Shown piece after piece: positions 1 through 64,000 of a stretch of DNA of 64,000 nucleotides; the stretch's first letter is position 1; the number at the start of each line of letters is the position of its first letter. Source of the DNA: Lacinutrix sp. MedPE-SW (lineage in GTDB: Bacteria > Bacteroidota > Bacteroidia > Flavobacteriales > Flavobacteriaceae). Under the pieces are notes generated by a model that had not been told where the DNA came from, did no database searches, and saw only the letters and a program-made list of their open reading frames with translations. A program made the translations under genes and the position numbers. The DNA is taken from contig NZ_MPCX01000011.1 of NCBI RefSeq assembly GCF_001874145.1, forward strand, positions 62,001 to 126,000. Direction: 5' to 3'.

Positions 1-372
1 TTGCTTGGTTGAGCGTATAATATTTCTTTCAGTAGAAAGGTTATTAAAATTTTCTCTTTCTAAAGGAATAAAATAGCCCGAATCTCCTAAGGCTTTAATT
101 AAAATTGTTGTTGCTCCTTGTGTAACAGCTGTACTAAAAGTACTCCCATTCTCTACTGCCTTATATTGACCTGTTTGGTCACTAAAGTTATAGACAGCTA
201 CTTCTAATGGAACTTTTGCTGGTGGTAAACTAAGCAGCTTGTTTGTAGATTTTGAAAACTCTCCAATTTTTGCTGGCTCCTGGGAAAAAGGTTGATTAAA
301 ATAAGCACCACAAGAACTTAGAGTTATACATATTGTTATAACAACTATAACTTTTTTTATACAGATATTCAT
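1..372 (-). CDS. csgG: CsgG curli secretion channel lipoprotein, N-terminal part (runs off left edge)
   Basis: Translation of the last 124 codons before the edge gives a lipoprotein signal peptide ending in the lipobox LSSCGAY, then the CsgG core with PPAKVPLEVAVYNFSDQTGQY, GATTILIKAL and FIPLEREN, which are family hallmarks. CsgG forms the nonameric outer-membrane pore that exports curli subunits. The ATG at 372 is the only start that yields a full signal peptide. The gene lies 18 nt downstream of csgF and is the last visible gene of the leftward curli operon. The C-terminal half lies outside the window. Confidence 0.93.
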   Translation of the reverse strand, partial: MNICIKKVIVVITICITLSSCGAYFNQPFSQEPAKIGEFSKSTNKLLSLPPAKVPLEVAVYNFSDQTGQYKAVENGSTFSTAVTQGATTILIKALGDSGYFIPLERENFNNLSTERNIIRSTKQ

Positions 373-390
373 AAAAGGTTAAGTAAAATT

Positions 391-801
391 TTATTGATTT
401 GGAACAACAACTTGTGTTTGCTCTCCATTTGAGGTGTTTAAAATGTTAATTACAAGACCTTCGTCTGAATCAAACACTTCTACATTTAGTGAGCCAAAAG
501 TAAATGTACCTTCTTGATCAAAATCTCCTACAGCATCAACTTGTTGCGCAAGTAAAACTCTAGAGATTTGACTTAATACTTGTTGGTTTAATTGTTCTCC
601 AAAACGCTCTAATTCTGATTGTGCATCGGCAGTATTTCTTGGTGCCGTAAAACTATTTTGAGCTGTAGCCGAACTTTGCAGCCATTGGTAATTAAATGTT
701 TCACCCCCAAAAGCTGGGTTTAAAGGTTTATAACTAAATTGTTGAGAAAAACCAATAGTTATTACTCCAAAAAAAAGTAAAAATGATAGTTTTATATTCA
801 T
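391..801 (-). CDS. csgF: CsgF curli assembly protein
   Basis: 136 residues with an N-terminal signal peptide ending near FSQQ. The mature start (FSYKPLNPAFGGETFNYQWL) matches the CsgF family, whose N-terminal peptide plugs into the CsgG pore and places the CsgB nucleator at the cell surface. The NPAFGG motif followed by an SATAQNSF stretch is diagnostic, and the length equals that of the enterobacterial protein. The gene sits 2 nt after csgE and 18 nt before csgG, so the three are almost certainly co-transcribed. Confidence 0.93.
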   Translation of the reverse strand: MNIKLSFLLFFGVITIGFSQQFSYKPLNPAFGGETFNYQWLQSSATAQNSFTAPRNTADAQSELERFGEQLNQQVLSQISRVLLAQQVDAVGDFDQEGTFTFGSLNVEVFDSDEGLVINILNTSNGEQTQVVVPNQ

Positions 802-803
802 AA

Positions 804-1610
804 TTAATAGCGTTTTAATGTTTCTTTTTGTTTTGCTAATTGTTGTAAATAAATAATACAGTTTTTTAATGCTCTATTTGCCATATCCTTTAAGAATTGC
901 TTTTTAGGATTTACGAAAAATTGCCAAACTAATTGACCATCAACCTTTACTGTAATTCTTGTACTTCTTCTTTGGCCTGGAACCTCTTCTATAACAACAT
1001 TTTTATTTGTTTTAATTTGCTTATTAAAATATTCTGAAAAAAAGAATCTATGAAAATCCCTTCCTGATTTTGTTAATGTTTTTTGTATAACCAAACCTTG
1101 AATAAACACACCATCTTGTCCATCTGCAACTTTATCTTCAGACTCTTGCTCAATTAATTCTTTTCTATTAGGATCTAACTCAATTAAAATTTGCCCATTT
1201 TTGTTATTTGTTAATACTAACCTATCTTTTGCTATTGCACCTGTATTTTTTTCACCATCAACAATTGGATAAATTAATAGTACAAGAATAATTTTTCCAT
1301 CAAAATTATTATTTATTGTTAATGAAGATAATACTTTTTTTTCATTCCCTTCTAAATAGAAATTATCACTTTGAGAAGTTCTTGAATTATTATTGTTAGT
1401 ATCGGTTTTAAAAGCTAAAAACTCATATCTTAAATTATATCCAGAGTATTTTAAATTCTCTGCTGTTGCACTAAAAATAGTGAACTCACTTTTTTTATCA
1501 ATTTTAATTATTGCGTTAACTTCTTTATTATAAAATTTTTGTGCATTAACAGTAAAACTGGTAAGCACAAAAATTAAAAAAACAATATATGTTTTGATAT
1601 AAAAAGACAT
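804..1610 (-). CDS. csgE: CsgE curli secretion specificity factor with extra N-terminal CsgH-like domain
   Basis: 268 residues, about twice the usual CsgE length. A signal peptide (about 1-23) is followed by a beta-rich domain (about 30-135) and then the CsgE domain (about 165-265: GLVIQKTLTKSGRDFHRFF, ITVKVDGQLVWQFFVNP), which normally caps CsgG and selects substrates. The first domain has the pattern RTSQSDNFYLEGNEKKVLSS, reminiscent of CsgH, an inhibitor of premature amyloid formation in other curli operons. No separate csgH is visible here. The CsgE part is secure; the CsgH resemblance is inferred from motif memory. The gene sits between csgB (9 nt) and csgF (2 nt). Confidence 0.85.
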   Translation of the reverse strand: MSFYIKTYIVFLIFVLTSFTVNAQKFYNKEVNAIIKIDKKSEFTIFSATAENLKYSGYNLRYEFLAFKTDTNNNNSRTSQSDNFYLEGNEKKVLSSLTINNNFDGKIILVLLIYPIVDGEKNTGAIAKDRLVLTNNKNGQILIELDPNRKELIEQESEDKVADGQDGVFIQGLVIQKTLTKSGRDFHRFFFSEYFNKQIKTNKNVVIEEVPGQRRSTRITVKVDGQLVWQFFVNPKKQFLKDMANRALKNCIIYLQQLAKQKETLKRY

Positions 1611-1619
1611 TAAAAATCT

Positions 1620-2171
1620 CTAGTTAAAACTTCTAATAATAACTGTTGGTGAAGCTGTTGTTTGAGTAAATTTAATGTTTTTTGAAATACTATTTGCTCC
1701 AAATCTTTCAAAATACAAACCATCTCCATTTTGCTTTAATTCTAAAGACACTTTTGCGTTTGGGTCTATTACATAATCTAAAATTGCATTTTCGTTTCCG
1801 TTTTGCTCTAAATCTGAAACAACCGCATCCACTTTATAAGTAAGATTTATATTATTAGCATTTCCATTTTGAGCAATTTTAATATCACTTGCTCTAGAAG
1901 CTACTTTTACAACTGAAGTATTGAAGGACGCAATTTGAGTTATTGATACAGAATTTCCTGTTATAGTATTTAAATCTTCATTAGGGGTTGTATCAAAAAA
2001 AGAATTAAAAACACTTTGTGATACTTCTTGTCCATTTAGCTCTGTACCTGATTGACTATCTGAATCTTCATCATCATTAGTATAAGTTTGACTTATACCT
2101 AACTGAAACAAACAAAGAAAAAAAAGCAGAAACATTAATTTTTTATTTGTTTTTATTTTTGAAATTATCAT
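1620..2171 (-). CDS. csgB: minor curlin, CsgB-like nucleator candidate
   Basis: 183 residues with a signal peptide (cleavage near GISQ), an acidic Asp/Ser-rich N-terminal stretch, then about four degenerate curlin units carrying QNGN-type motifs (IAQNGNANN, LEQNGNENA, LKQNGDG). It is much shorter and less regular than the adjacent major curlin, and ends with a non-repeat tail. By position in the operon and repeat number it is the likely CsgB-type nucleator anchored through CsgF. A minor CsgA paralogue is the alternative. It is separated from csgA by an intergenic hairpin. Confidence 0.75.
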   Translation of the reverse strand: MIISKIKTNKKLMFLLFFLCLFQLGISQTYTNDDEDSDSQSGTELNGQEVSQSVFNSFFDTTPNEDLNTITGNSVSITQIASFNTSVVKVASRASDIKIAQNGNANNINLTYKVDAVVSDLEQNGNENAILDYVIDPNAKVSLELKQNGDGLYFERFGANSISKNIKFTQTTASPTVIIRSFN

Positions 2172-2188
2172 AATTTTTAAATTTAAAA

Positions 2189-2232
2189 AAAAAAGGAGAG
2201 TATTACTTGCTATATAGTAAACCCTCCTTTTT
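2189..2232 (-). terminator. hairpin between csgA and csgB
   Basis: On the minus strand, AAAAGGAG and CTCCTTTT arms flank a partly paired interior and are followed by a run of A/T including ten T residues. Its place just after the major curlin gene suggests partial termination that lowers csgB and csgEFG transcription relative to csgA, or stabilises the csgA 3' end. Confidence 0.7.
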
Positions 2233-2272
2233 AATATTAATATTAGATAAAAGTATCTATACTAGGTTGTTA

Positions 2273-3817
2273 TTAACATCCAGTACCAGTACCATCTGCA
2301 CAAGGATTTGCGATATCAAAAGAACCAACACCACCTGGCATGTCTAAATCAGTTGCATCTTGGAAGTCACAACCTTCACCATCTGTAGCAAAGTTTCCAC
2401 TAGGTCCTAATTGTAAAACATCAGCAATGTTTCCTCCATTTGGCATACCTACTGGAGAACCTCCTGGTAAGTTTTGCGAAACTTTGAAACTATGTCCTGC
2501 AAAACCAGCTTCTTGCTTTTGAACTAATAATATAGTGTTATTTTGTCCTCTTTGACCTGTTTCTAAGATGTTACCATCACCTCCTTGGTAAGTACTAACG
2601 TGGTTATCACTACCTCTTTGAGTAGAGTAAGCCTCATTTGAATTTCCAATTTGTCTTTGGTAAGCTAAATGGTCTGATCCATTTTGACCAATTCCAGCCA
2701 TGTTATCATCTCCTGTTTGATCTTGACGCGCATAGTTATCTCCACCTGTAGTACTACCATAAGCATTTTGACCTATTACAGCACCGTTTCTATCTCCGTC
2801 TTGACGTTGCTCTGCAACATTACCAATACCACTACCGTCTCCAAATTGACCGATAAGAGCATCATTCTCTGATCCATCTTGGATTTGTAATGCTTTTGCA
2901 TCATCAGAACTACCATTGAAAGTACCATTTTGAATATTATCGACAGATGATGTACTTCCCCAGATTGCTGAAGCAGATGCAGAAAAAGGTACTAAACCAT
3001 AACCTTGATCAACAACAGCATTGTTTCCTATACCAGAAGCTGCATTAGACGTTTGAGTTTGGTTAACTTTATTTCTATCACCATTTTGCATAGAATGCGC
3101 TGTGTTTTTTGCAGAACCGTATTGACGAATTCTTGTAGCATTCTCATTTCCATATTGCTCAGCTAACGCAGAATGACCCGCAGATTGATTAGGACCTGCA
3201 TCTTGACGAATATCAGCCATGTTATCATCTCCTAATTGAACAGTTCTAGCCTCACTGTTATCATACTGTTGAACAGTTTTAGATGTATTGTTTAATCCAT
3301 CTTGCTCAACCATTGCATAGTTTGTTTCTCCTTGCTCTCCAGTACCATGATTGATATAAGCTTTGTTTCCTGTACTTAAACCACCATCTTTCATACCTTG
3401 ACGCACTACTGCTTCATTAGTATCTCCTTCTTGATAAGCTGAAGCCTGGTTACCTGTACCTTGTTGTCTTACATCTGCAACATTTCTGTAACCACTATCA
3501 CTTAATACCGCACCTGTTTGCCAAATTCTAGCTCTGTTGTCTCCAGTACCTAAACCGTCTGACTGTATAGAGTATGCAGATTGGTTAGTACCTGCTTGAC
3601 GTACTTGTACTTTATTAGTGTTACCGTTTTGAATAGCTTCACCAGTGTTACCCCCAAAAATAGTAGGGTTTGAACCTAAATGAGATACTTCGTTAGCATC
3701 CATTGAGTTTGTACCATCTTTGGCTTTTAAATCTGATTGAGCTGGTAAATTTAATGTTTGCGCCATAAGTGCGCCCGTGAATAATAGTGCCGCAGCACCA
3801 AAAATTACTTTTTTCAT
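2273..3817 (-). CDS. csgA: major curlin CsgA, many-repeat form
   Basis: 514 residues with a signal peptide (cleavage after about residue 19, ALMAQ). Most of the protein (about 60-440) is an array of roughly 18-20 curlin units of about 20-23 residues, each built on a Gln-x-Gly-x-x-Asn-x-Ala-x-x-x-Gln pattern (for example QNGNTNKVQVRQ, QLGDDNMADIRQ, QRGSDNHVSTYQ). Enterobacterial CsgA has five. Such units stack as beta-solenoid amyloid. The C-terminal tail (about 450-514) is non-repetitive and has three cysteines, the last being the final residue. It is the first gene of the leftward curli operon, with about 200 bp of non-coding DNA upstream that must hold the promoter. Confidence 0.9.
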   Translation of the reverse strand: MKKVIFGAAALLFTGALMAQTLNLPAQSDLKAKDGTNSMDANEVSHLGSNPTIFGGNTGEAIQNGNTNKVQVRQAGTNQSAYSIQSDGLGTGDNRARIWQTGAVLSDSGYRNVADVRQQGTGNQASAYQEGDTNEAVVRQGMKDGGLSTGNKAYINHGTGEQGETNYAMVEQDGLNNTSKTVQQYDNSEARTVQLGDDNMADIRQDAGPNQSAGHSALAEQYGNENATRIRQYGSAKNTAHSMQNGDRNKVNQTQTSNAASGIGNNAVVDQGYGLVPFSASASAIWGSTSSVDNIQNGTFNGSSDDAKALQIQDGSENDALIGQFGDGSGIGNVAEQRQDGDRNGAVIGQNAYGSTTGGDNYARQDQTGDDNMAGIGQNGSDHLAYQRQIGNSNEAYSTQRGSDNHVSTYQGGDGNILETGQRGQNNTILLVQKQEAGFAGHSFKVSQNLPGGSPVGMPNGGNIADVLQLGPSGNFATDGEGCDFQDATDLDMPGGVGSFDIANPCADGTGTGC

Positions 3818-4020
3818 GTTAAATATATATTGATTAATAGCATTGCTAAGATATAGAAATTAATCAATACAAATTTTAATACTGCGACAAAATAAATTGA
3901 ATTTAACAGTTTTTTCGATTACCTATTTACTAACATCGATAAACCGTAATTATTTGTAAGAAAAAACTCATAATACATGTAAATCCATAAGCTAAATTAC
4001 TTATTATTAAGTACGTAGAA

Positions 4021-6207
4021 TTACGTAGTAAACAAGAGTTCACGGTACTTTGTAAGCGGCCAAAGCTCATCGTCTACTAACAACTCTAGTTTATCACAAT
4101 GGTATCGAATTGTTTCTAACATTGGGTTAATAGTATTACAATATGCCGCTGCTTTATCATTTATATCTTCAATAGCATTTGCTTTTTTTCTTGACTGCGT
4201 CATCTTTGTAACTAAGTCGTTTATTTTATCAATATGGCTAGATATGTCTTCAATTAAAACTAATTGTGCTTTGGCTACTTTTTTAAAATTGTCATTATAT
4301 ATTGTTTTTAATCCTTTTACATTTTCTATTAAAATATTTTGATATTTAACAGCAGTAGGCACAATATGGTTTCTTGCTAAATCTCCTAAAACACGACCTT
4401 CAATTTGCAAACGCATAATATACTGCTCCATTTCTATTTCGTAACGCGCTTGTGTTTCTACAGCATTCATGATACCTAAACCTTCATATAAAGCTATAGT
4501 TTTTTTAGAAACTTTTACTTTTAAAGCTTCTGGAGTTGACTTATTATTAGTTAAACCTCTTTTTTTAGCTTCTTTTTCCCAAGCTTCACCGTAACCATTT
4601 CCTTCAAAAAGAATTCGTTTGGATTGTTTTATATATTCTCTTAAAATATTAAATATTGCTTCATCCTTTTTTAAATCTTTTTTATCTATAAGTGCATCAA
4701 CTTCAATTTTAAACTCCATTAACTGTTTTGCTACTATTGTATTTAAAACCGTCATTGGGTTTGCACAATTTGCCTTAGAACCTACTGCCCTAAATTCAAA
4801 TTTGTTTCCTGTAAATGCAAATGGAGATGTTCTATTTCTATCTGTATTATCTAGTAATATTTCTGGAATTTTACCTACTACATTAAGTTTTAAATCGGTT
4901 TTTTCTTGAGGAGATAATTTTCCGCTTGTTACATTTTCTAGCTCATTTAATACTTTAGTTAATTGCTCACCAATAAAAACAGATATTATTGCTGGTGGCG
5001 CTTCGTTTGCTCCTAATCTATGATCATTACTAGCTGATGCTATTGCAGCACGCAGCAATTCTTCATTATCGTTTACTGCTTTAATCGTATTTATAAAGAA
5101 AGTTAAAAACTGAAGATTACTCATTGGTGTTTTACCAGGACTTAACAGGTTTATTCCTGTATCTGTACTTAAGCTCCAGTTATTATGTTTTCCAGATCCA
5201 TTTATGCCTTTAAAAGGTTTCTCATGAAATAATACTTTAAAATTATGTCGCTCTGCAACTTTATCCATAACATCCATTAATAGAGCATTGTGATCTACAG
5301 CTAAATTTGCTTCTTCGAAAATAGGTGCTAATTCAAATTGATTTGGCGCGACTTCATTGTGTCTTGTTTTAACAGGTATACCTAATAGCATACATTCTGT
5401 TTCTAAATCTCTCATGTAAGACATTGCTCTATTTGGTATTGTGCCAAAATAATGATCGTCTAACTGCTGTCCCTTTGCTGAGGCATGACCTAAAAGCGTT
5501 CTTCCTGTTAATTGAATATCTGGCCTTGAAGAAACTAATGCACTATCTATTAAAAAATACTCTTGTTCCCAACCTAGTGAAGCATTTACTTTTTTTACAT
5601 TTTTATCAAAATACTTACACACAGCTACAGCTGCATTATCTACTGTTTGAAGCGCCCTTAATAATGGCGTTTTATAGTCTAATGCCTCACCTGTATACGC
5701 TACAAACACCGTAGGTATACATAAAGTTGTACCATATATAAATGCTGGTGATGTTGGATCCCATGCGGTATAACCTCTTGCTTCAAACGTATTTCGAATT
5801 CCTCCATTTGGAAAACTAGACGCATCTGGTTCTTGTTGTACTAATTGAGAACCACCAAATTTTTCTATAGCATTATTATTTTCTATAGTTTCAAAAAAAG
5901 CATCATGCTTCTCTGCAGTAGCACCTGTTAAAGGTTGAAACCAATGCGTATAATGTGTTACTCCTTTAGAGAGTGCCCAATCTTTCATTGCAGAAGCTAT
6001 TTGGTCTGCAATAGCTCTATCTATTTTACTTCCTTTTTCTATAGCATTTGTAACACTCTCAAAAGCATCCCTAGTTAATGTTTGACGCATTTTTTTTGAA
6101 TCGTAAACATTCTGCCCAAAAAGTTCTGAACGACGTTTTTCATCATTTATAATTACAGGTTTCCTATTTAAAGTTTCTTTTATTGCGAAAAATCGTAATG
6201 TTGACAT
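4021..6207 (-). CDS. glnN: glutamine synthetase type III
   Basis: 728 residues, the size of GSIII enzymes (types I and II are about 450 and 350). It has the GSIII N-terminal signature around FGQNVYDSKKM, the catalytic GWEQEYFLID strand, NGSGKHNNWSLSTDTG for ATP and glutamate binding, and the family's long helical C-terminus. It makes glutamine from glutamate, ammonia and ATP in the cytoplasm as a dodecamer. It is transcribed divergently from the type II enzyme, with 191 bp between them. The curli genes downstream form a separate unit. Confidence 0.96.
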   Translation of the reverse strand: MSTLRFFAIKETLNRKPVIINDEKRRSELFGQNVYDSKKMRQTLTRDAFESVTNAIEKGSKIDRAIADQIASAMKDWALSKGVTHYTHWFQPLTGATAEKHDAFFETIENNNAIEKFGGSQLVQQEPDASSFPNGGIRNTFEARGYTAWDPTSPAFIYGTTLCIPTVFVAYTGEALDYKTPLLRALQTVDNAAVAVCKYFDKNVKKVNASLGWEQEYFLIDSALVSSRPDIQLTGRTLLGHASAKGQQLDDHYFGTIPNRAMSYMRDLETECMLLGIPVKTRHNEVAPNQFELAPIFEEANLAVDHNALLMDVMDKVAERHNFKVLFHEKPFKGINGSGKHNNWSLSTDTGINLLSPGKTPMSNLQFLTFFINTIKAVNDNEELLRAAIASASNDHRLGANEAPPAIISVFIGEQLTKVLNELENVTSGKLSPQEKTDLKLNVVGKIPEILLDNTDRNRTSPFAFTGNKFEFRAVGSKANCANPMTVLNTIVAKQLMEFKIEVDALIDKKDLKKDEAIFNILREYIKQSKRILFEGNGYGEAWEKEAKKRGLTNNKSTPEALKVKVSKKTIALYEGLGIMNAVETQARYEIEMEQYIMRLQIEGRVLGDLARNHIVPTAVKYQNILIENVKGLKTIYNDNFKKVAKAQLVLIEDISSHIDKINDLVTKMTQSRKKANAIEDINDKAAAYCNTINPMLETIRYHCDKLELLVDDELWPLTKYRELLFTT

Positions 6208-6240
6208 ATTATATAGCTTTTTTTTACAAATATATCAATT

Positions 6241-6348
6241 TAGAGTAAATTTTACACTCTAAAATAAACATACCCTAAAAAATATAGGGTTAGTTTAGTA
6301 AATTTAATAATTTTTAAAAAATTCACCTCTTTTTTTTATAGGTGAATT
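6241..6348. promoter_or_regulatory. three inverted repeats between divergent glutamine synthetase genes
   Basis: Three perfect inverted repeats follow one another: TAGAGT/ACTCTA at 6241-6261 (with nested GTAAA/TTTAC), ACCCTA/TAGGGT at 6272-6290, and AATTCACCT/AGGTGAATT at 6320-6348. The third lies just upstream of the -7 element of the rightward gene. They could be operators for nitrogen control of both synthetases or transcript hairpins; the sequence does not decide. Confidence 0.5.
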
Positions 6349-6359
6349 AAAAATCATTA

Positions 6360-6367
6360 TATATTTG
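6360..6367 (+). promoter_or_regulatory. Bacteroidota -7 promoter element for glnA
   Basis: TATATTTG matches the TAnnTTTG consensus of the Bacteroidota housekeeping sigma factor and lies 31 nt before the ATG of the type II glutamine synthetase. No clear -33 TTTG is seen at the expected distance; a 9-bp inverted repeat covers that place, which would suit activator or repressor control. Confidence 0.6.
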
Positions 6368-6398
6368 CAAACATATTATTAATATTACCTGAAGCATT

Positions 6399-7424
6399 AT
6401 GGCAAAAATAAAATTAGAATACATCTGGTTAGATGGTTACCATCCTACTCAAAACATGAGAAGTAAAACTAAAGTTGAAGAACACGAAGACTTTAAAGGT
6501 ACAATTGAAGAATTAGAAAATTGGTCTTTTGATGGATCTTCTACTAGACAAGCCGAAGGCGGATCGTCTGACTGCTTATTAAAACCTGTTGCTATATATC
6601 CAGATCCTGCAAGAGTAAACGGCTATTTAGTAATGACAGAAGTTTTAAATGCAGATGGAACTCCTCACGTATCTAACGGAAGAGCTACTATTGAAGATGA
6701 AGACAATGATTTCTGGTTTGGTTTTGAGCAAGAATATTTTATAATGGATACAAAAACCCAATTACCTTTAGGATTCCCTATTGGTGGTTATCCAGCTCCA
6801 CAAGGTTTATACTATTGCTCTGTTGGTGGTAAAAACACACACGGAAGAGGTTTAGTTGAAGAACATGCAGATTTATGTATTGAAGCAGGCTTAAACTTTG
6901 AAGGTATTAACCAAGAGGTTGCTTCTGGACAATGGGAATTTCAACTTTTTGCTAAAGGTGCTAAAAAAGCAGGTGATGAAATATGGATAGCACGCTACTT
7001 ATTAGATCGTTTAACTGAACAATATGGTTACTATATAGAATACCACCCAAAACCATTAGGGAAAGATATGGATTGGAATGGCTCTGGTATGCATGCTAAT
7101 TTCTCTAACACCACATTAAGAACTTGTGGTAGTAAAGAGACTTACGAAAAAATATGCGAAGCATTTAGACCGGTTGTTAAAGAACACATTGCTGTTTACG
7201 GAGAATTTAACGACCAACGTTTAACTGGTGATCATGAAACTGCATCTATACATGATTTTAGCTACGGCGTATCAGATCGTGGTGCTTCAATAAGAATACC
7301 TATTATTACTGTAGAAAAAGGCTGGAAAGGTTGGCTAGAAGATAGACGTCCTGCTTCTAACGGTGATCCATACAAAATTGCAGGCCGAATTATTAAAACT
7401 GTTAAGTCTGCTAATATTGATTAA
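6399..7424 (+). CDS. glnA: glutamine synthetase type II (eukaryote-like)
   Basis: 341 residues, the usual GSII length. The N-terminal beta-grasp segment contains WSFDGSSTRQAEGGSSDC, the catalytic domain has FGFEQEYFIMD and GSGMHANFSN, and the C-terminus has YGVSDRGASIRIP. It carries out the same reaction as the neighbouring type III enzyme with a different fold subtype (decameric). Having both types side by side is common in Flavobacteriia. A -7 element lies 31 nt upstream and a strong terminator follows 23 nt after the stop. Confidence 0.96.
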   Translation: MAKIKLEYIWLDGYHPTQNMRSKTKVEEHEDFKGTIEELENWSFDGSSTRQAEGGSSDCLLKPVAIYPDPARVNGYLVMTEVLNADGTPHVSNGRATIEDEDNDFWFGFEQEYFIMDTKTQLPLGFPIGGYPAPQGLYYCSVGGKNTHGRGLVEEHADLCIEAGLNFEGINQEVASGQWEFQLFAKGAKKAGDEIWIARYLLDRLTEQYGYYIEYHPKPLGKDMDWNGSGMHANFSNTTLRTCGSKETYEKICEAFRPVVKEHIAVYGEFNDQRLTGDHETASIHDFSYGVSDRGASIRIPIITVEKGWKGWLEDRRPASNGDPYKIAGRIIKTVKSANID

Positions 7425-7447
7425 AACAAACTATTAGTTAAATCCAC

Positions 7448-7483
7448 AAAAAAAGCGTTTGAAATATTTCAAACGCTTTTTTT
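7448..7483. terminator. bidirectional terminator between glnA and the antiporter gene
   Basis: A perfect hairpin with arms GCGTTTGAAAT/ATTTCAAACGC is flanked by seven A on the left and seven T on the right. It can terminate both the rightward glutamine synthetase and the convergent leftward antiporter gene. Confidence 0.9.
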
Positions 7484-7494
7484 ATTAATTTTTA

Positions 7495-8433
7495 TTAAGC
7501 AAATGCCAAGTATATAAAACTACAATAACCTACAACAAGCAATAAACCTTTGTAACGACTTATTTGCATTTGTTTTGGAATAAATATTAATAAAATTAAG
7601 ACCGCTGCAAATGCAATCATCCAAAAGATATCGCTATCTAGAATTTTTAAATCTGTAACCGGAATGGTTTTTACTATAGAGGTTAAACCCAAAACAGAAC
7701 CTATATTAAAAATATTTGAACCTATTAAATTACCTAAAGACAATGCCTTCTCCTGTTTTGCTGCTGCTATTACAGAAGCCGCTAACTCCGGCACACTTGT
7801 TCCTATCGCTATTACTGTTACAGCTATTACCGCATCACTCACTCCTAAAGCTAATGCCAACTCTTTAGCGCCATCTACTAACCAGACTGAACCAAAGTAT
7901 AATGCTACTGCCCCAATTACTAACCAAAGTAATATTTTAGCATTAGATACTACCGCTAAAGAATCATCTACCTCTTCTGCTACAGCATCTTTTTTTGCAG
8001 TTTTTAAAAGAATAATTATAAATAAAATTAAGCCTCCAAATAATATACAGCCTTCAATTGCTGATAAAAAACCATCATTGCTTAGAAAATAATATAAAGC
8101 GAATGAAAAAATCATCATTGCTGGCCAATTTAACGTATAAAAAGACTTATCTACAGCTATTGAGCCTATTAGTGCTGTTATACCTAAAACCAACCCAATA
8201 TTAGCTATATTAGAACCTACAACATTATTAATTGCTATAGCTGGAGATCCTGTTAAGGCTGCTTGCAAACTAACTAACAACTCTGGTGCAGAGGTTGCAA
8301 AAGAAACAACCGTCATACCAATAACCATTTTAGATATATTGAATTTTAAAGACAAACCAACAGAGGCTTTAACTAAAAAATCTCCTCCAACAACCAATAG
8401 CACTAAACCTGCTATTACCAAAAAAATGCTCAT
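7495..8433 (-). CDS. calcium/sodium antiporter, CaCA family (YrbG-like)
   Basis: 312 residues, almost entirely membrane segments (about ten), with the two inverted alpha repeats of the CaCA family. Repeat 1 has SFATSAPELLVS and NNVVGSNIANIGLVLG; repeat 2 has AIGTSVPELAAS and GNLIGSNIFNIGSVLG. These Gly-Ser-Asn and Pro-Glu motifs form the ion sites. A cytoplasmic acidic loop lies in the middle. It is an inner-membrane exchanger exporting Ca2+ against Na+ or H+. It stands alone between the glutamine synthetase terminator and the nuclease gene. Confidence 0.92.
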   Translation of the reverse strand: MSIFLVIAGLVLLVVGGDFLVKASVGLSLKFNISKMVIGMTVVSFATSAPELLVSLQAALTGSPAIAINNVVGSNIANIGLVLGITALIGSIAVDKSFYTLNWPAMMIFSFALYYFLSNDGFLSAIEGCILFGGLILFIIILLKTAKKDAVAEEVDDSLAVVSNAKILLWLVIGAVALYFGSVWLVDGAKELALALGVSDAVIAVTVIAIGTSVPELAASVIAAAKQEKALSLGNLIGSNIFNIGSVLGLTSIVKTIPVTDLKILDSDIFWMIAFAAVLILLIFIPKQMQISRYKGLLLVVGYCSFIYLAFA

Positions 8434-8461
8434 AAATTCTAATTAAATTTTTACGAAGATA

Positions 8462-10441
8462 CTACTTCACAAGAAATTTACGAGTTTCGGTTTTATCATT
8501 TGCTGTAATTTGTGCGAAATAGAGTCCGCTAGCTAAATTTAATTTAATACTTGAGTTATTATATATAGTTTCAGATTTAATTTTTCTTCCTTCAGAAGAA
8601 TATATAGCTACCAAATATTCGTCTTCCTTTCCAGAAATAAATAATTGATTGGAAACTGGATTTGGAAATATTTTTAAAATTTCAGTATTAAAACTTTCAA
8701 CACTTAAACTATTATTCCAAACTTCACCAGCATTTGCTCCCCAAATATAATCTACTAAATCTGGCATATCGATTAAAGGATTCCTATTAAATTGCCAGTT
8801 GTAAATAACATTATTTCTATTCATTTCAAAATCGTCTGGCGGATCTTGATTATGCCATTGTAATAATGTTGCTAAATCTCCCATTTGACCTGTTGTAGTT
8901 GGAAAACCGTTAACAATTTCAAGACCATTGTAACGTAACTGCATATATAAAACGCTACGCGCTACATCTCCTTTAAAGCTACTTTGGTTTCCTGTTGGCC
9001 CATTATATTCACCATAATGCTGGTTTCCTCTAGAACTATTCTCCGGTCCATCTGCAGCTCTAAGTGCATGGGCGTCTGAGTTTCCATGTCTTAAAGAATC
9101 TGCTGTTGTATTCCAAAATACATCTATCCCATCTGCATCATCATCTTCATCTATACTATTGTAGCCTGCTAACGAACGTGGAAATGTATGCTCTCTATTC
9201 CATTTACCTACACTATTTGAAGTTGTTTGGTAGTCTAATTTAGCTCGCCCTTGCTCTGTATACACAAGCCATACTTGGTTACTATTTTCTGGGTTTTGAT
9301 CTGCTTCTTTTAAAATATCTATTACATCTGCATACGTTTGTGCTCTTACCACACCTTCTTCTGCAATTATATCTTGGATTGCTTGCTCTAAATTTGCTCC
9401 AGACAACCCATTTAAACTATCGTAATATCCTGCAGGTTGAGTGCTTTGCACCACACCTGTTGGCATTGGTGGATTTCCAGGTATTGGAGCATTAAACGGT
9501 GCAACCATAAAATCATTATCAACAACTCTTAGTTTTAAAAAATTATTGAATGGTATATAAGGTGTAGATAAATTTACAAATTTCACTATTGGTTCTTCAT
9601 CTCCATCATTAATTCCATCACTAAGCACTGTTATAGATGTAGTAACAGAATTTTGACCAGAAGGAATTGTAACAGTTGTATTTCCTGTAAAATCTGAAGT
9701 TGTAAAACTTTCATTATCTAAAGTAAAACTAAAAGTAGCATCTTGATTTACATTACTTTGAGATGTAAATGTTATTGGTATTGTATCACCTTCATTATAA
9801 ATTTCCTGAGTAGTTGAAATCTCTATGGCATTAAAAACTATACCACTACCATCATTTAACGCTCTAGGTGTTGGCGTGGTTGCAGTATATGTAATTGTCC
9901 CAGAACCATCATCAAATCTTTGAATTGAATTAGAATTATTTCCTGCTCCTTCACTAACTTGATCATTTGGACCTAAACCTAATAAACTTAGTAAATTAGT
10001 GTCTACAGCATCATTAGTACTGTACACCAATGCATCTACTAAATTAGTTGTTGTAGCAAGTGTTTCACCAGGAAAAGCATCTATACTATCTTGATATATT
10101 GCTACAGCATCTGCTCCATTTTGAATTACATTTGAAGGTATTAATAATTGTGGAAATGGCATCACTGTGGTACTGCCTATTAACAATAACCCGTTATCGT
10201 CTGATACACTACCTGTTAAATCTACAGCAAAGTAACTAGAATCACCTCCAGAAGAAGAGCCATTAAAAAACACCATTACAAAGCCGTCTAGAGACATGTT
10301 TGGTGTTGCAGTTAATAACTCTACAAATTCCTCTTCATCAAGCCCTGGATTATCACAATCTAACTCATTAATTACTACTTGTTGGCTAAATATTAAATTA
10401 CAAAATAATAGTATAGCGCTAAAAATTATATTCTTTTTCAT
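8462..10441 (-). CDS. secreted endonuclease I family nuclease with lamin-tail, Calx-beta-like and T9SS sorting domains
   Basis: 659 residues. Signal peptide (about 1-19), a lamin-tail-like domain starting VVINELDCDNPG (about 20-195), a Calx-beta-like segment rich in Thr and Asp (about 205-305), and the endonuclease I domain (about 340-580) with NREHTFPRS and SDAHALRAAD, the family's His/Asp active-site region. The last 75 residues (ILKIFPNPVSNQLFIS to KFLVK) are a type A C-terminal sorting domain, so it should be exported by type IX secretion and released or anchored at the surface. Its likely role is degradation of extracellular DNA or RNA for nutrients or biofilm turnover. It appears monocistronic. 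Confidence 0.9.
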   Translation of the reverse strand: MKKNIIFSAILLFCNLIFSQQVVINELDCDNPGLDEEEFVELLTATPNMSLDGFVMVFFNGSSSGGDSSYFAVDLTGSVSDDNGLLLIGSTTVMPFPQLLIPSNVIQNGADAVAIYQDSIDAFPGETLATTTNLVDALVYSTNDAVDTNLLSLLGLGPNDQVSEGAGNNSNSIQRFDDGSGTITYTATTPTPRALNDGSGIVFNAIEISTTQEIYNEGDTIPITFTSQSNVNQDATFSFTLDNESFTTSDFTGNTTVTIPSGQNSVTTSITVLSDGINDGDEEPIVKFVNLSTPYIPFNNFLKLRVVDNDFMVAPFNAPIPGNPPMPTGVVQSTQPAGYYDSLNGLSGANLEQAIQDIIAEEGVVRAQTYADVIDILKEADQNPENSNQVWLVYTEQGRAKLDYQTTSNSVGKWNREHTFPRSLAGYNSIDEDDDADGIDVFWNTTADSLRHGNSDAHALRAADGPENSSRGNQHYGEYNGPTGNQSSFKGDVARSVLYMQLRYNGLEIVNGFPTTTGQMGDLATLLQWHNQDPPDDFEMNRNNVIYNWQFNRNPLIDMPDLVDYIWGANAGEVWNNSLSVESFNTEILKIFPNPVSNQLFISGKEDEYLVAIYSSEGRKIKSETIYNNSSIKLNLASGLYFAQITANDKTETRKFLVK

Positions 10442-11021
10442 TTACACAAATTTGGGCAAATGTAAACAACATTATGATAGTATATATTTCTTAATTGTTA
10501 ATTGTTAGTTTTTAATCACTTAAAAAATACGAGAAGAGGTTTCTATATTTTAATGATTTTTTATAATTGACTCTTTTTTTTAATTAAAACTCCCTTGGTA
10601 ATAATAACAACTCAAAAAAAGCGCCTACAATAGTTACTTATTTTATACATATAAGGTATTTTAACTTACGAAATAATACTTTTATCAAGAGTATTTGTAA
10701 AATTTTAAAATACATTACATTAAAATACTTATATATATAAAGTCAATTGTATTGATTTTTACTAATTTGTTTGGATAATAATTATCAAAAAATATATATT
10801 GAATGGACAATCGAAAAATTATTATTAACCCTTAAACTAAACAACTATGATAACATTAGCGAAATTAATTATCGAAACCATAACATCGATAAGCCTGTAA
10901 ACTAAACTAAAAGATAAAACTTAGTCTAGAATAAGTTTTAATCTTTTAAATTAAACAGAATTTGGCTATACATAGTAATTATTATAATTTTGAAGTTGTA
11001 ACTTATTGATTAATATTCATT
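10442..11021. other. long AT-rich intergenic region with a possible tiny transcript
   Basis: No standard gene is evident. At 10847-10900 there is a 17-codon ATG frame with a hydrophobic product (starts MITLAKL), followed at 10909-10947 by a long imperfect hairpin with AAAAGAT and ATCTTTT outer arms. The pair looks like a minimal transcription unit or leader, but the hairpin lacks a good T tract and the frame may be chance. The rest (10442-10800) is AT-rich with nothing I can name. Confidence 0.3.
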
Positions 11022-11174
11022 TTGAAAAAACGACTTTTTAAAATACTTTCTAAAATAAACAAAGCTATTTTACCTAGCTATAGCAAACAACGTTTAGACT
11101 TAACCAAAGCAACTAAAATACAGATGGCTATTTTTGCTTGGAAACTATACGTAACCAAAAACGCTTTAGATTAA
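11022..11174 (+). CDS. small conserved basic protein, 50 residues, TTG start
   Basis: A frame starting with TTG (ATT just before is the only alternative; a stop lies four codons upstream of the TTG) encodes a basic protein starting MKKRLFKILSKINKAILPSY and ending AIFAWKLYVTKNALD. The ordered Lys/Leu pattern and the aromatic C-terminus do not look random. I recall 50-residue flavobacterial proteins of this shape, sometimes mislabelled SsrA-binding protein, but cannot verify that. It lies 123 bp before tRNA-Arg on the same strand. Function unknown. Confidence 0.6.
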   Translation: MKKRLFKILSKINKAILPSYSKQRLDLTKATKIQMAIFAWKLYVTKNALD

Positions 11175-11250
11175 CTACCTATTAAACTGAACATATAAAA
11201 CTTTAATGTTTTTAAATCACTTCTGAATAAATTATTTTTTTTACGATTTA

Positions 11251-11283
11251 TTTTGACTGTTATATAAAAAAGAAATATATTTG
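11251..11283 (+). promoter_or_regulatory. tRNA-Arg promoter
   Basis: A -33 element TTTTG (11251-11255) and a -7 element TATATTTG (11276-11283) fit the Bacteroidota consensus with a 20-nt spacer. Transcription would start about 10 nt before the mature tRNA 5' end at 11298. Confidence 0.75.
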
Positions 11284-11297
11284 CACCCACGAAAAAA

Positions 11298-11371
11298 GGC
11301 CTCGTGGCGCAACTGAATAGCGCACTTGATTACGGCTCAAGAGGTTACAGGTTTGAATCCTGTCGAGGTCA
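11298..11371 (+). tRNA. tRNA-Arg (anticodon ACG)
   Basis: 74 nt fold as a cloverleaf. The acceptor arms GGCCTCG/CGAGGTC carry one G-U pair, and the anticodon stem CTTGA/TCAAG encloses a loop with ACG. The T arm contains GGTTTGAATCC. CCA is not encoded. Its 3' part is duplicated at 32860-32906, so it is the integration target of the element to its right and remains intact after insertion. Confidence 0.95.
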
Positions 11372-11372
11372 C
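11326..11372 (+). repeat. attL, 47-bp repeat within tRNA-Arg
   Basis: It covers the anticodon arm, variable loop, T arm, acceptor 3' strand and 1 bp beyond the tRNA. It is identical to 32860-32906; identity stops at once on both sides. This is the classic core of site-specific integration by tyrosine recombinases. Confidence 0.93.
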
Positions 11373-11377
11373 TAATA

Positions 11378-11415
11378 AAACCAACACTTTACAAAGCTTT
11401 TGTAAATGTTGGTTT
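11378..11415 (+). terminator. element-borne terminator after tRNA-Arg
   Basis: Arms AAACCAACA/TGTTGGTTT with an inner TTTAC/GTAAA pair and a following T run. It lies inside the element just past attL and replaces the original terminator, which is now beyond attR. Confidence 0.8.
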
Positions 11416-11418
11416 TTT

Positions 11419-11443
11419 TATTTGCAGAAAATTTGCAGAAAAA
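11419..11443. repeat. left 25-bp arm repeat (two tandem 11-mers)
   Basis: It contains two head-to-tail copies of ATTTGCAGAAA. The same 25 bp occur at 32724-32748 near the right end, and one inverted 11-mer lies at 32707-32717. The placement suits arm-type binding sites of the integrase. Confidence 0.75.
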
Positions 11444-11483
11444 TCACTGTATAATTTCGCTATTACTGCCTGTATAATTATTG

Positions 11484-11759
11484 TTATTTTCTGAGTATAG
11501 CTAATATTTCCTGTTTATTGTAATAGCGTTTATTACCAATAGCGTAACTCTTTATAATACCTTTGTTTGTCCAATTCCAAAGTGAAACTAAACTAATTCT
11601 TAAAAAATCTGCCGTTTCTTGTCTTGTCAAATACGCTTCATTTCCATTAGTATGCAAATCATTTAAATAATGTTTTATTTTTATTAAAAGCTTATCTGCT
11701 ACTTTATCTACTAATTCATCTACTGTAATTTCTTGTACTTCTATTGTTTTTGTTATCAT
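11484..11759 (-). CDS. helix-turn-helix DNA-binding protein, excisionase-like
   Basis: 91 residues. The N-terminal half is helical and the C-terminal half is a winged HTH of the MerR/excisionase (HTH_17) type: LTRQETADFLRISLVSLWNW, then KSYAIGNKRYYNKQEILAIL. Such proteins often direct excision or control element genes. It is the only gene between attL and the metal cargo and lies 112 bp inside the attL edge, the position expected for a recombination directionality factor. A second HTH protein is encoded at 29974-30306, so which is the excisionase is open. Confidence 0.8.
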   Translation of the reverse strand: MITKTIEVQEITVDELVDKVADKLLIKIKHYLNDLHTNGNEAYLTRQETADFLRISLVSLWNWTNKGIIKSYAIGNKRYYNKQEILAILRK

Positions 11760-12167
11760 ACCTTATTATTTTTTTATAAAATGAAAGTTAACGAAATGAA
11801 GCAAACAAAAATTTGAGGTAAGATAGACGTCTAAAAAAATGAGAGAAGTGAAGCTATTGCTTCTATTACACAACTTAGATTTGGGTCAGTTTTGTTGCGG
11901 AATAGAGGTTTTAAGCATTAGCAATAGCCCTTTGCTTTTTTATTGTACTAATTTATTTATATAGATACTTTTAAATAAAACAAGCAATGTGCTATTATAG
12001 CGTTGGATACAAGTATTATAACATAAAACCAACTATGTATTGCTCGCGTAATAACACAAAGGATTTTGAGCTTTCGACAGACTCAAATCGAAGCAAGCAA
12101 AAAAACTAGGTTTTGACTTGTATGGAATAAAAAAGAGCCTTCCGAAAAAGACTCTTTCATTATTGAT
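11760..12167. other. gene-free spacer between HTH gene and metal operon
   Basis: 408 bp with no convincing gene. It contains a long-range inverted repeat (GCTATTGCT at 11853-11861, AGCAATAGC at 11920-11928), an inverted TTTGAG/CTCAAA pair near 12068-12090, and the terminator of the metal operon at 12132-12157. It may hold a structured RNA or transfer-related site, or be the scar of earlier cargo insertion. Confidence 0.4.
12132..12157 (-). terminator. terminator of the metal-resistance operon
   Basis: On the minus strand the arms AAAGAGTCTT/AAGGCTCTTT pair with one G-U and a six-base loop, followed by TTTTTATT. It lies 11 nt after the stop of the last operon gene. Confidence 0.88.
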
Positions 12168-12662
12168 CTAATGGTCGTGGTTTGAATGGTCATCACTTTT
12201 TTCTTCACCAGATTTATTCATTATCATATCGTGTTTATATTGACAGCAAGATGGAAGACTGTTAAATGCCTCTTCATCACCAGCTACTTTTTCGGTATCA
12301 TATCCTGAAGCTGCGATTGCTTTATGGATTGCCATTGCATCGGTTTTTGTATCATCAAAAGACACATCAATCTTCTTTTTATCGACATCCCAATTAGCAC
12401 TTGCAACACCTTCAACACCGTTAGCTGCTTTTTCGATAGTGCTTTTACACATTCCGCAATTTCCTCTTACACCAAAAGACAGGTCTGTCATTGCCATATC
12501 TTTAGACATTTCAGTAGTTGTGGTTTCTGTTTCTTTTTTGGTTTCGTTTTTACAACTTGTTAAACCTAATGCTGCTATTACAGCTACACTTAAAATTACT
12601 TTTTTACTCACGTCGATTACATTTTTGTTTTTGTGTTCGTGATTTTTCTTTGAAAAATTCAT
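12168..12662 (-). CDS. HMA-domain lipoprotein, periplasmic metal-binding protein
   Basis: 164 residues. After a charged N-terminus comes a lipoprotein signal (VILSVAVIAALGLTSC), a Thr/Glu linker, and a heavy-metal-associated domain with the GNCGMCKSTIEKA Cys-x-x-Cys site (about 68-135). The tail is rich in His, Asp and Cys (SCCQYKHD, DDHSNHDH) and should bind metal too. It probably hands copper-like ions to the efflux system encoded upstream. Last gene of the leftward operon, 32 nt after cusB. The first 18 residues before the signal core are unusually long, so an internal non-ATG start is possible. Confidence 0.85.
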   Translation of the reverse strand: MNFSKKNHEHKNKNVIDVSKKVILSVAVIAALGLTSCKNETKKETETTTTEMSKDMAMTDLSFGVRGNCGMCKSTIEKAANGVEGVASANWDVDKKKIDVSFDDTKTDAMAIHKAIAASGYDTEKVAGDEEAFNSLPSCCQYKHDMIMNKSGEEKSDDHSNHDH

Positions 12663-12694
12663 TGTTTAAAATTTAATTGTTATTACTTGATTTA

Positions 12695-14473
12695 TTATTC
12701 TATTACTTGTTTTACTTCACCACAGGTTAGCATTGCTTCGCCAAAGTATGGATTGATTACTTTTTCTTCTTTACTCAACCAATATGCACCATTGTTGTTA
12801 TCTGCCATTGGGCAAAATTCTACATAGACCTTTTCATTGACACCAAATAGTTGTACAGCATTGATTAGATGTGATGATAAATGTTTAAAATGGTCTCTTT
12901 GTGATTTTATATCGGACGTTTCAGAAATTGAAGTTGCAGAAGATTTTATTTCGCCTTCTAATGACATCCAATGGTTATGCGCCTTATTATCTGACAACAA
13001 TTTCATATCTACTTTATTCAATTTATTTAATAAAGTTGTTGCGTTTGCTGAAGTACTTTTTGAATCTTCTTTTACTAAAGCATCTTTTAAATTGATATAC
13101 TCATTGAAAACAGCTTTTAACTGCTCTTGAAATTTCATTGATACTTTCAAACGCTCATTCATATTAGTGTGGTCACTTTCTTTGTTGGGTGAATTGTTAT
13201 CCATACCTAAATGACCTTCGTGTCCAGTCATTACTTTACCACCATCTTTATTCATCATAGACTTTTTTCCTTGTAATTGTGCTGCTGCATCAACCGTAAA
13301 TGTACCGTTAGTCACTATTTCATTTCCAACAAATAAACCTTCTACAACTTCATATTCATTACCAATTTGATTGCCTAATTTAATTTCACGCATTTCAAAA
13401 ATAGGTTGGTCTGGATTTGTTTTAAGGTACACCACAGAACGTTCACCTGTCCATAACACAGAAGATGTAGGAATTGTTAATACTTCGTCATTTTTAGCTG
13501 TACTGCCTTCAATATTTGCGGTTACAAACATTCCTGGCTTAAATACATCGTCCTTATTGCTTAAAACAACACGTAAGGTTACAGTTCTTGTTTTCGTGTT
13601 TAAAACTGGGTCAATGAAATCTACTTTACCTTTAAACTCTTTATTAGGATAAGCATTGGTTGTTGTCATCACTTCCTGTCCTTTTTTAAAGCGGTCAATC
13701 TGATTTTCATACACATCAAAATTTCCCCAAACCGTATTGAGATTAGCAATTTTTAATAAAGGTTGACCTTGTTTGATATAATCACCTTGCTCTACCAGTT
13801 TTTCGGTAACAGTTCCTGAAACGGTTGCATAAACAGGAAAGTTTTCTTTCACTTTTCCTGTTTCTTCAATCTGATTGATTTGATTTTCAGAGAGCTTCCA
13901 TAATTTCAGTTTATTACGAACTGCTTTGTACAAAGCCGGTTGCGATGCTTTTAAAGATGCTGCTGTAATTAATTCTTGTTGTGCTGCATAGAGTTCTGGT
14001 GAATAAATGGTTGCCAATAATTGACCTTTACGAACTTCTTCGCCTGTAAAACTCACATTCAAACGTTCAATTCTTCCAGCGAAATAACTGACCTGTACTG
14101 CATTGGCTTCTTCGTTTTCAACAATTTTACCAGATAATTTGATAGTATTGCCTTCAACATTGCCTTTACCAACAATAGATGTTTGAATATTGGCTAATGC
14201 CATAGCATTTTCGGTCATTTTGAATTGGTCTGCTAATAAACCATCTGCACTACTTTCCGCAGGAATTAAATCCATACCACAAATAGGACAATCGCCTGGT
14301 TCTGGTTGCATAATTTGTGGATGCATAGAACAAGTCCATAATTGATTGGTTTCTGCAACCGCATTGTAATTATGGTCTTTTTCTTTATTTGATGAGCCAC
14401 CAAAAAGTAACCAACCCAATAAAACACCTATTACGAGTATGCCAATATATATGACTATTTTATTATTTTTCAT
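12695..14473 (-). CDS. cusB: CusB-type periplasmic adaptor of RND metal efflux pump, with DUF3347
   Basis: 592 residues. One N-terminal membrane anchor is followed by a heavy-metal-binding motif (WTCSMHPQIMQPEPGDCPIC, about 47-66, then GMDLIP), a membrane-fusion core of lipoyl-like, hairpin and barrel segments (about 95-400), a Met/His-rich linker (GHEGHLGMDNN), and a C-terminal DUF3347 helical domain (about 440-590) ending in FCPMADN and a Cys. It links the inner-membrane CusA pump to the TolC-like channel and may gate metal loading. The DUF3347 fusion is typical for Bacteroidota copper systems. It overlaps the upstream DUF305 gene by 11 bp. Confidence 0.92.
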   Translation of the reverse strand: MKNNKIVIYIGILVIGVLLGWLLFGGSSNKEKDHNYNAVAETNQLWTCSMHPQIMQPEPGDCPICGMDLIPAESSADGLLADQFKMTENAMALANIQTSIVGKGNVEGNTIKLSGKIVENEEANAVQVSYFAGRIERLNVSFTGEEVRKGQLLATIYSPELYAAQQELITAASLKASQPALYKAVRNKLKLWKLSENQINQIEETGKVKENFPVYATVSGTVTEKLVEQGDYIKQGQPLLKIANLNTVWGNFDVYENQIDRFKKGQEVMTTTNAYPNKEFKGKVDFIDPVLNTKTRTVTLRVVLSNKDDVFKPGMFVTANIEGSTAKNDEVLTIPTSSVLWTGERSVVYLKTNPDQPIFEMREIKLGNQIGNEYEVVEGLFVGNEIVTNGTFTVDAAAQLQGKKSMMNKDGGKVMTGHEGHLGMDNNSPNKESDHTNMNERLKVSMKFQEQLKAVFNEYINLKDALVKEDSKSTSANATTLLNKLNKVDMKLLSDNKAHNHWMSLEGEIKSSATSISETSDIKSQRDHFKHLSSHLINAVQLFGVNEKVYVEFCPMADNNNGAYWLSKEEKVINPYFGEAMLTCGEVKQVIE

Positions 14474-14945
14474 TCTCTAATCGTTTTATCATTGCTTTCA
14501 TTTCTTTTATTTCTTTACGCTGTGCCTTTATAATGTCTTCTGCTAATTTCTTAACTTCTGGGTCTTGAATATCTGCTCTTTCACTTGTTAAAATAGCGAT
14601 AGAATGATGTGGTATCATTGCTTTCATCCAAAGGACATCACCAATAATTGGTGCTTGAGTTCTTACCAACCCTAATGCACCCACAAACAGAATGAAACTA
14701 CCTGCAAGTATGGCGATATTCTTCTTTTTATTATTATACATTTTTCGCATAAAAAACCACATTATTACTGCCATGGTTGAAATCCCTAAACACGTCATAT
14801 AGAATCGTGTTAAACTAAACCATACGTGGTCTATGGAATAGGTGTTTAAATACATTGTGATGTACATTGCTACAAATGAGCAAGCCAACATTATAAAGAA
14901 GGTTTTGTAATTTCCTTTGTTTGAGTGTTCTTTTGAATTTTCCAT
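14463..14945 (-). CDS. DUF305 membrane protein
   Basis: 160 residues with three membrane helices (about 14-34, 45-66, 76-95) and a DUF305 tail containing MKAMIPHHSIAILTSERA and a long charged helix. DUF305 proteins occur with copper resistance genes, and the Met/His cluster may bind Cu; the exact role is unknown. It overlaps the start of cusB by 11 bp, so translation is probably coupled. Confidence 0.85.
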   Translation of the reverse strand: MENSKEHSNKGNYKTFFIMLACSFVAMYITMYLNTYSIDHVWFSLTRFYMTCLGISTMAVIMWFFMRKMYNNKKKNIAILAGSFILFVGALGLVRTQAPIIGDVLWMKAMIPHHSIAILTSERADIQDPEVKKLAEDIIKAQRKEIKEMKAMIKRLENEK

Positions 14946-14970
14946 AATTTTTGATTTTATAGTTAAACTT

Positions 14971-15762
14971 TTACTTACTTAATTTTAATATCCTGAATGC
15001 ACCTTGTATCACCAATCCAAATACAATGATTCCTATAATTAAATCTGGAATACCAGAATGCAGCCAATTGACCAACACGCCTGCTACAATTACTCCGAGA
15101 TTTATTATAATATCGTTTGATGTGAAAATCATACTTGCACGCATATGTGCTTCATTACTTTTTGATTTTTGTAAGAGGTACAAGCAAATGCCATTTGCAA
15201 TTAAAGCAAATATTGAAACGATAATCATTGTTGAAAATACAGGTAAAGCTTCATAACCTAAAAACCGACGTATCACTTCAACAATTCCAATAATTGCAAG
15301 GGTTACCTGAAAGTAACCTGCATATTTTGCAATACGTTTCTTTTTTAAAACCGTTCCACCAACCGCTATTAAACTCAATCCATAAACAAATGAATCTGCC
15401 AACATATCTAAACTATCAGCAACTAATCCCATTGATTTTGAAATAAGTCCTGTACTCATTTCAATAATAAAAAATGCAAAATTGATAATAAGAACTGTCC
15501 ACAATAGTTCAGATTGACTCCTCGTAGATTCAGTAATGATTGTGTCTGTTTCTTCTGAACTGATTAAACTTTCATTTAATTTTAATTCTTTTAAGGCATT
15601 ACCAATTTCATTTACATTTGAATTATGATATAGTGTTAAGATTCTTTCTCCTAAATTGAAATCAAGTTGTTTGATACCATCTATATCAGATAGCTTCATC
15701 TTAATTAGATTTTCTTCAGAAGGACAATCCATTTTTGATATTTTGAAAATAGATTTTTTCAT
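14971..15762 (-). CDS. CDF-family cation transporter with N-terminal HMA-like domain
   Basis: 263 residues. Residues 1-70 look like a ferredoxin-like HMA domain with a single Cys (KMDCPSEE) in place of Cys-x-x-Cys. The rest is a CDF membrane domain with five or six helices and the motif MGLVADSLDMLADS. In classic CDF proteins the helix-2 and helix-5 sites are His-x-x-x-Asp; here His is replaced by Asp (SLDMLAD) and the helix-5 motif reads TSND, so metal choice may differ. The usual C-terminal cytoplasmic domain is missing. The gene lies 1 nt after the HMA/MauE gene. Confidence 0.85.
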   Translation of the reverse strand: MKKSIFKISKMDCPSEENLIKMKLSDIDGIKQLDFNLGERILTLYHNSNVNEIGNALKELKLNESLISSEETDTIITESTRSQSELLWTVLIINFAFFIIEMSTGLISKSMGLVADSLDMLADSFVYGLSLIAVGGTVLKKKRIAKYAGYFQVTLAIIGIVEVIRRFLGYEALPVFSTMIIVSIFALIANGICLYLLQKSKSNEAHMRASMIFTSNDIIINLGVIVAGVLVNWLHSGIPDLIIGIIVFGLVIQGAFRILKLSK

Positions 15763-15763
15763 T

Positions 15764-16495
15764 TTAAGAAATTAGCATAATTATGGCCATAATTATCATT
15801 ATAGCGTTTTCAATAAATGTGGCTTCAGTCATCGGTAATTTTAAAGCTGTACCCAAACACGCACATCGTATTGATTTTTTGTCCAATAATGTTTTTGTTA
15901 CTCCAATAGTTGTTATCCCTAATACTACAAGTGTAATTATTAAAGCTATATTGATTTCAAATCTCATTAAGAACATCAGTCCTAATGCTGTTTCAATAAA
16001 TGGATAAATCTTCCCATAAAAAGGAACTCTTTTTGCTAATGGGTCATACATTCTGAATGAATCTGGAAAACCTTTTAAATCTAACATCTTGAAAAAACTA
16101 AACACGATGTAGAATAAACCCATAAAATCGAGCATAAAGTCGTTCCAAGACCAATTTTTATAGTGAAGTAAAATACTCGCTGAAGCGATATAAAAAATAA
16201 TAAGTAAAAGAGGTTTTAATTGTTGTAACTTGCTTTTTTCTTCTTCCATTGGCATTGCCGACATACTTGAAGATTTAAATACATTCTTCTCATTCTTTTC
16301 AGATAAAGTATACTTTTCTGGTAATGCTTTTTGTAGTATATCAGTTGAAATATGCTTATTCATTTTCACTTCTGCCTCACCTTTTTCAAGATTAACAGAC
16401 ACCTCTGATACGTGGGCTATTTCACTTAAATATTTCTCGACGGAAGCCTTACAGTTATTGCAAGTCATTCCCGCAATCTTATATGTGTGTTTCAT
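15764..16495 (-). CDS. HMA domain fused to MauE/DoxX-like membrane protein
   Basis: 243 residues. The N-terminal HMA domain has the GMTCNNCKASVEKYL metal site (residues 9-23). A linker with MSAMPM precedes a four-helix membrane part (about 92-243) with FYIVFSFFKMLDLKGF and a C-terminal IRCACLGTALKLP, resembling MauE/DoxX proteins. Soluble HMA modules usually donate copper to pumps; the membrane part may be a redox or metal conduit. Its stop and the start of the downstream CDF gene lie 1 nt apart, and it shares its first base with the end of the TolC-like gene. Confidence 0.83.
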   Translation of the reverse strand: MKHTYKIAGMTCNNCKASVEKYLSEIAHVSEVSVNLEKGEAEVKMNKHISTDILQKALPEKYTLSEKNEKNVFKSSSMSAMPMEEEKSKLQQLKPLLLIIFYIASASILLHYKNWSWNDFMLDFMGLFYIVFSFFKMLDLKGFPDSFRMYDPLAKRVPFYGKIYPFIETALGLMFLMRFEINIALIITLVVLGITTIGVTKTLLDKKSIRCACLGTALKLPMTEATFIENAIMIIMAIIMLIS

Positions 16496-17715
16496 TATTG
16501 CTGTGTTAAATAATTAATAATCGTTGATTGAACATAATAAGTTCTAATTGATTCTATTTGGTTCATTTGAAATTTTAACTGCAACTCTTGAATATCCAAA
16601 ACATCATTAAAATCAATCGTTCCTGTTTCATAGCTTTTAATTAAAATGTCTTCTGCATCTTTTGCTTGCTGTAGGTTTTTGGTTTGGGTAGCATAACTTA
16701 TTCTTGCAGAAATGCGTTCGTTATTCGCTTTGTCTAAAAGAGTTTCCAATGAATTTAAACGTTCCTGTTTTTGAGCAGTAATTTCCTGCTGTTGCAACTC
16801 ATTTTGTTTGGTCTGGGATTTATATTTCTTATTGAAAATTGGGATAGACACCGAAACCATTGGCATTACAATATCCTTTCCGTTATCGCTGAAATCCATA
16901 TTTGGTCTTTCAGCAACATTGATATAATCTAATCCAAAACCAATCATTGGACTGCTTTCTTTTTGATTTAATAATTCTGATTGCTTTATGGATTGAAAGA
17001 GTTTATCATATTTTAGTAATTCAGGATGTAATGCTAAATTTTCAGAAGTAATATCAAAGTCTTCTGAAGGTATCATTAAACTATCTACCACATTCACGGT
17101 AACATCATTATCTCTATTCAATAAATTATTGAAGTTAGTTTGTTCTGCTAAAAATTGTTGTTGCAATACATCTTTTAATTGTTGCATTTCGTTTTGACGC
17201 ATTTGCAATCGCAACACATCTACTGCGGATGCTTTACCAACCTCAACAGAAGTTAATGCCAACGTCTCATAAGTTTCTAATAGTTTAATGTTTTCAGTTA
17301 AGACCTCTTGCTTTGCTTTGTTGGCGTATAGATTATAATAGGATTGTGATACCGAAGCCATTAGTTTTCGCTTTGCGATAACGATGTCCTCGTATTTAGC
17401 ATCTGCCAATGAACTCACATAATTTTCTCTCGATGTAATGGTTCCGAACCACGGTAACATTTGTTTAGCAGAAACCTTAAAGCGTTGTGCACCTGTTCGT
17501 GTTTCTGGCTCACTCACAAAATAACCAACACCAAATTCGGTATTAGGAATGGTGTTGACCTCGTTTACCTTTTCGGAAGCTCTTTTGTATTGTAACTCAA
17601 ACTTTTGAATTTCTGGATTGTTTGATTCTGCTTCTTGAATGTAGGATTGAAGCTCTTGTGCTTTCGCGAAAGCGGAAACAAACAAAATGCTGATTATTAG
17701 AATTATATTTTTCAT
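16495..17715 (-). CDS. cusC: TolC-family outer-membrane channel of metal efflux pump
   Basis: 406 residues with a signal peptide (SAFAKAQ cleavage region). The remainder is the TolC/OEP helical repeat with paired long coiled-coil regions (for example LLDKANNERISARISYATQT) and the end segment DFNDVLDIQELQLKFQ. It forms the exit duct for the CusAB pump. Its start overlaps the end of cusA by 4 bp (ATGA type). The signal peptide region is encoded across a perfect 14-bp palindrome, GCTTTCGCGAAAGC, at 17660-17673. Confidence 0.9.
   Translation of the reverse strand: MKNIILIISILFVSAFAKAQELQSYIQEAESNNPEIQKFELQYKRASEKVNEVNTIPNTEFGVGYFVSEPETRTGAQRFKVSAKQMLPWFGTITSRENYVSSLADAKYEDIVIAKRKLMASVSQSYYNLYANKAKQEVLTENIKLLETYETLALTSVEVGKASAVDVLRLQMRQNEMQQLKDVLQQQFLAEQTNFNNLLNRDNDVTVNVVDSLMIPSEDFDITSENLALHPELLKYDKLFQSIKQSELLNQKESSPMIGFGLDYINVAERPNMDFSDNGKDIVMPMVSVSIPIFNKKYKSQTKQNELQQQEITAQKQERLNSLETLLDKANNERISARISYATQTKNLQQAKDAEDILIKSYETGTIDFNDVLDIQELQLKFQMNQIESIRTYYVQSTIINYLTQQ
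17660..17673. repeat. 14-bp palindrome inside the cusC signal peptide region
   Basis: Perfect self-complementary GCTTTCGCGAAAGC, encoding part of the SAFAKA region. I recall this palindrome as frequent in some flavobacterial genomes, but that is memory, not a count made here. Confidence 0.6.
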
Positions 17716-20700
17716 TTTGATGTTCTTTTAAGTTGAAATTCGGCTTTCCAGCTATATAATACTGGAACTACAAATAAGGTTATTAAGGCTATAAGCATTC
17801 CACCAAAACTTGGTATTGCCATAGGTATCATTATATCGCTTCCTCGACCTGTAGAGGTTAATACTGGTAATAATGCTAAAATGGTTGTAGCTGTAGTCAT
17901 TAAACACGGTCTGATTCGTTTTTCACCTGCTTCAACAACTGATGCTCTAATTTCCTTTTTATTATCTGGTGTGTTTCTATCGAATGTTTGGGTTAAATAA
18001 GTTGCCATTACTACACCATCATCGGTTGCTATACCGAAGAGTGCAATAAACCCAACCCAAACTGCAACACTTAAATTGATTGGGTGCATTTGGAATAAAT
18101 CGCGTAGGTTTTCACCAAAGAAATTGAAGTTTAAAAACCAACCTTGACCATAGAGCCAAATCATTATAAAACCACCTGCAAACGCTACTGCGATACCTGT
18201 GAATACCATTAAGGACGTACCAACCGAACGGAACTGGAAATACAGAATTAAGAAAATGATTGCCAATGCTAACGGTACAACAACCGATAAGGTTTTTTCG
18301 GCTCGTAACTGATTTTCATACGTTCCTGTGAATGCATAGTTGATTCCTTTTGGAACTATCAATTCACCAGAATCTATCTTTTCTTGGATTAGTGCTTGTG
18401 CATTTTCTACGACATTGACTTCTGCAAAACCATCCATTTTATCAAACAATACATAGCCAATCAAAAAGGTGTCTTCACTTTTAATGACTTGCGGACCTTG
18501 TTCGTATCTAATAGATGCTAATTCATTTAAAGGCACAGGGCTACCTTTTTCTACTGGTACATAAATCTGTTTTAAGTCGGTAGGATTTGCTCGTAATTCT
18601 CTTGGATAACGTACACGAACACCATAACGCTCACGACCTTCAACAGTTTGGGTTAAGACCATTCCACCGACTGCAACTTTTAATACATTTTGCACATCAT
18701 CAATGGATATACCATAACGTGCTATTTTCTCTCTGTCAATATCGATGAGCAGATAAGGCTTACCAACAATACGGTCTGCAAAAACAGCTTCTTTTTTAAC
18801 ACCTTCGGCTTGTTTTAAAATATCTTCCAATTGTACGCCAAATGCTTCAATCTGCTTTAAATCTTGACCTCTTACTTTAATTCCCATTGGTGCTCGCATT
18901 CCTGTTTGAAGCATTACCAATCGGGTTTCAATAGGTTGTAGTTTTGGTGCAGAGGTAACACCAGGCAATTTGGTGACTCTTACAATTTCATTCCAAATAT
19001 CGTCTGGTGATTCAATTTTTGGTCGCCAGTTACGATAGTACTCGCCATCATCATCTTCAATTAATTGAGACCTTTTTATAGTGCTAAAAATGACGTTTTC
19101 GGAATTATTAGGATTAGAAACCAAACTACCATCCTTCAATTCAAAGAAGCCATCATCATTTACTTTGTAGCGTTGGCGTACTCCGTTTTCATTCAGCATA
19201 TATTCTGGTTTGTACTGAATAATATTTTCATACATTGATAATGGTGCTGGGTCTAAAGCTGATTCTGTACGACCTGCTTTACCAACTACTGTTTCAATCT
19301 CTGGAATACTGGCTACTGCCATATCCAATTGTTGTAAAACACGTTTATTTTCTTCCACGCCAGAATGTGGCATCGAGGTTGGCATTAGTAAAAAAGAACC
19401 TTCATTTAATGATGGCATAAACTCTTTACCTGTGTTTTTCATAATGAAAAAACCTGCAATTACAATTGCTGTTGGGGCAGACAAAAAGAGTAGCTTATTA
19501 TCTAAACACCATTTTAAAATGCGTGTGTAGTATTTTATAAATAATGAGAAAACACCTAATAAACCAAAGCAAATAACACTAACAAAAATGAGGTTCCAAA
19601 AAATGCTTTTATCAACGCCTAATGGTCTCCAATATTCGGCTAATAAGAATACTATTGCTGATGCTGAAATAATAATATTAATACGATTAGCTTGATTGGC
19701 TGTTATCTTATTTTGAAGATGGAGTCCTGCTGTAATTCCAAATGCTATTAATACCAGTCCTAACCAATATCCATAAATCAATGCAGTGATACCTGATGCT
19801 ATTAAAACACCATTTAAAACATATTTAAAAGTGTTTTTAATGTTTTTCTTTCTGAATAAAAATGCAGCAAAAGGAGGAATTAAAAATAACGCTACAATAA
19901 TGGATGCTGTTAATGCGAAAGTCTTTGTGAAGGCTAATGGTCTGAATAGTTTTCCTTCTGCACCAATCATAGTGAATACAGGAATGAAACTGATAATAGT
20001 TGTCATAACTGCGGTTACGATTGCACCAGAGACTTCAGCGGTTGCGTTATAGACTACTGTGTTTATGGGTAACTTTTTATGAGATTCCTCGTCGCTCGTT
20101 CCTTGCTCTGTCGGAATGACATTTTCGTTTTCATCCAAATGCCTTATAATGTTTTCTGATAGTATGACACCTACGTCGACCATTGTACCAATAGCAATAG
20201 CAATACCTGATAATGCGACAATGTTGGCATCGACACCAAAGAGTTTCATTGCAATAAACACCATTAAGACTGCTACAGGTAATAGTCCGGAAATTAATAC
20301 TGAAGCCCGAAGATTAAATACCATAATGATAATGACCAGAATGGTGATTAGTATTTCTAAAGTCAATGCTTCGTTAAGAGTGCCTAATGTTTCTTGTATC
20401 AGTTCTGTTCTGTCATAAAAAGGCACTATGGTAACTTGTGAGGTTCTACCATCCGCTAATACTTTTGAAGGTAATCCAGCACTTAATTCATTAATTTTTT
20501 CCTTTACGTTATTGATAACTTCCATTGGGTTTGCGCCATAACGAGCTACCACAACAGCACCAACAACCTCTGCGCCTTCTTTATCTAATAAACCACGTCT
20601 TGTTGCAGGACCTAATGAAACTTTACCAATATCCTTTATCCTAATTGAAGTATAATCTTCTGAAGTGACTACTGCATTTTCGATGTCTGAAATGGATTTC

Positions 20701-21464
20701 ACATAACCCAAACCACGAACTAAATATTCGGCTTGGTTAATTTCCAAAGTCTGTGCACCAATATCCTTGTTGCTTTCTTTAACTGCTTTTACAACGTGAT
20801 GCAATCGAATATTATATTGACGCATCAGTTCTGGATTCACATCCACTTGATATTCTTGAACATATCCACCAATAGAAGCAACCTCTGAAACACCACTTGC
20901 AGAGGACAACGCATACTTTACATAGTAATCTTGAATACTGCGTAACTCTTGCAAATCCCAACCACCAGTAACATTTCCGTTTTCGTCACGACCTTCAAGC
21001 GTGTACCAGAATATTTGTCCTAATCCTGTGGCATCGGGACCCAAAGCAGGATTAACACCTTCGGGTAATAAACCACTTGGTAAGGAATTAAGTTTTTCGA
21101 GAATACGACTTCTACTCCAGTAAAATTCGATGTCTTCTTCAAAAATGATATAGATACTTGAAAAGCCGAACATAGAAGAACTACGAATGGTTTTTACTCC
21201 CGGAATACCGAGTAAAGATGTTGTAAGTGGATAGGTGATTTGGTCTTCTATATCTTGTGGCGAACGACCATCCCATTTAGTAAATACAATTTGTTGATTT
21301 TCTCCAATATCCGGAATGGCATCAACAGCCACAGGATTACTTGGTAAGAAACCAGTGTCCCAATTAAAAGGTGCATTTACTGTTCCCCAACCTATAAAGA
21401 GAACAAGTAATAATACAGCTACGAGTTTATTTTCTATTAAAAATTTGATGCTTTTATTTAGCAT
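17712..21464 (-). CDS. cusA: CusA/CzcA-type RND heavy-metal efflux pump, enlarged form
   Basis: 1250 residues against about 1050 for E. coli CusA. It has the family N-terminus, the helix-4 motif AIAIGTMVDVGVILSEN (CusA-like GxMVD), two porter halves and the second membrane bundle. Sites aligned with the CusA methionine triad keep Met (LVMLQTGM, AVGGMV, DKMDGF), pointing to Cu+/Ag+ export. The extra length comes from about 110 residues with three or four added hydrophobic helices after AAFLFRKK and an acidic insert of about 60 residues in the periplasmic half. A GC-rich 40-bp repeat is inserted in frame at 20081-20120. The gene overlaps cusC by 4 bp. Confidence 0.93.
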   Translation of the reverse strand: MLNKSIKFLIENKLVAVLLLVLFIGWGTVNAPFNWDTGFLPSNPVAVDAIPDIGENQQIVFTKWDGRSPQDIEDQITYPLTTSLLGIPGVKTIRSSSMFGFSSIYIIFEEDIEFYWSRSRILEKLNSLPSGLLPEGVNPALGPDATGLGQIFWYTLEGRDENGNVTGGWDLQELRSIQDYYVKYALSSASGVSEVASIGGYVQEYQVDVNPELMRQYNIRLHHVVKAVKESNKDIGAQTLEINQAEYLVRGLGYVKSISDIENAVVTSEDYTSIRIKDIGKVSLGPATRRGLLDKEGAEVVGAVVVARYGANPMEVINNVKEKINELSAGLPSKVLADGRTSQVTIVPFYDRTELIQETLGTLNEALTLEILITILVIIIMVFNLRASVLISGLLPVAVLMVFIAMKLFGVDANIVALSGIAIAIGTMVDVGVILSENIIRHLDENENVIPTEQGTSDEESHKKLPINTVVYNATAEVSGAIVTAVMTTIISFIPVFTMIGAEGKLFRPLAFTKTFALTASIIVALFLIPPFAAFLFRKKNIKNTFKYVLNGVLIASGITALIYGYWLGLVLIAFGITAGLHLQNKITANQANRINIIISASAIVFLLAEYWRPLGVDKSIFWNLIFVSVICFGLLGVFSLFIKYYTRILKWCLDNKLLFLSAPTAIVIAGFFIMKNTGKEFMPSLNEGSFLLMPTSMPHSGVEENKRVLQQLDMAVASIPEIETVVGKAGRTESALDPAPLSMYENIIQYKPEYMLNENGVRQRYKVNDDGFFELKDGSLVSNPNNSENVIFSTIKRSQLIEDDDGEYYRNWRPKIESPDDIWNEIVRVTKLPGVTSAPKLQPIETRLVMLQTGMRAPMGIKVRGQDLKQIEAFGVQLEDILKQAEGVKKEAVFADRIVGKPYLLIDIDREKIARYGISIDDVQNVLKVAVGGMVLTQTVEGRERYGVRVRYPRELRANPTDLKQIYVPVEKGSPVPLNELASIRYEQGPQVIKSEDTFLIGYVLFDKMDGFAEVNVVENAQALIQEKIDSGELIVPKGINYAFTGTYENQLRAEKTLSVVVPLALAIIFLILYFQFRSVGTSLMVFTGIAVAFAGGFIMIWLYGQGWFLNFNFFGENLRDLFQMHPINLSVAVWVGFIALFGIATDDGVVMATYLTQTFDRNTPDNKKEIRASVVEAGEKRIRPCLMTTATTILALLPVLTSTGRGSDIMIPMAIPSFGGMLIALITLFVVPVLYSWKAEFQLKRTSK
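20081..20120. repeat. 40-bp GC-rich segment inside cusA, looks like a dispersed repeat
   Basis: 55% GC in an AT-rich gene. On the minus strand it begins GTCATTCCGACAGAGC and ends GACGAGGAATCTC, a form I know from intergenic dispersed repeats in Bacteroidota. Here it is in frame and adds about 13 polar residues (VIPTEQGTSDEES) to a cytoplasmic loop after helix 4. Confidence 0.6.
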
Positions 21465-21573
21465 TATCTTTGATTATTAAACAGTTAGACATAGGTGTTA
21501 AGAAAACACCGAATACAGCAAATTATCCTTACAACATTGCAGTCATAGGATAAAAAAGTCTATAGTTTAAAAA

Positions 21574-21987
21574 TCAAATTAAGTATGTCTCGTCAATCTT
21601 GTAGAGTTGCCTTATGACGAGTGGTGGTTTGTATTCTTCGTAAGTAGAAACGTTATTTTCTAAACCTTCAAAAAGGTTAATGTAAGTGTAAACAAATGAA
21701 GCTATAAATAGGTGTTGTTCAAATGTGATTTTGTCAACTTGCAATTGTAATTCGTCTTGACCTTCAATTGCTAACTGTTTATCATCACAACAATTTTTCT
21801 TGGTAATAGAACATCCTTCGGTTGAAGGCTTTTCCATTTCCATTCCGCACCCTTTGGCCTTATGAAAAATAGCAGTTTCTACTAACGTATCTCCGCAATA
21901 ATGCATATTCACAGTAAATGACATTGTAGAGAATAACACTACAAAAGTCATTGCTAAAGACATTATTTTATGGAAAATCTGCTTCAT
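21574..21987 (-). CDS. HYC_CC_PP family small secreted protein
   Basis: 137 residues from the ATG at 21987, which gives a proper signal peptide (MKQIFHKIMSLAMTFVVLFS); the frame is open to an ATG at 22017 but that adds ten residues before the signal. Family signatures are all present: NMHYCGD, KKNCCDD and YKPP near the end. These Cys/His-rich periplasmic proteins occur with metal systems in Bacteroidota and probably bind metal ions. It sits between the P-type ATPase gene (71 bp) and cusA (109 bp). Confidence 0.8.
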   Translation of the reverse strand: MKQIFHKIMSLAMTFVVLFSTMSFTVNMHYCGDTLVETAIFHKAKGCGMEMEKPSTEGCSITKKNCCDDKQLAIEGQDELQLQVDKITFEQHLFIASFVYTYINLFEGLENNVSTYEEYKPPLVIRQLYKIDETYLI

Positions 21988-22058
21988 ATTGATTGCGAAG
22001 TTACGAAATTTTAACAACTATTGATTTTGTTTAACAGAAGTTTAATTGATTAATCTGC

Positions 22059-24008
22059 TTAATCCCAAGTCATTCGTTGTAATCTGACTGCGTTTAAAAT
22101 TGCTAATAATGCTACTCCTACATCTGCAAAAACTGCTTCCCACATTGTAGCTAAACCACCTGCTCCTAATATTAAGACAATGACTTTAACACCAAACGCT
22201 AAAATGATATTCTGCCAAACTATTTTTCGTGTAGAACGACTTATTTTAATGGCTCTAACAACTTTTGAAGGTTGGTCTGTTTGAATAATAACGTCTGCGG
22301 TTTCTATGGCGACATCACTACCTAAACCACCCATTGCAATACCAACGTTACTTGCTGCTAAAACAGGTGCATCGTTTATACCATCACCAATAAAAGCTAT
22401 TTTGTTTTCAGGGTTTTTCTTTAAAATCTCAACTTCGTTTAACTTATCTTCTGGTAGTAAACCACCTTTAGCATTTTCAATATTTAGTTCTTTTGCAACT
22501 TGTTGGGTAATGGAATCTTTATCACCAGAAAGCATCATAATTTTTTTAATGCCTACTTTGTGTAATTCTGTTATAGTTTCTTTTGCATCTTCCTTTAATT
22601 CATCTGCTATGACTACATAACCTGCAAATTGATTATCGATTGCAACTAATACTATCGATTCTACAATAGATTCCGTTTCAGATGGAACATTTATATTATT
22701 CGCAGTCATTAAGGCTTTATTTCCTACTAAAACTGTTTTACCATTAACAACGCCTTTTAAACCTTTACCTGCAATTTCAGAAACGTCTTGAGCTTCAAAA
22801 TCTTCTCCTTCTGATTTATACTCTAAAATTGCTTTAGCAATTGGATGCGTGGATTGTTCTTCCATCGCCATTAAATATTGCATAAATTCGGTTTCTTTCC
22901 AATCAATTGCTTTTACTTCTTTAATTTTAAAAACACCTTTAGTTACGGTTCCTGTTTTGTCCATTACCAAAGTATTTATCTTGGTCATTGCATCTAAAAA
23001 TGAAGCACCTTTAAATAAGATTCCATTTTTTGAAGCTGCTCCCAATCCACCGAAATATCCTAATGGAATTGAAATCACTAACGCACAAGGACAAGATATT
23101 ACCAAGAAAATTAATGCTCTGTATAACCAATCTCTAAACACATAATCATCTACAAAAAAGTAAGGTATAAAAGTAACACCAATAGCTAAAAACACTACAA
23201 TTGGTGTGTAGATACGAGCAAACTGTCTGATGAATAATTCTGTTTTAGATTTACGTGCTGTTGCATTTTGAACCAAGTCTAATATTCTCGCAATAGAACT
23301 ATCTTCAAAGGTGTTGGTTACCTCAACTTCAATAACGCTTTCCAAATTAATACTACCCGCGTAAACCTTTGCTTCTTTTTGAATGGAATCTGGTTTGCTT
23401 TCTCCTGTTAACGCAGCTGTATTTAAAGATGCTTTTTCGGATAATAAAATGCCATCCAATGGAATTTTTTCACCTACACGAATTTGAATTTTCTCTCCAA
23501 TATTGACAACTTCAGGCGAAACACTTTTATAATCTCCCTCACGAAATACATTGGCTTCTTTAGGTCTAACATCTAATAATGCTTTTATATTTCCTTTTGC
23601 ACGATTTACAGCAGCACTTTGAAATAATTCGCCTACTGCATAAAATAGCATTACTGCAACACCTTCGGGATATTCACCAATAACAAATGCACCAATGGTT
23701 GCTATAGACATTAAAAAGAACTCTGTAAAAACATCACCTTTTTTAATACTAATCCAACCCTCTTTTACAACAGGAAACCCTACAGGAAGATATGCAATAC
23801 CATACCAAGCAATACGAATCCAATCCTTAAAGAATGAAACATCAAAATAATCTAAACCTATACCAATGATAAGCATTATAAAACTTATTATTGCAGGCAC
23901 GTAGGTTTTGAATGCACTTCCATTACCGTGATTATGACCATCATTATGCGTGTGTTGCACTTCTGAATTTGGTTTTAAATCTCTTAAATTGACTTTCTTT
24001 TTTTTCAT
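22059..24008 (-). CDS. P1B-type ATPase, Zn/Cd/Pb exporter
   Basis: 649 residues. It has a His-rich N-terminus (THNDGHNHGNG) with no HMA domain, eight predicted membrane helices, the actuator TGES, the SCPCAL metal site in helix 6, the phosphorylation motif DKTGTVTKG, and the GDGINDAPVLA hinge. Helix 7 has a Lys (FGVKVIVLIL) and helix 8 has DVGVALLAILNA, the P1B-2 signature for Zn2+, Cd2+ and Pb2+, unlike the YN/MxxSS of copper pumps. It complements the CusABC pump. The gene overlaps the upstream DUF3703 gene by 4 bp. Confidence 0.93.
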   Translation of the reverse strand: MKKKKVNLRDLKPNSEVQHTHNDGHNHGNGSAFKTYVPAIISFIMLIIGIGLDYFDVSFFKDWIRIAWYGIAYLPVGFPVVKEGWISIKKGDVFTEFFLMSIATIGAFVIGEYPEGVAVMLFYAVGELFQSAAVNRAKGNIKALLDVRPKEANVFREGDYKSVSPEVVNIGEKIQIRVGEKIPLDGILLSEKASLNTAALTGESKPDSIQKEAKVYAGSINLESVIEVEVTNTFEDSSIARILDLVQNATARKSKTELFIRQFARIYTPIVVFLAIGVTFIPYFFVDDYVFRDWLYRALIFLVISCPCALVISIPLGYFGGLGAASKNGILFKGASFLDAMTKINTLVMDKTGTVTKGVFKIKEVKAIDWKETEFMQYLMAMEEQSTHPIAKAILEYKSEGEDFEAQDVSEIAGKGLKGVVNGKTVLVGNKALMTANNINVPSETESIVESIVLVAIDNQFAGYVVIADELKEDAKETITELHKVGIKKIMMLSGDKDSITQQVAKELNIENAKGGLLPEDKLNEVEILKKNPENKIAFIGDGINDAPVLAASNVGIAMGGLGSDVAIETADVIIQTDQPSKVVRAIKISRSTRKIVWQNIILAFGVKVIVLILGAGGLATMWEAVFADVGVALLAILNAVRLQRMTWD

Positions 24009-24367
24009 TTAATATCTAATAATTTTTCAATGTCATTGGGAATAGGCATTCGTTTTAATGGTGGCACGTTTGCTCCACCAGTATTACCAAGTGGAACGTG
24101 ATTTATAAATGATTTCCAGCCACCCACAAGCAACCTAATTATTTGACCTATTACTTCTTTCGTATCTTTTTGTCTAAATCCAAATTTTAGCATTAACCAA
24201 TGTGAATAGGTATGTTCTATTGGATAAGATTGCCCTATGATATGACTGCGTTCTAAATGATACCAAGCATTGCCAAAACGCTTATTTTCTAAACAGAAAC
24301 TGTATAGTTTTAATTCTTCGTTATACGCCAGTTTTAGATGTTTAGGTATTTTGGTATTAAACTTCAT
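24005..24367 (-). CDS. DUF3703 family protein
   Basis: 120 residues from the internal ATG at 24367 (MKFNTKIPKHLKLAYNEELK). The frame stays open to an ATG at 24409, but that start would lie on the TGCAAT operator candidate and adds residues unlike the family. Family features include AWYHLERSHIIGQSYP, HTYSHWLML and the Gly-rich GNTGGANV near the end. DUF3703 genes commonly neighbour metal-efflux genes; the conserved His residues may bind metal, but function is unknown. Stop overlaps the P-type ATPase start by 4 bp. Confidence 0.8.
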   Translation of the reverse strand: MKFNTKIPKHLKLAYNEELKLYSFCLENKRFGNAWYHLERSHIIGQSYPIEHTYSHWLMLKFGFRQKDTKEVIGQIIRLLVGGWKSFINHVPLGNTGGANVPPLKRMPIPNDIEKLLDIK

Positions 24368-24404
24368 ATCCTCTAATTTTGGATAAATGTACTTTAATAG
24401 TAAG

Positions 24405-24425
24405 TGCAATGGAAGTGCAATTATT
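24405..24425. promoter_or_regulatory. candidate metal-regulator operator, internal promoter
   Basis: Two TGCAAT half-sites 11 bp apart followed by TATT. It differs at only 2 of 21 positions from the site at 27422-27442. It overlaps the end of the Fur-family gene and ends 37 nt before the DUF3703 ATG, so it probably controls an internal promoter for DUF3703 and the ATPase. Confidence 0.55.
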
Positions 24426-24837
24426 AGCCACTACACTTATCGCAAATACCTTTTACCACCAAATTTACATTCTCTGACACAAAACCATCAGGCACTTTAA
24501 TTTGCGGTATTTTATGTTCTGTTAGGCAAATGGTTTCATTACAATTGTTACAATGGAAATGTAAATGCAAATCGTTTTTTATATCACAATTACATCCCTT
24601 TTCGCATAACGCATATTTTGTTATCCCTGTGCCATCGTCTATTTGATGCACAATATCCTTTTCTTCAAAAGTTTTAATAGTTCTGTACAAGGTAGTTCTA
24701 TCTGCTTTTTCAAAAGCACTTTCAATATCACTTAATGTTACCGCTATCTCTTTTTCTGCAAGAAACTTATAAATTAATAGACGCATTGCTGTAACACGAA
24801 TATTTTTTGACTCTAATACTTGTTCTATTGTTTCCAT
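24424..24837 (-). CDS. Fur-family metalloregulator (Zur/PerR-like)
   Basis: 137 residues. It has an N-terminal winged helix (RVTAMRLLIYKFL, DRTTLYRTIKTF) and a C-terminal dimerisation domain with two Cys-x-x-Cys zinc pairs (CNNC and CDKC). His-rich HLHFHC and an unusual inserted CEKGCNCD may form the sensing site. It most likely represses the metal operon when starved of metal or releases it on metal excess; the sensed ion cannot be told. It is 2 nt after the TonB receptor gene. The two TGCAAT-type sites at 24405 and 27422 are its candidate targets. Confidence 0.88.
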   Translation of the reverse strand: METIEQVLESKNIRVTAMRLLIYKFLAEKEIAVTLSDIESAFEKADRTTLYRTIKTFEEKDIVHQIDDGTGITKYALCEKGCNCDIKNDLHLHFHCNNCNETICLTEHKIPQIKVPDGFVSENVNLVVKGICDKCSG

Positions 24838-24839
24838 AT

Positions 24840-27026
24840 TTAATCGTGGTCTTCGTTTCCAAATGGTTTAATAATAAGTCCTACACTAAATATAAAACCA
24901 TCTGTAGGTGCATAAATCTCTGGAAAAACAGGATTGTCGTGTGGCGGTAAAACCAAAGGTGAAAACCTGCTTTGTCTTCTATCTGTAAAATTCTCAAAAT
25001 TCACAAATACACTTCCTAATTTAAAGTTACGCATCACCAATAAACCCATAGTTACAAAGTCTGTAGTCTCTGTTCCGTTAGATAAAAACTGTTTGCCTGT
25101 ATAAAAGGTTTCATAACCAATACGCCATTTTTCAGATTCGTACATTAAAACACTACCTGCGTTATGTTTTGCGGTTAATGGCTTCTGTGGATTGCCAGGT
25201 AAATAATTTAATTTGGTATCAATTAGTGCATAGTTTAAAAACCATCTAAAGTCTTTGTAAGTAAACTTAATATTGGTTTCTGCTCCTTTGCTAAAGATTT
25301 CATCTGGTGCATTTTCAAACTGAAATAAACCGTTATCTGTAGAATTTAAAAGCAGTCCATCATTAATAGCAGTCACATAGAATAATTGGTTTATGGAAAA
25401 ACCAATCTCATCCGATAATCGTGTTTGATAGTTTACATCAAAATTAAGACCATAAGAACGTTCTGCATCTATTATAGATTTATCTATAGCAAGCACATTT
25501 TCAAAATTGATATATTCTGCTTCCTCGGTAAAAATATCTGGAATCTTATATCCTAAACCTCCACCAATTCTACTTGAAAATCCACTATCATTTTTGTAGA
25601 GTAATGAAATTCTTGGAAGTGGAAAGAAACCGAAATCCGTATTATAATCTGCTCTTAATCCTGTTTCTAATATCCAATTATCTGATAAATCATAAATATT
25701 ATTTGCAAATGCGCCAAAGGTCACATCTTTTTGGTCTCGCTGTAATAGTGCGTTGTCATTTTCATCAAAATTTGAGGTATATAGATTAGCTCCAACTATC
25801 CAATCCGTTTTTTCTGATGCTGTATTATAAGATATTTCAGTAAACGTGTTTGTTTGCTTTCCATCAAAATTGAAATCCGGAACGGTTAAATTCCTATCGA
25901 AAAAAGAGACACTATTTTTAAACTCTAATGAACTGACAGCATCTAATTGTGTTTGATATACCAATTGACTGCTTAATCGTTTTGAATTGTTTTCTTCAGT
26001 ATATTGATGAATACCATCCTCACCACTTTCAATTTTGGTAATATCTCCACCAATTCTATCATCATACGTTCCGTTTAATCCAAACCAAAGTGTTGTTTTA
26101 TCTGATGGATAATAAAATAATTTTGGATTGAATGAAATTGATGTTGTTTTTGGTAGGTTACTAAAGCCATCATCTTCTGGGTCGTATGCTTTTTGATAAT
26201 GACCAGAACCATAAAGTGATATACCGAATTTTTCATTTCGTTTGCTATAAAATACATTGGCTGTACTTCCTAACGCTTGGGTTTGAGTTAGCATAATATC
26301 TAATGCAGGTTCTTCATCTGGTGTTTTAGATACCATATTTACTAATCCTGCAATAGCACCGCCACCATAAAGTGTTGACGAACTTCCTTTAATAATTTCA
26401 AATTGTTGTAAGTCTAAAGGTGGGATTTGTAAAATACTTAACCCACTTGAAAAACCACCATATAATGGAAATCCATCTCTTAAAAGCTGTGTGTACCTAC
26501 CATCTAAACCTTGAATACGAATATTGGTACCCCCACTACTTAATGATGTTTGTTGCATTTGTATTCCTGTGCTTTCTCGAAGCACCATAGAAATATTAGT
26601 AGGATTCATTATTGCTTTTTCTCCTAATTCCTCTGCACCTATAAACTCTATACGTGTCGGTATTTTTCTTACGGTTCTTGTACTTCTTGAAGATTGCAGT
26701 ACTACAGCATCTAATTGATTGCTACCTTCTTTTAATTTAAAGACTAACGCTGTATTACTTGGAATTTGAACTGTTGTCTCAAATGTTTCAAAACCTAAAA
26801 AGGAAATTATTATTTGATGCTGACCATCTGGTATTTCTGTAAAAGTTGCAATACCATCAAAATCGGTTACTGCACCTTTTTCTAATGCTTCAAAATAAAC
26901 CGTAGCACCCAATAAAGGCTCGTTTTCAGCTTCTGTTAGGACTTTTATTTGTATGTCTGATGTTTGTGCCTGTAACGATAGGCAAAGTATTAATATGAGC
27001 TTTATGCTCAATAGGTATTTATTCAT
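24840..27026 (-). CDS. TonB-dependent outer-membrane receptor
   Basis: 728 residues with a signal peptide, an N-terminal carboxypeptidase-regulatory-like beta domain (about 22-100, ending LVFKLKEGSNQL), a plug (about 110-230: LRESTGIQMQQ, IRIQGLDGRYTQLL, GSSSTLYGGGAIAGLVN) and a 22-strand-type barrel with a terminal aromatic-rich strand. It imports a substrate with TonB energy; the operon context suggests a metal or metal chelate. An importer inside an efflux operon is seen in other Bacteroidota metal islands. Distance to the upstream small secreted protein is 49 bp. Confidence 0.9.
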   Translation of the reverse strand: MNKYLLSIKLILILCLSLQAQTSDIQIKVLTEAENEPLLGATVYFEALEKGAVTDFDGIATFTEIPDGQHQIIISFLGFETFETTVQIPSNTALVFKLKEGSNQLDAVVLQSSRSTRTVRKIPTRIEFIGAEELGEKAIMNPTNISMVLRESTGIQMQQTSLSSGGTNIRIQGLDGRYTQLLRDGFPLYGGFSSGLSILQIPPLDLQQFEIIKGSSSTLYGGGAIAGLVNMVSKTPDEEPALDIMLTQTQALGSTANVFYSKRNEKFGISLYGSGHYQKAYDPEDDGFSNLPKTTSISFNPKLFYYPSDKTTLWFGLNGTYDDRIGGDITKIESGEDGIHQYTEENNSKRLSSQLVYQTQLDAVSSLEFKNSVSFFDRNLTVPDFNFDGKQTNTFTEISYNTASEKTDWIVGANLYTSNFDENDNALLQRDQKDVTFGAFANNIYDLSDNWILETGLRADYNTDFGFFPLPRISLLYKNDSGFSSRIGGGLGYKIPDIFTEEAEYINFENVLAIDKSIIDAERSYGLNFDVNYQTRLSDEIGFSINQLFYVTAINDGLLLNSTDNGLFQFENAPDEIFSKGAETNIKFTYKDFRWFLNYALIDTKLNYLPGNPQKPLTAKHNAGSVLMYESEKWRIGYETFYTGKQFLSNGTETTDFVTMGLLVMRNFKLGSVFVNFENFTDRRQSRFSPLVLPPHDNPVFPEIYAPTDGFIFSVGLIIKPFGNEDHD

Positions 27027-27075
27027 TGAATTGTATTTGTAATTAACTAAATAATTGATTTAAAATCGATTTGTT

Positions 27076-27396
27076 TTAGCTGATTACTTGTGGCGGATGC
27101 CAAATATTGGAAAGGAAATTAAACCCGTAAATAGGTTGATATGTAGAAATCAAATCCGTTGAGATTTCAATATTAAGTTTTAAATCAAATGTCTTGATGG
27201 GTTCGTAAGTAATTGTCATACCGCAACAATTACAAATACAAGTTACAGGACAAGAATCGTCGCTATCTTCTTGATGATTATGATTTGTACTTATCTCGTC
27301 TTGATGCTGCTGGTCTTCTATATTTTGCCCATCAGAACAAGGCTTTGCTGAAAGCAATAGTATAATTAATGATAATATGATTGTTACAAATTTCAC
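27076..27396 (-). CDS. small secreted Cys/His-rich protein (DUF6660-like)
   Basis: 106 residues with a signal peptide ending at LLLSAKPCSDG, a His/Glu/Asp-rich stretch (DEISTNHNHQEDSDDSCP) and CICNCCGM, then a hydrophobic tail ending in WHPPQVIS. The His and Cys clusters suggest periplasmic metal binding, and the PP-containing tail recalls the HYC_CC_PP protein at 21574. It is the first gene of the leftward operon, with the operator candidate 25 nt upstream. The family name is from memory and moderately sure. Confidence 0.7.
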   Translation of the reverse strand: MKFVTIILSLIILLLSAKPCSDGQNIEDQQHQDEISTNHNHQEDSDDSCPVTCICNCCGMTITYEPIKTFDLKLNIEISTDLISTYQPIYGFNFLSNIWHPPQVIS

Positions 27397-27421
27397 AATT
27401 ACAAAGATAAAAATTTAATGA

Positions 27422-27442
27422 TGCAATGGTTGTGCAATTATT
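27422..27442. promoter_or_regulatory. candidate metal-regulator operator at the operon head
   Basis: TGCAAT half-sites at 27422 and 27433, one helical turn apart, followed by TATT. The near-identical copy at 24405-24425 lies at the other apparent promoter of the operon. It ends 25 nt before the first start codon. Confidence 0.6.
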
Positions 27443-27446
27443 TTAT

Positions 27447-27575
27447 TTAAGCGACAACCTTTGCTTTCTCCTTTAAAGTTTCAAGATGCTTTACCATATT
27501 GATTTTACACCATACCTCACGAGCTAATTTAGGCTCGTGACCTATCACTTTGGTTAATTCCTTTATTATACTCAT
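27447..27575 (-). CDS. hypothetical 42-residue protein
   Basis: ATG-initiated frame encoding a basic, helical product (starts MSIIKELTKVIGHEPK, ends KEKAKVVA). The regular Lys/Leu/Val make-up and sensible ends favour a real small gene, but no family is recognised. It lies between the metal operon promoter and the GTTGT-rich region; an ancient remnant of a larger gene is the alternative. Confidence 0.4.
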   Translation of the reverse strand: MSIIKELTKVIGHEPKLAREVWCKINMVKHLETLKEKAKVVA

Positions 27576-27689
27576 CTTATTAATTTCTACATATTTTTTT
27601 CTCTAGTAAAAATATTATCGTTTCTTATATAAACTTGTAAATTGTCTTATAATAAGCATTTTCTCATTTACTACAATAAAACCAAAGCC

Positions 27690-27940
27690 AACAGACCTTG
27701 TTGTTGATTGTTGCTAATTTGTTTGAAACAATAGAATAATAAGGGTTTTAAGAGTAAACAAGCTGTACACAATGTAGCAACAATTAAAAAAGTTGTTGTT
27801 GTATGTTGTTATGTGGGTTTAATCAAATGTTGTAGTATGTTGTTATTATGTTGTTTAGTTTAATAACATAGCCAATGTAATAGAATAAGAAAACGTGTGA
27901 TTGTTGTTTTAATGTTGTTGAGTTGTTTATTACCGTAAGT
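27690..27940. repeat. GTTGT-rich, iteron-like region, possible replication origin of the element
   Basis: About 11 copies of GTTGT on the plus strand, including five ATGTTGT 7-mers starting at 27803, 27827, 27837, 27848 and 27912. Three of them are spaced 10-11 bp, one helical turn. The region lies directly after the primase-helicase-type gene, as iteron origins often lie next to the replication protein gene. No protein gene is visible here. Confidence 0.45.
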
Positions 27941-27977
27941 ACTAGCTAGCATAGCATTACAGTAGTTTTGCAACAAA

Positions 27978-29174
27978 TCAACTTAACTCTTTAAACATTT
28001 GTTTAGTAAAAGTATAATGACGACCTCTATGGGTTGTTTCTTCAACAATAGGAGTGTTTGAAACTGATGTTGACATATAATATTTAGTATATGTACTATT
28101 CTTAGATTCTAATTTATATTCATTTTTTATTAACTCAGATAATTTAAAAGAATTGGTTCTTAAATTATTTTTACTAAGCTTATCTACCAAGTCTCCCAAT
28201 GAATACTTTAATTCTTCTTTTTCAAACAAGGCAAACTCATCTGACAAAATTTGCTCTAATTCTTTATCTATAAAAGTTTTATTACCGTTGATTAACACAT
28301 TTAAAGCTTCTGTATGAATTTGCTCTTTAGTAAACCACATTCTTGTTTTTCTAGGACATGAAATCTTCCTTTTGTTTATAAAATGAATAAAGTGCGGTAA
28401 CTCTTTTTTTAAAGATTCTAAAAGGTCTGGTCGGTCATTTGATAAATCGAATGGAATAATTTTTCTAACCCAGTATCTTACTTCTGAATTATCTATGTAA
28501 ACAAAATTCTTTTCGTTGTTGGAACATAAAATAAACTTACCAAAAAAATTTCCCTCAACTTTATCTTTACCTTTAGCTTCACTTTTATAAGTTTTTGCGG
28601 TGGATAGATTTTTTAATCTTTCACTATCTTCTCTTTTGTCTAATAACACTTCATCAACAGCAATAATTAACTTTGAAGCCCAATCTGAATTAAATCTACT
28701 TCTAAAATCCTCATTATTATTAATTGTCATATTATTTTGGAATATAGATTTTACCCAATTTAAAAAAGTGGTTTTACCTGTATTTCGCTCATTACTTACT
28801 AAACACAAAATTGGTAAAACTTGCGTTGGATTTTGCCATAAAACACTTAAGTAATCTAAGCCTAAAATATATTGCTCACCAAAAATATGCTTGAGAAATT
28901 TTTCTGTTTCTGGAAAACTACCTTTTTCAATTTTATGGTCTAGTTTTTCATATTTATTATAAAATCCATTAATTACACGTTTATAATTAGTATGTGATGG
29001 GATTAAACAAAAACCATCATATTTTTTTATATCTTCAATGTACTCCTTACCATGGTCGGTTATAATTTCACTTTTTGACCAAGGATTCAACATTTTTATA
29101 GTGTCTTTGCTGTTTAAAGGCATATTAACTTCTTTAAAATAAGCTGTACCTATTCTTAAATATTTTTCACTCAT
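27978..29174 (-). CDS. primase-helicase family ATPase (D5/SF3-like, DUF5906)
   Basis: 398 residues. The central ATPase core has a Walker A SNERNTGKTTF (about 128-138), Walker B KLIIAVDEVLL and sensor-like FILCSNNEKNF, the order found in superfamily 3 helicases of phages, plasmids and integrative elements. The N-terminal part lacks a visible primase site, and the C-terminus may be a winged helix (TTHRGRHYTFTKQMF). It probably unwinds the element's origin. It is the last gene of the leftward core unit (2 nt after the next gene upstream) and faces the GTTGT region. Confidence 0.82.
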   Translation of the reverse strand: MSEKYLRIGTAYFKEVNMPLNSKDTIKMLNPWSKSEIITDHGKEYIEDIKKYDGFCLIPSHTNYKRVINGFYNKYEKLDHKIEKGSFPETEKFLKHIFGEQYILGLDYLSVLWQNPTQVLPILCLVSNERNTGKTTFLNWVKSIFQNNMTINNNEDFRSRFNSDWASKLIIAVDEVLLDKREDSERLKNLSTAKTYKSEAKGKDKVEGNFFGKFILCSNNEKNFVYIDNSEVRYWVRKIIPFDLSNDRPDLLESLKKELPHFIHFINKRKISCPRKTRMWFTKEQIHTEALNVLINGNKTFIDKELEQILSDEFALFEKEELKYSLGDLVDKLSKNNLRTNSFKLSELIKNEYKLESKNSTYTKYYMSTSVSNTPIVEETTHRGRHYTFTKQMFKELS

Positions 29175-29176
29175 AA

Positions 29177-29494
29177 CTAAACGTTTACTGTTAAATTAGC
29201 CAATCTGGAATAATCGATTTTTTCAAATTTTGTAGTAAAATAAATTTTCACATCAACTCCTTGAATTGAACTATCTACCTTACACATATTAATTATTTCT
29301 TTCTCAATTTGACAAAGTGGTAATCTCGGGTTATAGCTCATTACTTCTATTGCCAATTTTGTTTTTGCTATTAAGTAACTTAATTTTTTAAATGAAAGCG
29401 CATTATTTTCATTTGCATATTGACTTAATAAGTCTTTGTGTATATCCTCTATTATATTTAAGCCATCTGGCTTATATGTTTTATTATTTTCCAT
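29177..29494 (-). CDS. hypothetical protein of mobile-element core
   Basis: 105 residues, mostly helical in its first two thirds, ending in a beta-type stretch (VDVKIYFTTKFEKIDYSR). No signal peptide, no recognised motif. It lies 2 nt before the helicase gene and 6 nt after the 74-residue gene, so it is likely translated with them and may be a replication accessory protein. Confidence 0.65.
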   Translation of the reverse strand: MENNKTYKPDGLNIIEDIHKDLLSQYANENNALSFKKLSYLIAKTKLAIEVMSYNPRLPLCQIEKEIINMCKVDSSIQGVDVKIYFTTKFEKIDYSRLANLTVNV

Positions 29495-29500
29495 TTCTTA

Positions 29501-29725
29501 TTATTTATAAATTAATATTTGCTGAGCTGTATCGAAATAAGCTCTAGTACCATCATATCTTGGAGGTAGGTTTTTGATTAAAATCACACCCTGATGAGTC
29601 TTATTAATTAGTTTTTTTATATCTCCTTTTGTTGCTGGTTTATTTTCTTCTTTAGTAAGTATGTTAGTAACAATATTTGTAGCTAAAGATCCTACAGCTG
29701 CGTTTCCTACACCAGACCAACTCAT
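29501..29725 (-). CDS. hypothetical 74-residue protein with hydrophobic N-terminus
   Basis: It starts MSWSGVGNAAVGSLATNIVT, a Gly/Ala/Val-rich helix that could enter a membrane, followed by a charged C-terminus with YDGTRAYFDTAQQILIY. No family recognised. It belongs to the leftward core operon of the element (6 nt from the next gene). Confidence 0.6.
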   Translation of the reverse strand: MSWSGVGNAAVGSLATNIVTNILTKEENKPATKGDIKKLINKTHQGVILIKNLPPRYDGTRAYFDTAQQILIYK

Positions 29726-29778
29726 TTTATTGATTGTTGATGGTTTTTCTTGATTCTCTTTTGTAGGTAAATTTCTAG

Positions 29779-29901
29779 TTACCTTTTTCTTTTTGTAAAG
29801 GCATTTACTCTACAACTATTGCTACAATATTTCTGTTTATACCTTCTTTTTGGAGTGTACTCGACACCACAATAGTTACAATTGTATGTATATCTATCCA
29901 T
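29779..29901 (-). CDS. 40-residue zinc-ribbon protein
   Basis: A short frame with CNYCGVEYTPKRRYKQKYC followed by SNSC: two Cys pairs at the spacing of a small zinc ribbon, with a strongly basic tail (RKR). The CSNSCR style is common in DNA-binding zinc ribbons of mobile elements. It lies 53 bp before the 74-residue gene in the same direction. Confident as a gene because the motif is complete. Confidence 0.7.
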   Translation of the reverse strand: MDRYTYNCNYCGVEYTPKRRYKQKYCSNSCRVNAFTKRKR

Positions 29902-29973
29902 TTTGCGTTAAATTAACGTTAGACTAACGATTGTTTAAATCGCTCTAAATGAAAACTTTTATTAAGCTTTCAA

Positions 29974-30306
29974 TTATTTAAGTCTCTTTTTACGATTAGA
30001 CAATAAGGTATCGACATCAGATTCAAGCTCTGTTGTGCATTTTTGCTTTCCTTCTTTTATCCATTCTATTATCTCGGACTTGAAGAAGAATAAACGACCG
30101 TTTTTCTTATGGTGAGGAATGGTGTTTTTTTGACAATAGTTATAAAGTGTTGGTTTTGTATAACCAGAAAACTTAACAATGTCATCAATAGTTTGCGGGT
30201 CATCCGTTTGGGATAACGTTTCTGCCTTTTCAATTAAGGCTTTTAATTCTTTGAGGTCTCTTTTTACCTCTGCAACATCTAGTTGCGTTTGTTCAAATGC
30301 TATCAT
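29974..30306 (-). CDS. helix-turn-helix protein, excisionase/MerR-like
   Basis: 110 residues. The N-terminal coiled segment (VKRDLKELKALIEKAE) is followed by an HTH_17 domain: TIDDIVKFSGYTKPTLYNYC, then HHKKNGRLFFFKSEIIEWI. This arrangement is typical of excisionase-like or replication-control proteins in Bacteroidota integrative elements. It heads the leftward run zinc ribbon, 74-residue, 105-residue, helicase. The element has another HTH protein at 11484-11759. Confidence 0.8.
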   Translation of the reverse strand: MIAFEQTQLDVAEVKRDLKELKALIEKAETLSQTDDPQTIDDIVKFSGYTKPTLYNYCQKNTIPHHKKNGRLFFFKSEIIEWIKEGKQKCTTELESDVDTLLSNRKKRLK

Positions 30307-30405
30307 TTTTAAATGTTATAAATTAATATTTGTCAATGATAGCGGTTAATTACAGGTTATTTAAAATTCCCGTAAGTGCAGTAGTAAAAAAAGTAGTTAG
30401 CGTAG

Positions 30406-31449
30406 TTACTTTAGTAGTTGAATAGTTATACTAGGTTTTTTATTAAAATTACTCTTAACATTTTTAAAATCCCAACCAACAAAGTTATCTGTTAGTAATT
30501 CTATAAATTTATCTACAACTTGACCCGTTCCGAAATATTGATAATAACTTTCATAAAACTCCCTAAACCTATACTTAATTAAAGAGTTCTCTCCTTTAGG
30601 AGCCATATTGAACTTCTGCTTTTTTAAATTAGGGATTCCACAAAATGCTTTCTTTATAAATATATCAAATTGTTTTTCAGTTAGAAACGGTTTACCGTTT
30701 TTACTGTTTTTTTCTGTAAAAATTTTAAAATGGTTAACAGCTATTTCTATTGGCATGGATTGGTTAAACACATTTGTGTAGTTACTATAATTTATAGTAT
30801 TAGTAATTGTAGGTGTGTGTGTTATAGTTTTTTTAAATTCACTTTCAATAAAATATGCTTCTTTAAAATATTCTTTTTTCTTGGTAAGAAATTTTTTTGG
30901 TGTTTCTAATAGCTGAGGTAAAGATTTATCCAAACCGCTTAGCATATTTTCCTGATCATTAATAGTGTTTAAAGCCTCATTTATAATTTCAAGATTTTTA
31001 AGATTATCATCACCTAAATCTAAAAATTCTTTATAATAAAACAATCTGTATTTATGTAATAATTCTTGCGCGTCTATAAAATTATCTCCTTCATAACCAT
31101 TAACAAATTCGAGGTCTAATGTGTTAATATAACTCACAACAAGTTCTTTTTTCTCACTCTGGTTTAAAACTCCATCAAAAATAAAAAACTCTAAAGCTAC
31201 AAAAACAAATAACGGTTCTAAATCTGTGTCTAAAGCTTCATCATAATCAGGTGTATTTGCTAAATATTTTTCAACTCTTTCTTTGTAAAAATTATCATCA
31301 TTTAAATAATCTTTGATTAATTCAAGGTGAATTTTTTCTTTTTTAACAGCTCTATGCTCAATAATCTCTTCTAATTTTAAATCTGCATTTAAAGGTGTAA
31401 TACTTGCTAGAATAATAATTAATTCATAAAACTCTTCTTTATATATCAT
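30406..31449 (-). CDS. hypothetical protein next to integrase
   Basis: 347 residues, highly charged and helical, no signal peptide or membrane segments. The C-terminal third (FLTEKQFDIFIKKAFCGIPN to the end) is more ordered and resembles domains found with integrases in Bacteroidota elements, but I cannot name it. It lies 2 nt after the integrase gene, so the two are co-transcribed. Confidence 0.7.
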   Translation of the reverse strand: MIYKEEFYELIIILASITPLNADLKLEEIIEHRAVKKEKIHLELIKDYLNDDNFYKERVEKYLANTPDYDEALDTDLEPLFVFVALEFFIFDGVLNQSEKKELVVSYINTLDLEFVNGYEGDNFIDAQELLHKYRLFYYKEFLDLGDDNLKNLEIINEALNTINDQENMLSGLDKSLPQLLETPKKFLTKKKEYFKEAYFIESEFKKTITHTPTITNTINYSNYTNVFNQSMPIEIAVNHFKIFTEKNSKNGKPFLTEKQFDIFIKKAFCGIPNLKKQKFNMAPKGENSLIKYRFREFYESYYQYFGTGQVVDKFIELLTDNFVGWDFKNVKSNFNKKPSITIQLLK

Positions 31450-31451
31450 AT

Positions 31452-32696
31452 TTAAAAATTCATTATTGAGTTTGCAAATTCTTTTTTAGCTTCATCTTCA
31501 AAACCAGCAAAATAGTTTTTAGTTACACTTAGGTCACTATGGTTTAATGCTTCACTAATAAATTCCATACTAGCGCCTTTACGCAAAGAATTGGTTGCAA
31601 AACTATGCCGAGCATAATAGAAGCTTATATCACTCGGTAATTTATTAGCAACAGCCAACCTTTTTATGTGATCGTTTATATAACGTGTAAAGTTTTTTAT
31701 TTTTTTATGCTGTTCGTTTGCATCATCATTTTCATTCAAAATATCAAAAACAAAGCTATTTTTATTTTTGCTACCATACTTTTCTATAATACTATTTGTA
31801 AAATCAGTTAAGTAGATAATGATTTCGGTTTTCTCAGCTTTCTTATCAAAAGTTTTGGCTCTGTAATAAGTAAATTTATCGTCTTTAATATCAGAATATT
31901 TTAAGAGTGCTATATCTTTTGGGTTTATGCCATTACAAGCAAAACTAAAAAACCAAAAATCTTTAGCTTTTGATTCATTCTCGTTTGCAGGTTTAGCATC
32001 AAATAAAACTTTAAGTTCTTTAGAGTTTAAAGCTTTTTTCACTTTTTTTGTTCGTAATATTTGATATTTACTTTTACCAAAAGGATAATACTCTTGGTTA
32101 AGGTCTTTAGCTTCGATTGCATTATTAAAAATAACCCGTAAAGTTCTAGTGTATATTGCTATAGTTGTATAGCTTTTACCTTTTTTAACCATGTAAGCCT
32201 CGTAATCTCTTAACCAATCAACATTTATTTGTTGAAATTTCAGCTTCTCTATAGGACAATTTTTAACTTCATTACTGAAGGTTGCTAACGAGTTTAATGT
32301 GTATTTAAAACTTTCTGCTGTATTTATTTTATTCTTTTTGATACAATTCTCAATAGCTACGTTAAAGTGAAATTGAAGATTATTTTTATCTGAAGCTTTT
32401 CTAAACAACTTAAATTCAAAATTTCTAAAGTCAAAAACACCCAATTTACTAGCTTCATCATTAGCTCTATTTTCTATAGCCTGAAGTTTCAGTCGTAATT
32501 CTTTATTTTCACCACGTAACTTTTTGTTGTTTGGATTTAACCAAATTTCTTGAAATTTCTTTTCTGTTAAATCAATATCTAAATTATACCATTTCTCTTT
32601 TTGAGTTTCTTTTCCATAAACACGAAGTTTTATTGGATACATTCCAGACTTTTTCTTTCTACGATTGTCTAAACGAATTGAAATATTGTAACTCAT
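31452..32696 (-). CDS. int: tyrosine recombinase (integrase) of the element
   Basis: 414 residues. An N-terminal arm-binding domain (about 1-90), a SAM-like core-binding domain (about 105-215) and a catalytic domain (about 220-410) with YYARHSFATNSL, LNHSDLSVTKNYF and the nucleophile Tyr in KNYF. The box I Arg is missing: the place reads CNGINPKDIALLKY. Several Bacteroidota integrases, IntDOT among them, also lack that Arg. The His of the usual HxxR is Tyr (YYAR). It inserts and excises the element at tRNA-Arg. An inverted 11-mer shared with the arm repeats lies 10 bp upstream of its start, hinting at self-regulation. Confidence 0.92.
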   Translation of the reverse strand: MSYNISIRLDNRRKKKSGMYPIKLRVYGKETQKEKWYNLDIDLTEKKFQEIWLNPNNKKLRGENKELRLKLQAIENRANDEASKLGVFDFRNFEFKLFRKASDKNNLQFHFNVAIENCIKKNKINTAESFKYTLNSLATFSNEVKNCPIEKLKFQQINVDWLRDYEAYMVKKGKSYTTIAIYTRTLRVIFNNAIEAKDLNQEYYPFGKSKYQILRTKKVKKALNSKELKVLFDAKPANENESKAKDFWFFSFACNGINPKDIALLKYSDIKDDKFTYYRAKTFDKKAEKTEIIIYLTDFTNSIIEKYGSKNKNSFVFDILNENDDANEQHKKIKNFTRYINDHIKRLAVANKLPSDISFYYARHSFATNSLRKGASMEFISEALNHSDLSVTKNYFAGFEDEAKKEFANSIMNF

Positions 32697-32706
32697 GGCA
32701 TAAATG

Positions 32707-32717
32707 TTTCTGCAAAT
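32707..32717 (-). repeat. inverted copy of the arm 11-mer
   Basis: TTTCTGCAAAT is the reverse complement of the ATTTGCAGAAA unit present twice in each arm repeat. It lies between the integrase start and the right arm repeat, in the likely promoter. Confidence 0.65.
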
Positions 32718-32723
32718 ATATAT

Positions 32724-32748
32724 TATTTGCAGAAAATTTGCAGAAAAA
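32724..32748. repeat. right 25-bp arm repeat
   Basis: Identical to 11419-11443, in the same orientation; two tandem ATTTGCAGAAA units. It lies 111 bp inside attR, where the left copy lies 46 bp inside attL. Confidence 0.75.
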
Positions 32749-32859
32749 ATAATGTAATAGACTATTATTAAATATTAACAAATAGTAAACAATTCAATTA
32801 ATACGATGGTTTTCAGAATACTTACACATAAAAAAGGTAATAGCGATAAGTAGCATTTA

Positions 32860-32906
32860 TTGATTACGGCTCAAGAGGTTACAGGTTTGAATCCTGTCGA
32901 GGTCAC
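32860..32906 (+). repeat. attR, duplicated 3' part of tRNA-Arg
   Basis: 47 bp identical to the 3' part of the tRNA at 11326-11372. It lacks the D arm and 5' acceptor strand and therefore is not a functional tRNA. It marks the right end of the integrative element. Confidence 0.93.
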
Positions 32907-32939
32907 AAAAAAACCACTTCAAATGAAGTGGTTTTTTTT
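32907..32939 (+). terminator. original tRNA-Arg terminator
   Basis: CCACTTC/GAAGTGG hairpin with A tract before and T tract after. In the uninterrupted chromosome it would directly follow tRNA-Arg. It can also end the leftward YeeE transcript. Confidence 0.85.
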
Positions 32940-32961
32940 ATATATAATATTTTGCTAAAAA

Positions 32962-33375
32962 TTAATGTGGCAATTTATCTCTTAATAAACCATATAAAAA
33001 CGTTCCTAAAACCGAAGCTATAATTACTATAAGTATAGGAACAAACCCAGCTCCTATTAAAGTAAACATTGGTCCTGGACAAGCTCCAGCTAAAGCCCAA
33101 CCCAAACCAAATATAATTCCTCCAAACATATAGCGACTAAAACTTTTGTTCTTTGGAAAAAAGCGTATTTCATCTCCGTAAAAGGATTTTATATTAAATC
33201 GCTTAATAGACTGCACAATTATTACTCCAACAAATAATGCAGAACCTATTATACCATACATATGAAAGGATTCAAACTTAAACATCTCATAAATTCGAAA
33301 CCAAGATGCAGCTTCAGATTTAAACATAGTAATACCAAAAAGGATACCGATAAATAAATATATTATTGTTCTCAT
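32962..33375 (-). CDS. YeeE/YedE family membrane protein (DUF6691-like)
   Basis: 137 residues with four membrane helices and the motif GLGWALAGACPGPMFTLIGAG, in which the Cys is typical of YeeE/YedE thiosulfate or sulfur-species transporters. It forms the second half of a split YeeE pair with the gene 3 nt upstream. It probably moves thiosulfate or a related sulfur compound through the inner membrane. Part of the sulfide/persulfide block. Confidence 0.85.
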   Translation of the reverse strand: MRTIIYLFIGILFGITMFKSEAASWFRIYEMFKFESFHMYGIIGSALFVGVIIVQSIKRFNIKSFYGDEIRFFPKNKSFSRYMFGGIIFGLGWALAGACPGPMFTLIGAGFVPILIVIIASVLGTFLYGLLRDKLPH

Positions 33376-33378
33376 ATC

Positions 33379-33936
33379 TTAAAATATTAAAGGGAATAAA
33401 AAATGAATCATTATAAGACCACCAATAAAAAAGCCAATTACTGCTATTAATGATGGTATTTGTAAATCACTAAGACCTGAAATAGCGTGACCTGAAGTAC
33501 AACCACCAGCATACCTTGCACCAAAGCCAACTAGAAGTCCTCCAATTGCTAATATTAGAATATTTTTAATATCTAAAATTGCTTCTGTATTAAACAATTC
33601 TGAAGGTAAATAAGCTTTTCCTGCACTATTAAAACCTAGAGTATTTAAATCTGTCACTGTATCAGGATTAATGGCAACTGCAGTATCTATTGACATAAGG
33701 TTCGATGCAATAAAACCACCAATTATTGCTCCTAAAACGACAACAAGATTCCATTTTTGAGCTTTCCAGTCAAACTTAAAAAAATCTGCCTTATTACCTG
33801 CTCCACATATAGTACACATAGTTCTAAGGTTAGAAGACATTCCAAAATTTTTGCCTACCATAATTAGTAAAAACATTATAAAGGCAATCATTGGGCCAGA
33901 TATATACCATGGCCAAGGTTCATAAATCCAATTCAT
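33379..33936 (-). CDS. YeeE/YedE family sulfur transporter
   Basis: 185 residues, about five membrane helices. It has GARYAGGCTSGHAISGLSDL, the characteristic Cys motif of YeeE/YedE proteins, and an extra TMCTICGAGNK with two Cys near residue 40. In YeeE such Cys residues relay thiosulfate. First gene of the unit; a GTAAC-N4-GTTAC site ends 45 nt before its ATG. Confidence 0.87.
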   Translation of the reverse strand: MNWIYEPWPWYISGPMIAFIMFLLIMVGKNFGMSSNLRTMCTICGAGNKADFFKFDWKAQKWNLVVVLGAIIGGFIASNLMSIDTAVAINPDTVTDLNTLGFNSAGKAYLPSELFNTEAILDIKNILILAIGGLLVGFGARYAGGCTSGHAISGLSDLQIPSLIAVIGFFIGGLIMIHFLFPLIF

Positions 33937-33981
33937 CTATTTAATTTTTTACAAAGGAATGCGGTTTTTTAGACTATTTTG

Positions 33982-33995
33982 GTAACATTAGTTAC
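33982..33995. promoter_or_regulatory. GTAAC-N4-GTTAC site, YeeE operon
   Basis: Palindrome GTAACattaGTTAC followed by an A-rich flank; 45 nt separate it from the start at 33936. One of eight in this block; candidate Crp/Fnr-family binding site. Confidence 0.75.
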
Positions 33996-34135
33996 AAACA
34001 TCAAAATTAATGATCATTAATACAGTTTTGAGACTATGTATTTTAATCTATCATAGTAAAATAATCTAGCTATATGTAGTTTAAATGTGGTTTTATGCAA
34101 TAGACTAAATAATTTATTTACAGCATATTTTAGAA

Positions 34136-35173
34136 TTAATAACTAGTATCGTCTAATTTAACTTTACCGTGAAACGTTTTATATAAGAATAAAAAATAAC
34201 CTGCTAGAAGTGGTGCTCCAATGAGTACAATGGTTAGCATTATTCCTAATGATTTTTGAGATGATGCAGCATTGTAAATAGTTACACTATATTCTGGGTC
34301 TATAGTAGAAGGCAAAAACACTGGATATAACTGAAATGCGACTAACATTAATAAAAATGCCATAGTTAATGATGAAAATATAAGCGCATTACCATACTTT
34401 TTTTTAGACACCAATCGAGGCACGTTTGCTACTGCTAAAAAAGCTAAAATTGGAAGCACAAAGAATACAGGAAACTCTTTAAATTTATCTGTAACTCCTG
34501 GTAGGAAAATTAAAGTGTACATTGATGTTAAAGAGAAACTAACAATAAAAAATATCATTCCTTTTTTTAGCAAAAAAGTTAACCTAGCATGTAAGCGACC
34601 TTCAGTCTTTAATAGTAAAAAAATTGCTCCTTGCGTCATAAATAACGACACAGTTGTTAGACCAACCATTATAGCATAAGGATTTAGGAATGAAAAGAAC
34701 ATACCACCTTTATAACTGTAATTTTCTCCAATTTCAAAACCTTGTAATAAATTAGCTAAAACAACTCCTAATAAAAATGATATTAATGTATTTGAAACAA
34801 AATAGATAATGTCCCAAGTTTTACGCCACCATAACATGGTTTCTGCACTTCTAAATTTTATAGCTGCAGATCTTAAAACAAGTAGCATTAAAAATAACAT
34901 AAATGGAATGTACATTGCAGATAGCATTGTAGCATACATTACAGGAAAACCTGCAAACAATGCACCTCCACCAATTATCAACCACACTTGGTTTGCATCC
35001 CAAAGCGGGCCAATTGCATTAATTGCAATACGCCTACTTAAATCTTTTCTAAAAAACAAATGCCAAGAACCTGCACCATAATCAAAGCCTTCTAAAATTG
35101 CATAACCAGAGAATAATAAACCAACTACTAAATACCATAAGGTTGGGTAATCTATACCTAAAAATGTTTCCAT
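34136..35173 (-). CDS. cydB: cytochrome bd oxidase subunit II
   Basis: 345 residues with eight or nine membrane helices and the CydB features GYAILEGFDYGAGSWHLFF and WDANQVWLIIGGGALFAGFP. It partners CydA (9 nt upstream) in the quinol oxidase of the inner membrane. Cytochrome bd resists sulfide, which blocks haem-copper oxidases, so its place among sulfide genes makes sense. Confidence 0.96.
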   Translation of the reverse strand: METFLGIDYPTLWYLVVGLLFSGYAILEGFDYGAGSWHLFFRKDLSRRIAINAIGPLWDANQVWLIIGGGALFAGFPVMYATMLSAMYIPFMLFLMLLVLRSAAIKFRSAETMLWWRKTWDIIYFVSNTLISFLLGVVLANLLQGFEIGENYSYKGGMFFSFLNPYAIMVGLTTVSLFMTQGAIFLLLKTEGRLHARLTFLLKKGMIFFIVSFSLTSMYTLIFLPGVTDKFKEFPVFFVLPILAFLAVANVPRLVSKKKYGNALIFSSLTMAFLLMLVAFQLYPVFLPSTIDPEYSVTIYNAASSQKSLGIMLTIVLIGAPLLAGYFLFLYKTFHGKVKLDDTSY

Positions 35174-35182
35174 AACTTTATA

Positions 35183-36538
35183 TTAAACGTATTTTAAAAA
35201 TTCATCTGGATTTTTAGCTTCGTCATAAGGTCCATGTTTTATTTTTTTATTTACTGAATAAAGAAATAAAAGAAATAGAATACTGTACACCACTAAAAAC
35301 AGGATTAATGAAAATAATATTTGGTTAGAAGAAACCTCTTGAGAAAAGCCTTCGTTTGTTCTTAAATGACCATAAACAATCCACGGTTGTCTACCCATTT
35401 CTGCAGCAAACCAACCTACTTGATTTGCAATTTGAGGCAATAGCACTGAAAACGCAAAAATTTTAAGTAGCCATTTTTTATCAAACAATGTGCCTCGCCA
35501 CCATAAATAACTAGCATATAAAGTTAACCCGATTAAAAACATACCTATAGAAATCATTATATGATAAAACTGAAATACTGCATTTACTTGTCCCGGCCTA
35601 TCTTCTTTTGGAAAACTATTTAATCCTGTAATTGGCTCATCGAAATCTTGATGAACTAAAAACGATAATCCGCCAGGTAATTTTAAACCTGTAACTTCTT
35701 GTGTTTCGTCATTTACCCAACCAAATAAATACAAATCTGCAGGTGCAGATTTTTCATAATGGCCTTCCATTGCTGCTAATTTTGCTGGTTGATTTACAGC
35801 AACACCATCTGCAGAACTATGCCCAGAAAGTAATTGAGTTAAAGATATAATTGTTGCTAAACCTAATGCTATTTTAAATGCTTTTTTAGAAATTTCTATA
35901 TACCTTCCTTTTAGCAAATAATACGCATGTACACTTAACACTAAAAACGCACCTGCTAGAAAAGCGCCTTGCCAAACATGAATAATTCTATCTACACTTG
36001 AAGGATTAAAAACCATTGCCCAAAAATCTGTAACTTCTGCTCTAGCATTAAAACCTTCTCCAACAATATGATAACCAGCTGGTGTTTGCTGCCAACTATT
36101 AGCTACAACAATCCAAACTGCCGAAAACATAGACCCTAAAAAGACTCCAATTGTTGAAATAAAATGCACTTTGGGAGATACTCTATTCCAACCAAAAATT
36201 AAGATTCCTAAGAAAGCGCTTTCTAAACCAAAAGCAAACAAACCTTCTGCTGCTAATGCACTACCAAAAATATCACCAACATACCTAGAGTACACAGCCC
36301 AATTGGTTCCAAACTCGAACTCCATAATAATTCCTGTGGCAACACCAATACCAAAAGTTATTGCGAAAATTTTAAGCCAAAAACGGGTTAAAATCTCATA
36401 GTGTTTATTTCCTGTTTTTAAATACAAGCCTTCCATTATTACCATAATTAACCCAATACCAATACTTAATGGTGGATAGATATAGTGAAAAGCGATAGTG
36501 AAGGCAAATTGGATTCTGGCTAGAATTTCTGTATCCAT
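35183..36538 (-). CDS. cydA: cytochrome bd oxidase subunit I
   Basis: 451 residues, multi-spanning, with the haem b595 His in TIAFHYIYPP, the quinol loop and GRQPW (EMGRQPWIVYGHLRT) essential for the family. The Q-loop is of the short type. It oxidises menaquinol and reduces O2 to water. First gene of cydAB; a GTAAC-N4-GTTAC site ends 50 nt before its ATG. Confidence 0.97.
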   Translation of the reverse strand: MDTEILARIQFAFTIAFHYIYPPLSIGIGLIMVIMEGLYLKTGNKHYEILTRFWLKIFAITFGIGVATGIIMEFEFGTNWAVYSRYVGDIFGSALAAEGLFAFGLESAFLGILIFGWNRVSPKVHFISTIGVFLGSMFSAVWIVVANSWQQTPAGYHIVGEGFNARAEVTDFWAMVFNPSSVDRIIHVWQGAFLAGAFLVLSVHAYYLLKGRYIEISKKAFKIALGLATIISLTQLLSGHSSADGVAVNQPAKLAAMEGHYEKSAPADLYLFGWVNDETQEVTGLKLPGGLSFLVHQDFDEPITGLNSFPKEDRPGQVNAVFQFYHIMISIGMFLIGLTLYASYLWWRGTLFDKKWLLKIFAFSVLLPQIANQVGWFAAEMGRQPWIVYGHLRTNEGFSQEVSSNQILFSLILFLVVYSILFLLFLYSVNKKIKHGPYDEAKNPDEFLKYV

Positions 36539-36588
36539 AGATGTGAAGTTTTGTATTACAAAAATAATAACAAACGCTATTTTTTTAG

Positions 36589-36602
36589 GTAACTTTTGTT
36601 AC
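36589..36602. promoter_or_regulatory. GTAAC-N4-GTTAC site, cydAB
   Basis: GTAACttttGTTAC, 50 nt before the cydA start. Same motif and spacing as at the other units of the block. Confidence 0.75.
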
Positions 36603-36646
36603 ATAATAACCGCTTATTATAAAATATAAATTAATATTATAAAAAA

Positions 36647-36674
36647 ATCCCTTCTATATATCATAAAAGGGATT
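36647..36674 (-). terminator. terminator after the first persulfide dioxygenase gene
   Basis: On the minus strand AATCCCTT/AAGGGATT arms followed by a run of seven T. It separates this unit from cydAB. Confidence 0.85.
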
Positions 36675-36745
36675 ATAAAAATTTTAGAAATAATCAAATT
36701 TCAATTTTGGGAAGAAAAACTTTCGAATCTATAAATTTTATAATA

Positions 36746-38077
36746 TTAGTTTTTAAAATCGTTAATATTATCGCTTAAATCGTATACCGTTACATTTTTA
36801 AGAGCCTTTTGTAAAATGCTACTTCCAGCTGCACTTCTATAACCACCAGCGCAATGCACAACTATTGGCTTACTCGTTTCAATATCGCTAGCTGTTTTTC
36901 TTAAATCATTTAATGGATGTGATTTTGCAGACTCGAAAAACGCTTCTTCTTCAACTTCGCTAGTATTACGTATATCTATAATTGTATAATGATTTGGATT
37001 TTGTTTAAAATCTGCCAAATCAAGACTTGGTGTTTTTTCTAAGCCATTATTAGCTAAGGTTATAATTTTTATTAGTTGTTTTTCGTAACCAATTTTCGCA
37101 ACTCTTTGCAAAATATAATCAACCTCATCTTTAGAGTTTATAACTAGTGTAAATTGTTCTTCAGGTTGTACAATAGATCCTAACCAGGTTTCAAATTTTG
37201 CGTTTTCTGAAACTGCTTGAATGTTTACACTACCAAGTAGATGTCCTTTTTTAAAAGTTGCTTCGTCTCTAATATCTATAATTAAACCTGAAGCTGAAGT
37301 TTCTTCTTCAAAAGCAATAGAATTTATGGCTGTTTCTAAATTTTCTGCTCCTGCTTTATTTGTATCTACATCGAAACCAAAGTATGATGGTATAAATGGT
37401 TGACCTTCTAAAATGGTATCCATAAACACTTGCTTTGTTTGGGTTTTAAATGCCCAATTACCCATTCTTTCATTTTCTAAAGTACTACTTGCAGCATCAC
37501 TTAAATTTTTACCGCATAATGAACCTGCTCCATGCGCTGGATATACTATAGCATCGTCTGGTAAATCTTTAAATTTTGTTGTTACTGTTTCAAACATCAT
37601 TTCTGCAAGTTCTTCTCGCTTAGCTTTCATATTTCCAGCTTTTTCTCTTAAATCTGGTCTACCTACATCGCCAATAAAAAGTGTATCTCCTGTAAAAAGC
37701 GCTGTATCATCATTTTCTGTTGCAACTATTGTAATACTATCTGGAGAATGACCAGGTGTATTTAATGCTTTAAGTCTAGCATTTCCTATTTTAATATGGT
37801 CGCCATCATCAAAAGTTTTATGTGGATAATCTGCTCCTAATTTTTCGCTATTGTATATTGTTGCTCCCGTTTCTTTATGAATTTGTAAATGAGAGCTTAC
37901 AAAATCTGCATGTGGATGTGTTTCTATTACTGCAATAATTTTAGCATTATTTTCTTTTGCAAATTTGTAGTATGCTTCTGGGTTTCTTTCTGGGTCTACA
38001 ATAGCCATTTCACCATTACTTACAATAGCATAAGAATAGTGAGCTAATGGTTTATATTCAAATTGTTTAATATTCAT
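36746..38077 (-). CDS. persulfide dioxygenase-like MBL protein with two rhodanese domains
   Basis: 443 residues. Residues 1-240 form an ETHE1-type metallo-beta-lactamase domain with ETHPHADFVSSH, NTPGHSPDS and TGDTLFIGDVGRPDL, the iron-binding residues of persulfide dioxygenases. Two rhodanese domains follow. The first (about 255-345) has no active-site Cys, the second (about 350-443) has HCAGGYRSA with an intact Cys. Likely role: oxidising glutathione- or low-molecular-weight persulfide to sulfite and shuffling sulfane sulfur. It is 78 bp after the peroxiredoxin gene and ends with a strong terminator. Confidence 0.9.
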   Translation of the reverse strand: MNIKQFEYKPLAHYSYAIVSNGEMAIVDPERNPEAYYKFAKENNAKIIAVIETHPHADFVSSHLQIHKETGATIYNSEKLGADYPHKTFDDGDHIKIGNARLKALNTPGHSPDSITIVATENDDTALFTGDTLFIGDVGRPDLREKAGNMKAKREELAEMMFETVTTKFKDLPDDAIVYPAHGAGSLCGKNLSDAASSTLENERMGNWAFKTQTKQVFMDTILEGQPFIPSYFGFDVDTNKAGAENLETAINSIAFEEETSASGLIIDIRDEATFKKGHLLGSVNIQAVSENAKFETWLGSIVQPEEQFTLVINSKDEVDYILQRVAKIGYEKQLIKIITLANNGLEKTPSLDLADFKQNPNHYTIIDIRNTSEVEEEAFFESAKSHPLNDLRKTASDIETSKPIVVHCAGGYRSAAGSSILQKALKNVTVYDLSDNINDFKN

Positions 38078-38155
38078 GATATTGTTTTTTAAGGTTAATT
38101 AAATTGGGCTTTAAGTATTGCTATTTAAAGCCCTTATAATATTTAAAATTTATTT

Positions 38156-38821
38156 TTAAATATTCTTTTTTGCCAAATACCAAGTTACTTTTTCTACAGA
38201 GTCGTCTGCTAAACGTTTGTTTAAAGCATCTAAAGATTTTGGCGCACCACAAATAACTTTGTCGCCTCTTTGCCAGTCTAAAGGCATTGCAACTTTATGC
38301 TTATCTGATGTTTGTAAAGCATCTAAAGATCTTAAAATTTCGTCCATGTTTCTTCCAACGTTTAATGGATAATACATTACTAATCTTATTTTTTTAGATG
38401 GATCTATAAAGAAAACCGCTCTAACTGCAGCTGTTTCACTTTCGTTAGGCTGTAACATACCATAAAGCTTAGAGACTTTCATATCGATATCTGCAATAAT
38501 TGGAAAATCGAAATAAACGCCTGTAGTTTCTCTAACATTTTGTACCCAACCTAAATGCGCGTGAATACTATCTATACTTAAACCTAAAAGCTCTGTATTT
38601 AAAGCATCAAACTCTGGTTTACGTTCTGCAAATCCGCTCATTTCTGTTGTACAAACTGGAGTAAAATCTGCTGGGTGAGAAAACATTACAATCCATTTGT
38701 CTTTAGCAAATTCTGACATTTTAATGTTTCCTTTTGTAGTTACTGCTTGAAAATCTGGTGCGATATCTCCAATTCTTGGCATTGATACAGGTTGTTCTGT
38801 TATTAAAGTTTCGTTACTCAT
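38156..38821 (-). CDS. 1-Cys peroxiredoxin, Prx6 type
   Basis: 221 residues with the peroxidatic Cys57 in SHPADFTPVCTTEM and a long C-terminal extension (DWQRGDKVICGAP) typical of the Prx6 group. It reduces hydrogen peroxide or organic peroxides and, in sulfide contexts, may also deal with reactive sulfur species. A GTAAC-N4-GTTAC site ends 64 nt upstream. The following MBL-rhodanese gene has no such site of its own and may be read from here through a weak hairpin (GGGCTTTAA/TTAAAGCCC near 38107-38133). Confidence 0.92.
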   Translation of the reverse strand: MSNETLITEQPVSMPRIGDIAPDFQAVTTKGNIKMSEFAKDKWIVMFSHPADFTPVCTTEMSGFAERKPEFDALNTELLGLSIDSIHAHLGWVQNVRETTGVYFDFPIIADIDMKVSKLYGMLQPNESETAAVRAVFFIDPSKKIRLVMYYPLNVGRNMDEILRSLDALQTSDKHKVAMPLDWQRGDKVICGAPKSLDALNKRLADDSVEKVTWYLAKKNI

Positions 38822-38885
38822 AATAATTAAAATTTATTGATTTATTAATATTTTATAAATTTAAACTATAACAGAGGCATCAACA

Positions 38886-38899
38886 GTAACCTTAGTTAC
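38886..38899. promoter_or_regulatory. GTAAC-N4-GTTAC site, peroxiredoxin unit
   Basis: GTAACcttaGTTAC followed by ACAAC, 64 nt before the start at 38821. Confidence 0.75.
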
Positions 38900-38951
38900 A
38901 CAACATGTATTTTTTTTAAAATATGGAAAAAAACTTTATTTAAAGAATAAA

Positions 38952-38983
38952 AAATGGGTAAAACATTGATGTATTACCCATTT
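38952..38983 (-). terminator. terminator of the sulfide:quinone oxidoreductase gene
   Basis: Minus strand AAATGGGTAA/TTACCCATTT hairpin followed by T-rich DNA, 14 nt after the stop. Confidence 0.82.
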
Positions 38984-38997
38984 AAAATATTTATAAT

Positions 38998-40305
38998 CTA
39001 AACATTTTTTCCTTTTAACATTTTATGCCAATATAAATAAGGAAGCATATATTTTTTAAGCATCCATAATCTCCAATGCTCTTTAGAACTATCACTAATT
39101 AACAATTGTTTTAATTTTGGATCTGGAGTAAATTTTCCTTCATAATCAAATTCTGCTAAAACCATTTTACCATAGTCCGTAACTAATGGACATGAAGAAT
39201 ATCCATTATAAGACATTGTACCCATTTTATTGTGGTTTATTAAAAGCTCTAAATTATCTACAACAATAGGTACTTGTTTACGTATCGCTGCACCCGTTTT
39301 TGCTGTTGGTAATGCTGCCACATCTCCTAAACCAAAAATATTTGCATATTTATTGTGTTGCATAGTGTGATGATCTACATCTAACCAACCTGCATCATTA
39401 ACCAAATTTGATTCTTTTACAAATTTTGGAGCGACAGATGGTGGCGCAGTATGTAACATATCGTAGTGTATACCATATAAACCATCTTTAATTGTAACTT
39501 TTACGTCTTTATAGTTATACTGAAACGCTTCATCTAAATAATTTTCATCATCTTCACCAGACATAATTACGCAACCACCAGCTTTTATATCTTTTGTTAG
39601 TTGGTACCAGGCAATTTTTTTTGCGCCATCAACTTTAACTAATTTATGATGAAATCTTAGATTAATATCTTTTCTATCTACTACTTCCATTAAGGTTTTG
39701 GCTATTGGCTTAACACCAAAAATAACACTTCCTCCGGTGGCAAAAACTATATCTGATTTACTTTTAACGCCTGTTTTTTTAAAATGATTTTCGGCTAAAT
39801 ACATTATTTTCTGTGGAGCTCCACCGCATTTTATTGGTGTTGTAGGCTGTGTAAATAAAGCTGTACCACCTTTAAAGTTTTTTATGACATCCCAAGTGTG
39901 TTTTGGATCTGTATAATTACTACATACAACGCCTTTATCCATTGCTTCACCCAAACCAGGAACCAAGCTAAAATCGTATGCTAAACCTGGAGCTACAACT
40001 AAATAATCGTAGGTAATATTACCTTTACTTTCTGTAAAAACCGTATTGTTTTCTGCATCAAAACCTTTTGCTCTATCTTTAATCCAAGTTGCTCCACTTG
40101 GTATTACATCTAACATTGGTTTTGCTGTTTTATCAAAATTATAAGTTCCAGCACCAACCAAAGTCCATGCAGGTTGGTAATAATGTGTATCTGCCGGTTC
40201 TATAATTGCTATGCTATATGATTTTTTCTTTTCAAGAAGTTGGGCTGCTGTCATTATTCCTGCAGTTCCACCTCCAATAATCAAGATTTGATAATGTGAT
40301 GCCAT
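38998..40305 (-). CDS. sqr: sulfide:quinone oxidoreductase, type II
   Basis: 435 residues. FAD-binding GGGTAG at 11-16, substrate region IKCGGAPQKIMYL with Cys160 and YSSCPLVTDYGK with Cys372. These match the two redox cysteines of the mitochondrial-type (type II) SQR, as does the C-terminal segment MLPYLYWHKMLKGK. It oxidises H2S to sulfane sulfur and passes electrons to menaquinone, feeding the bd oxidase encoded nearby; the persulfide goes to the dioxygenase and rhodaneses. A GTAAC-N4-GTTAC site ends 55 nt upstream. Confidence 0.95.
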   Translation of the reverse strand: MASHYQILIIGGGTAGIMTAAQLLEKKKSYSIAIIEPADTHYYQPAWTLVGAGTYNFDKTAKPMLDVIPSGATWIKDRAKGFDAENNTVFTESKGNITYDYLVVAPGLAYDFSLVPGLGEAMDKGVVCSNYTDPKHTWDVIKNFKGGTALFTQPTTPIKCGGAPQKIMYLAENHFKKTGVKSKSDIVFATGGSVIFGVKPIAKTLMEVVDRKDINLRFHHKLVKVDGAKKIAWYQLTKDIKAGGCVIMSGEDDENYLDEAFQYNYKDVKVTIKDGLYGIHYDMLHTAPPSVAPKFVKESNLVNDAGWLDVDHHTMQHNKYANIFGLGDVAALPTAKTGAAIRKQVPIVVDNLELLINHNKMGTMSYNGYSSCPLVTDYGKMVLAEFDYEGKFTPDPKLKQLLISDSSKEHWRLWMLKKYMLPYLYWHKMLKGKNV

Positions 40306-40360
40306 TTCTTTTAGTTATTTATTAATTTCATAAAATTAAGGTAAATAAAATATGATTAAT

Positions 40361-40374
40361 GTAACATGAGTTAC
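40361..40374. promoter_or_regulatory. GTAAC-N4-GTTAC site, sqr
   Basis: GTAACatgaGTTAC followed by ATAAG, 55 nt before the start at 40305. Confidence 0.75.
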
Positions 40375-40399
40375 ATAAGACTACATTTTTAATTAAGTA

Positions 40400-40927
40400 T
40401 TACAATTTTAAACCAACGCCTAAGCCAAAATTCCAAGTATTATAACCATCGAATCGTTTGTCTAAAAATAAAGTAGGTAATAAATAAAAGGATTCACTTA
40501 TATCTTTTTCGTATTCTATACCAAACCTTAGTAGCCAATAAGATTCTTCTTTTTCTAATTCTACTCCTGGACCTATAGTTAATACAAAACCATTACCAAA
40601 TTGGTGCAATACATCTAATGTTAAAACCAATGGGTTTACTCTTTCTACAGCTTCACTATTAGAATTTCGAATAATAAAGGTTTCTATTTCAATATCGTTA
40701 TGCAAACCAATTCCCCAATTATGATTAAACCAATATTCAAAATCCAATCCCCAAGAAGGAACGAATACATTTTTAGCTCCTTCATTATTAATTAGTGTAT
40801 GACCAATAATTCCTGCTATTCTAAATCCATTACCTTCATTATGCGTTTCAATTATGTTATTATGTTCTTGAGCATTTATTTTAAATACAATTAAAATTAA
40901 AAACAATGAGATTCTAATCTGTTTCAT
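40400..40927 (-). CDS. small outer-membrane beta-barrel protein
   Basis: 175 residues with a signal peptide (cleavage near NAQEHN) and alternating aromatic/polar strands ending with LGVGLKL, typical of an eight-strand outer-membrane barrel. No closer family recognised. It is 1 nt after the DUF2490 gene and belongs to the three-gene unit headed by the HMA protein. The link to sulfur metabolism is by position only. Confidence 0.7.
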   Translation of the reverse strand: MKQIRISLFLILIVFKINAQEHNNIIETHNEGNGFRIAGIIGHTLINNEGAKNVFVPSWGLDFEYWFNHNWGIGLHNDIEIETFIIRNSNSEAVERVNPLVLTLDVLHQFGNGFVLTIGPGVELEKEESYWLLRFGIEYEKDISESFYLLPTLFLDKRFDGYNTWNFGLGVGLKL

Positions 40928-40928
40928 T

Positions 40929-41654
40929 TTACAAATTATAAGTTATTGTGGTTTCCCAAATTTTATTATTTATTAAAAAATTAGTTCTGTATGCGTGTAT
41001 TTCGTGATAACCCGTTTTTATATTTATATGATTATTAGCATTAAAACTAACACCTAAGAACATCCAATTTTGATCTAAGTTTTTAGGCTTTAAACCATTT
41101 TCTAAGTCTAGATGAACCTCATCATAAACAACTACATGAATTTTATGACTGGCGTTAAACTTTATTGGAACTAAAATTTGAAATTTATATCTAAAACGAT
41201 TTTTATAATTATTACCTTTTAAGCTATATGAATTGAAGTCGTTTTCAATTACTTTCCCTATAAAACGCTCTTCTAAACGAAATCTATGTATAAATGAAAA
41301 TCTTGAAAATTTTTGTTTTGTAGTTAATTGCTGAAAAATATTATTTTCAACTACATCAATTGGTATACTATAAGTTGAATAATTATAATTTTTTATAAAA
41401 CTGTACCCAAATGCAATATCTAAATTTGATGAAATTCTATAATGCACAAAAGGCCTAACGATAAATTGCTCCCAGCTTTTTAAAAAATTTGTGCGCCTCA
41501 AATTAAACTCAGTATTTACAAACCAATTATTATTAATCTTTTTGCTGAAATTTATAGTATTCCAACTACTATAATGTGTTTGTTTTTCTTGTGCTTTAGT
41601 GTAGAAAACAAAAGTTAATACTAGAATTAAGCATACATGTTTTTTGTGTTTCAA
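40929..41654 (-). CDS. DUF2490 outer-membrane protein
   Basis: 241 residues with a signal peptide (FYTKAQEKQ) and repeated amphipathic strands (FVNTEFNLRRTNFLKSWEQF, FSFIHRFRLEERFIG), ending in a beta signal YNL. This is the DUF2490 pattern, common in Bacteroidota, of unknown function. It lies 4 nt after the HMA gene. Confidence 0.8.
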   Translation of the reverse strand: MKHKKHVCLILVLTFVFYTKAQEKQTHYSSWNTINFSKKINNNWFVNTEFNLRRTNFLKSWEQFIVRPFVHYRISSNLDIAFGYSFIKNYNYSTYSIPIDVVENNIFQQLTTKQKFSRFSFIHRFRLEERFIGKVIENDFNSYSLKGNNYKNRFRYKFQILVPIKFNASHKIHVVVYDEVHLDLENGLKPKNLDQNWMFLGVSFNANNHINIKTGYHEIHAYRTNFLINNKIWETTITYNL

Positions 41655-41658
41655 TGCT

Positions 41659-41928
41659 TTATTTTTTTAGTTTTCCTGAAGCACAACTAATAAATGATTT
41701 TGTTTTGGAATGTAGCCCATTTTGGTCTTCGATAGATGGATAGCCTAACGATTTTAATTTGCTTTTTACTATAAAAGCATCATCGGAATTAAGTGTTCTA
41801 AAAGAAACTGTTGATGTGTCTTTATCTACCGTGACATTTGATATATTTTTAATTGAAGAAAGTTTATCAATTATGGTATTTACACAACCGCCACATTTTA
41901 AATTTTGAACTATAATACTGCTTTTCAT
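41659..41928 (-). CDS. HMA-domain metal-binding protein
   Basis: 89 residues. One HMA domain with LKCGGCVNTIIDKL as Cys-x-x-Cys site and a short tail ending SCASGKLKK with another Cys. It resembles soluble copper chaperones. In this block it may bind copper displaced by sulfide or carry a sulfane sulfur; unproven. First gene of a three-gene unit with a GTAAC-N4-GTTAC site 50 nt upstream. Confidence 0.82.
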   Translation of the reverse strand: MKSSIIVQNLKCGGCVNTIIDKLSSIKNISNVTVDKDTSTVSFRTLNSDDAFIVKSKLKSLGYPSIEDQNGLHSKTKSFISCASGKLKK

Positions 41929-41978
41929 ATCTATATTATTTACTTAAAGCAAGATAATATATAGTGCTAAAAACCGCA

Positions 41979-41992
41979 GTAACATTAGTTAC
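41979..41992. promoter_or_regulatory. GTAAC-N4-GTTAC site, HMA unit
   Basis: GTAACattaGTTAC followed by ACAGA, 50 nt before the start at 41928. Confidence 0.75.
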
Positions 41993-42012
41993 ACAGAAGC
42001 GGTATTAAAAAC

Positions 42013-42042
42013 AAAAGAGGTTGTATTTAAACAACCTCTTTT
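42013..42042 (-). terminator. terminator after the rhodanese gene
   Basis: AAAAGAGGTTGT/ACAACCTCTTTT perfect arms. On the minus strand it ends the transcript of the MBL-rhodanese and rhodanese genes. Confidence 0.8.
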
Positions 42043-42084
42043 CTATTAACCAACCACTAAGAAAACCAATTTATATCACGATTA

Positions 42085-42402
42085 TTATTTTGGACTAACT
42101 GTTTTTCCTGTCCAATCTAAAATGCCGCCAGATAAATTGTACGTTTCATTTACATTTATATTTTCTAATAATTCGCAAGCTTGACTACTACGTTTACCAC
42201 TTCTGCAGTACACATAGTAATTTTTATTCTTGTCTAGTTTTTTAATTTCAGCATCAAATTCTTCAGTATCTAAAACATTAATTAGTAAAGCATTTTCTAT
42301 AATACCTTCTGCCCATTCTTTAGGTGTTCTTACATCTAGTATAATAGCGTTTTCATCTTTAGCAATCGATTTTTGCCACTGTTCTTGATCTATATTTTTC
42401 AT
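42085..42402 (-). CDS. single-domain rhodanese
   Basis: 105 residues from the ATG at 42402 (MKNIDQEQWQKSIAKDENA). The frame is open further to 42480, but that start would overlap the upstream gene by 68 bp and add a non-homologous stretch. The active loop is YCRSGKRSSQA with the catalytic Cys. It moves sulfane sulfur between thiols in the cytoplasm. It lies 10 nt after the MBL-rhodanese gene. Confidence 0.9.
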   Translation of the reverse strand: MKNIDQEQWQKSIAKDENAIILDVRTPKEWAEGIIENALLINVLDTEEFDAEIKKLDKNKNYYVYCRSGKRSSQACELLENINVNETYNLSGGILDWTGKTVSPK

Positions 42403-42412
42403 TTCTATTTTT

Positions 42413-43822
42413 TTAAAGTGTTGTTGGACAAACAAATTCTGAAACATTAACTCCAGACTCTTTAATGGCTTTAAAACCACCTTTTACATCTACTAAATTA
42501 TGAATTCCTCGGCTTTTAAGTATTGAAGCAGCAATCATACTTCTATATCCACCAGCACAATGCACATAAAATGAAGTGTTTTCTGGAAATTCTGACAAAT
42601 AATTGTTTAAGAAATCTAATGGCGTATTATTAGCATTGATAACATGTTCTGAAAGGTATTCACTTTCTTTACGCACATCGAATACTGGTTTCTTTTCTGC
42701 TTCTAATTCACTTTTAAATTGCTCTGCAGTTATAGAACTTACTGCATCATACTCCATAGATGCTTTTTTCCAAGCATTAAAACCGCCTTCTAAATACCCA
42801 AGTGTATTGTCGAAACCAACTCTAGATAATCTTGTTACCGCTTCTTCTTCTCTTCCTGGCTCTGTGACTAATAAAATTGGTTGTTTTACATCTGCTATTA
42901 AAGCGCCAACCCATGGTGCAAAGCCACCATCTAAACCAATAAATATTGACCTAGGTATGTGACCTTGAGCAAAATCGTCTTGATGACGAACATCTAATAC
43001 TATCGCTCCTGTTTCGTTTGCTGCAGCTTCAAAGGCTTTTGGAGATAAAGCTTGAGTTCCTCTTTTTAAAACCTCTTCAATATCATCGTAACCTTCTTTA
43101 TTAAGTTTTACATTAGCAGGAAAATATTGCGGTGGTGGCAAAAGGCCATCTATAACTTCTTCAATAAATTCTTCTTTAGTCATATCTGCACGAAGTGCAT
43201 AATTCATTTGCTTTTGATTGCCCAACGTATCTACCGTTTCTTTCATCATATTCTTCCCGCAGGCAGAACCAGCTCCATGAGCAGGATAAACTATAACATC
43301 GTTTTCAAGAGGCATTATTTTTTCTCTTAAGCTATCGAAAAGAAAACCTGCTAAATCTTTTTCTGTTAAAACACCCATTTTTTGCGCTAAATCTGGTCTT
43401 CCAACATCACCTAAAAAAAGTGTATCTCCACTAAATATAGCATGATCTTTACCATTTTCGTCTCGTAATAAATATGTAGTACTTTCCATGGTATGACCTG
43501 GTGTGTGCAAAGCAATAATAGTTACGTTACCTAATTTAAACTCTTGACCATCTTTAGCTATAACGGCTTCAAAAGAAGGTTTTGCATTAGGACCATAAAT
43601 TATTGGTGCTCCAGTTTCTTTTGCTAAGGTTACATGACCACTAACAAAATCTGCATGAAAATGTGTTTCGAAAATATATTTAATTTTTGCATCGTCGAGT
43701 TTGGCTCTATTTATATAAGGCTTTACCTCTCTTAAAGGATCGATAATAGCAACTTCACCATTACTCTCAATATAGTATGCGCCTTGTGCAAGGCAACCTG
43801 TATAAATTTGTTCAACGTTCAT
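42413..43822 (-). CDS. persulfide dioxygenase-rhodanese fusion
   Basis: 469 residues. The ETHE1-type MBL domain (about 1-245) contains ETHFHADFVSGH, HTPGHTMES and SGDTLFLGDVGRPDL. A first rhodanese domain (about 255-360) lacks the Cys (its loop reads VTEPGREEEA); the second (about 365-469) has HCAGGYRSM with Cys. It is a paralogue of the protein at 36746, differing in detail, so the block has two such enzymes. Likely converts persulfide to sulfite, which TauE/SafE then exports. A GTAAC-N4-GTTAC site ends 55 nt upstream. Confidence 0.92.
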   Translation of the reverse strand: MNVEQIYTGCLAQGAYYIESNGEVAIIDPLREVKPYINRAKLDDAKIKYIFETHFHADFVSGHVTLAKETGAPIIYGPNAKPSFEAVIAKDGQEFKLGNVTIIALHTPGHTMESTTYLLRDENGKDHAIFSGDTLFLGDVGRPDLAQKMGVLTEKDLAGFLFDSLREKIMPLENDVIVYPAHGAGSACGKNMMKETVDTLGNQKQMNYALRADMTKEEFIEEVIDGLLPPPQYFPANVKLNKEGYDDIEEVLKRGTQALSPKAFEAAANETGAIVLDVRHQDDFAQGHIPRSIFIGLDGGFAPWVGALIADVKQPILLVTEPGREEEAVTRLSRVGFDNTLGYLEGGFNAWKKASMEYDAVSSITAEQFKSELEAEKKPVFDVRKESEYLSEHVINANNTPLDFLNNYLSEFPENTSFYVHCAGGYRSMIAASILKSRGIHNLVDVKGGFKAIKESGVNVSEFVCPTTL

Positions 43823-43877
43823 TTTTATTATTTTTAATTTGTTATTGTAAAACTAAATAGACTTTAGCTATAATGCA

Positions 43878-43891
43878 GTAACCTAGGTTAC
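43878..43891. promoter_or_regulatory. GTAAC-N4-GTTAC site, MBL-rhodanese unit
   Basis: GTAACctagGTTAC, fully self-complementary including the spacer, followed by ACAAC; 55 nt before the start at 43822. Confidence 0.78.
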
Positions 43892-43943
43892 ACAACTAAA
43901 AAAACTCTTGTTGTTTAAAGAAAATTTATGATATTTCTATTTT

Positions 43944-44747
43944 TTACTCTACAAAAAATTCCATGTAAAAAATAAATATTGCCATTACAAATATGAAATA
44001 GCCAAATCCTTTTTTTAGTTTAGTGCCATCTATAAAATTACTTAAATAGCTACCAATAAATATTCCTACAAAAGAAATACCTGTAAAAATTGCCAAGAAA
44101 ACCCAATCGATATCCATTGTTAAAGCGTCACCTAAAAAGAATCCTAGTAGAGATTTAAATGCGATAATTATTAATGATGTACCAACAGCAACTTTCATTT
44201 TTACATTTGCAAGAATTACTAAAGCTGGAATTATTAAAAATCCACCACCAGCACCAATTAAACCTGTTATTCCTCCAACAACTAAACCTTCTATAATAAT
44301 TAAAGGATAATTGTATTTTACTTTTCCTGTTTGGAGTTTTTCTTCTCTTTTTTTAAGCATTGAAAATGCAGCTGGAATCATTAAAAGAGCAAATAAACCA
44401 AACATTGCCATTCTACGTGTAAAATCAAAATCTCCTATAGTAAATAAAACATCTGGTAGTGCTGGTACGACATAACGTCTAATTGCACTTACACCTATAA
44501 TTGCAGGCAAACCAAATACAATTGCAGTACGCCAATCTACATATCCTTTAAAATGCTGTTTTATACCTCCTAGCAATGCACTTGCGCCTACTATAAATAA
44601 CGAATATGCTGTGGCTACTTTTTCGTTTACTGAAAATAAATAAGCTAAAACTGGTACTGCCAATATAGAACCACCACCACCAATAAGACCTAACGATATA
44701 CCAATAATAAGTGCACTGATATAGCCAAAAATTTCTAAAATTCCCAT
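43944..44747 (-). CDS. TauE/SafE family sulfite exporter
   Basis: 267 residues, eight membrane helices with the twofold Gly-rich motifs IGGGGSILAVPVLAYLF and IGAGGGFLIIPALVIL of TauE/SafE proteins. It likely exports sulfite or sulfonates from the cytoplasm, the product of the persulfide dioxygenases. It has its own GTAAC-N4-GTTAC site 52 nt upstream. Confidence 0.9.
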   Translation of the reverse strand: MGILEIFGYISALIIGISLGLIGGGGSILAVPVLAYLFSVNEKVATAYSLFIVGASALLGGIKQHFKGYVDWRTAIVFGLPAIIGVSAIRRYVVPALPDVLFTIGDFDFTRRMAMFGLFALLMIPAAFSMLKKREEKLQTGKVKYNYPLIIIEGLVVGGITGLIGAGGGFLIIPALVILANVKMKVAVGTSLIIIAFKSLLGFFLGDALTMDIDWVFLAIFTGISFVGIFIGSYLSNFIDGTKLKKGFGYFIFVMAIFIFYMEFFVE

Positions 44748-44799
44748 ACTTTAATATTCTTATATATCGCGAAAGTAAATGGTCTTAAGTTAATTTGAA

Positions 44800-44813
44800 G
44801 TAACCTGAGTTAC
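44800..44813. promoter_or_regulatory. GTAAC-N4-GTTAC site, TauE/SafE
   Basis: GTAACctgaGTTAC followed by ACAAC, 52 nt before the start at 44747 and only 7 nt from the regulator gene stop. Confidence 0.75.
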
Positions 44814-44820
44814 ACAACTA

Positions 44821-45453
44821 TTATAAATTTATAATTTCTATATAATTTCTATGAAGTTTAATATTACCTAAATTTTCTAATTTCTTTAACAATCTAGAAA
44901 TCACAACTCTAGAGCTATGCAAATCGTAAGCAATTTCTTGATGTGTACTTTCTATAACTTTAGATTTTGTAATTCTTGCTTTTTCTTTTAAGTAATCTAA
45001 AAGTCTTTGATCCATATTATTAAAAGCAATACTATCCAGAGTATGTAGCATTTCGTTTAAACGATTGTGGTAACTTTCAAATACAAAATTTCTCCAAGAT
45101 TTGTATTTAGAGGTCCAAATTTCCATTTTTTGAATTGGAATCATTATTAAAGTTGCATCTGTTTCTGCAATTGCCCTAATTTCACTTTTAGTTTGCCCCA
45201 TACAACAGGTCATTGTCATAGAACAGGTGTCTCCTTTTTCTAAATAATATAAAAGAAGTTCGTCTCCATCTTTATCTTCCCTAAGAACTTTTATAGCTCC
45301 CGAAAGCAATAAGGGCATACCTTTAACGTAAGAACCAATATCCATTAATTTAAATCCTGCTGGCACATCCTTATAAGTCCCAACTTGGATAATTTCATTA
45401 ATAAGCTCTTCTTCAAAAAGGCTTCCATAACTATTTTTTAGCTCTTGAATCAT
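44821..45453 (-). CDS. Crp/Fnr-family regulator with Cys cluster, likely master of the sulfide block
   Basis: 210 residues. Cyclic-nucleotide-binding-like fold (about 15-125), dimer helix, and winged HTH (about 155-210). The sensor domain has Cys77, Cys83 and Cys84 (CSMTMTCCMG), not the FNR N-terminal Cys set. The recognition helix reads HSSRVVISRLLKKLE: Val183 stands where CRP has Glu181, so target DNA should differ from TGTGA or TTGAT boxes. That fits the eight GTAAC-N4-GTTAC sites around it. It may sense sulfide or persulfide through Cys; direct evidence is lacking. Confidence 0.85.
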   Translation of the reverse strand: MIQELKNSYGSLFEEELINEIIQVGTYKDVPAGFKLMDIGSYVKGMPLLLSGAIKVLREDKDGDELLLYYLEKGDTCSMTMTCCMGQTKSEIRAIAETDATLIMIPIQKMEIWTSKYKSWRNFVFESYHNRLNEMLHTLDSIAFNNMDQRLLDYLKEKARITKSKVIESTHQEIAYDLHSSRVVISRLLKKLENLGNIKLHRNYIEIINL

Positions 45454-45586
45454 CTTTTACATTTATTAGTAATTGTTAACTGCATTTTACCGTAATTAAT
45501 TAATATAGTTACCCGATAATTTTATTATTTTAAATGGTAGTTATTGTAATTTAATGTAAAAATAATAGAATAGAAAATTGCGATTG

Positions 45587-45600
45587 GTAACATTAGTTAC
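45587..45600. promoter_or_regulatory. GTAAC-N4-GTTAC site, regulator gene
   Basis: GTAACattaGTTAC, 133 nt before the regulator ATG at 45453. The greater distance may mean a long leader or a different, perhaps repressive, geometry for self-control. Confidence 0.65.
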
Positions 45601-45636
45601 AAAGCTTAACATATAACAACTTATAAATGGTTGTAA

Positions 45637-45674
45637 AAAGATAAAGCCACTATAAATATAGTGGCTTTATCTTT
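45637..45674. terminator. terminator of ohr
   Basis: AAAGATAAAGCCACTAT arms with a three-base loop, T tracts on both sides. It ends the leftward ohr transcript 20 nt past its stop. Confidence 0.85.
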
Positions 45675-45693
45675 TTTTAACTTTTTCTGTATA

Positions 45694-46122
45694 TTATTCG
45701 TCTAAAAGCAAATTTAATGTTACTGTTATATTATCTCTAGTTGCTTTACTAAATGGACAAACTTCGTGTGCTTTTTCTACTAAACTTTCTCCTGTTTCTA
45801 AATCTACACCTGGTATGTAACAATCTAATGTAGCTTCTAAACAGAAACCATCTTCATCTTTACAAAACCCTATAATAGCCGTTACACTTAAAGCCTCTTC
45901 GTCTATATCTATATTTTCTGCATTTGCAACAGATTGTAATGCTCCACCAAAACATGCAGCATAAGCAGCTCCAAAAAACTGTTCAGGATTTGCACCGTTG
46001 CCGCCATCGCCGCCCATAGATTTTGGCACAGAAAGATTAAAATCTAACGGTCCGTCTTCAGATTTTACATTACCTTTTCTTCCTCCTATAGCTGTTGTTG
46101 TTGCTTCATATAATGTTTTCAT
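45694..46122 (-). CDS. ohr: organic hydroperoxide resistance protein, Ohr subfamily of OsmC
   Basis: 142 residues with both catalytic cysteines in context: Cys57 in GAAYAACFGGAL and Cys122 in EVCPFSKATR. Ohr reduces organic hydroperoxides with lipoylated proteins as electron source, and Ohr/OsmC proteins can also handle sulfane sulfur. It is leftward, just upstream of the sulfide block, but has no GTAAC-N4-GTTAC site before it, so I place it outside that regulon. Confidence 0.92.
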   Translation of the reverse strand: MKTLYEATTTAIGGRKGNVKSEDGPLDFNLSVPKSMGGDGGNGANPEQFFGAAYAACFGGALQSVANAENIDIDEEALSVTAIIGFCKDEDGFCLEATLDCYIPGVDLETGESLVEKAHEVCPFSKATRDNITVTLNLLLDE

Positions 46123-46199
46123 TGTATTTTTTTTAAGGTTTATGTAATAAAGATACTACGTAAGTTATGTGATTTAAAATCTAAGCTCTTAAATTTCTC

Positions 46200-46475
46200 C
46201 TAAATTATTTCTGCACTTATGCCAGCTTCTAAGATTTTAGAGCATCTTGGTTTTAAATCTTTAAGTTCTCCTGTTTTTACTGTACATTGTCCTTTATAGT
46301 GTACGAGTATTGTGCATTGTTCTGCTTGTTCTGGAGTATGGTCGCAAGCTTTAATGAGTGTATTTATAACGTGATCAAAAGTGTTTACATCATCATTATA
46401 AACTACAATTTCATTATTCTTTTTTTCTTTTGTAGCGGTGTCAAATTGCTCTAATACTTTTTCTTTAGTGCTCAT
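46200..46475 (-). CDS. clpS: ClpS adaptor of ClpAP/ClpCP protease
   Basis: 91 residues. The core has VVYNDDVNTFDHVINTLIKA and QCTILVHYKGQCTVKTGE, with the NDD/NTF and HYKG residues that bind N-degrons and the Clp N-domain. It brings N-end-rule substrates to the Clp protease. Monocistronic. Confidence 0.95.
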   Translation of the reverse strand: MSTKEKVLEQFDTATKEKKNNEIVVYNDDVNTFDHVINTLIKACDHTPEQAEQCTILVHYKGQCTVKTGELKDLKPRCSKILEAGISAEII

Positions 46476-46524
46476 TTTTAATATTTTAAACTAAAATAAT
46501 TTTTTTTTACTATTAAAGCAAAAA

Positions 46525-46544
46525 GGACGCCAAAAATGACGTCC
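46525..46544 (-). terminator. terminator of the M57-like protease gene
   Basis: Minus strand GGACGTCA/TGGCGTCC with one G-U pair and a short T-rich loop, followed by five T. Confidence 0.8.
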
Positions 46545-46570
46545 TCCTTATTAAATTTTAACTTTTAAGC

Positions 46571-47410
46571 TTAATACATGTTTTGTAGTGCTATAATATC
46601 ATCACTATCGAACTCTCCATCTTCACCAGAGTTAAAACAGGCAACCATTATAGAGTTAGGGTTATAACCAGCAGATGTTCCTGCTACGGCTATTGCTCCA
46701 ACTCCAGCTTGACCTTCGTTTGTATTTTGGCCGCAACTTTGTCTTGTAGACCAATCTGTATGTCTGAACCCGACAGAATGTCCTATTTCATGAGTTATTA
46801 CATGCTCTATTACATTCGTGTTATAGTTATCTAAACCATATATTTGAACAAACTTGTGTGGTAATCCATTTGATGGAAAACCTGCAGAACCTCCTGCTCC
46901 ACTTTGATTAGGGTTGTGATACACTACCATATCTTTTGAATTATAGTCTGTACCAAATGTTAATGTAAAAGATATAGAAACTCCACTTAAACGGTTATAG
47001 TTAGCAACTGCCCATTGTAATGCAGTTTGCTCGTTTTGAGATAACCCAAAACCGCCACCACCGGTGTAACCAATAATTGAGATATTTCTTCCTTGAGAAA
47101 CTAAATTATTAGTACGATAGTTTCGGTCTAACTCATTACTGTTAACTTCTTGCTTTAATATTTGAGACTCTGTTAGTAATATATCGTCTTCTATTTGATA
47201 CATTTCTACAGTTGAGCCATCTGGTAGTTGAAAGTCTACCTTTTGCACATCGTTAACGTTTAGGGATAACTCTGCAAGTTTACTTAAAATTTCGTCTGAA
47301 ATTTGTTCTTTGGTTTGAACTTCTTCTGGTTTAACCTCATCTTTTTGACAAGATTGAAAGAAAAACGAAACTGCTAGAATTGCTATTAAAAATATTCTAA
47401 AATTTTTCAT
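46571..47410 (-). CDS. M57-like HEIGH metallopeptidase lipoprotein
   Basis: 279 residues. Lipobox FFFQSC with Cys21, a Glu-rich linker, and a zinc peptidase domain with HEIGHSVGFRH (HExxHxxGxxH, metzincin type) near residue 210. It is close to Bacteroidota dual-action HEIGH metallopeptidases. Expected outside the cytoplasm as a membrane-anchored protease. Own terminator follows; an inverted repeat TTACGGT/ACCGTAA lies 157 nt upstream. Confidence 0.9.
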   Translation of the reverse strand: MKNFRIFLIAILAVSFFFQSCQKDEVKPEEVQTKEQISDEILSKLAELSLNVNDVQKVDFQLPDGSTVEMYQIEDDILLTESQILKQEVNSNELDRNYRTNNLVSQGRNISIIGYTGGGGFGLSQNEQTALQWAVANYNRLSGVSISFTLTFGTDYNSKDMVVYHNPNQSGAGGSAGFPSNGLPHKFVQIYGLDNYNTNVIEHVITHEIGHSVGFRHTDWSTRQSCGQNTNEGQAGVGAIAVAGTSAGYNPNSIMVACFNSGEDGEFDSDDIIALQNMY

Positions 47411-47567
47411 TTTGTTATTAGGGTATTAGATTAATTTAAAAATTAATGTTTACGTAAACAAAAGACATAGGTTTCCAGCTTCAAATTATAAGATTATATA
47501 ACTGAAAAATATGTTTTAAAATAAATTTATTTCTGGTGTAAATGTAAGGAATAGAAAAATAAGAATG

Positions 47568-47585
47568 TTACGGTTTTTACCGTAA
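47568..47585. promoter_or_regulatory. inverted repeat upstream of the HEIGH peptidase gene
   Basis: Perfect 7-bp arms TTACGGT/ACCGTAA with a TTTT loop, between the peptidase gene (start 47410) and prmA end (47650). Possible operator or the prmA 3' hairpin; there is no T tract on the minus strand to make it a strong terminator. Confidence 0.35.
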
Positions 47586-47649
47586 ATTTCTGTTTTTTCA
47601 CATAATTATTAAAAAATAAGCAGTGTTTTGATTAAAAATATAGGAATTA

Positions 47650-48486
47650 TTAATTTTTAAACTCTAATGCTACCCAATTATTTCTTTCTAATTTTGATTG
47701 TAATTTTAGATTGTATTTATTGCATTCTTCTTCTATTATAGCAATATCATTATTATAAAATCCGCTTAAAAATAATTGTCCGTTTTGGTTTAAACATTTT
47801 GAATATATCCCAATATCTTTTAATAGAATATTGCGATTAATGTTTGCTATTACTATATCGTAATTTTTATTTTTTAATAGGCTTGAATCTCCTTCGTATA
47901 CATTTATGTGTGCGGCATTATTTCGTTCTGCATTTTCAACACTATTTAAATAACACCAGTTATCTATATCTATAGCATCTACAGGTTTTGCGCCTTTGAA
48001 TGCTGCTAAAATGGCTAATACTCCTGTACCACAACCCATATCTAGTACAGATTTGTTTTGAAATGTATTGTTTAATATATGTTGTATCATCATGTGTGTT
48101 GTTTCATGATGTCCTGTTCCAAAACTCATTTTTGGCTCTATTACAATATCATACTTTGTATCTGGTTTTTCATGAAATGGTGCACGAACAGAACAAAGGT
48201 TGTCTACTATTATTGGGTTAAAGTTTTTTTCCCATTCACTATTCCAGTTTACTTGTTCTATCTCATCGAAGGTGTATGAGATTTTAAATTCGTTATTGGT
48301 TAGTACATATATATTATTTAATATACCATCGAACCACTCGTCTTTTTGTATGTATGCTGTTACTCCTGTTTCTGTTTCTACGAAGCTTTCGAAACCTGCA
48401 TAACCTAACTCGGCTATTAAAATTTCGGTTGCTGGTTGTAATGGTTCTACTTTAAAGTAATATCCTATATATGTTGTATTAGACAT
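47650..48486 (-). CDS. prmA: ribosomal protein L11 methyltransferase
   Basis: 278 residues. The C-terminal half has the SAM-binding loop DMGCGTGVLAILAAFKGA and the catalytic IVIANINRNIL (NPPY-like) strand; the N-terminal part binds L11. It trimethylates ribosomal protein L11. It lies downstream of tpiA, separated by a GC-rich 100-bp segment. Confidence 0.94.
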   Translation of the reverse strand: MSNTTYIGYYFKVEPLQPATEILIAELGYAGFESFVETETGVTAYIQKDEWFDGILNNIYVLTNNEFKISYTFDEIEQVNWNSEWEKNFNPIIVDNLCSVRAPFHEKPDTKYDIVIEPKMSFGTGHHETTHMMIQHILNNTFQNKSVLDMGCGTGVLAILAAFKGAKPVDAIDIDNWCYLNSVENAERNNAAHINVYEGDSSLLKNKNYDIVIANINRNILLKDIGIYSKCLNQNGQLFLSGFYNNDIAIIEEECNKYNLKLQSKLERNNWVALEFKN

Positions 48487-48507
48487 AATTGTTATGTTTT
48501 GTATTTG

Positions 48508-48613
48508 GCAAGTATGCCTTGCGTTAGTGATGGAGGCATTTGTTGAAGCTCCTCGCAGAGAGCGACTGCCGAGAGCACGACCAAGCGATTTTTTTATCGC
48601 TTGGTAACGCCCA
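48508..48613. repeat. GC-rich structured segment between tpiA and prmA
   Basis: About 105 bp much richer in G+C than its surroundings. It contains GCAAG/CTTGC near 48509-48523 and a perfect 10-bp stem ACCAAGCGAT/ATCGCTTGGT with six-T loop at 48580-48605, lacking a T tract on the minus strand. It resembles a dispersed flavobacterial repeat or a structured RNA part. Confidence 0.5.
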
Positions 48614-48622
48614 AATTTTTAT

Positions 48623-49372
48623 TTAAAATGCGTTTACTATGGCTATAAAATCTTCGGCTTTTAGTGATGCGCCTCCAATTAAGCCGCCATCGACGTCTGG
48701 TTTTGAGAATATTTCTTTTGCGTTTGCTGGTTTTACGCTTCCGCCGTAGAGTATTGATACGTCTTGCGCGGTATTTTCACCATATTTATTTTGTAATGTT
48801 TGGCGTATAAATTTATGCATGTCTTGCGCTTGTTCTGGACTTGCTGTTTCTCCTGTACCTATTGCCCATACTGGCTCGTAGGCCAAAATAATGTTTTTAA
48901 ATGCTGATGCTTCTAGGTGAAATAATGCGCTTTTTATTTGGTTTTCTACTACTTGTTCTTGGTTTCCTGCTTTACGATCGCTTAATTCTTCTCCAAAACA
49001 AAAAATTATTCGTAAATCGTTTTTTAATGCGGCATCTACTTTTTTTGCTAAAGACTCATTGGTTTCGTTAAAGTATGCGCGACGCTCGCTATGGCCTAAT
49101 ATTACTGTTTTTACTCCTATACTTTTTAGCATTGTTGCGCTAATTTCTCCTGTATATGCGCCGTTTTCTGCAAAGTGCATGTTTTGTGCTATTACTTCTA
49201 TATTAGAGTTTCTTGTAGCATCGAATGCTTGATAAAGGTTTACGTAGGTTGGTGCAATCATGACCTCGACATTTGAGGTTTGTGTTTGTTTTAATAGGTC
49301 TACGATTAATGCTTCGGTTTGAGGTAAATCGTTATTCATTTTCCAATTTCCTGCTACTATATTTTTTCTCAT
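48623..49372 (-). CDS. tpiA: triosephosphate isomerase
   Basis: 249 residues, full length. Active-site Lys in NWKMN (residue 11-13), His in LGHSERR and Glu in AYEPVWAIGTG, with YGGSVKPAN for the phosphate. It interconverts dihydroxyacetone phosphate and glyceraldehyde 3-phosphate. It follows the ABC permease gene by 60 nt in the same direction. Confidence 0.97.
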   Translation of the reverse strand: MRKNIVAGNWKMNNDLPQTEALIVDLLKQTQTSNVEVMIAPTYVNLYQAFDATRNSNIEVIAQNMHFAENGAYTGEISATMLKSIGVKTVILGHSERRAYFNETNESLAKKVDAALKNDLRIIFCFGEELSDRKAGNQEQVVENQIKSALFHLEASAFKNIILAYEPVWAIGTGETASPEQAQDMHKFIRQTLQNKYGENTAQDVSILYGGSVKPANAKEIFSKPDVDGGLIGGASLKAEDFIAIVNAF

Positions 49373-49432
49373 TTTAGTAATGCTTTATAGTTTTATATTA
49401 TTAGTGTACTGCCTTTTATTGGCTTAATTTTT

Positions 49433-50509
49433 TTATTCTAATTTTACTTTTGGATCAAGCCAAGCGTATATTATATCTACAAAAATATTGATTATTATAA
49501 AATGTAAGGCTATAATTAATACTGAACCCATAATTACTGGTAAATCTAAAGTATTTAGTGCGTTTACAATTTCTTTTCCTAAACCATTCCACCCGAAAAT
49601 ATATTCTACGAAAACGGCTCCTGCTAACATTGATGCAAACCATCCTGATATTGCTGTTACTACTGGATTTAATGCGTTTTTTATAGCGTGTTTTTTTATA
49701 ATCTGGAACTCGCTTAATCCTTTTGCTCTTGCTGTACGAATGTAGTCTTGATTAAACACTTCTAACAACGAGTTACGCATTAATTGTATTACTACTGCTA
49801 ATGGCCTAATACCTAAAACAATTGCTGGTAATATTAGGTTTTTTAGTTTTAAATTTACTTTTTCGCCATAGTTATCGAGCTCATACAAACTACCTGTCAT
49901 CTCTAAATTGGTATATTTATGTAATACAAAACCAAAAAACCAAGCAAATAATATAGCGCTAAAAAATGAGGGCACACTCATGCCAATTGTGCTTATTATT
50001 TGTATTGCACTATCTATAAACGTGTCTTTTTTTAGTGCTGAAATTACACCTAAAAAAATACCTAATATTAATGCTATTATTATTGCTGATACTGCTAATA
50101 CAAATGTATTTGGTAGTGTTTCACCTAAAACTGTACTTACTTTTTTTCCTTGTTTTGTAAACGATTCTCTTAAATATGGGTATTTTAAAACTGTTGTTAT
50201 ATTACCTACTGTAAAAAGCTGTAATGCTGTATACTTATTGTCTTGTAAATATGTATAATCGTCTTGCGTATTAGAGTGAAATGATAGTACTGATAAATCG
50301 TTTAAATAGTATGCATATTGTATAGCTAACGGCTTATCGAAACCATATTTTTTTTTAACTATGGCCAATTGCTCACTATCTTCGTTTTGACCCAACATCA
50401 TTTGTGCTGGATCTCCAGGTAAAACATTAAATAAAAAGAATATGACTGTAACTACTCCAAATAAAGTGAGTAGTGCATAAAAGGTTTTATTTAAGAGATA
50501 GCTTAGCAG
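49433..50509 (-). CDS. DppB-type ABC transporter permease, probable CTG start
   Basis: 358 residues if begun at the CTG at 50509. The first ATG (50401) would cut off the first 36 residues, and these (LSYLLNKTFYALLTLFGVV, then FNVLPGDP) are the conserved first membrane helix of peptide/nickel permeases. In that frame no ATG lies between the stop at 50523 and 50401. Six membrane helices in all, with the EAA-type loop ARAKGLSEFQIIKKHAIKNA. It moves peptides or similar solutes; the partner ATPase and second permease are not in the window. Start is 4 nt after the stop of the BT_3928 gene, so coupling may help initiation. Confidence 0.85.
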   Translation of the reverse strand: MLSYLLNKTFYALLTLFGVVTVIFFLFNVLPGDPAQMMLGQNEDSEQLAIVKKKYGFDKPLAIQYAYYLNDLSVLSFHSNTQDDYTYLQDNKYTALQLFTVGNITTVLKYPYLRESFTKQGKKVSTVLGETLPNTFVLAVSAIIIALILGIFLGVISALKKDTFIDSAIQIISTIGMSVPSFFSAILFAWFFGFVLHKYTNLEMTGSLYELDNYGEKVNLKLKNLILPAIVLGIRPLAVVIQLMRNSLLEVFNQDYIRTARAKGLSEFQIIKKHAIKNALNPVVTAISGWFASMLAGAVFVEYIFGWNGLGKEIVNALNTLDLPVIMGSVLIIALHFIIINIFVDIIYAWLDPKVKLE

Positions 50510-50513
50510 ATTA

Positions 50514-51833
50514 TTACTCTTTTTTTAAAGTTATTTTTACAATACCCGCAAAATTAGATTCGTTTAAAGCATTGTAATTCTCTAATTCTTCTCCTTCTTT
50601 TATTACATTAATTTGCTCTATACTTTCTGTTTCTAAAGCATCTGCTTCTGCTTTGGTAATTGTTTCTCCGTTTAAAAGATACACTACATTTTCTTCTACT
50701 GTTGTTTCTATTTCTGGCTCAATTTCACGTTCTACTTCTGGTAAATCGATATTATCAACATCGTTAAAATGTGCTTTTTGTACTACAGTACCTTTTTTTA
50801 ATTTTACTACTCCTGGATTAGAACGCACTACTGTTTTTAATGCTTTTTCGTCACACAGGTAAAAATCAAAATCAAAACCATAGGTTTCTTTTGCATATTG
50901 TTTTGCTTCACTTCCTGATGCAGATAAACCTATTACTGTGTATCCTCTTTTTATTGCTAAATCTGTAAAGCTTTTAATGTTTTTTAATCCATTTGTATTT
51001 GCTGTTTCAAGATTGTATGCAACAACCATTATTAAATTTTCTTTAGCTAAAAACTTACTTGTTAAGTTTTCGTCTTCACTTTCTATAGAGAAGTCTTTTA
51101 CTGGAGGATCGTAACCTTCTTCTATTATTTTTGTTGTTACGCCAACATATTCGCCATCTACAGTTGGATAACTACCATCTGTTACATATTCTTTTTCTTC
51201 TCCATTTACATTAAAAGTCCATGTAAATTCTTGCACTGCTTTTGGTGCGTTTTCTGGAACAACCATACCGTCTGCAATATTTTTACCTACGGCATAAGCT
51301 CTAAAATCCCATGTTGGTAAATGCATTAGCACGTGGTAACCAAACCATAAACTACCTATAAAACCTAATAAAGCTAATAGTGTGGTTGGAAACTTACCAA
51401 AAATTGGCTTAATGTGTTTTATTCCAACTACTAAAACGAGAATTAAAATTAGAAGCGTGACATCTTTCCAGAAACTTTCCCATGGTTTTAATGGTAAGAA
51501 ATCACCAAAACAACCACAGTCTTTTACTACTTCAAAAAATGCTGCATAAAATGTAAGGAATGTGAAAAATATAATCATTGCTAAAAGTAACCAAACAGTA
51601 AACTTACGCTTATAACCTAATAATAAAAACACTCCTAAAACCACTTCTAATACTACTACAAATACCGAAATACCTAAAGCATAAGGATCTAAAAAAGGTA
51701 GATTTAAAACCTCTTCACTAAAGTATTCTTGTAACTTATATGAAAACCCTAATGGATCGTTAAGTTTTATTAATCCTGAAAAAATAAACAAAGCTCCAAC
51801 GAGTATTCTACATATGTGAACTAAATATTTCAT
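50514..51833 (-). CDS. BT_3928-family protein: DoxX membrane domain with thioredoxin-like domain
   Basis: 439 residues. Residues 1-175 form a DoxX/MauE-like four- or five-helix membrane domain (FSGLIKLNDPLGFSYKLQEY, KDCGCFGDFLPLK). Residues about 180-400 are a soluble thioredoxin-fold-like part without a Cys-x-x-Cys pair, and an acidic low-complexity stretch (VEREIEPEIETTVEE) follows. Possibly a membrane redox protein; function unproven. 14 nt after the DUF1599 gene. Confidence 0.85.
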   Translation of the reverse strand: MKYLVHICRILVGALFIFSGLIKLNDPLGFSYKLQEYFSEEVLNLPFLDPYALGISVFVVVLEVVLGVFLLLGYKRKFTVWLLLAMIIFFTFLTFYAAFFEVVKDCGCFGDFLPLKPWESFWKDVTLLILILVLVVGIKHIKPIFGKFPTTLLALLGFIGSLWFGYHVLMHLPTWDFRAYAVGKNIADGMVVPENAPKAVQEFTWTFNVNGEEKEYVTDGSYPTVDGEYVGVTTKIIEEGYDPPVKDFSIESEDENLTSKFLAKENLIMVVAYNLETANTNGLKNIKSFTDLAIKRGYTVIGLSASGSEAKQYAKETYGFDFDFYLCDEKALKTVVRSNPGVVKLKKGTVVQKAHFNDVDNIDLPEVEREIEPEIETTVEENVVYLLNGETITKAEADALETESIEQINVIKEGEELENYNALNESNFAGIVKITLKKE

Positions 51834-51847
51834 AACTTATTTTGCTA

Positions 51848-52396
51848 TTAATTTGTTAGGTGAATCATTGCGAAAATGGCATAGTTTATCATATCTTGAT
51901 AATTAGCATCAATACCTTCGCTTACAATTGTTTTCCCTGCATTATCTTCAATTTGCTTAACACGTAAAAGTTTCTGCAAAATCAAATCTGTTAAAGAGCT
52001 TACTCGCATATCGCGCCAAGCTTCTCCATAATCATGATTTTTATCTTGCATTAGTTGTTTTGTAAGTGCTACTTTCTCATCATACAAAATAGTAGCTTCA
52101 TTTGTAGACATATCTGGTTGTTCTACAACACCTTTTTCTAATTGTATTAATGCCATAATACAATAATTTATAATACCTATAAACTCACTTTGTTCACCTT
52201 CGTCAACTTTTCTTACATCGTTTTGTTGCAAACTTCTAATACGTTGTGCTTTTATAAAAATTTGATCTGTAAGCGATGGTAATCTTAAAATTCGCCATGC
52301 ACTTCCGTAGTCACTCATTTTATTTATAAACAGACTACGGCAGGTTTCTATAACCGCATCGTATTGTTTTGAAGTATCTTGCATAAGTTGTTTCAA
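51848..52396 (-). CDS. DUF1599 protein (nucleotide-modification-associated domain)
   Basis: 182 residues built from two similar halves: each has YxAxxETC/LTKQLMQ, DYGxAWRxxRxxSLTDxIxxKxxR and an INYxIxAxIxL stretch. This tandem arrangement is the DUF1599 pattern. Conserved in Bacteroidota next to folP and the BT_3928 gene. Biochemical role unknown. Confidence 0.88.
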   Translation of the reverse strand: MKQLMQDTSKQYDAVIETCRSLFINKMSDYGSAWRILRLPSLTDQIFIKAQRIRSLQQNDVRKVDEGEQSEFIGIINYCIMALIQLEKGVVEQPDMSTNEATILYDEKVALTKQLMQDKNHDYGEAWRDMRVSSLTDLILQKLLRVKQIEDNAGKTIVSEGIDANYQDMINYAIFAMIHLTN

Positions 52397-52489
52397 TTTT
52401 GCGTAAATTTCGCATAAAATTGTTTAAAATTCAAGGTTTAGCGTTTATACTTTTTAAATGCTTTACAAACTACAAACTTAAAGGTATCT

Positions 52490-53314
52490 ATGACCATTAA
52501 TTGCAAAGGAAAACTTATAGATTTATCTACTCCCAAAGTTATGGGAATTCTTAACATAACTCCAGACTCTTTTTTTGATGGCGGTTTTTATAAGGACGAA
52601 TCTAAAATCATTAATCAAGTAAAAAAAATGCTTAATGATGGCGCAACTTTTATAGACATTGGCGCGTATAGCTCTAAACCAAATGCAGATGATGTTTCTT
52701 TAAATGAAGAGCTAAGCCGTATTTTACCAATAATAGATTTACTTATTAATCATTTTCCAGATATTATACTTTCGGTAGATACTTTTAGAGCTGAAGTAGC
52801 CAAACAATGTTTAGAAAAAGGTGCTGCACTTATTAATGATATTTCTGCTGGACATTTAGACAAAAATATGCTTGATATTATTGCAATGTTTAATGTTCCT
52901 TATATTATGATGCATATGCGTGGCACACCACAAACTATGCAACAACATACTAATTACGAAAATATTTTAAAGGAAATACTTTTTTATTTTTCTGAAAGAA
53001 TCACAACAGCAAGAAACTTAGGTATTAATGATATTATTTTAGACCCTGGTTTTGGTTTTGCAAAAACTACCACTCAAAATTTTGAGGTTTTAAAATCTCT
53101 TGATAGTTTTAAAATTACTAATCTTCCTTTTTTAGCTGGAATTTCTAGAAAATCTATGATTTACAAAACACTAGACACAACAGCAACTGAAGCATTAAAT
53201 GGCACTACCGCTTTAAACATGGTTGCTTTACAAAAAGGCGCCTCTATTTTACGTGTACATGATGTAAAAGAAGCTGTAGAATGTGTAAAATTATTTACAG
53301 AACTCGAGGCTTAA
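52490..53314 (+). CDS. folP: dihydropteroate synthase
   Basis: 274 residues with MGILNITPDSFFDGG, DIGAYSSKPNA, DPGFGFAKT and GISRKSM, all pterin or phosphate contacts of DHPS. It joins 4-aminobenzoate to 6-hydroxymethyl-dihydropterin in folate synthesis; target of sulfonamides. Divergent from the DUF1599 gene and followed after 47 bp by cdaA. Confidence 0.96.
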   Translation: MTINCKGKLIDLSTPKVMGILNITPDSFFDGGFYKDESKIINQVKKMLNDGATFIDIGAYSSKPNADDVSLNEELSRILPIIDLLINHFPDIILSVDTFRAEVAKQCLEKGAALINDISAGHLDKNMLDIIAMFNVPYIMMHMRGTPQTMQQHTNYENILKEILFYFSERITTARNLGINDIILDPGFGFAKTTTQNFEVLKSLDSFKITNLPFLAGISRKSMIYKTLDTTATEALNGTTALNMVALQKGASILRVHDVKEAVECVKLFTELEA

Positions 53315-53361
53315 TTCTTTTAAATTTTTAAATTTACCTAAACCAACTTCAATTTTATTTT

Positions 53362-54150
53362 TTGGACCAACTATTTGACACCGTATTAAAATTTAGTTTA
53401 GTAGACATTATAGATGTAGTACTTGTTGCGCTCTTATTATACTATGTATATAAGCTTGTACGTGGTACAGTAGCTATAAATATTTTTCTAGGTATAGTAA
53501 TTATTTACATTATCTGGAAAATAACACAGGCTTTACATATGCAACTACTTAGTAATATTTTAGGTGGTTTTATTAGCGTTGGTATGTTTGCTCTTATTGT
53601 AGTATTCCAGCAAGAGATTAGAAAATTTTTATTAATGATTGGCTCTACTAATTTTGCTTCTAAACGTGGGTTTTTAAAACATCTAAAATTTTTAAAAACC
53701 GAAGCTGTTTCCAATACCAATATAGATGCAATTATTGCTGCTTGCAATAAAATGAGTACTACAAAAACTGGAGCTTTAATTGTTTTAGAACGTAATAATA
53801 ATTTAGATTATTTAATTAATACTGGTGATGAAATGAATATTAAAGTCACCCAACCAATTATAGAAAGTATATTTTTTAAAAATAGCCCATTACATGATGG
53901 TGCTATAATTATTGAAAACAATACTGTAAAAGCAACACGCGTTATTCTACCTGTTAATAATGAAAAAACCATACCGCAACGTTTTGGATTAAGACACAGA
54001 GCAGCTGTTGGCATTACAGAAAGAACCGATGCTATTGCTATTGCTGTTAGTGAAGAAACTGGACAAATTTCATGTTTTAGAAATGGCACTTTTGTAGACT
54101 TTAAAGATTCTACAGAATTAATTGAAATTATTAAAGATGATCTAGATTAA
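53362..54150 (+). CDS. cdaA: CdaA-type diadenylate cyclase
   Basis: 262 residues with a TTG start (53362), which gives the family N-terminus. Three N-terminal membrane helices (about 13-85) precede the DAC domain with the catalytic PLHDGAIII and GLRHRAAVG motifs. It makes cyclic di-AMP from two ATP. In other bacteria c-di-AMP controls potassium and osmotic balance. Its last base is the first base of the next gene (TAATG overlap), so they are coupled. Confidence 0.94.
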   Translation: MDQLFDTVLKFSLVDIIDVVLVALLLYYVYKLVRGTVAINIFLGIVIIYIIWKITQALHMQLLSNILGGFISVGMFALIVVFQQEIRKFLLMIGSTNFASKRGFLKHLKFLKTEAVSNTNIDAIIAACNKMSTTKTGALIVLERNNNLDYLINTGDEMNIKVTQPIIESIFFKNSPLHDGAIIIENNTVKATRVILPVNNEKTIPQRFGLRHRAAVGITERTDAIAIAVSEETGQISCFRNGTFVDFKDSTELIEIIKDDLD

Positions 54151-54938
54151 TGGTTTGTAAAAATTGCAAAAGGTTATTACCACAGCAAATAAACTTTTGC
54201 AATGGCTGTGGCGCAAAAGTTATTAGAAACAGACTAACAATGCGCAATCTTTTTGAAGACATCGCTTACCGTTATATTAATTACGATAACCAATTTTTAC
54301 AAACAATAATTACCTTACTTAAAAAACCAGAACTTGTTATAGACAGTTATATTAATGGTGCAAGAAAGTGCTATGTAAACCCAATTAGCTTTTTTGCTAT
54401 TAACTTAACATTATCTGGATTTTATATTTTTATAATTCAAAAATATTTTGGAGATGTATTAAATTTCGATACAATGGTTGCAAACCAATCTGTAGGCCAA
54501 CAGAAAATAAACGCATCTATAATGAGTATGGTTTACGATTATGGCTCTTTAATTAACTCTTTAATAATTCCTTTTTTAGCACTTATTTCTGTAATAGTAT
54601 TTTATAATAAAAAATACAATTACACAGAGCATATTGTATTATTTCTCTATACCATGTCACTATTTTCTTTAGTTACAATGGCAATAAGTTTAATTGTTTT
54701 ATCTGTAAATGAAAGCTACTATATTACTATAAGTATGGTACTATATATATTTGCTTTTATATACCATTGCTATGTATTTAAGCGCTTATTTAAATTAAGT
54801 GCAAAGCAACTTTTTATAAAAATATTATTTTTTATACCAATATTTTTTATGGCTTATATTGGCATGTCTCTAGCAGGAGCCATTTTATTTTTTATATTTT
54901 CAGATGTCTCTTTGCAAGACTTTGCTCCAAAAAATTAA
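54150..54938 (+). CDS. DUF3667 membrane protein with zinc ribbon
   Basis: 262 residues. It opens with a zinc ribbon (CKNCKRLLPQQINFCNGCG), then an amphipathic region and four or five membrane helices. This is the DUF3667 pattern; function unknown. Coupling to cdaA by a 1-bp overlap hints at a link with c-di-AMP, though this may be only chance. Its end overlaps that of the convergent ABC gene by 4 bp. Confidence 0.85.
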   Translation: MVCKNCKRLLPQQINFCNGCGAKVIRNRLTMRNLFEDIAYRYINYDNQFLQTIITLLKKPELVIDSYINGARKCYVNPISFFAINLTLSGFYIFIIQKYFGDVLNFDTMVANQSVGQQKINASIMSMVYDYGSLINSLIIPFLALISVIVFYNKKYNYTEHIVLFLYTMSLFSLVTMAISLIVLSVNESYYITISMVLYIFAFIYHCYVFKRLFKLSAKQLFIKILFFIPIFFMAYIGMSLAGAILFFIFSDVSLQDFAPKN

Positions 54939-56701
54939 GCAACTTCAGCTTTTAAAAATTGAACTTCATAAAGGTTTCTATAATAACCATCTTTATTTTT
55001 AAGCAATTCTTGATGTGTACCTTGCTCTACAACTTCACCAGCATCCATAACAATGATTTTGTCTGCTTTTTGAATAGTTGCTAATCTGTGCGCTATTACA
55101 ATAGAAGTTCTTCCTTTAGTAATCTTATCTGTAGCTGTTTGTATTAACTGTTCAGAATAAGAATCTACAGACGATGTTGCTTCATCTAAAACTAAAATAC
55201 TAGGGTTTGCTACATAAGCTCGTAAAAACGAAATTAATTGTCGTTGCCCAGAACTTAACATCACACCTCTTTCTTTTACATTATAGTGATATCCATTTGG
55301 TAAGCTTGATATAAAATTATGAATACCAATATCTTTTGCTGCTTGAATTACCTCTGCTTCGGTAATATTTGGATTGTTAAGTGTAATATTATTCATAATA
55401 GTATCTGCAAACAAGAAAACATCTTGTAAAACCACAGCTATTTGACTTCTTAAAGATGCCAATGTTACGGTTTTAATATCTGTTTTATCTACACTAATAC
55501 TTCCGCCATTTATTTCATAAAAACGACTTAACAGGTTTATTATGGTTGATTTTCCTGCACCAGTTGCACCTACAATAGCTACGGTTTGTCCTGCTTCTAC
55601 ATTAAAAGAAATTCCCTTTAAAACTTCTTCGTTATCCACATAACTAAAACGTACATTATTAAAGAAAATTTCGCCTTTAAAATGTGCCGCTTCATTAACT
55701 CCTGTATCATTAATTTGCGAAGTTGTGTCTATTACTTTAAACACACGCTTTGCAGCTACCATACCCATTTGCAAGGTATTAAACTTATCTGCAATTTGCC
55801 TTAATGGTCTAAACAACTGTGGTATCATCATTATAAACATAAATAATTCACCTTCGGTTGCGGTACCTTCTAAAACCACCATTAAACCACCAAACCAAAC
55901 TATTAGTCCAGAAGTAATTGATGAAAGAAAATCTGCAATAGGAAAAAATATAGAGTTATACCATATTGTTTTTAACCAGCCTTTTTTATGACGCTCGTTT
56001 ATTGCCTTAAAATTTTTATGCTCTGTTGCTTCTCTTGTAAAAAGCTGAAGAATTTTCATTCCAGTAACACGTTCCTGAACAAAAGAATTTAAGTTTGAAA
56101 CTTCGGTTCTAACTTCTTCAAAAGCCTTTTTCATGTAACGCTGAAATATTTTTGTAGCATACAATACTATTGGCATTGTTATAAATACTATTAAGCTTAG
56201 CTTAAAGTTTTCAAACAACATAACTCCAGAGATTACAAGCATAACCATTAAATCCCTAGAAATCATAAACAAGCCTTGCCCAAAAATATCGGCAATACGC
56301 TCCATGTCTGTTACTGCTCTGGTAATTAAAGTACCAACCGAAGAATTGTCGTAGTACTTCATTTTAAATTTAAGCATGTGATTAAATAACAAAACACGCA
56401 CATCTTTAACGATGTTTTGTCCCAACCATGCTGCATAATATTGAAACAAAAACTGAAATATAGTTTGCAGTAAAAGCAAACCAACCATTAAAGAAATATA
56501 AAATAAAAAGCCATCATCATTATTTAGCTTAATATTATTATCTATTACAATTCTTAACAAGTAAGGTATTGCAATACTTAGTCCTGCAATAATAAGCACG
56601 GATAACAAAACACCATAAAAAACTGTTTTATAGGGTTTTGTAAATTTAAACAAGCGTTTAAATAAAGTGATATCAAAAATATTTTCTTTTTTATTACTCA
56701 A
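54935..56701 (-). CDS. ABC exporter, MsbA-like (fused membrane and ATPase domains)
   Basis: 588 residues. Six membrane helices (about 20-320) then an ATPase domain with Walker A GATGAGKST, signature LSSGQRQ, Walker B ILVLDEATSS and switch His in VIAHRLAT. A lipid, lipopolysaccharide or peptide exporter of the inner membrane, probably a homodimer. It follows truA by 9 nt. Confidence 0.93.
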   Translation of the reverse strand: MSNKKENIFDITLFKRLFKFTKPYKTVFYGVLLSVLIIAGLSIAIPYLLRIVIDNNIKLNNDDGFLFYISLMVGLLLLQTIFQFLFQYYAAWLGQNIVKDVRVLLFNHMLKFKMKYYDNSSVGTLITRAVTDMERIADIFGQGLFMISRDLMVMLVISGVMLFENFKLSLIVFITMPIVLYATKIFQRYMKKAFEEVRTEVSNLNSFVQERVTGMKILQLFTREATEHKNFKAINERHKKGWLKTIWYNSIFFPIADFLSSITSGLIVWFGGLMVVLEGTATEGELFMFIMMIPQLFRPLRQIADKFNTLQMGMVAAKRVFKVIDTTSQINDTGVNEAAHFKGEIFFNNVRFSYVDNEEVLKGISFNVEAGQTVAIVGATGAGKSTIINLLSRFYEINGGSISVDKTDIKTVTLASLRSQIAVVLQDVFLFADTIMNNITLNNPNITEAEVIQAAKDIGIHNFISSLPNGYHYNVKERGVMLSSGQRQLISFLRAYVANPSILVLDEATSSVDSYSEQLIQTATDKITKGRTSIVIAHRLATIQKADKIIVMDAGEVVEQGTHQELLKNKDGYYRNLYEVQFLKAEVA

Positions 56702-56710
56702 ACTAATAGA

Positions 56711-57454
56711 TTATAATTTTATAGTCTTTGGGTAAGCGACTTCGGTTAAGTATAATGCATGTGCTGGCACAGAAAATCCGGCTTCACTTCTATTTTTAGA
56801 TTTTATAATATTATGCATATCATTAACTTCTAATTTTCCAACTCCAACATTAATTAAAGTGCCAACAATTGCCCGCACCATATTTCTAAGAAACCTATCG
56901 GCTTTAATTGTAAATTGAAGCTCATTACCAACAACTTCCCATTGGGCTTTCATTATATTACAATTATACGTTTTTACATCTGTATTACTCTTAGAAAAGC
57001 ATTGAAAATTTTTATAATCAAATAAAATTTTTGTTGCTTCTTTTATTCTATCTATATCCAATTTCGCTTTTAATAAGAAAGCTTGCTCTGTATTAAATGG
57101 GTTTTTTTGAAGTGCAATTCTATATAAATACTGTCTGCTAACAGCATCAAAACGAGCATGAGCATCTGCTTTTACTTTAAATATATTTTGAATTGAAATA
57201 GCCTCAGGTAAAAATGAATTTAATTTATACTGAAGCATGTGCTCTTCAAAAATCACATCTGTGTCAAAATGAGCAAATAACTGTATTGCATGAACTCCAG
57301 CATCTGTTCTTCCTGCACCCATTGTAGATATTTTTTCTTTTAACAAAGTAGACAATCCTTTTTCTAAAACTTCTTGCACAGAAATAGCATTAGGTTGTAC
57401 CTGCCAACCGTGATAAGCTTTTCCGTTATATGAAAGTTCTATAAAATATCGCAA
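56711..57454 (-). CDS. truA: tRNA pseudouridine(38-40) synthase
   Basis: 247 residues. Catalytic Asp in MGAGRTDAGVHA, plus YNGKAYHGWQVQP and FLRNMVRAIVGTL motifs. It converts uridines 38-40 of the tRNA anticodon arm. It precedes the ABC exporter gene in an apparent pair. Confidence 0.96.
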   Translation of the reverse strand: MRYFIELSYNGKAYHGWQVQPNAISVQEVLEKGLSTLLKEKISTMGAGRTDAGVHAIQLFAHFDTDVIFEEHMLQYKLNSFLPEAISIQNIFKVKADAHARFDAVSRQYLYRIALQKNPFNTEQAFLLKAKLDIDRIKEATKILFDYKNFQCFSKSNTDVKTYNCNIMKAQWEVVGNELQFTIKADRFLRNMVRAIVGTLINVGVGKLEVNDMHNIIKSKNRSEAGFSVPAHALYLTEVAYPKTIKL

Positions 57455-57561
57455 AGAAAGATGTATTTTTACGTTTTTTAAAGTAGCAAAGATACTTCTT
57501 TTTGTTGCTAAAGAAATGCTAAAATTGTAATAAAAAAGACATTGAAATCCTCTCCCAATAC

Positions 57562-58059
57562 ATGAAAAAAATCCTTCTCTTATCAGACACTCACAGTTAT
57601 ATTGATGATGATATTTTAAAATATGTTAAACAAGCAGACGAAGTTTGGCATGCTGGAGACATTGGCGATTTAAAAGTTACAGATGCTATTTCAAAACTAA
57701 AACCCTTACGTGGTGTTCACGGCAATATAGACGGCGATAAAGTACGGTTAGAATTTCCAGAAAACAATAGGTTTATGTGTGAAGATGTAGATGTCTGGAT
57801 AACACATATTGGTGGTTATCCTAATAAATATAATGTTAGAGTTCGTGAAGAAATTTACAAAAATCCGCCACGAATTTTTATATGTGGACATTCTCATATT
57901 TTAAAGGTAATACCAGATAAAAAACTAAATTTAATACATATGAATCCTGGCGCTGTAGGTAAACATGGGTTTCATAAAGTTAGAACCATGTTGCGTTTCA
58001 CTATAGATGGAAAGAAAATAGAAAATTTAGAAGTAATAGAGTTTCCAAAACGTTATTAG
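57562..58059 (+). CDS. YfcE/MJ0936-type metallophosphoesterase
   Basis: 165 residues. All metal-binding motifs are in order: SDTHSYID, HAGDIGD, HGNIDG, THIGGYP, CGHSHI. It is a small calcineurin-like phosphodiesterase with probable broad activity. Divergent from truA. Confidence 0.93.
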   Translation: MKKILLLSDTHSYIDDDILKYVKQADEVWHAGDIGDLKVTDAISKLKPLRGVHGNIDGDKVRLEFPENNRFMCEDVDVWITHIGGYPNKYNVRVREEIYKNPPRIFICGHSHILKVIPDKKLNLIHMNPGAVGKHGFHKVRTMLRFTIDGKKIENLEVIEFPKRY

Positions 58060-58066
58060 AAAAAAA

Positions 58067-58090
58067 AGCCCAAGATCTTCACCTTGGGCT
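58067..58090 (-). terminator. terminator of the DUF4293 gene
   Basis: AGCCCAAG/CTTGGGCT arms with an eight-base loop, T run on the minus strand, 30 nt after the stop of the leftward gene. Confidence 0.85.
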
Positions 58091-58119
58091 CACGCACTAA
58101 TACTACTAAGATGATAGGT

Positions 58120-58530
58120 TTATCGTAATCTATCTACAGATTTTACGAGATCTTCATCCTTTTTAATCGCCTTATTAGCTAAAGCCAATAATACAATAGA
58201 CAGAATTGGAAGAAAAATCCCAATACCTTTCTCAGAAACCAAAGCTTCTCCAGATACATTTAGAGATTGATATACAAGTAATCCTAGTAAAATAAAGTTT
58301 AATATTATATTAAGTCGTCCCAACATAAATTGAGATTTCCTTTTCTTAAAATTAAATATAGATACTAAAGACAAGAAAGCAGAAGCTAAAAACATGCCAA
58401 AATATAAAGGCTCATCTATAGCAAAAACTTTTACGTCTTCATTAGTTATCCATAAATGAAAAACAAAAATCAATCCAGCCGATATACCTGCGGCAAGTAA
58501 TAAATAGAAAGATTGTATGCGTTGTATCAT
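58120..58530 (-). CDS. DUF4293 membrane protein
   Basis: 136 residues with four membrane helices, a basic cytoplasmic loop (FKKRKSQFMLGR) and the N-terminus MIQRIQSFYLLLAAG that marks DUF4293. A Bacteroidota protein of unknown function, known for standing next to rho, as here (divergent, 209 bp apart). Confidence 0.9.
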   Translation of the reverse strand: MIQRIQSFYLLLAAGISAGLIFVFHLWITNEDVKVFAIDEPLYFGMFLASAFLSLVSIFNFKKRKSQFMLGRLNIILNFILLGLLVYQSLNVSGEALVSEKGIGIFLPILSIVLLALANKAIKKDEDLVKSVDRLR

Positions 58531-58739
58531 TTATTTTATTCGAAAAATTTGAGTTTCAAAAATATAACTTCTTTTGCAAATTTTAGCTAAAAAATTAAAA
58601 TAAAGTCGTATTATTGCATTAACGATTTGCAACAACCACAGTAGCAAGACGTTATTTCTTCAAAAAAATTCAATTATAATTTTCTTCGGAAATTTTTCAA
58701 AAACATATTTTTCTAAAAAAATATTCAATTAAACAATTC

Positions 58740-60425
58740 ATGTTTGAAATCTCACAATTAAAAGAAATGAAACTTCCTGAGTTACAGGAAATGGCTAAAA
58801 AATTAAGCATACCAAAGTTTCGATCACTAAAAAAATTAGATCTTGTTTATCAAATTTTAGACAAGCAAGCAGCAAACCCAAAAGCTGTACAAGAAGTAAA
58901 AGTAGATGCGCCTGCCGCAAAACAAACTACTACTAAAAAAGCACCAGCCGCAAAGCCAAAAAGAGAGCGCGTACAACGTACTCCAGCAGCTAAGCAAAAC
59001 AAACCTAATCCTAAAGCAAAAACAAACCAAGAAACTTTAGCTTTTAAGGATAAAGAAGAAGACGATAAAAAACAGGGCACTAAAAAGGAAGCAACTCCTA
59101 CTGCTGCAAAAGAACAAAAAGCTAAGCCACAGCACAAAAAGCCTGTACATAATCATCAAAACAGAAAAGACGATAATAAAAAAGATAATAACAACAATCA
59201 AAATCGTCAAAACAATCAAAATAAAAACAATAACCGTAATCAAGGTAAAAACGGAAATACTCACGGAAATAAAGATACCCGCAACCGTTACCGTGAACCA
59301 GATTTTGAATTTGATGCTATTATTGAGAGTGAAGGCGTATTAGACATCATGCAAGATGGATATGGTTTTTTACGCTCATCAGACTATAATTATTTATCAT
59401 CACCAGATGATATTTATGTATCGCAATCTCAAATACGTTTATTTGGTTTAAAAACTGGAGATACAGTACTTGGAAATGTAAGACCACCTAAAGAAGGCGA
59501 AAAATACTTTCCACTAATTAAAGTAAATAAAATTAACGGCCAAAGTCCAGATGTTGTTAGAGATCGAGTATCTTTTGAGCATTTAACACCGTTATTTCCT
59601 CAAGAGAAATTTAATATCGCTGAAAAGCAATCTACAATTTCAACTCGTATAATGGACTTATTCGCTCCTATAGGAAAAGGACAACGTGGTATGATTGTTT
59701 CTCAACCTAAAACAGGTAAAACAATGTTACTTAAAGATGTTGCAAATGCAATAGCAGCTAATCATCCAGAAGTATACCAAATGATTTTGCTTATAGACGA
59801 ACGTCCAGAAGAAGTTACAGATATGCAGCGTAATGTTCGCGGTGAAGTTATTGCTTCTACTTTTGATAAGGAAGCTCATGAGCATGTAAAAATTGCAAAC
59901 ATTGTATTAGAAAAAGCAAAAAGATTAGTAGAATGCGGTCATGATGTTGTTATACTTCTAGACTCTATTACACGTTTAGCAAGAGCATACAATACTGTAC
60001 AACCTGCTTCAGGAAAAATACTTTCTGGTGGTGTAGATGCAAACGCTTTACACAAACCAAAAAGATTCTTTGGTGCTGCACGTAATATTGAAAATGGAGG
60101 TTCGCTAACAATTATCGCTACAGCATTAACAGAAACAGGTTCTAAAATGGACGAAGTAATTTTCGAAGAATTTAAAGGAACTGGTAATATGGAACTACAA
60201 TTAGATCGTAAAATATCTAACCGTAGAATTTTCCCAGCTATAGATTTAACATCATCAAGTACAAGACGAGATGATATATTATTAGATGACAAAACTATAC
60301 AACGCATGTGGGTAATGCGTAAATATCTTGCCGATATGAATCCTGTAGAGGCAATGGAGTTTATAAACGATCGTTTTAAACAAACAAGAACTAACGAAGA
60401 GTTTTTAATTTCAATGAATGGTTAA
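58740..60425 (+). CDS. rho: transcription termination factor Rho with long disordered insertion
   Basis: 561 residues against about 420 in E. coli. N-terminal Rho domain (1-45), then about 145 residues of Lys/Ala/Gln/Asn-rich low complexity (about 46-190, including Asn/Gln runs), the RNA-binding OB fold (about 195-270) and the ATPase ([32 protein letters not shown]). It ends untranslated transcripts. Such insertions are known for Bacteroidota Rho and have been linked to phase separation in Bacteroides. The 209-bp leader may allow self-control. A perfect terminator follows. Confidence 0.96.
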
Positions 60426-60470
60426 TCGGTTAACACTTTAATTAAATATTAGGATGTTATATCCTAACTA

Positions 60471-60500
60471 AAAAAAGCCTTGATATATCAAGGCTTTTTT
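60471..60500. terminator. rho terminator
   Basis: A perfect 30-bp palindrome, AAAAAAGCCTTGA mirrored around the centre, with T6 at the end; it works in both directions. Confidence 0.92.
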
Positions 60501-60714
60501 TAGTTAAACAATTTAACAAATAAGCTTTCAAGTGTAATTTCAACATAAAAACACATAGCGTTACCAAGCTATTCGTTATCGTTTTTTTATAATTTAAGAT
60601 ATAAACTTTATTTTTTTAAACAATAGACAGTACTCTTGTAAAAAAAAAACATCAACCTTTTTCTTAAGCTAGCACATTAAATAGTAAGCAGAATACTAAT
60701 GTATAAAACAACAA

Positions 60715-60744
60715 AAAAGCCTACTGAAATTTCAATAGGCTTTT
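60715..60744 (-). terminator. rpsT terminator
   Basis: AAAAGCCTA/TAGGCTTTT arms, 26 nt after the rpsT stop, T tract on the minus strand. Confidence 0.88.
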
Positions 60745-60769
60745 GTTAAATTTAAAACTAAAGTCTTAA

Positions 60770-61021
60770 TTATATAGCAGCAACGTGTTTTGCTAAACCA
60801 GACTTTAAATTGGCAGCTTTATTAGCATGAATTACATTTTTCTTAGCTAATTTATCTAACATAGAGAATACAGAAGGTAATAAAGCTTCAGCTTCTTTCT
60901 TATCTGTTAACTCACGTAATTTCTTAATCGCATTACGAGTCGTCTTGTGCTGATATTTATTTCTTAAACGCTTAGTTTCAGTTTGTCTAATTCTTTTAAG
61001 CGCTGACTTATGATTTGCCAT
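60770..61021 (-). CDS. rpsT: 30S ribosomal protein S20
   Basis: 83 residues, basic and helical, opening with [20 protein letters not shown] and containing [16 protein letters not shown], the S20 signatures. It binds 16S rRNA early in 30S assembly. The tRNA-Glu gene ends 30 nt upstream of its start, so both may share a transcript. Confidence 0.97.
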
Positions 61022-61050
61022 TAGTTTATATTTTCTTTATTAAAAAATTG

Positions 61051-61122
61051 TAGCCCGTAGGGGAATCGAACCCCTCTTACATGGATGAAAACCATGCGTC
61101 CTAGCCGATAGACGAACGGGCC
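61051..61122 (-). tRNA. tRNA-Glu (anticodon TTC)
   Basis: 72 nt. Acceptor GGCCCGT/ACGGGCT with G-U at the end, anticodon stem CATGG/CCATG with a loop containing TTC, and T arm GGGGTTCGATTCCCC. CCA not encoded. Confidence 0.96.
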
Positions 61123-61274
61123 ATTTATTTAAGAGTGTGCAAATATATAATATTTTTTTTACTCTGCAAAAACTTATTTTAAATAACTTAACAATGTTTC
61201 CATTGCGGATGCAAAAATACAACTAATTTCTACTTTTGCAATACTTATTTAATTTTTTTTTTATTTTTTTTTAA

Positions 61275-62753
61275 TTAATATGCTTTTGCAAATAAAACTC
61301 TTCTTTTAGAAGGCTTTCCAGAATACACACAAACACCCTCAACTAACTCACCGTCAATAGGTAAGCAACGTATGGTTGCTTTAGTGATTTCTTTTATCTT
61401 ATCTTCAGTTTCAATTGTACCATCCCAATGTGCTGAAATAAAACCACCTTTTTCTTTTAAAACAGATTTAAATTCTTCAAAATTTTCTACTTCAGTAATG
61501 TGAGAATTTCTAAAATCTAATGCTTTATTAAAAAGCGAATCTTGAATTTCCACCATTAATCCTTCTACTTTTTCTATTAAAGACTCTAAAGAGACTGTTT
61601 CTTTAGTTAACGTATCTCTACGAGCTAACTCAACAGTTCCATTTTCTAAATCTCTTGCTCCAATGGCTATACGTAATGGTACACCTTGTAATTCATGCTG
61701 TGCAAATTTAGCGCCTGGTCTATGTGTGGTCCTATTATCAAACTTTACCGTAATATGTTTAGCACGTAAATCTTTCATTATACCATTTACAACATCTGTA
61801 ATTTGCTCTAATTGCTCATCGGTTTTATATATAGGAACAATTACTACTTGATTTGGTGCTAAGTTTGGTGGTAGCACCAAACCTTGATCATCACTATGTG
61901 TCATTATTAAGGCTCCCATTAATCTTGTTGAAACTCCCCAAGACGTAGCCCAAACATAATCTTGTTTTCCTTCTTTGTTAGTAAACTTAACATCAAAAGC
62001 TTTTGCAAAATTTTGTCCTAAAAAATGAGATGTTCCTGCTTGTAATGCTTTTCCATCTTGCATTAAAGCTTCTATACAATATGTCTCTTCTGCTCCTGCA
62101 AATCGTTCACTTTCAGATTTCAATCCTTGGACAACAGGAATAGCCATAAATTCTTCTGCGAAAGTTGCATAAACATTATTCATTGTTTCTGCTTCCGTAA
62201 TAGCTTCGGTTCTTGTTTCATGTGCTGTATGTCCTTCTTGCCATAAAAATTCTGCTGTACGTAAAAATAACCTTGTACGCATTTCCCATCTAACAACATT
62301 TGCCCATTGGTTAATTAATAATGGTAAATCTCTATAAGATTGTATCCATCCTTTATATGTATTCCAAATAATAGCTTCACTTGTTGGTCTAACTACAAGT
62401 TCTTCTTCTAATTTAGCTTCAGGATCAACTCTAAGTTTTCCTTCATTGTCAGGGTCATTCTGCAATCTATAATGAGTTACAACTGCACATTCTTTTGCGA
62501 AACCTTCTGCATTTTTTTCTTCAGCTTCGAATAGGCTTTTAGGTACAAATAATGGGAAATATGCATTTTGATGTCCTGTTTCTTTAAACATTCTATCTAA
62601 TTCGGCTTGCATTTTCTCCCAAATAGCGTAACCATAAGGCTTAATAACCATACAACCTCTTACCGCTGAATTCTCTGCTAAATCGGCCTTGACAACCAAT
62701 TCGTTATACCATTTTGAATAATCTTCTGCTCTACTCGTGAGTTTTTTGCTCAT
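61275..62753 (-). CDS. proS: prolyl-tRNA synthetase, archaeal/eukaryote-type
   Basis: 492 residues, a length typical of the ProS type without the bacterial editing insertion. Class II motifs are seen: motif 2 [20 protein letters not shown], the proline site QEGHTAHET and motif 3 [16 protein letters not shown], then an anticodon domain and a C-terminal zinc-binding-like part ending FAKAY. It loads proline on tRNA-Pro. Monocistronic, upstream of tRNA-Glu and rpsT. Confidence 0.96.
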
Positions 62754-62853
62754 ATACAGTGTTTTGGCACAAATTTTGTGACTATGTTAAAAAAAGAAAT
62801 AGTTGGACAAAACTAACTATTTTTGTTATGTTCAACAATAAAATCTCATAGTT

Positions 62854-63810
62854 ATGCAATTAAAAAAATACTTACTTAATAAATTACCAGCAATTACTGG
62901 TTTAATTTTGGTGTTTAGTCTCACTTCGTGTGGCTCTTATCAATATGTTGGACAAGAGAGTGATGGTATTTACGTAGATGATACTTCAACACAAGAAGTC
63001 ACTTATGCTGAAGTTGAAGAAAGTTCTAATAGCGACTATTATAAAAATTATTTTAAAGAAAAATCTCTAGAATTAGAAGCTGCAGACAACGAAGTATTTG
63101 TTGATATTGATTCTTATCAAGGAAATTACGAAGAAGGTGTTGAATCTGAAGGTTACGGTGCTTGGGGTGACAATGGTAATGAGGTTACTATAAATGTTTA
63201 TGATAACAATTACAGTAATTGGGGATGGACAATGCCATATTGGGGATGGAATAGATTTGGCTGGAATCGACCTTATTACGGTTGGAATTCAGGTTTTGGC
63301 TTTAATGGATTTGGTTGGAATGCTGGTTTTGGATTTAGTGGAGGTTTCTACAATCCTTATTGGTTTCCAAACTATGGCTATGGATTTGGCTACTCTAATT
63401 ACTATAATACTGGTTATTATTACAATAGACGTGGCGCATTTAATAGAAGTAGAAGAAATGCTTTAGCTTCAAGGTACACTTCATTAAATGGTAGAAATTA
63501 TAATAATTCTGCAAGGTTAAGAAGTAACTCGACAAGAACACGTTCTAGAGTAAACAGTTCAACTAGATTTAATAACAACAATAATACAAATATTAGAACT
63601 AGATCTAGAGTTAAAACAAATTCATCTACTTCGCCTTCAAGAGTAAAAAGTAATAGAACTAGGGTAAGAAGTAATACTACTCCAACTAGAACTCGTACAA
63701 GAGTAAACTCTACTCCTAGATCTAATCGCTCATACAGTAGTCCATCTAGAAGCTCAAGCTCATCAAGAGCTTCTTCTGGTTCAAGATCAAGTTCTCGTAG
63801 AAGAGGATAA
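62854..63810 (+). CDS. lipoprotein with Gly/aromatic and Arg/Ser low-complexity regions
   Basis: 318 residues. Lipobox VFSLTSCGSY near residue 27; an acidic N-terminal part (to about 115); a Gly/Trp/Tyr/Phe-rich stretch (about 120-200, for example WGWNRFGWNRPYYGW); then an Arg/Ser/Thr/Asn tail (about 200-318, RTRSRV units) ending SSRRRG. In Flavobacteriia such genes sit next to proS and the outer-membrane transporter that follows, sometimes under misleading names. Function unknown; the basic tail could bind lipopolysaccharide, nucleic acid or peptidoglycan. Divergent from proS, 28 bp before the next gene. Confidence 0.8.
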   Translation: MQLKKYLLNKLPAITGLILVFSLTSCGSYQYVGQESDGIYVDDTSTQEVTYAEVEESSNSDYYKNYFKEKSLELEAADNEVFVDIDSYQGNYEEGVESEGYGAWGDNGNEVTINVYDNNYSNWGWTMPYWGWNRFGWNRPYYGWNSGFGFNGFGWNAGFGFSGGFYNPYWFPNYGYGFGYSNYYNTGYYYNRRGAFNRSRRNALASRYTSLNGRNYNNSARLRSNSTRTRSRVNSSTRFNNNNNTNIRTRSRVKTNSSTSPSRVKSNRTRVRSNTTPTRTRTRVNSTPRSNRSYSSPSRSSSSSRASSGSRSSSRRRG

Positions 63811-63837
63811 AATTAAATATATAGATTTATAAATTTT

Positions 63838-64000
63838 ATGAAAAAGATAATATTCGTTTTCGTAGGCATACTTAGTATGTCTACTCTTTACAGTCAAAGT
63901 ACAAATGATGCCTTAAGATACAGTAATGGAGAAATTATTGGCTCTGCTAGATTTAAAGCATTAAGTGGAGCTTTTGGAGCGCTTGGTGGGGATTTAAGTG
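63838..64000 (+). CDS. OmpP1/FadL-type outer-membrane transporter, start only
   Basis: 54 codons before the edge: a signal peptide (MKKIIFVFVGILSMSTLYSQ) then ALRYSNGEI and ARFKALSGAFGALGGDLS, the N-terminal plug-like signature of FadL/TodX-type proteins often named hemin receptor in Flavobacteriia. It transports hydrophobic compounds through the outer membrane. The rest lies outside the window. Confidence 0.78.
   Translation, partial: MKKIIFVFVGILSMSTLYSQSTNDALRYSNGEIIGSARFKALSGAFGALGGDLS

Follow-up and report, generated by a model that had tools for sequence, protein, structure and literature searches.

Control of sulfide and persulfide genes through conserved cysteines has been described for FisR, CstR and SqrR/BigR (PMC9774590), and YgaV is likewise listed in the literature as a sulfide/persulfide regulator. 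FisR shares two further traits with the system proposed here, as it is an activator and has three conserved cysteines (PMC9774590). All of these proteins, however, belong to families (Fis/sigma-54, CsoR and ArsR) other than that of the regulator described below. In the review cited, Fnr is absent as a whole word and Crp appears only in two references on Shewanella (PMC9774590), and we found no described CRP/FNR sulfide regulator of Bacteroidota in the open-access literature searched. Addition of NaHS to sediment increases sqr transcripts, including those of Bacteroidota (PMC12345210); the words regulator and Crp are absent from that report.

With respect to the DNA site, the described systems to compare are NtcA of cyanobacteria and CRP of Escherichia coli. 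The NtcA operator, GTA-N8-TAC, is centred near -41.5, and in the ilvG example it lies 22 nt upstream of the -10 box (PMC3898017). CRP contacts bases through Arg180, Glu181 and Arg185 (PMC12531629). CRP half-sites are spaced as TGTxA-N6-TxACA and occur at a class II position, as in the present system.

We conclude that in this flavobacterium a single CRP-family protein very probably switches on genes for the oxidation and disposal of sulfide and reactive sulfur from near-identical promoter switches, with binding and activation both inferred. The window, by which we mean the whole 64,000-nucleotide stretch that was analysed, contains the following genes, and the names given to them in the original prediction were upheld by Pfam, NCBIfam and PDB comparisons.

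32962..33375, minus strand, YeeE/DUF6691 half-transporter b (domain/family match)
33379..33936, minus strand, YeeE-type sulfur transporter half a (PF04143; PDB matches to YeeE/TsuA weak)
34136..35173, minus strand, cydB, cytochrome bd oxidase subunit II (family model match)
35183..36538, minus strand, cydA, cytochrome bd oxidase subunit I (family model match)
36746..38077, minus strand, metallo-beta-lactamase (MBL) plus rhodanese fusion 1, persulfide dioxygenase-sulfurtransferase type (domains, PDB matches, motifs)
38156..38821, minus strand, peroxiredoxin (AhpC-TSA with 1-cysPrx_C)
38998..40305, minus strand, sulfide:quinone oxidoreductase, sqr (top PDB sequence match human mitochondrial SQR)
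40400..40927, minus strand, small protein, third gene of the HMA unit (without a Pfam family)
40929..41654, minus strand, DUF2490 protein (domain match)
41659..41928, minus strand, HMA-domain protein with CGGC (domain match, motif)
42085..42480, minus strand, single-domain rhodanese (domain match; true start probably internal to the ORF)
42413..43822, minus strand, metallo-beta-lactamase plus two rhodanese domains, fusion 2 (domains, PDB matches, motifs)
43944..44747, minus strand, TauE/SafE sulfite exporter family (domain match)
44821..45453, minus strand, CRP/FNR-family regulator, 210 aa (cNMP-binding fold plus HTH_Crp_2; Cys77, Cys83, Cys84; recognition helix SSRVVISRLLKK)

Homology of the SQR to a characterised enzyme is clear (human SQR in the PDB, 6.6e-101); against the model of type III SQR, the selenoprotein subtype, it scored 224 bits, under the cut-off of 525. 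Both MBL-rhodanese fusions have the metal-site histidines of the MBL domain and the active cysteine of rhodanese that define a persulfide dioxygenase-rhodanese fusion, and both carry HxHADF, GDTLF and CAGGYR. Their domains and top PDB sequence matches (3tp9, 3r2u, ETHE1) are as in MBL-rhodanese and ETHE1/BpPRF persulfide dioxygenases, from which the enzyme activity is inferred.

An exact scan of the window found GTAAC-N4-GTTAC eight times, all at 33982-45600, against 0.06 copies expected in the window; none of 100 shuffled windows reached eight. We infer that these palindromes are operators, for which there are no binding data. Each is followed by a box resembling the -7 element.

33982..33995, minus strand, operator 1 (YeeE pair), inferred; -7-like box TTCCTTTG at 33952-33959
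36589..36602, minus strand, operator 2 (cydAB), inferred; -7 box TATTTTTG at 36559-36566
38886..38899, minus strand, operator 3 (peroxiredoxin, probably also MBL-rhodanese 1 behind it), inferred; -7 box TAAATTTA at 38856-38863
40361..40374, minus strand, operator 4 (sqr), inferred; -7 box TAATTTTA at 40331-40338
41979..41992, minus strand, operator 5 (HMA/DUF2490 unit), inferred; -7-like box TATCTTGC at 41949-41956
43878..43891, minus strand, operator 6 (MBL-rhodanese 2, rhodanese), inferred; -7 box TAGTTTTA at 43848-43855
44800..44813, minus strand, operator 7 (TauE), inferred; -7-like box TACTTTCG at 44770-44777
45587..45600, minus strand, operator 8 (the regulator's own gene), inferred; -7 box TATTTTTA at 45557-45564

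The original prediction had placed all eight palindromes correctly and had noticed none elsewhere in the window. This holds for exact copies, of which no more were found in the 64 kb; with one mismatch allowed, a single extra palindrome appears at 20005, inside the ORF at 17712-21464. The spacing that it gave also held, the palindrome-to-ATG distances being 45, 50, 64, 55, 50, 55 and 52 nt for operators 1 to 7 and 133 nt for operator 8, whose promoter is predicted to have a leader of about 100 nt. Its claim that the right flank is nearly always ACA failed as worded (4/8), whereas A-N-A is constant in 8/8. It missed the strongest feature, a fixed distance to the -7-like box, which begins exactly 22 nt past the end of the palindrome at all eight sites.

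At this offset, 36 nt from the palindrome's first base on the gene strand, five of the eight sites read TAnnTTT and all eight read T...TT; TAnnTTT was found at none of the other offsets from 14 to 59 at these sites on that strand. In a mapped flavobacterial transcriptome, positions -12 to -5 read TAnnTTTG (PMC9723704). Because the box starts 22 nt downstream of the palindrome and TAnnTTTG covers -12 to -5, the palindrome is centred at -41.5. The arrangement thus satisfies the definition of a class II site (centred near -41.5, at a fixed distance from a -10/-7 box) and that of an NtcA operator (GTA-N8-TAC near -41.5), with start sites that are predicted from the box and unmapped. Centring at -41.5 is the position of a class II activator, activation being inferred.

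The whole genome (3.04 Mb) has 15 exact copies of the palindrome, against 7 of a reversed control pattern. Five of the seven copies outside the window lie in coding genes, one is in a hairpin-like repeat and one precedes a DUF983 gene, a probable ninth member of the regulon. The promoter form of the motif is not scattered: the palindrome with a relaxed box (TNNNTT, defined only after the eight sites had been inspected) at the fixed distance gives eight matches, which are exactly those of the window, and the reversed control gives none.

The regulator meets the definition of the CRP/FNR superfamily (PF00027 and PF13545 above cut-off), and its AlphaFold2 monomer model (pLDDT 88.6) matches the folds of CAP, FNR, HcpR and NtcA structures. 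Among 81 regulator sequences, Cys77 and Cys83 are conserved in all, Cys84 in 80, and SRVV-[IV]-SRL is invariant; at the places where CRP contacts cAMP, Met79 is found in 80/81 and Lys89 in 74/81. A persulfide-sensing regulator is defined by conserved cysteines whose reaction with persulfide alters DNA binding; of this the sequences show the conservation, the reaction being inferred. Two known identities, cAMP-dependent CRP and FNR, were tried and rejected. In CRP, E72 and R82 contact cAMP; a two-sequence alignment puts Met79 and Lys89 at these places, and the protein scores 45.9 bits on the CRP model, which requires 266. The 4Fe-4S cluster of FNR has four cysteine ligands, three of them N-terminal. 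Since the regulator's only cysteines are the three at 77, 83 and 84, none N-terminal, the FNR ligands are absent and an oxygen sensor of that kind was rejected. The protein also falls far short of the NtcA family model (34 bits against a cut-off of 244.95).

The likeness to NtcA lies in the site, as GTAAC-N4-GTTAC fits GTA-N8-TAC and both are near -41.5, and in the recognition helix, which has R-V where CRP has R180-E181 (alignment). In contrast, NtcA responds to 2-oxoglutarate, its targets are nitrogen genes and its -10 box differs. The regulator resembles E. coli CRP in fold and differs from it in having Val in place of Glu181 and a half-site TGTAA rather than TGTGA.

The same arrangement occurs in many relatives of this flavobacterium. 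In the best 80 of 123 loci, a set of named loci, we counted 241 sites; TAnnTTT stands there at offset 36 in 200 of 482 site readings and at any other offset in 0-10. The full promoter was found in 181 of 249 genomes of the family, and its reversed control gave 12 matches in 10 genomes (counted from the table). Promoter presence tracks the regulator: the promoter occurs in 178 of 219 regulator-bearing genomes, compared with 3 of 30 that lack the regulator (p 1.4e-14). Two outcomes that the original prediction had named as refuting it, scattering of the motif over the genome and lack of conservation in relatives, were not seen: the promoter form is not scattered, and in relatives the motif stands with the same genes.

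Behind 287 sites (the window plus 100 loci), the first gene encodes an MBL-rhodanese or rhodanese (87), TauE (49), DUF983 (24), SQR (19), peroxiredoxin (16), the regulator (9), CydA (7), SulP (7), YeeE (6), a sulfite-dehydrogenase-like protein (4) or a TsdA/SoxA-like cytochrome (3), so that MBL-rhodanese, TauE, DUF983, SQR and peroxiredoxin are the commonest targets near the regulator. These counts are tilted towards neighbouring sulfur genes, because the loci were fetched around the regulator. Regulator loci were not fetched for every genome; further sets of 20, 40 and 60 stretches were hand-picked from listed hits, the 20 for low identity and the rest for being distant or for covering a range of families. 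In a less biased sample of one site per genome (30 of the 181 matching genomes; one locus already in the 287-site set), no site lies within a gene and 23 precede an already-seen family; an outer-membrane efflux protein is the commonest target (9/30), and 7 sites precede no known family. The operator also precedes a fatty-acid-hydroxylase-like gene and an efflux operon in relatives, for the latter of which two of five fetched stretches were read. Some targets (DUF983, the fatty-acid-hydroxylase-like protein, HemN and DUF4386) have no obvious sulfur role.

The original prediction, in which the local Crp/Fnr protein activates a sulfide/persulfide regulon from about -40, is supported by the motif, promoter geometry, conservation, gene content and co-occurrence with the regulator, all of which are shown; the signal and activation remain inferences. 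Our explanation as a whole is that the 210-aa protein is a class II, thiol-sensing activator of this regulon, its own gene included, which we consider likely, although binding, activation, signal and cysteine chemistry are all inferred. A rise in sulfide or its oxidation products would be the trigger, and thiol chemistry at Cys77, Cys83 and Cys84, in what is inferred to be the effector-pocket region, would convert the regulator to its DNA-binding form. The dimer, on TGTAAC-N4-GTTAC centred at -41.5 and directly upstream of the sigma-A -7 box, would then recruit RNA polymerase. The joint output would be SQR, two MBL-rhodanese proteins of persulfide dioxygenase type, rhodanese, the TauE exporter, the YeeE transporter, peroxiredoxin and bd oxidase.

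The rival that survives best keeps the regulator and operators and changes the signal to low oxygen, NO or general redox/copper stress, as for DNR-, HcpR- and FNR-like proteins, with sulfur genes as one output of several. In its favour, the fold matches include DNR and Porphyromonas gingivalis HcpR besides FNR, and the targets include bd oxidase, HemN, the HMA protein of the window, peroxiredoxin and the efflux operon. However, MBL-rhodanese, TauE and SQR account for 155 of the 287 first genes found near the regulator, there are further targets of sulfite-dehydrogenase-like, TsdA/SoxA-like and SulP type, and the FNR cluster ligands are missing; we regard this rival as unlikely. It is less plausible still that another protein binds the palindromes or that the local protein represses, the CRP/FNR gene being a mere neighbour or opposite in action. 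There is no binding experiment, and the genome encodes three more HTH_Crp_2 proteins, but by eye their recognition helices differ, the site occupies the class II activator position (as for NtcA), promoter presence follows the regulator over 249 genomes, and operators are altered at loci with Glu-type regulators. In favour of chance or a compositional repeat, the seven other genome copies only equal the control count; this reading is all but excluded, as the window's copies far exceed expectation, keep a fixed box distance and are conserved across genera.

If the preferred reading of a thiol-sensing class II activator is true, the CRP/FNR family joins the known persulfide-responsive regulators, and Bacteroidota genetics gains a natural inducible promoter. 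The result puts a name to the protein, describes an operator whose promoter geometry is fixed, and yields a list of targets that is predictable in many genomes. A bolder reading, which we think could as readily prove wrong as right, is that one family of CRP/FNR activators, spread throughout Bacteroidota, senses persulfide or polysulfide directly via Cys77 at the cAMP place of CRP, aided in many members by Cys83 and Cys84, and that within it recognition-helix residue 183 has switched repeatedly between Val and Glu together with TGTAA and TGTGA half-sites. This would mean a new class of persulfide sensor and a regulatory code for sulfide detoxification readable from genome sequence phylum-wide. 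The Val/Glu operator switch is a test case for joint change of recognition helix and operators.

Regulators of relatives with Glu instead of Val at residue 183 of the recognition helix are associated with GTGAC half-sites, which was seen again in 60 new loci. The operator pattern and box used here were widened after side-by-side reading of upstream regions in four genomes and left unchanged for the new loci; at Val-type loci, 20 sites having a half-site of neither A nor G type were excluded, three loci with both regulator types were kept separate, and majority scoring omits loci without sites or with ties. Exceptions occur at Val-type loci, where 33 of the 290 A- or G-type sites have a GTGAC half and 22 of the 116 loci have no site. 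After tree correction the link is not significant (4 supported independent pairs, p 0.125; in an earlier test, 2 pairs, p 0.5). A common exact palindrome was searched for at Glu-type loci and none is shared, because sites there mostly have two unlike half-sites, as recognised in the four-genome reading. Close kin of one Glu-type paralog occur in 2 of 199 genomes. The cysteine triad predicts sulfur neighbours poorly: a cluster is present at 5 of 20 loci of one-Cys classes; among Glu-type relatives, MBL-rhodanese is found in 0 of 6 that have the triad (SQR 2, rhodanese 2, TauE 1) and in 5 of 8 that have two cysteines.

We interpret the following cluster as a class II regulon of the CRP family whose subject, sulfide, is new; a CRP/FNR regulator of a Bacteroidota sulfide regulon was not found in the open-access literature searched or in the review PMC9774590.

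32962-45453, minus strand: sulfur gene cluster of the window

The cluster comprises a YeeE transporter pair, cydAB (cytochrome bd oxidase), a metallo-beta-lactamase (MBL)/rhodanese fusion, a peroxiredoxin, sulfide:quinone oxidoreductase (SQR), an HMA-protein unit that includes DUF2490, a rhodanese, a second fusion, and a TauE exporter. It also encodes a 210-aa CRP/FNR protein, hereafter the regulator. Both fusions have matches to ETHE1 and to MBL-rhodanese proteins of known structure and retain HxHADF, GDTLF, and CAGGYR; among solved structures, human SQR is nearest to the window SQR. The palindrome GTAAC-N4-GTTAC occurs eight times in the window (0.06 expected), preceding the YeeE pair, cydA, peroxiredoxin, sqr, the HMA unit, fusion 2, tauE, and the regulator gene. 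It is very likely that the regulator binds DNA and activates at these palindromes, although both activities are inferred.

The promoter geometry is constant. Counting from the first base of the palindrome, TAnnTTT is found at offset 36 on the gene strand (a 22-nt gap) in five of the eight sites and at no other offset from 14 to 59; a relaxed T...TT is present at offset 36 in all eight. Because TAnnTTTG covers -12 to -5 in Flavobacterium psychrophilum (PMC9723704), the palindrome centre would fall at -41.5, the class II activator position, with start sites predicted from the box. The original prediction had stressed a near-constant distance from palindrome to start codon, and this is explained by the fixed palindrome-box geometry plus short leaders; a leader of about 100 nt is predicted for the regulator gene only.

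Within its own genome (3.04 Mb) the palindrome occurs 15 times (reversed control, 7). Palindrome plus relaxed box gives eight matches, all within the cluster, but this pattern was chosen after the eight sites had been seen. Of the seven palindromes outside the cluster, five fall within coding ORFs and a sixth within a hairpin-like repeat; the seventh precedes the gene below (L-numbers denote DNA stretches fetched around regulators or sites).

L015:1030-1434 (own genome, contig C20 near 158.6 kb): DUF983 gene, palindrome 66 nt before the ATG

This site carries TAACTTTG at offset 35, the usual distance minus one base. The gene is likely a real ninth member of the regulon, as only two kinds of gene follow such sites in relatives more often than DUF983 (24/287). 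This recurrence offers a lead to the function of the DUF983 family.

Of 249 genomes of the bacterial family, 219 encode a member of the regulator family, a count that includes distant kin (E up to 1e-3). Among named loci (the best 80 of 123), which include Maribacter, Cellulophaga, Salegentibacter, Tenacibaculum, and others, the nearest is 87% identical (uncultured Aquimarina). These loci hold 241 palindromes; five of the 80 (several Salinimicrobium among them) and two MAG contigs have no palindrome or are too short to judge. With each site read both ways, TAnnTTT occurs at offset 36 in 200 of 482 readings, and each remaining offset from 14 to 89 has 0 to 10. The strict full promoter is found in 181/249 genomes (reversed control, 12 matches in 10 genomes, counted by hand from the table), specifically in 178/219 with the regulator versus 3/30 without (Fisher 1.4e-14), the latter with a single match apiece. 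Genome size may account for part of this co-occurrence, as many regulator-free genomes are small or incomplete.

Across the window, the 80 named loci, and 20 further loci (GT[AG]AC half-sites, T[AT]nnTT box), 295 sites were recovered, eight without an ORF. Any group not represented in the window was named from a single representative, the Sor and DUF4386 matches are below the cut-off, and neighboring genes are favored, as the loci surround the regulator.

First genes behind 287 sites
MBL-rhodanese or rhodanese: 87
TauE: 49
DUF983: 24
SQR: 19
Peroxiredoxin: 16
Fatty-acid-hydroxylase-like (representative, L079:11675-12547): 13
Regulator: 9
YgaP-type membrane protein: 8
cydA; SulP: 7 each
YeeE: 6
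DUF4386-like: 5
SorA/SorT-like sulfite dehydrogenase: 4
TsdA/SoxA-like cytochrome c; HemN; outer-membrane efflux protein: 3 each
Others: fewer

A sulfur role for the fatty-acid-hydroxylase-like targets is not obvious. In a genome-wide sample of 30 sites, one per genome, none lies inside a gene; 23 precede a gene of an already-seen family, and the gene at the other seven has no known family. The commonest gene in this sample (9/30) is the outer-membrane efflux protein.

L132-L134, L137, L140, L144, L145, L150, L158; L251: sites before outer-membrane efflux protein genes

In the two loci examined in detail, the next two genes after the efflux gene have the sizes of an RND pump and a membrane-fusion protein, and in the one of the two that was translated they also look like these. 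The arrangement in L251 is of this kind, with membrane-fusion and RND-like genes.

An AlphaFold2 monomer model of the regulator (pLDDT 88.6) matches the folds of CAP, FNR, HcpR, and NtcA. Unchanged across 81 sequences in the DNA-binding domain are Thr170-His171, Ser181-Arg-Val-Val184, and Ser186-Arg-Leu188. In a two-sequence alignment with E. coli CRP, Val183 replaces Glu181, whereas the cAMP contacts E72 and R82 are replaced by Met79 and Lys89. Substitutions of CRP Glu181 alter the recognized base. NtcA, a distant CRP-family member, follows the same operator logic, with Val at the same recognition-helix position and a GTA-N8-TAC operator near -41.5 (22 nt before the box in one printed example).

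Residue 183 is either Val or Glu in related regulators. We compared their sites (GTRA[CT]-N4-[GA]TYAC, box at offset 36) by half-site, A (GTAAC-like) or G (GTGAC-like), leaving out 20 sites of other kinds at Val-type loci.

Half-site types by residue 183
Glu-type, 21 loci: AA 1, AG 16, GG 5; 15 loci G-major, 1 A-major, 5 without a site
Val-type, 116 loci: AA 257, AG 21, GG 12; 87 loci A-major, 6 G-major, 1 tie, 22 without a site
Glu-type, new loci: 10 G-major, 1 A-major, 13 without a site
Val-type, new loci: 16 A-major, 2 G-major, 2 ties, 16 without a site

The new loci are 60 from across the class, scored with the criterion unchanged (Fisher 3e-5, relatedness ignored); offset 36 was again prominent (39, versus 10 at offset 37 and 0 to 4 at others). 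Three loci encode both regulator types: their AG sites, three in all, are found downstream of the Glu-type gene, at no more than 25 nt in L051 and L095 and at about 0.6 kb in L083, and the nine AA sites precede usual targets (DUF983 3, MBL-rhodanese 3, SulP, YeeE, SQR). On two trees built without the helix columns, the residue changed 4 and 7 times, leaving no more than 2 and 4 independent pairs with support; a mean of 1.6 and 3.7 agree with the link and 0.0 disagree, which is not significant after tree correction (p 0.5 and 0.125). The link is reproduced in new loci, but causality is not shown. At Glu-type loci, 17/22 sites precede genes of the usual target families (TauE 5, MBL-rhodanese or rhodanese 7, YgaP-type 2, SQR 1, fatty-acid-hydroxylase-like 1, efflux protein 1). 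Twelve symmetrical GTGAC-N4-GTCAC sites each precede an MBL-rhodanese or rhodanese gene.

L058, L060-L062, L065-L070, L080, L161 (Maribacter and others): GTGAC-N4-GTCAC sites, only a Val-type regulator found

These sites may be the targets of a Glu-type paralog that the genomes encode at another locus.

The least secure part of the case is sensing, which we favor only by a narrow margin. The target genes point to sulfide or persulfide as the signal, which remains inferred. Cys77 and Cys83 occur in 81/81 sequences and Cys84 in 80/81; the three map to the phosphate-binding cassette region of CRP in the two-sequence alignment, and in the model Cys83 and Cys84 lie within a short helix (78-86) with Cys77 just ahead of it. 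Near-invariant cysteines in the pocket region suggest that the regulator may work by a thiol switch, by analogy with FisR, which likewise has three conserved cysteines and a thiol switch (PMC9774590). Cys77 is the constant one (40/40 in a distant set, read by eye, and 60/60 class-wide, where 42/60 have all three). A strict rule tying the triad to sulfur clusters meets counter-evidence: classes with one Cys lie in a sulfur cluster at 5/20 loci, and among Glu-type relatives an MBL-rhodanese is present in 5/8 with two Cys but in 0/6 with the triad, though 2/6 of the latter have SQR. In two triad Glu-type loci (L220, L244), the gene behind the site resembles, by eye, the OsmC family at its start.

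The window itself has an Ohr/OsmC gene (45694-46122) upstream of the regulator. Adjoining the sulfur cluster, 12695-32696 holds a metal-efflux block that encodes a CusB/HlyD-type protein, a cation efflux protein, an outer-membrane protein, an RND pump, a P-type ATPase, a Fur-like regulator, and a TonB receptor. After this block come DUF5906, HTH, and tyrosine integrase genes; this stretch could be an integrative element with metal resistance.
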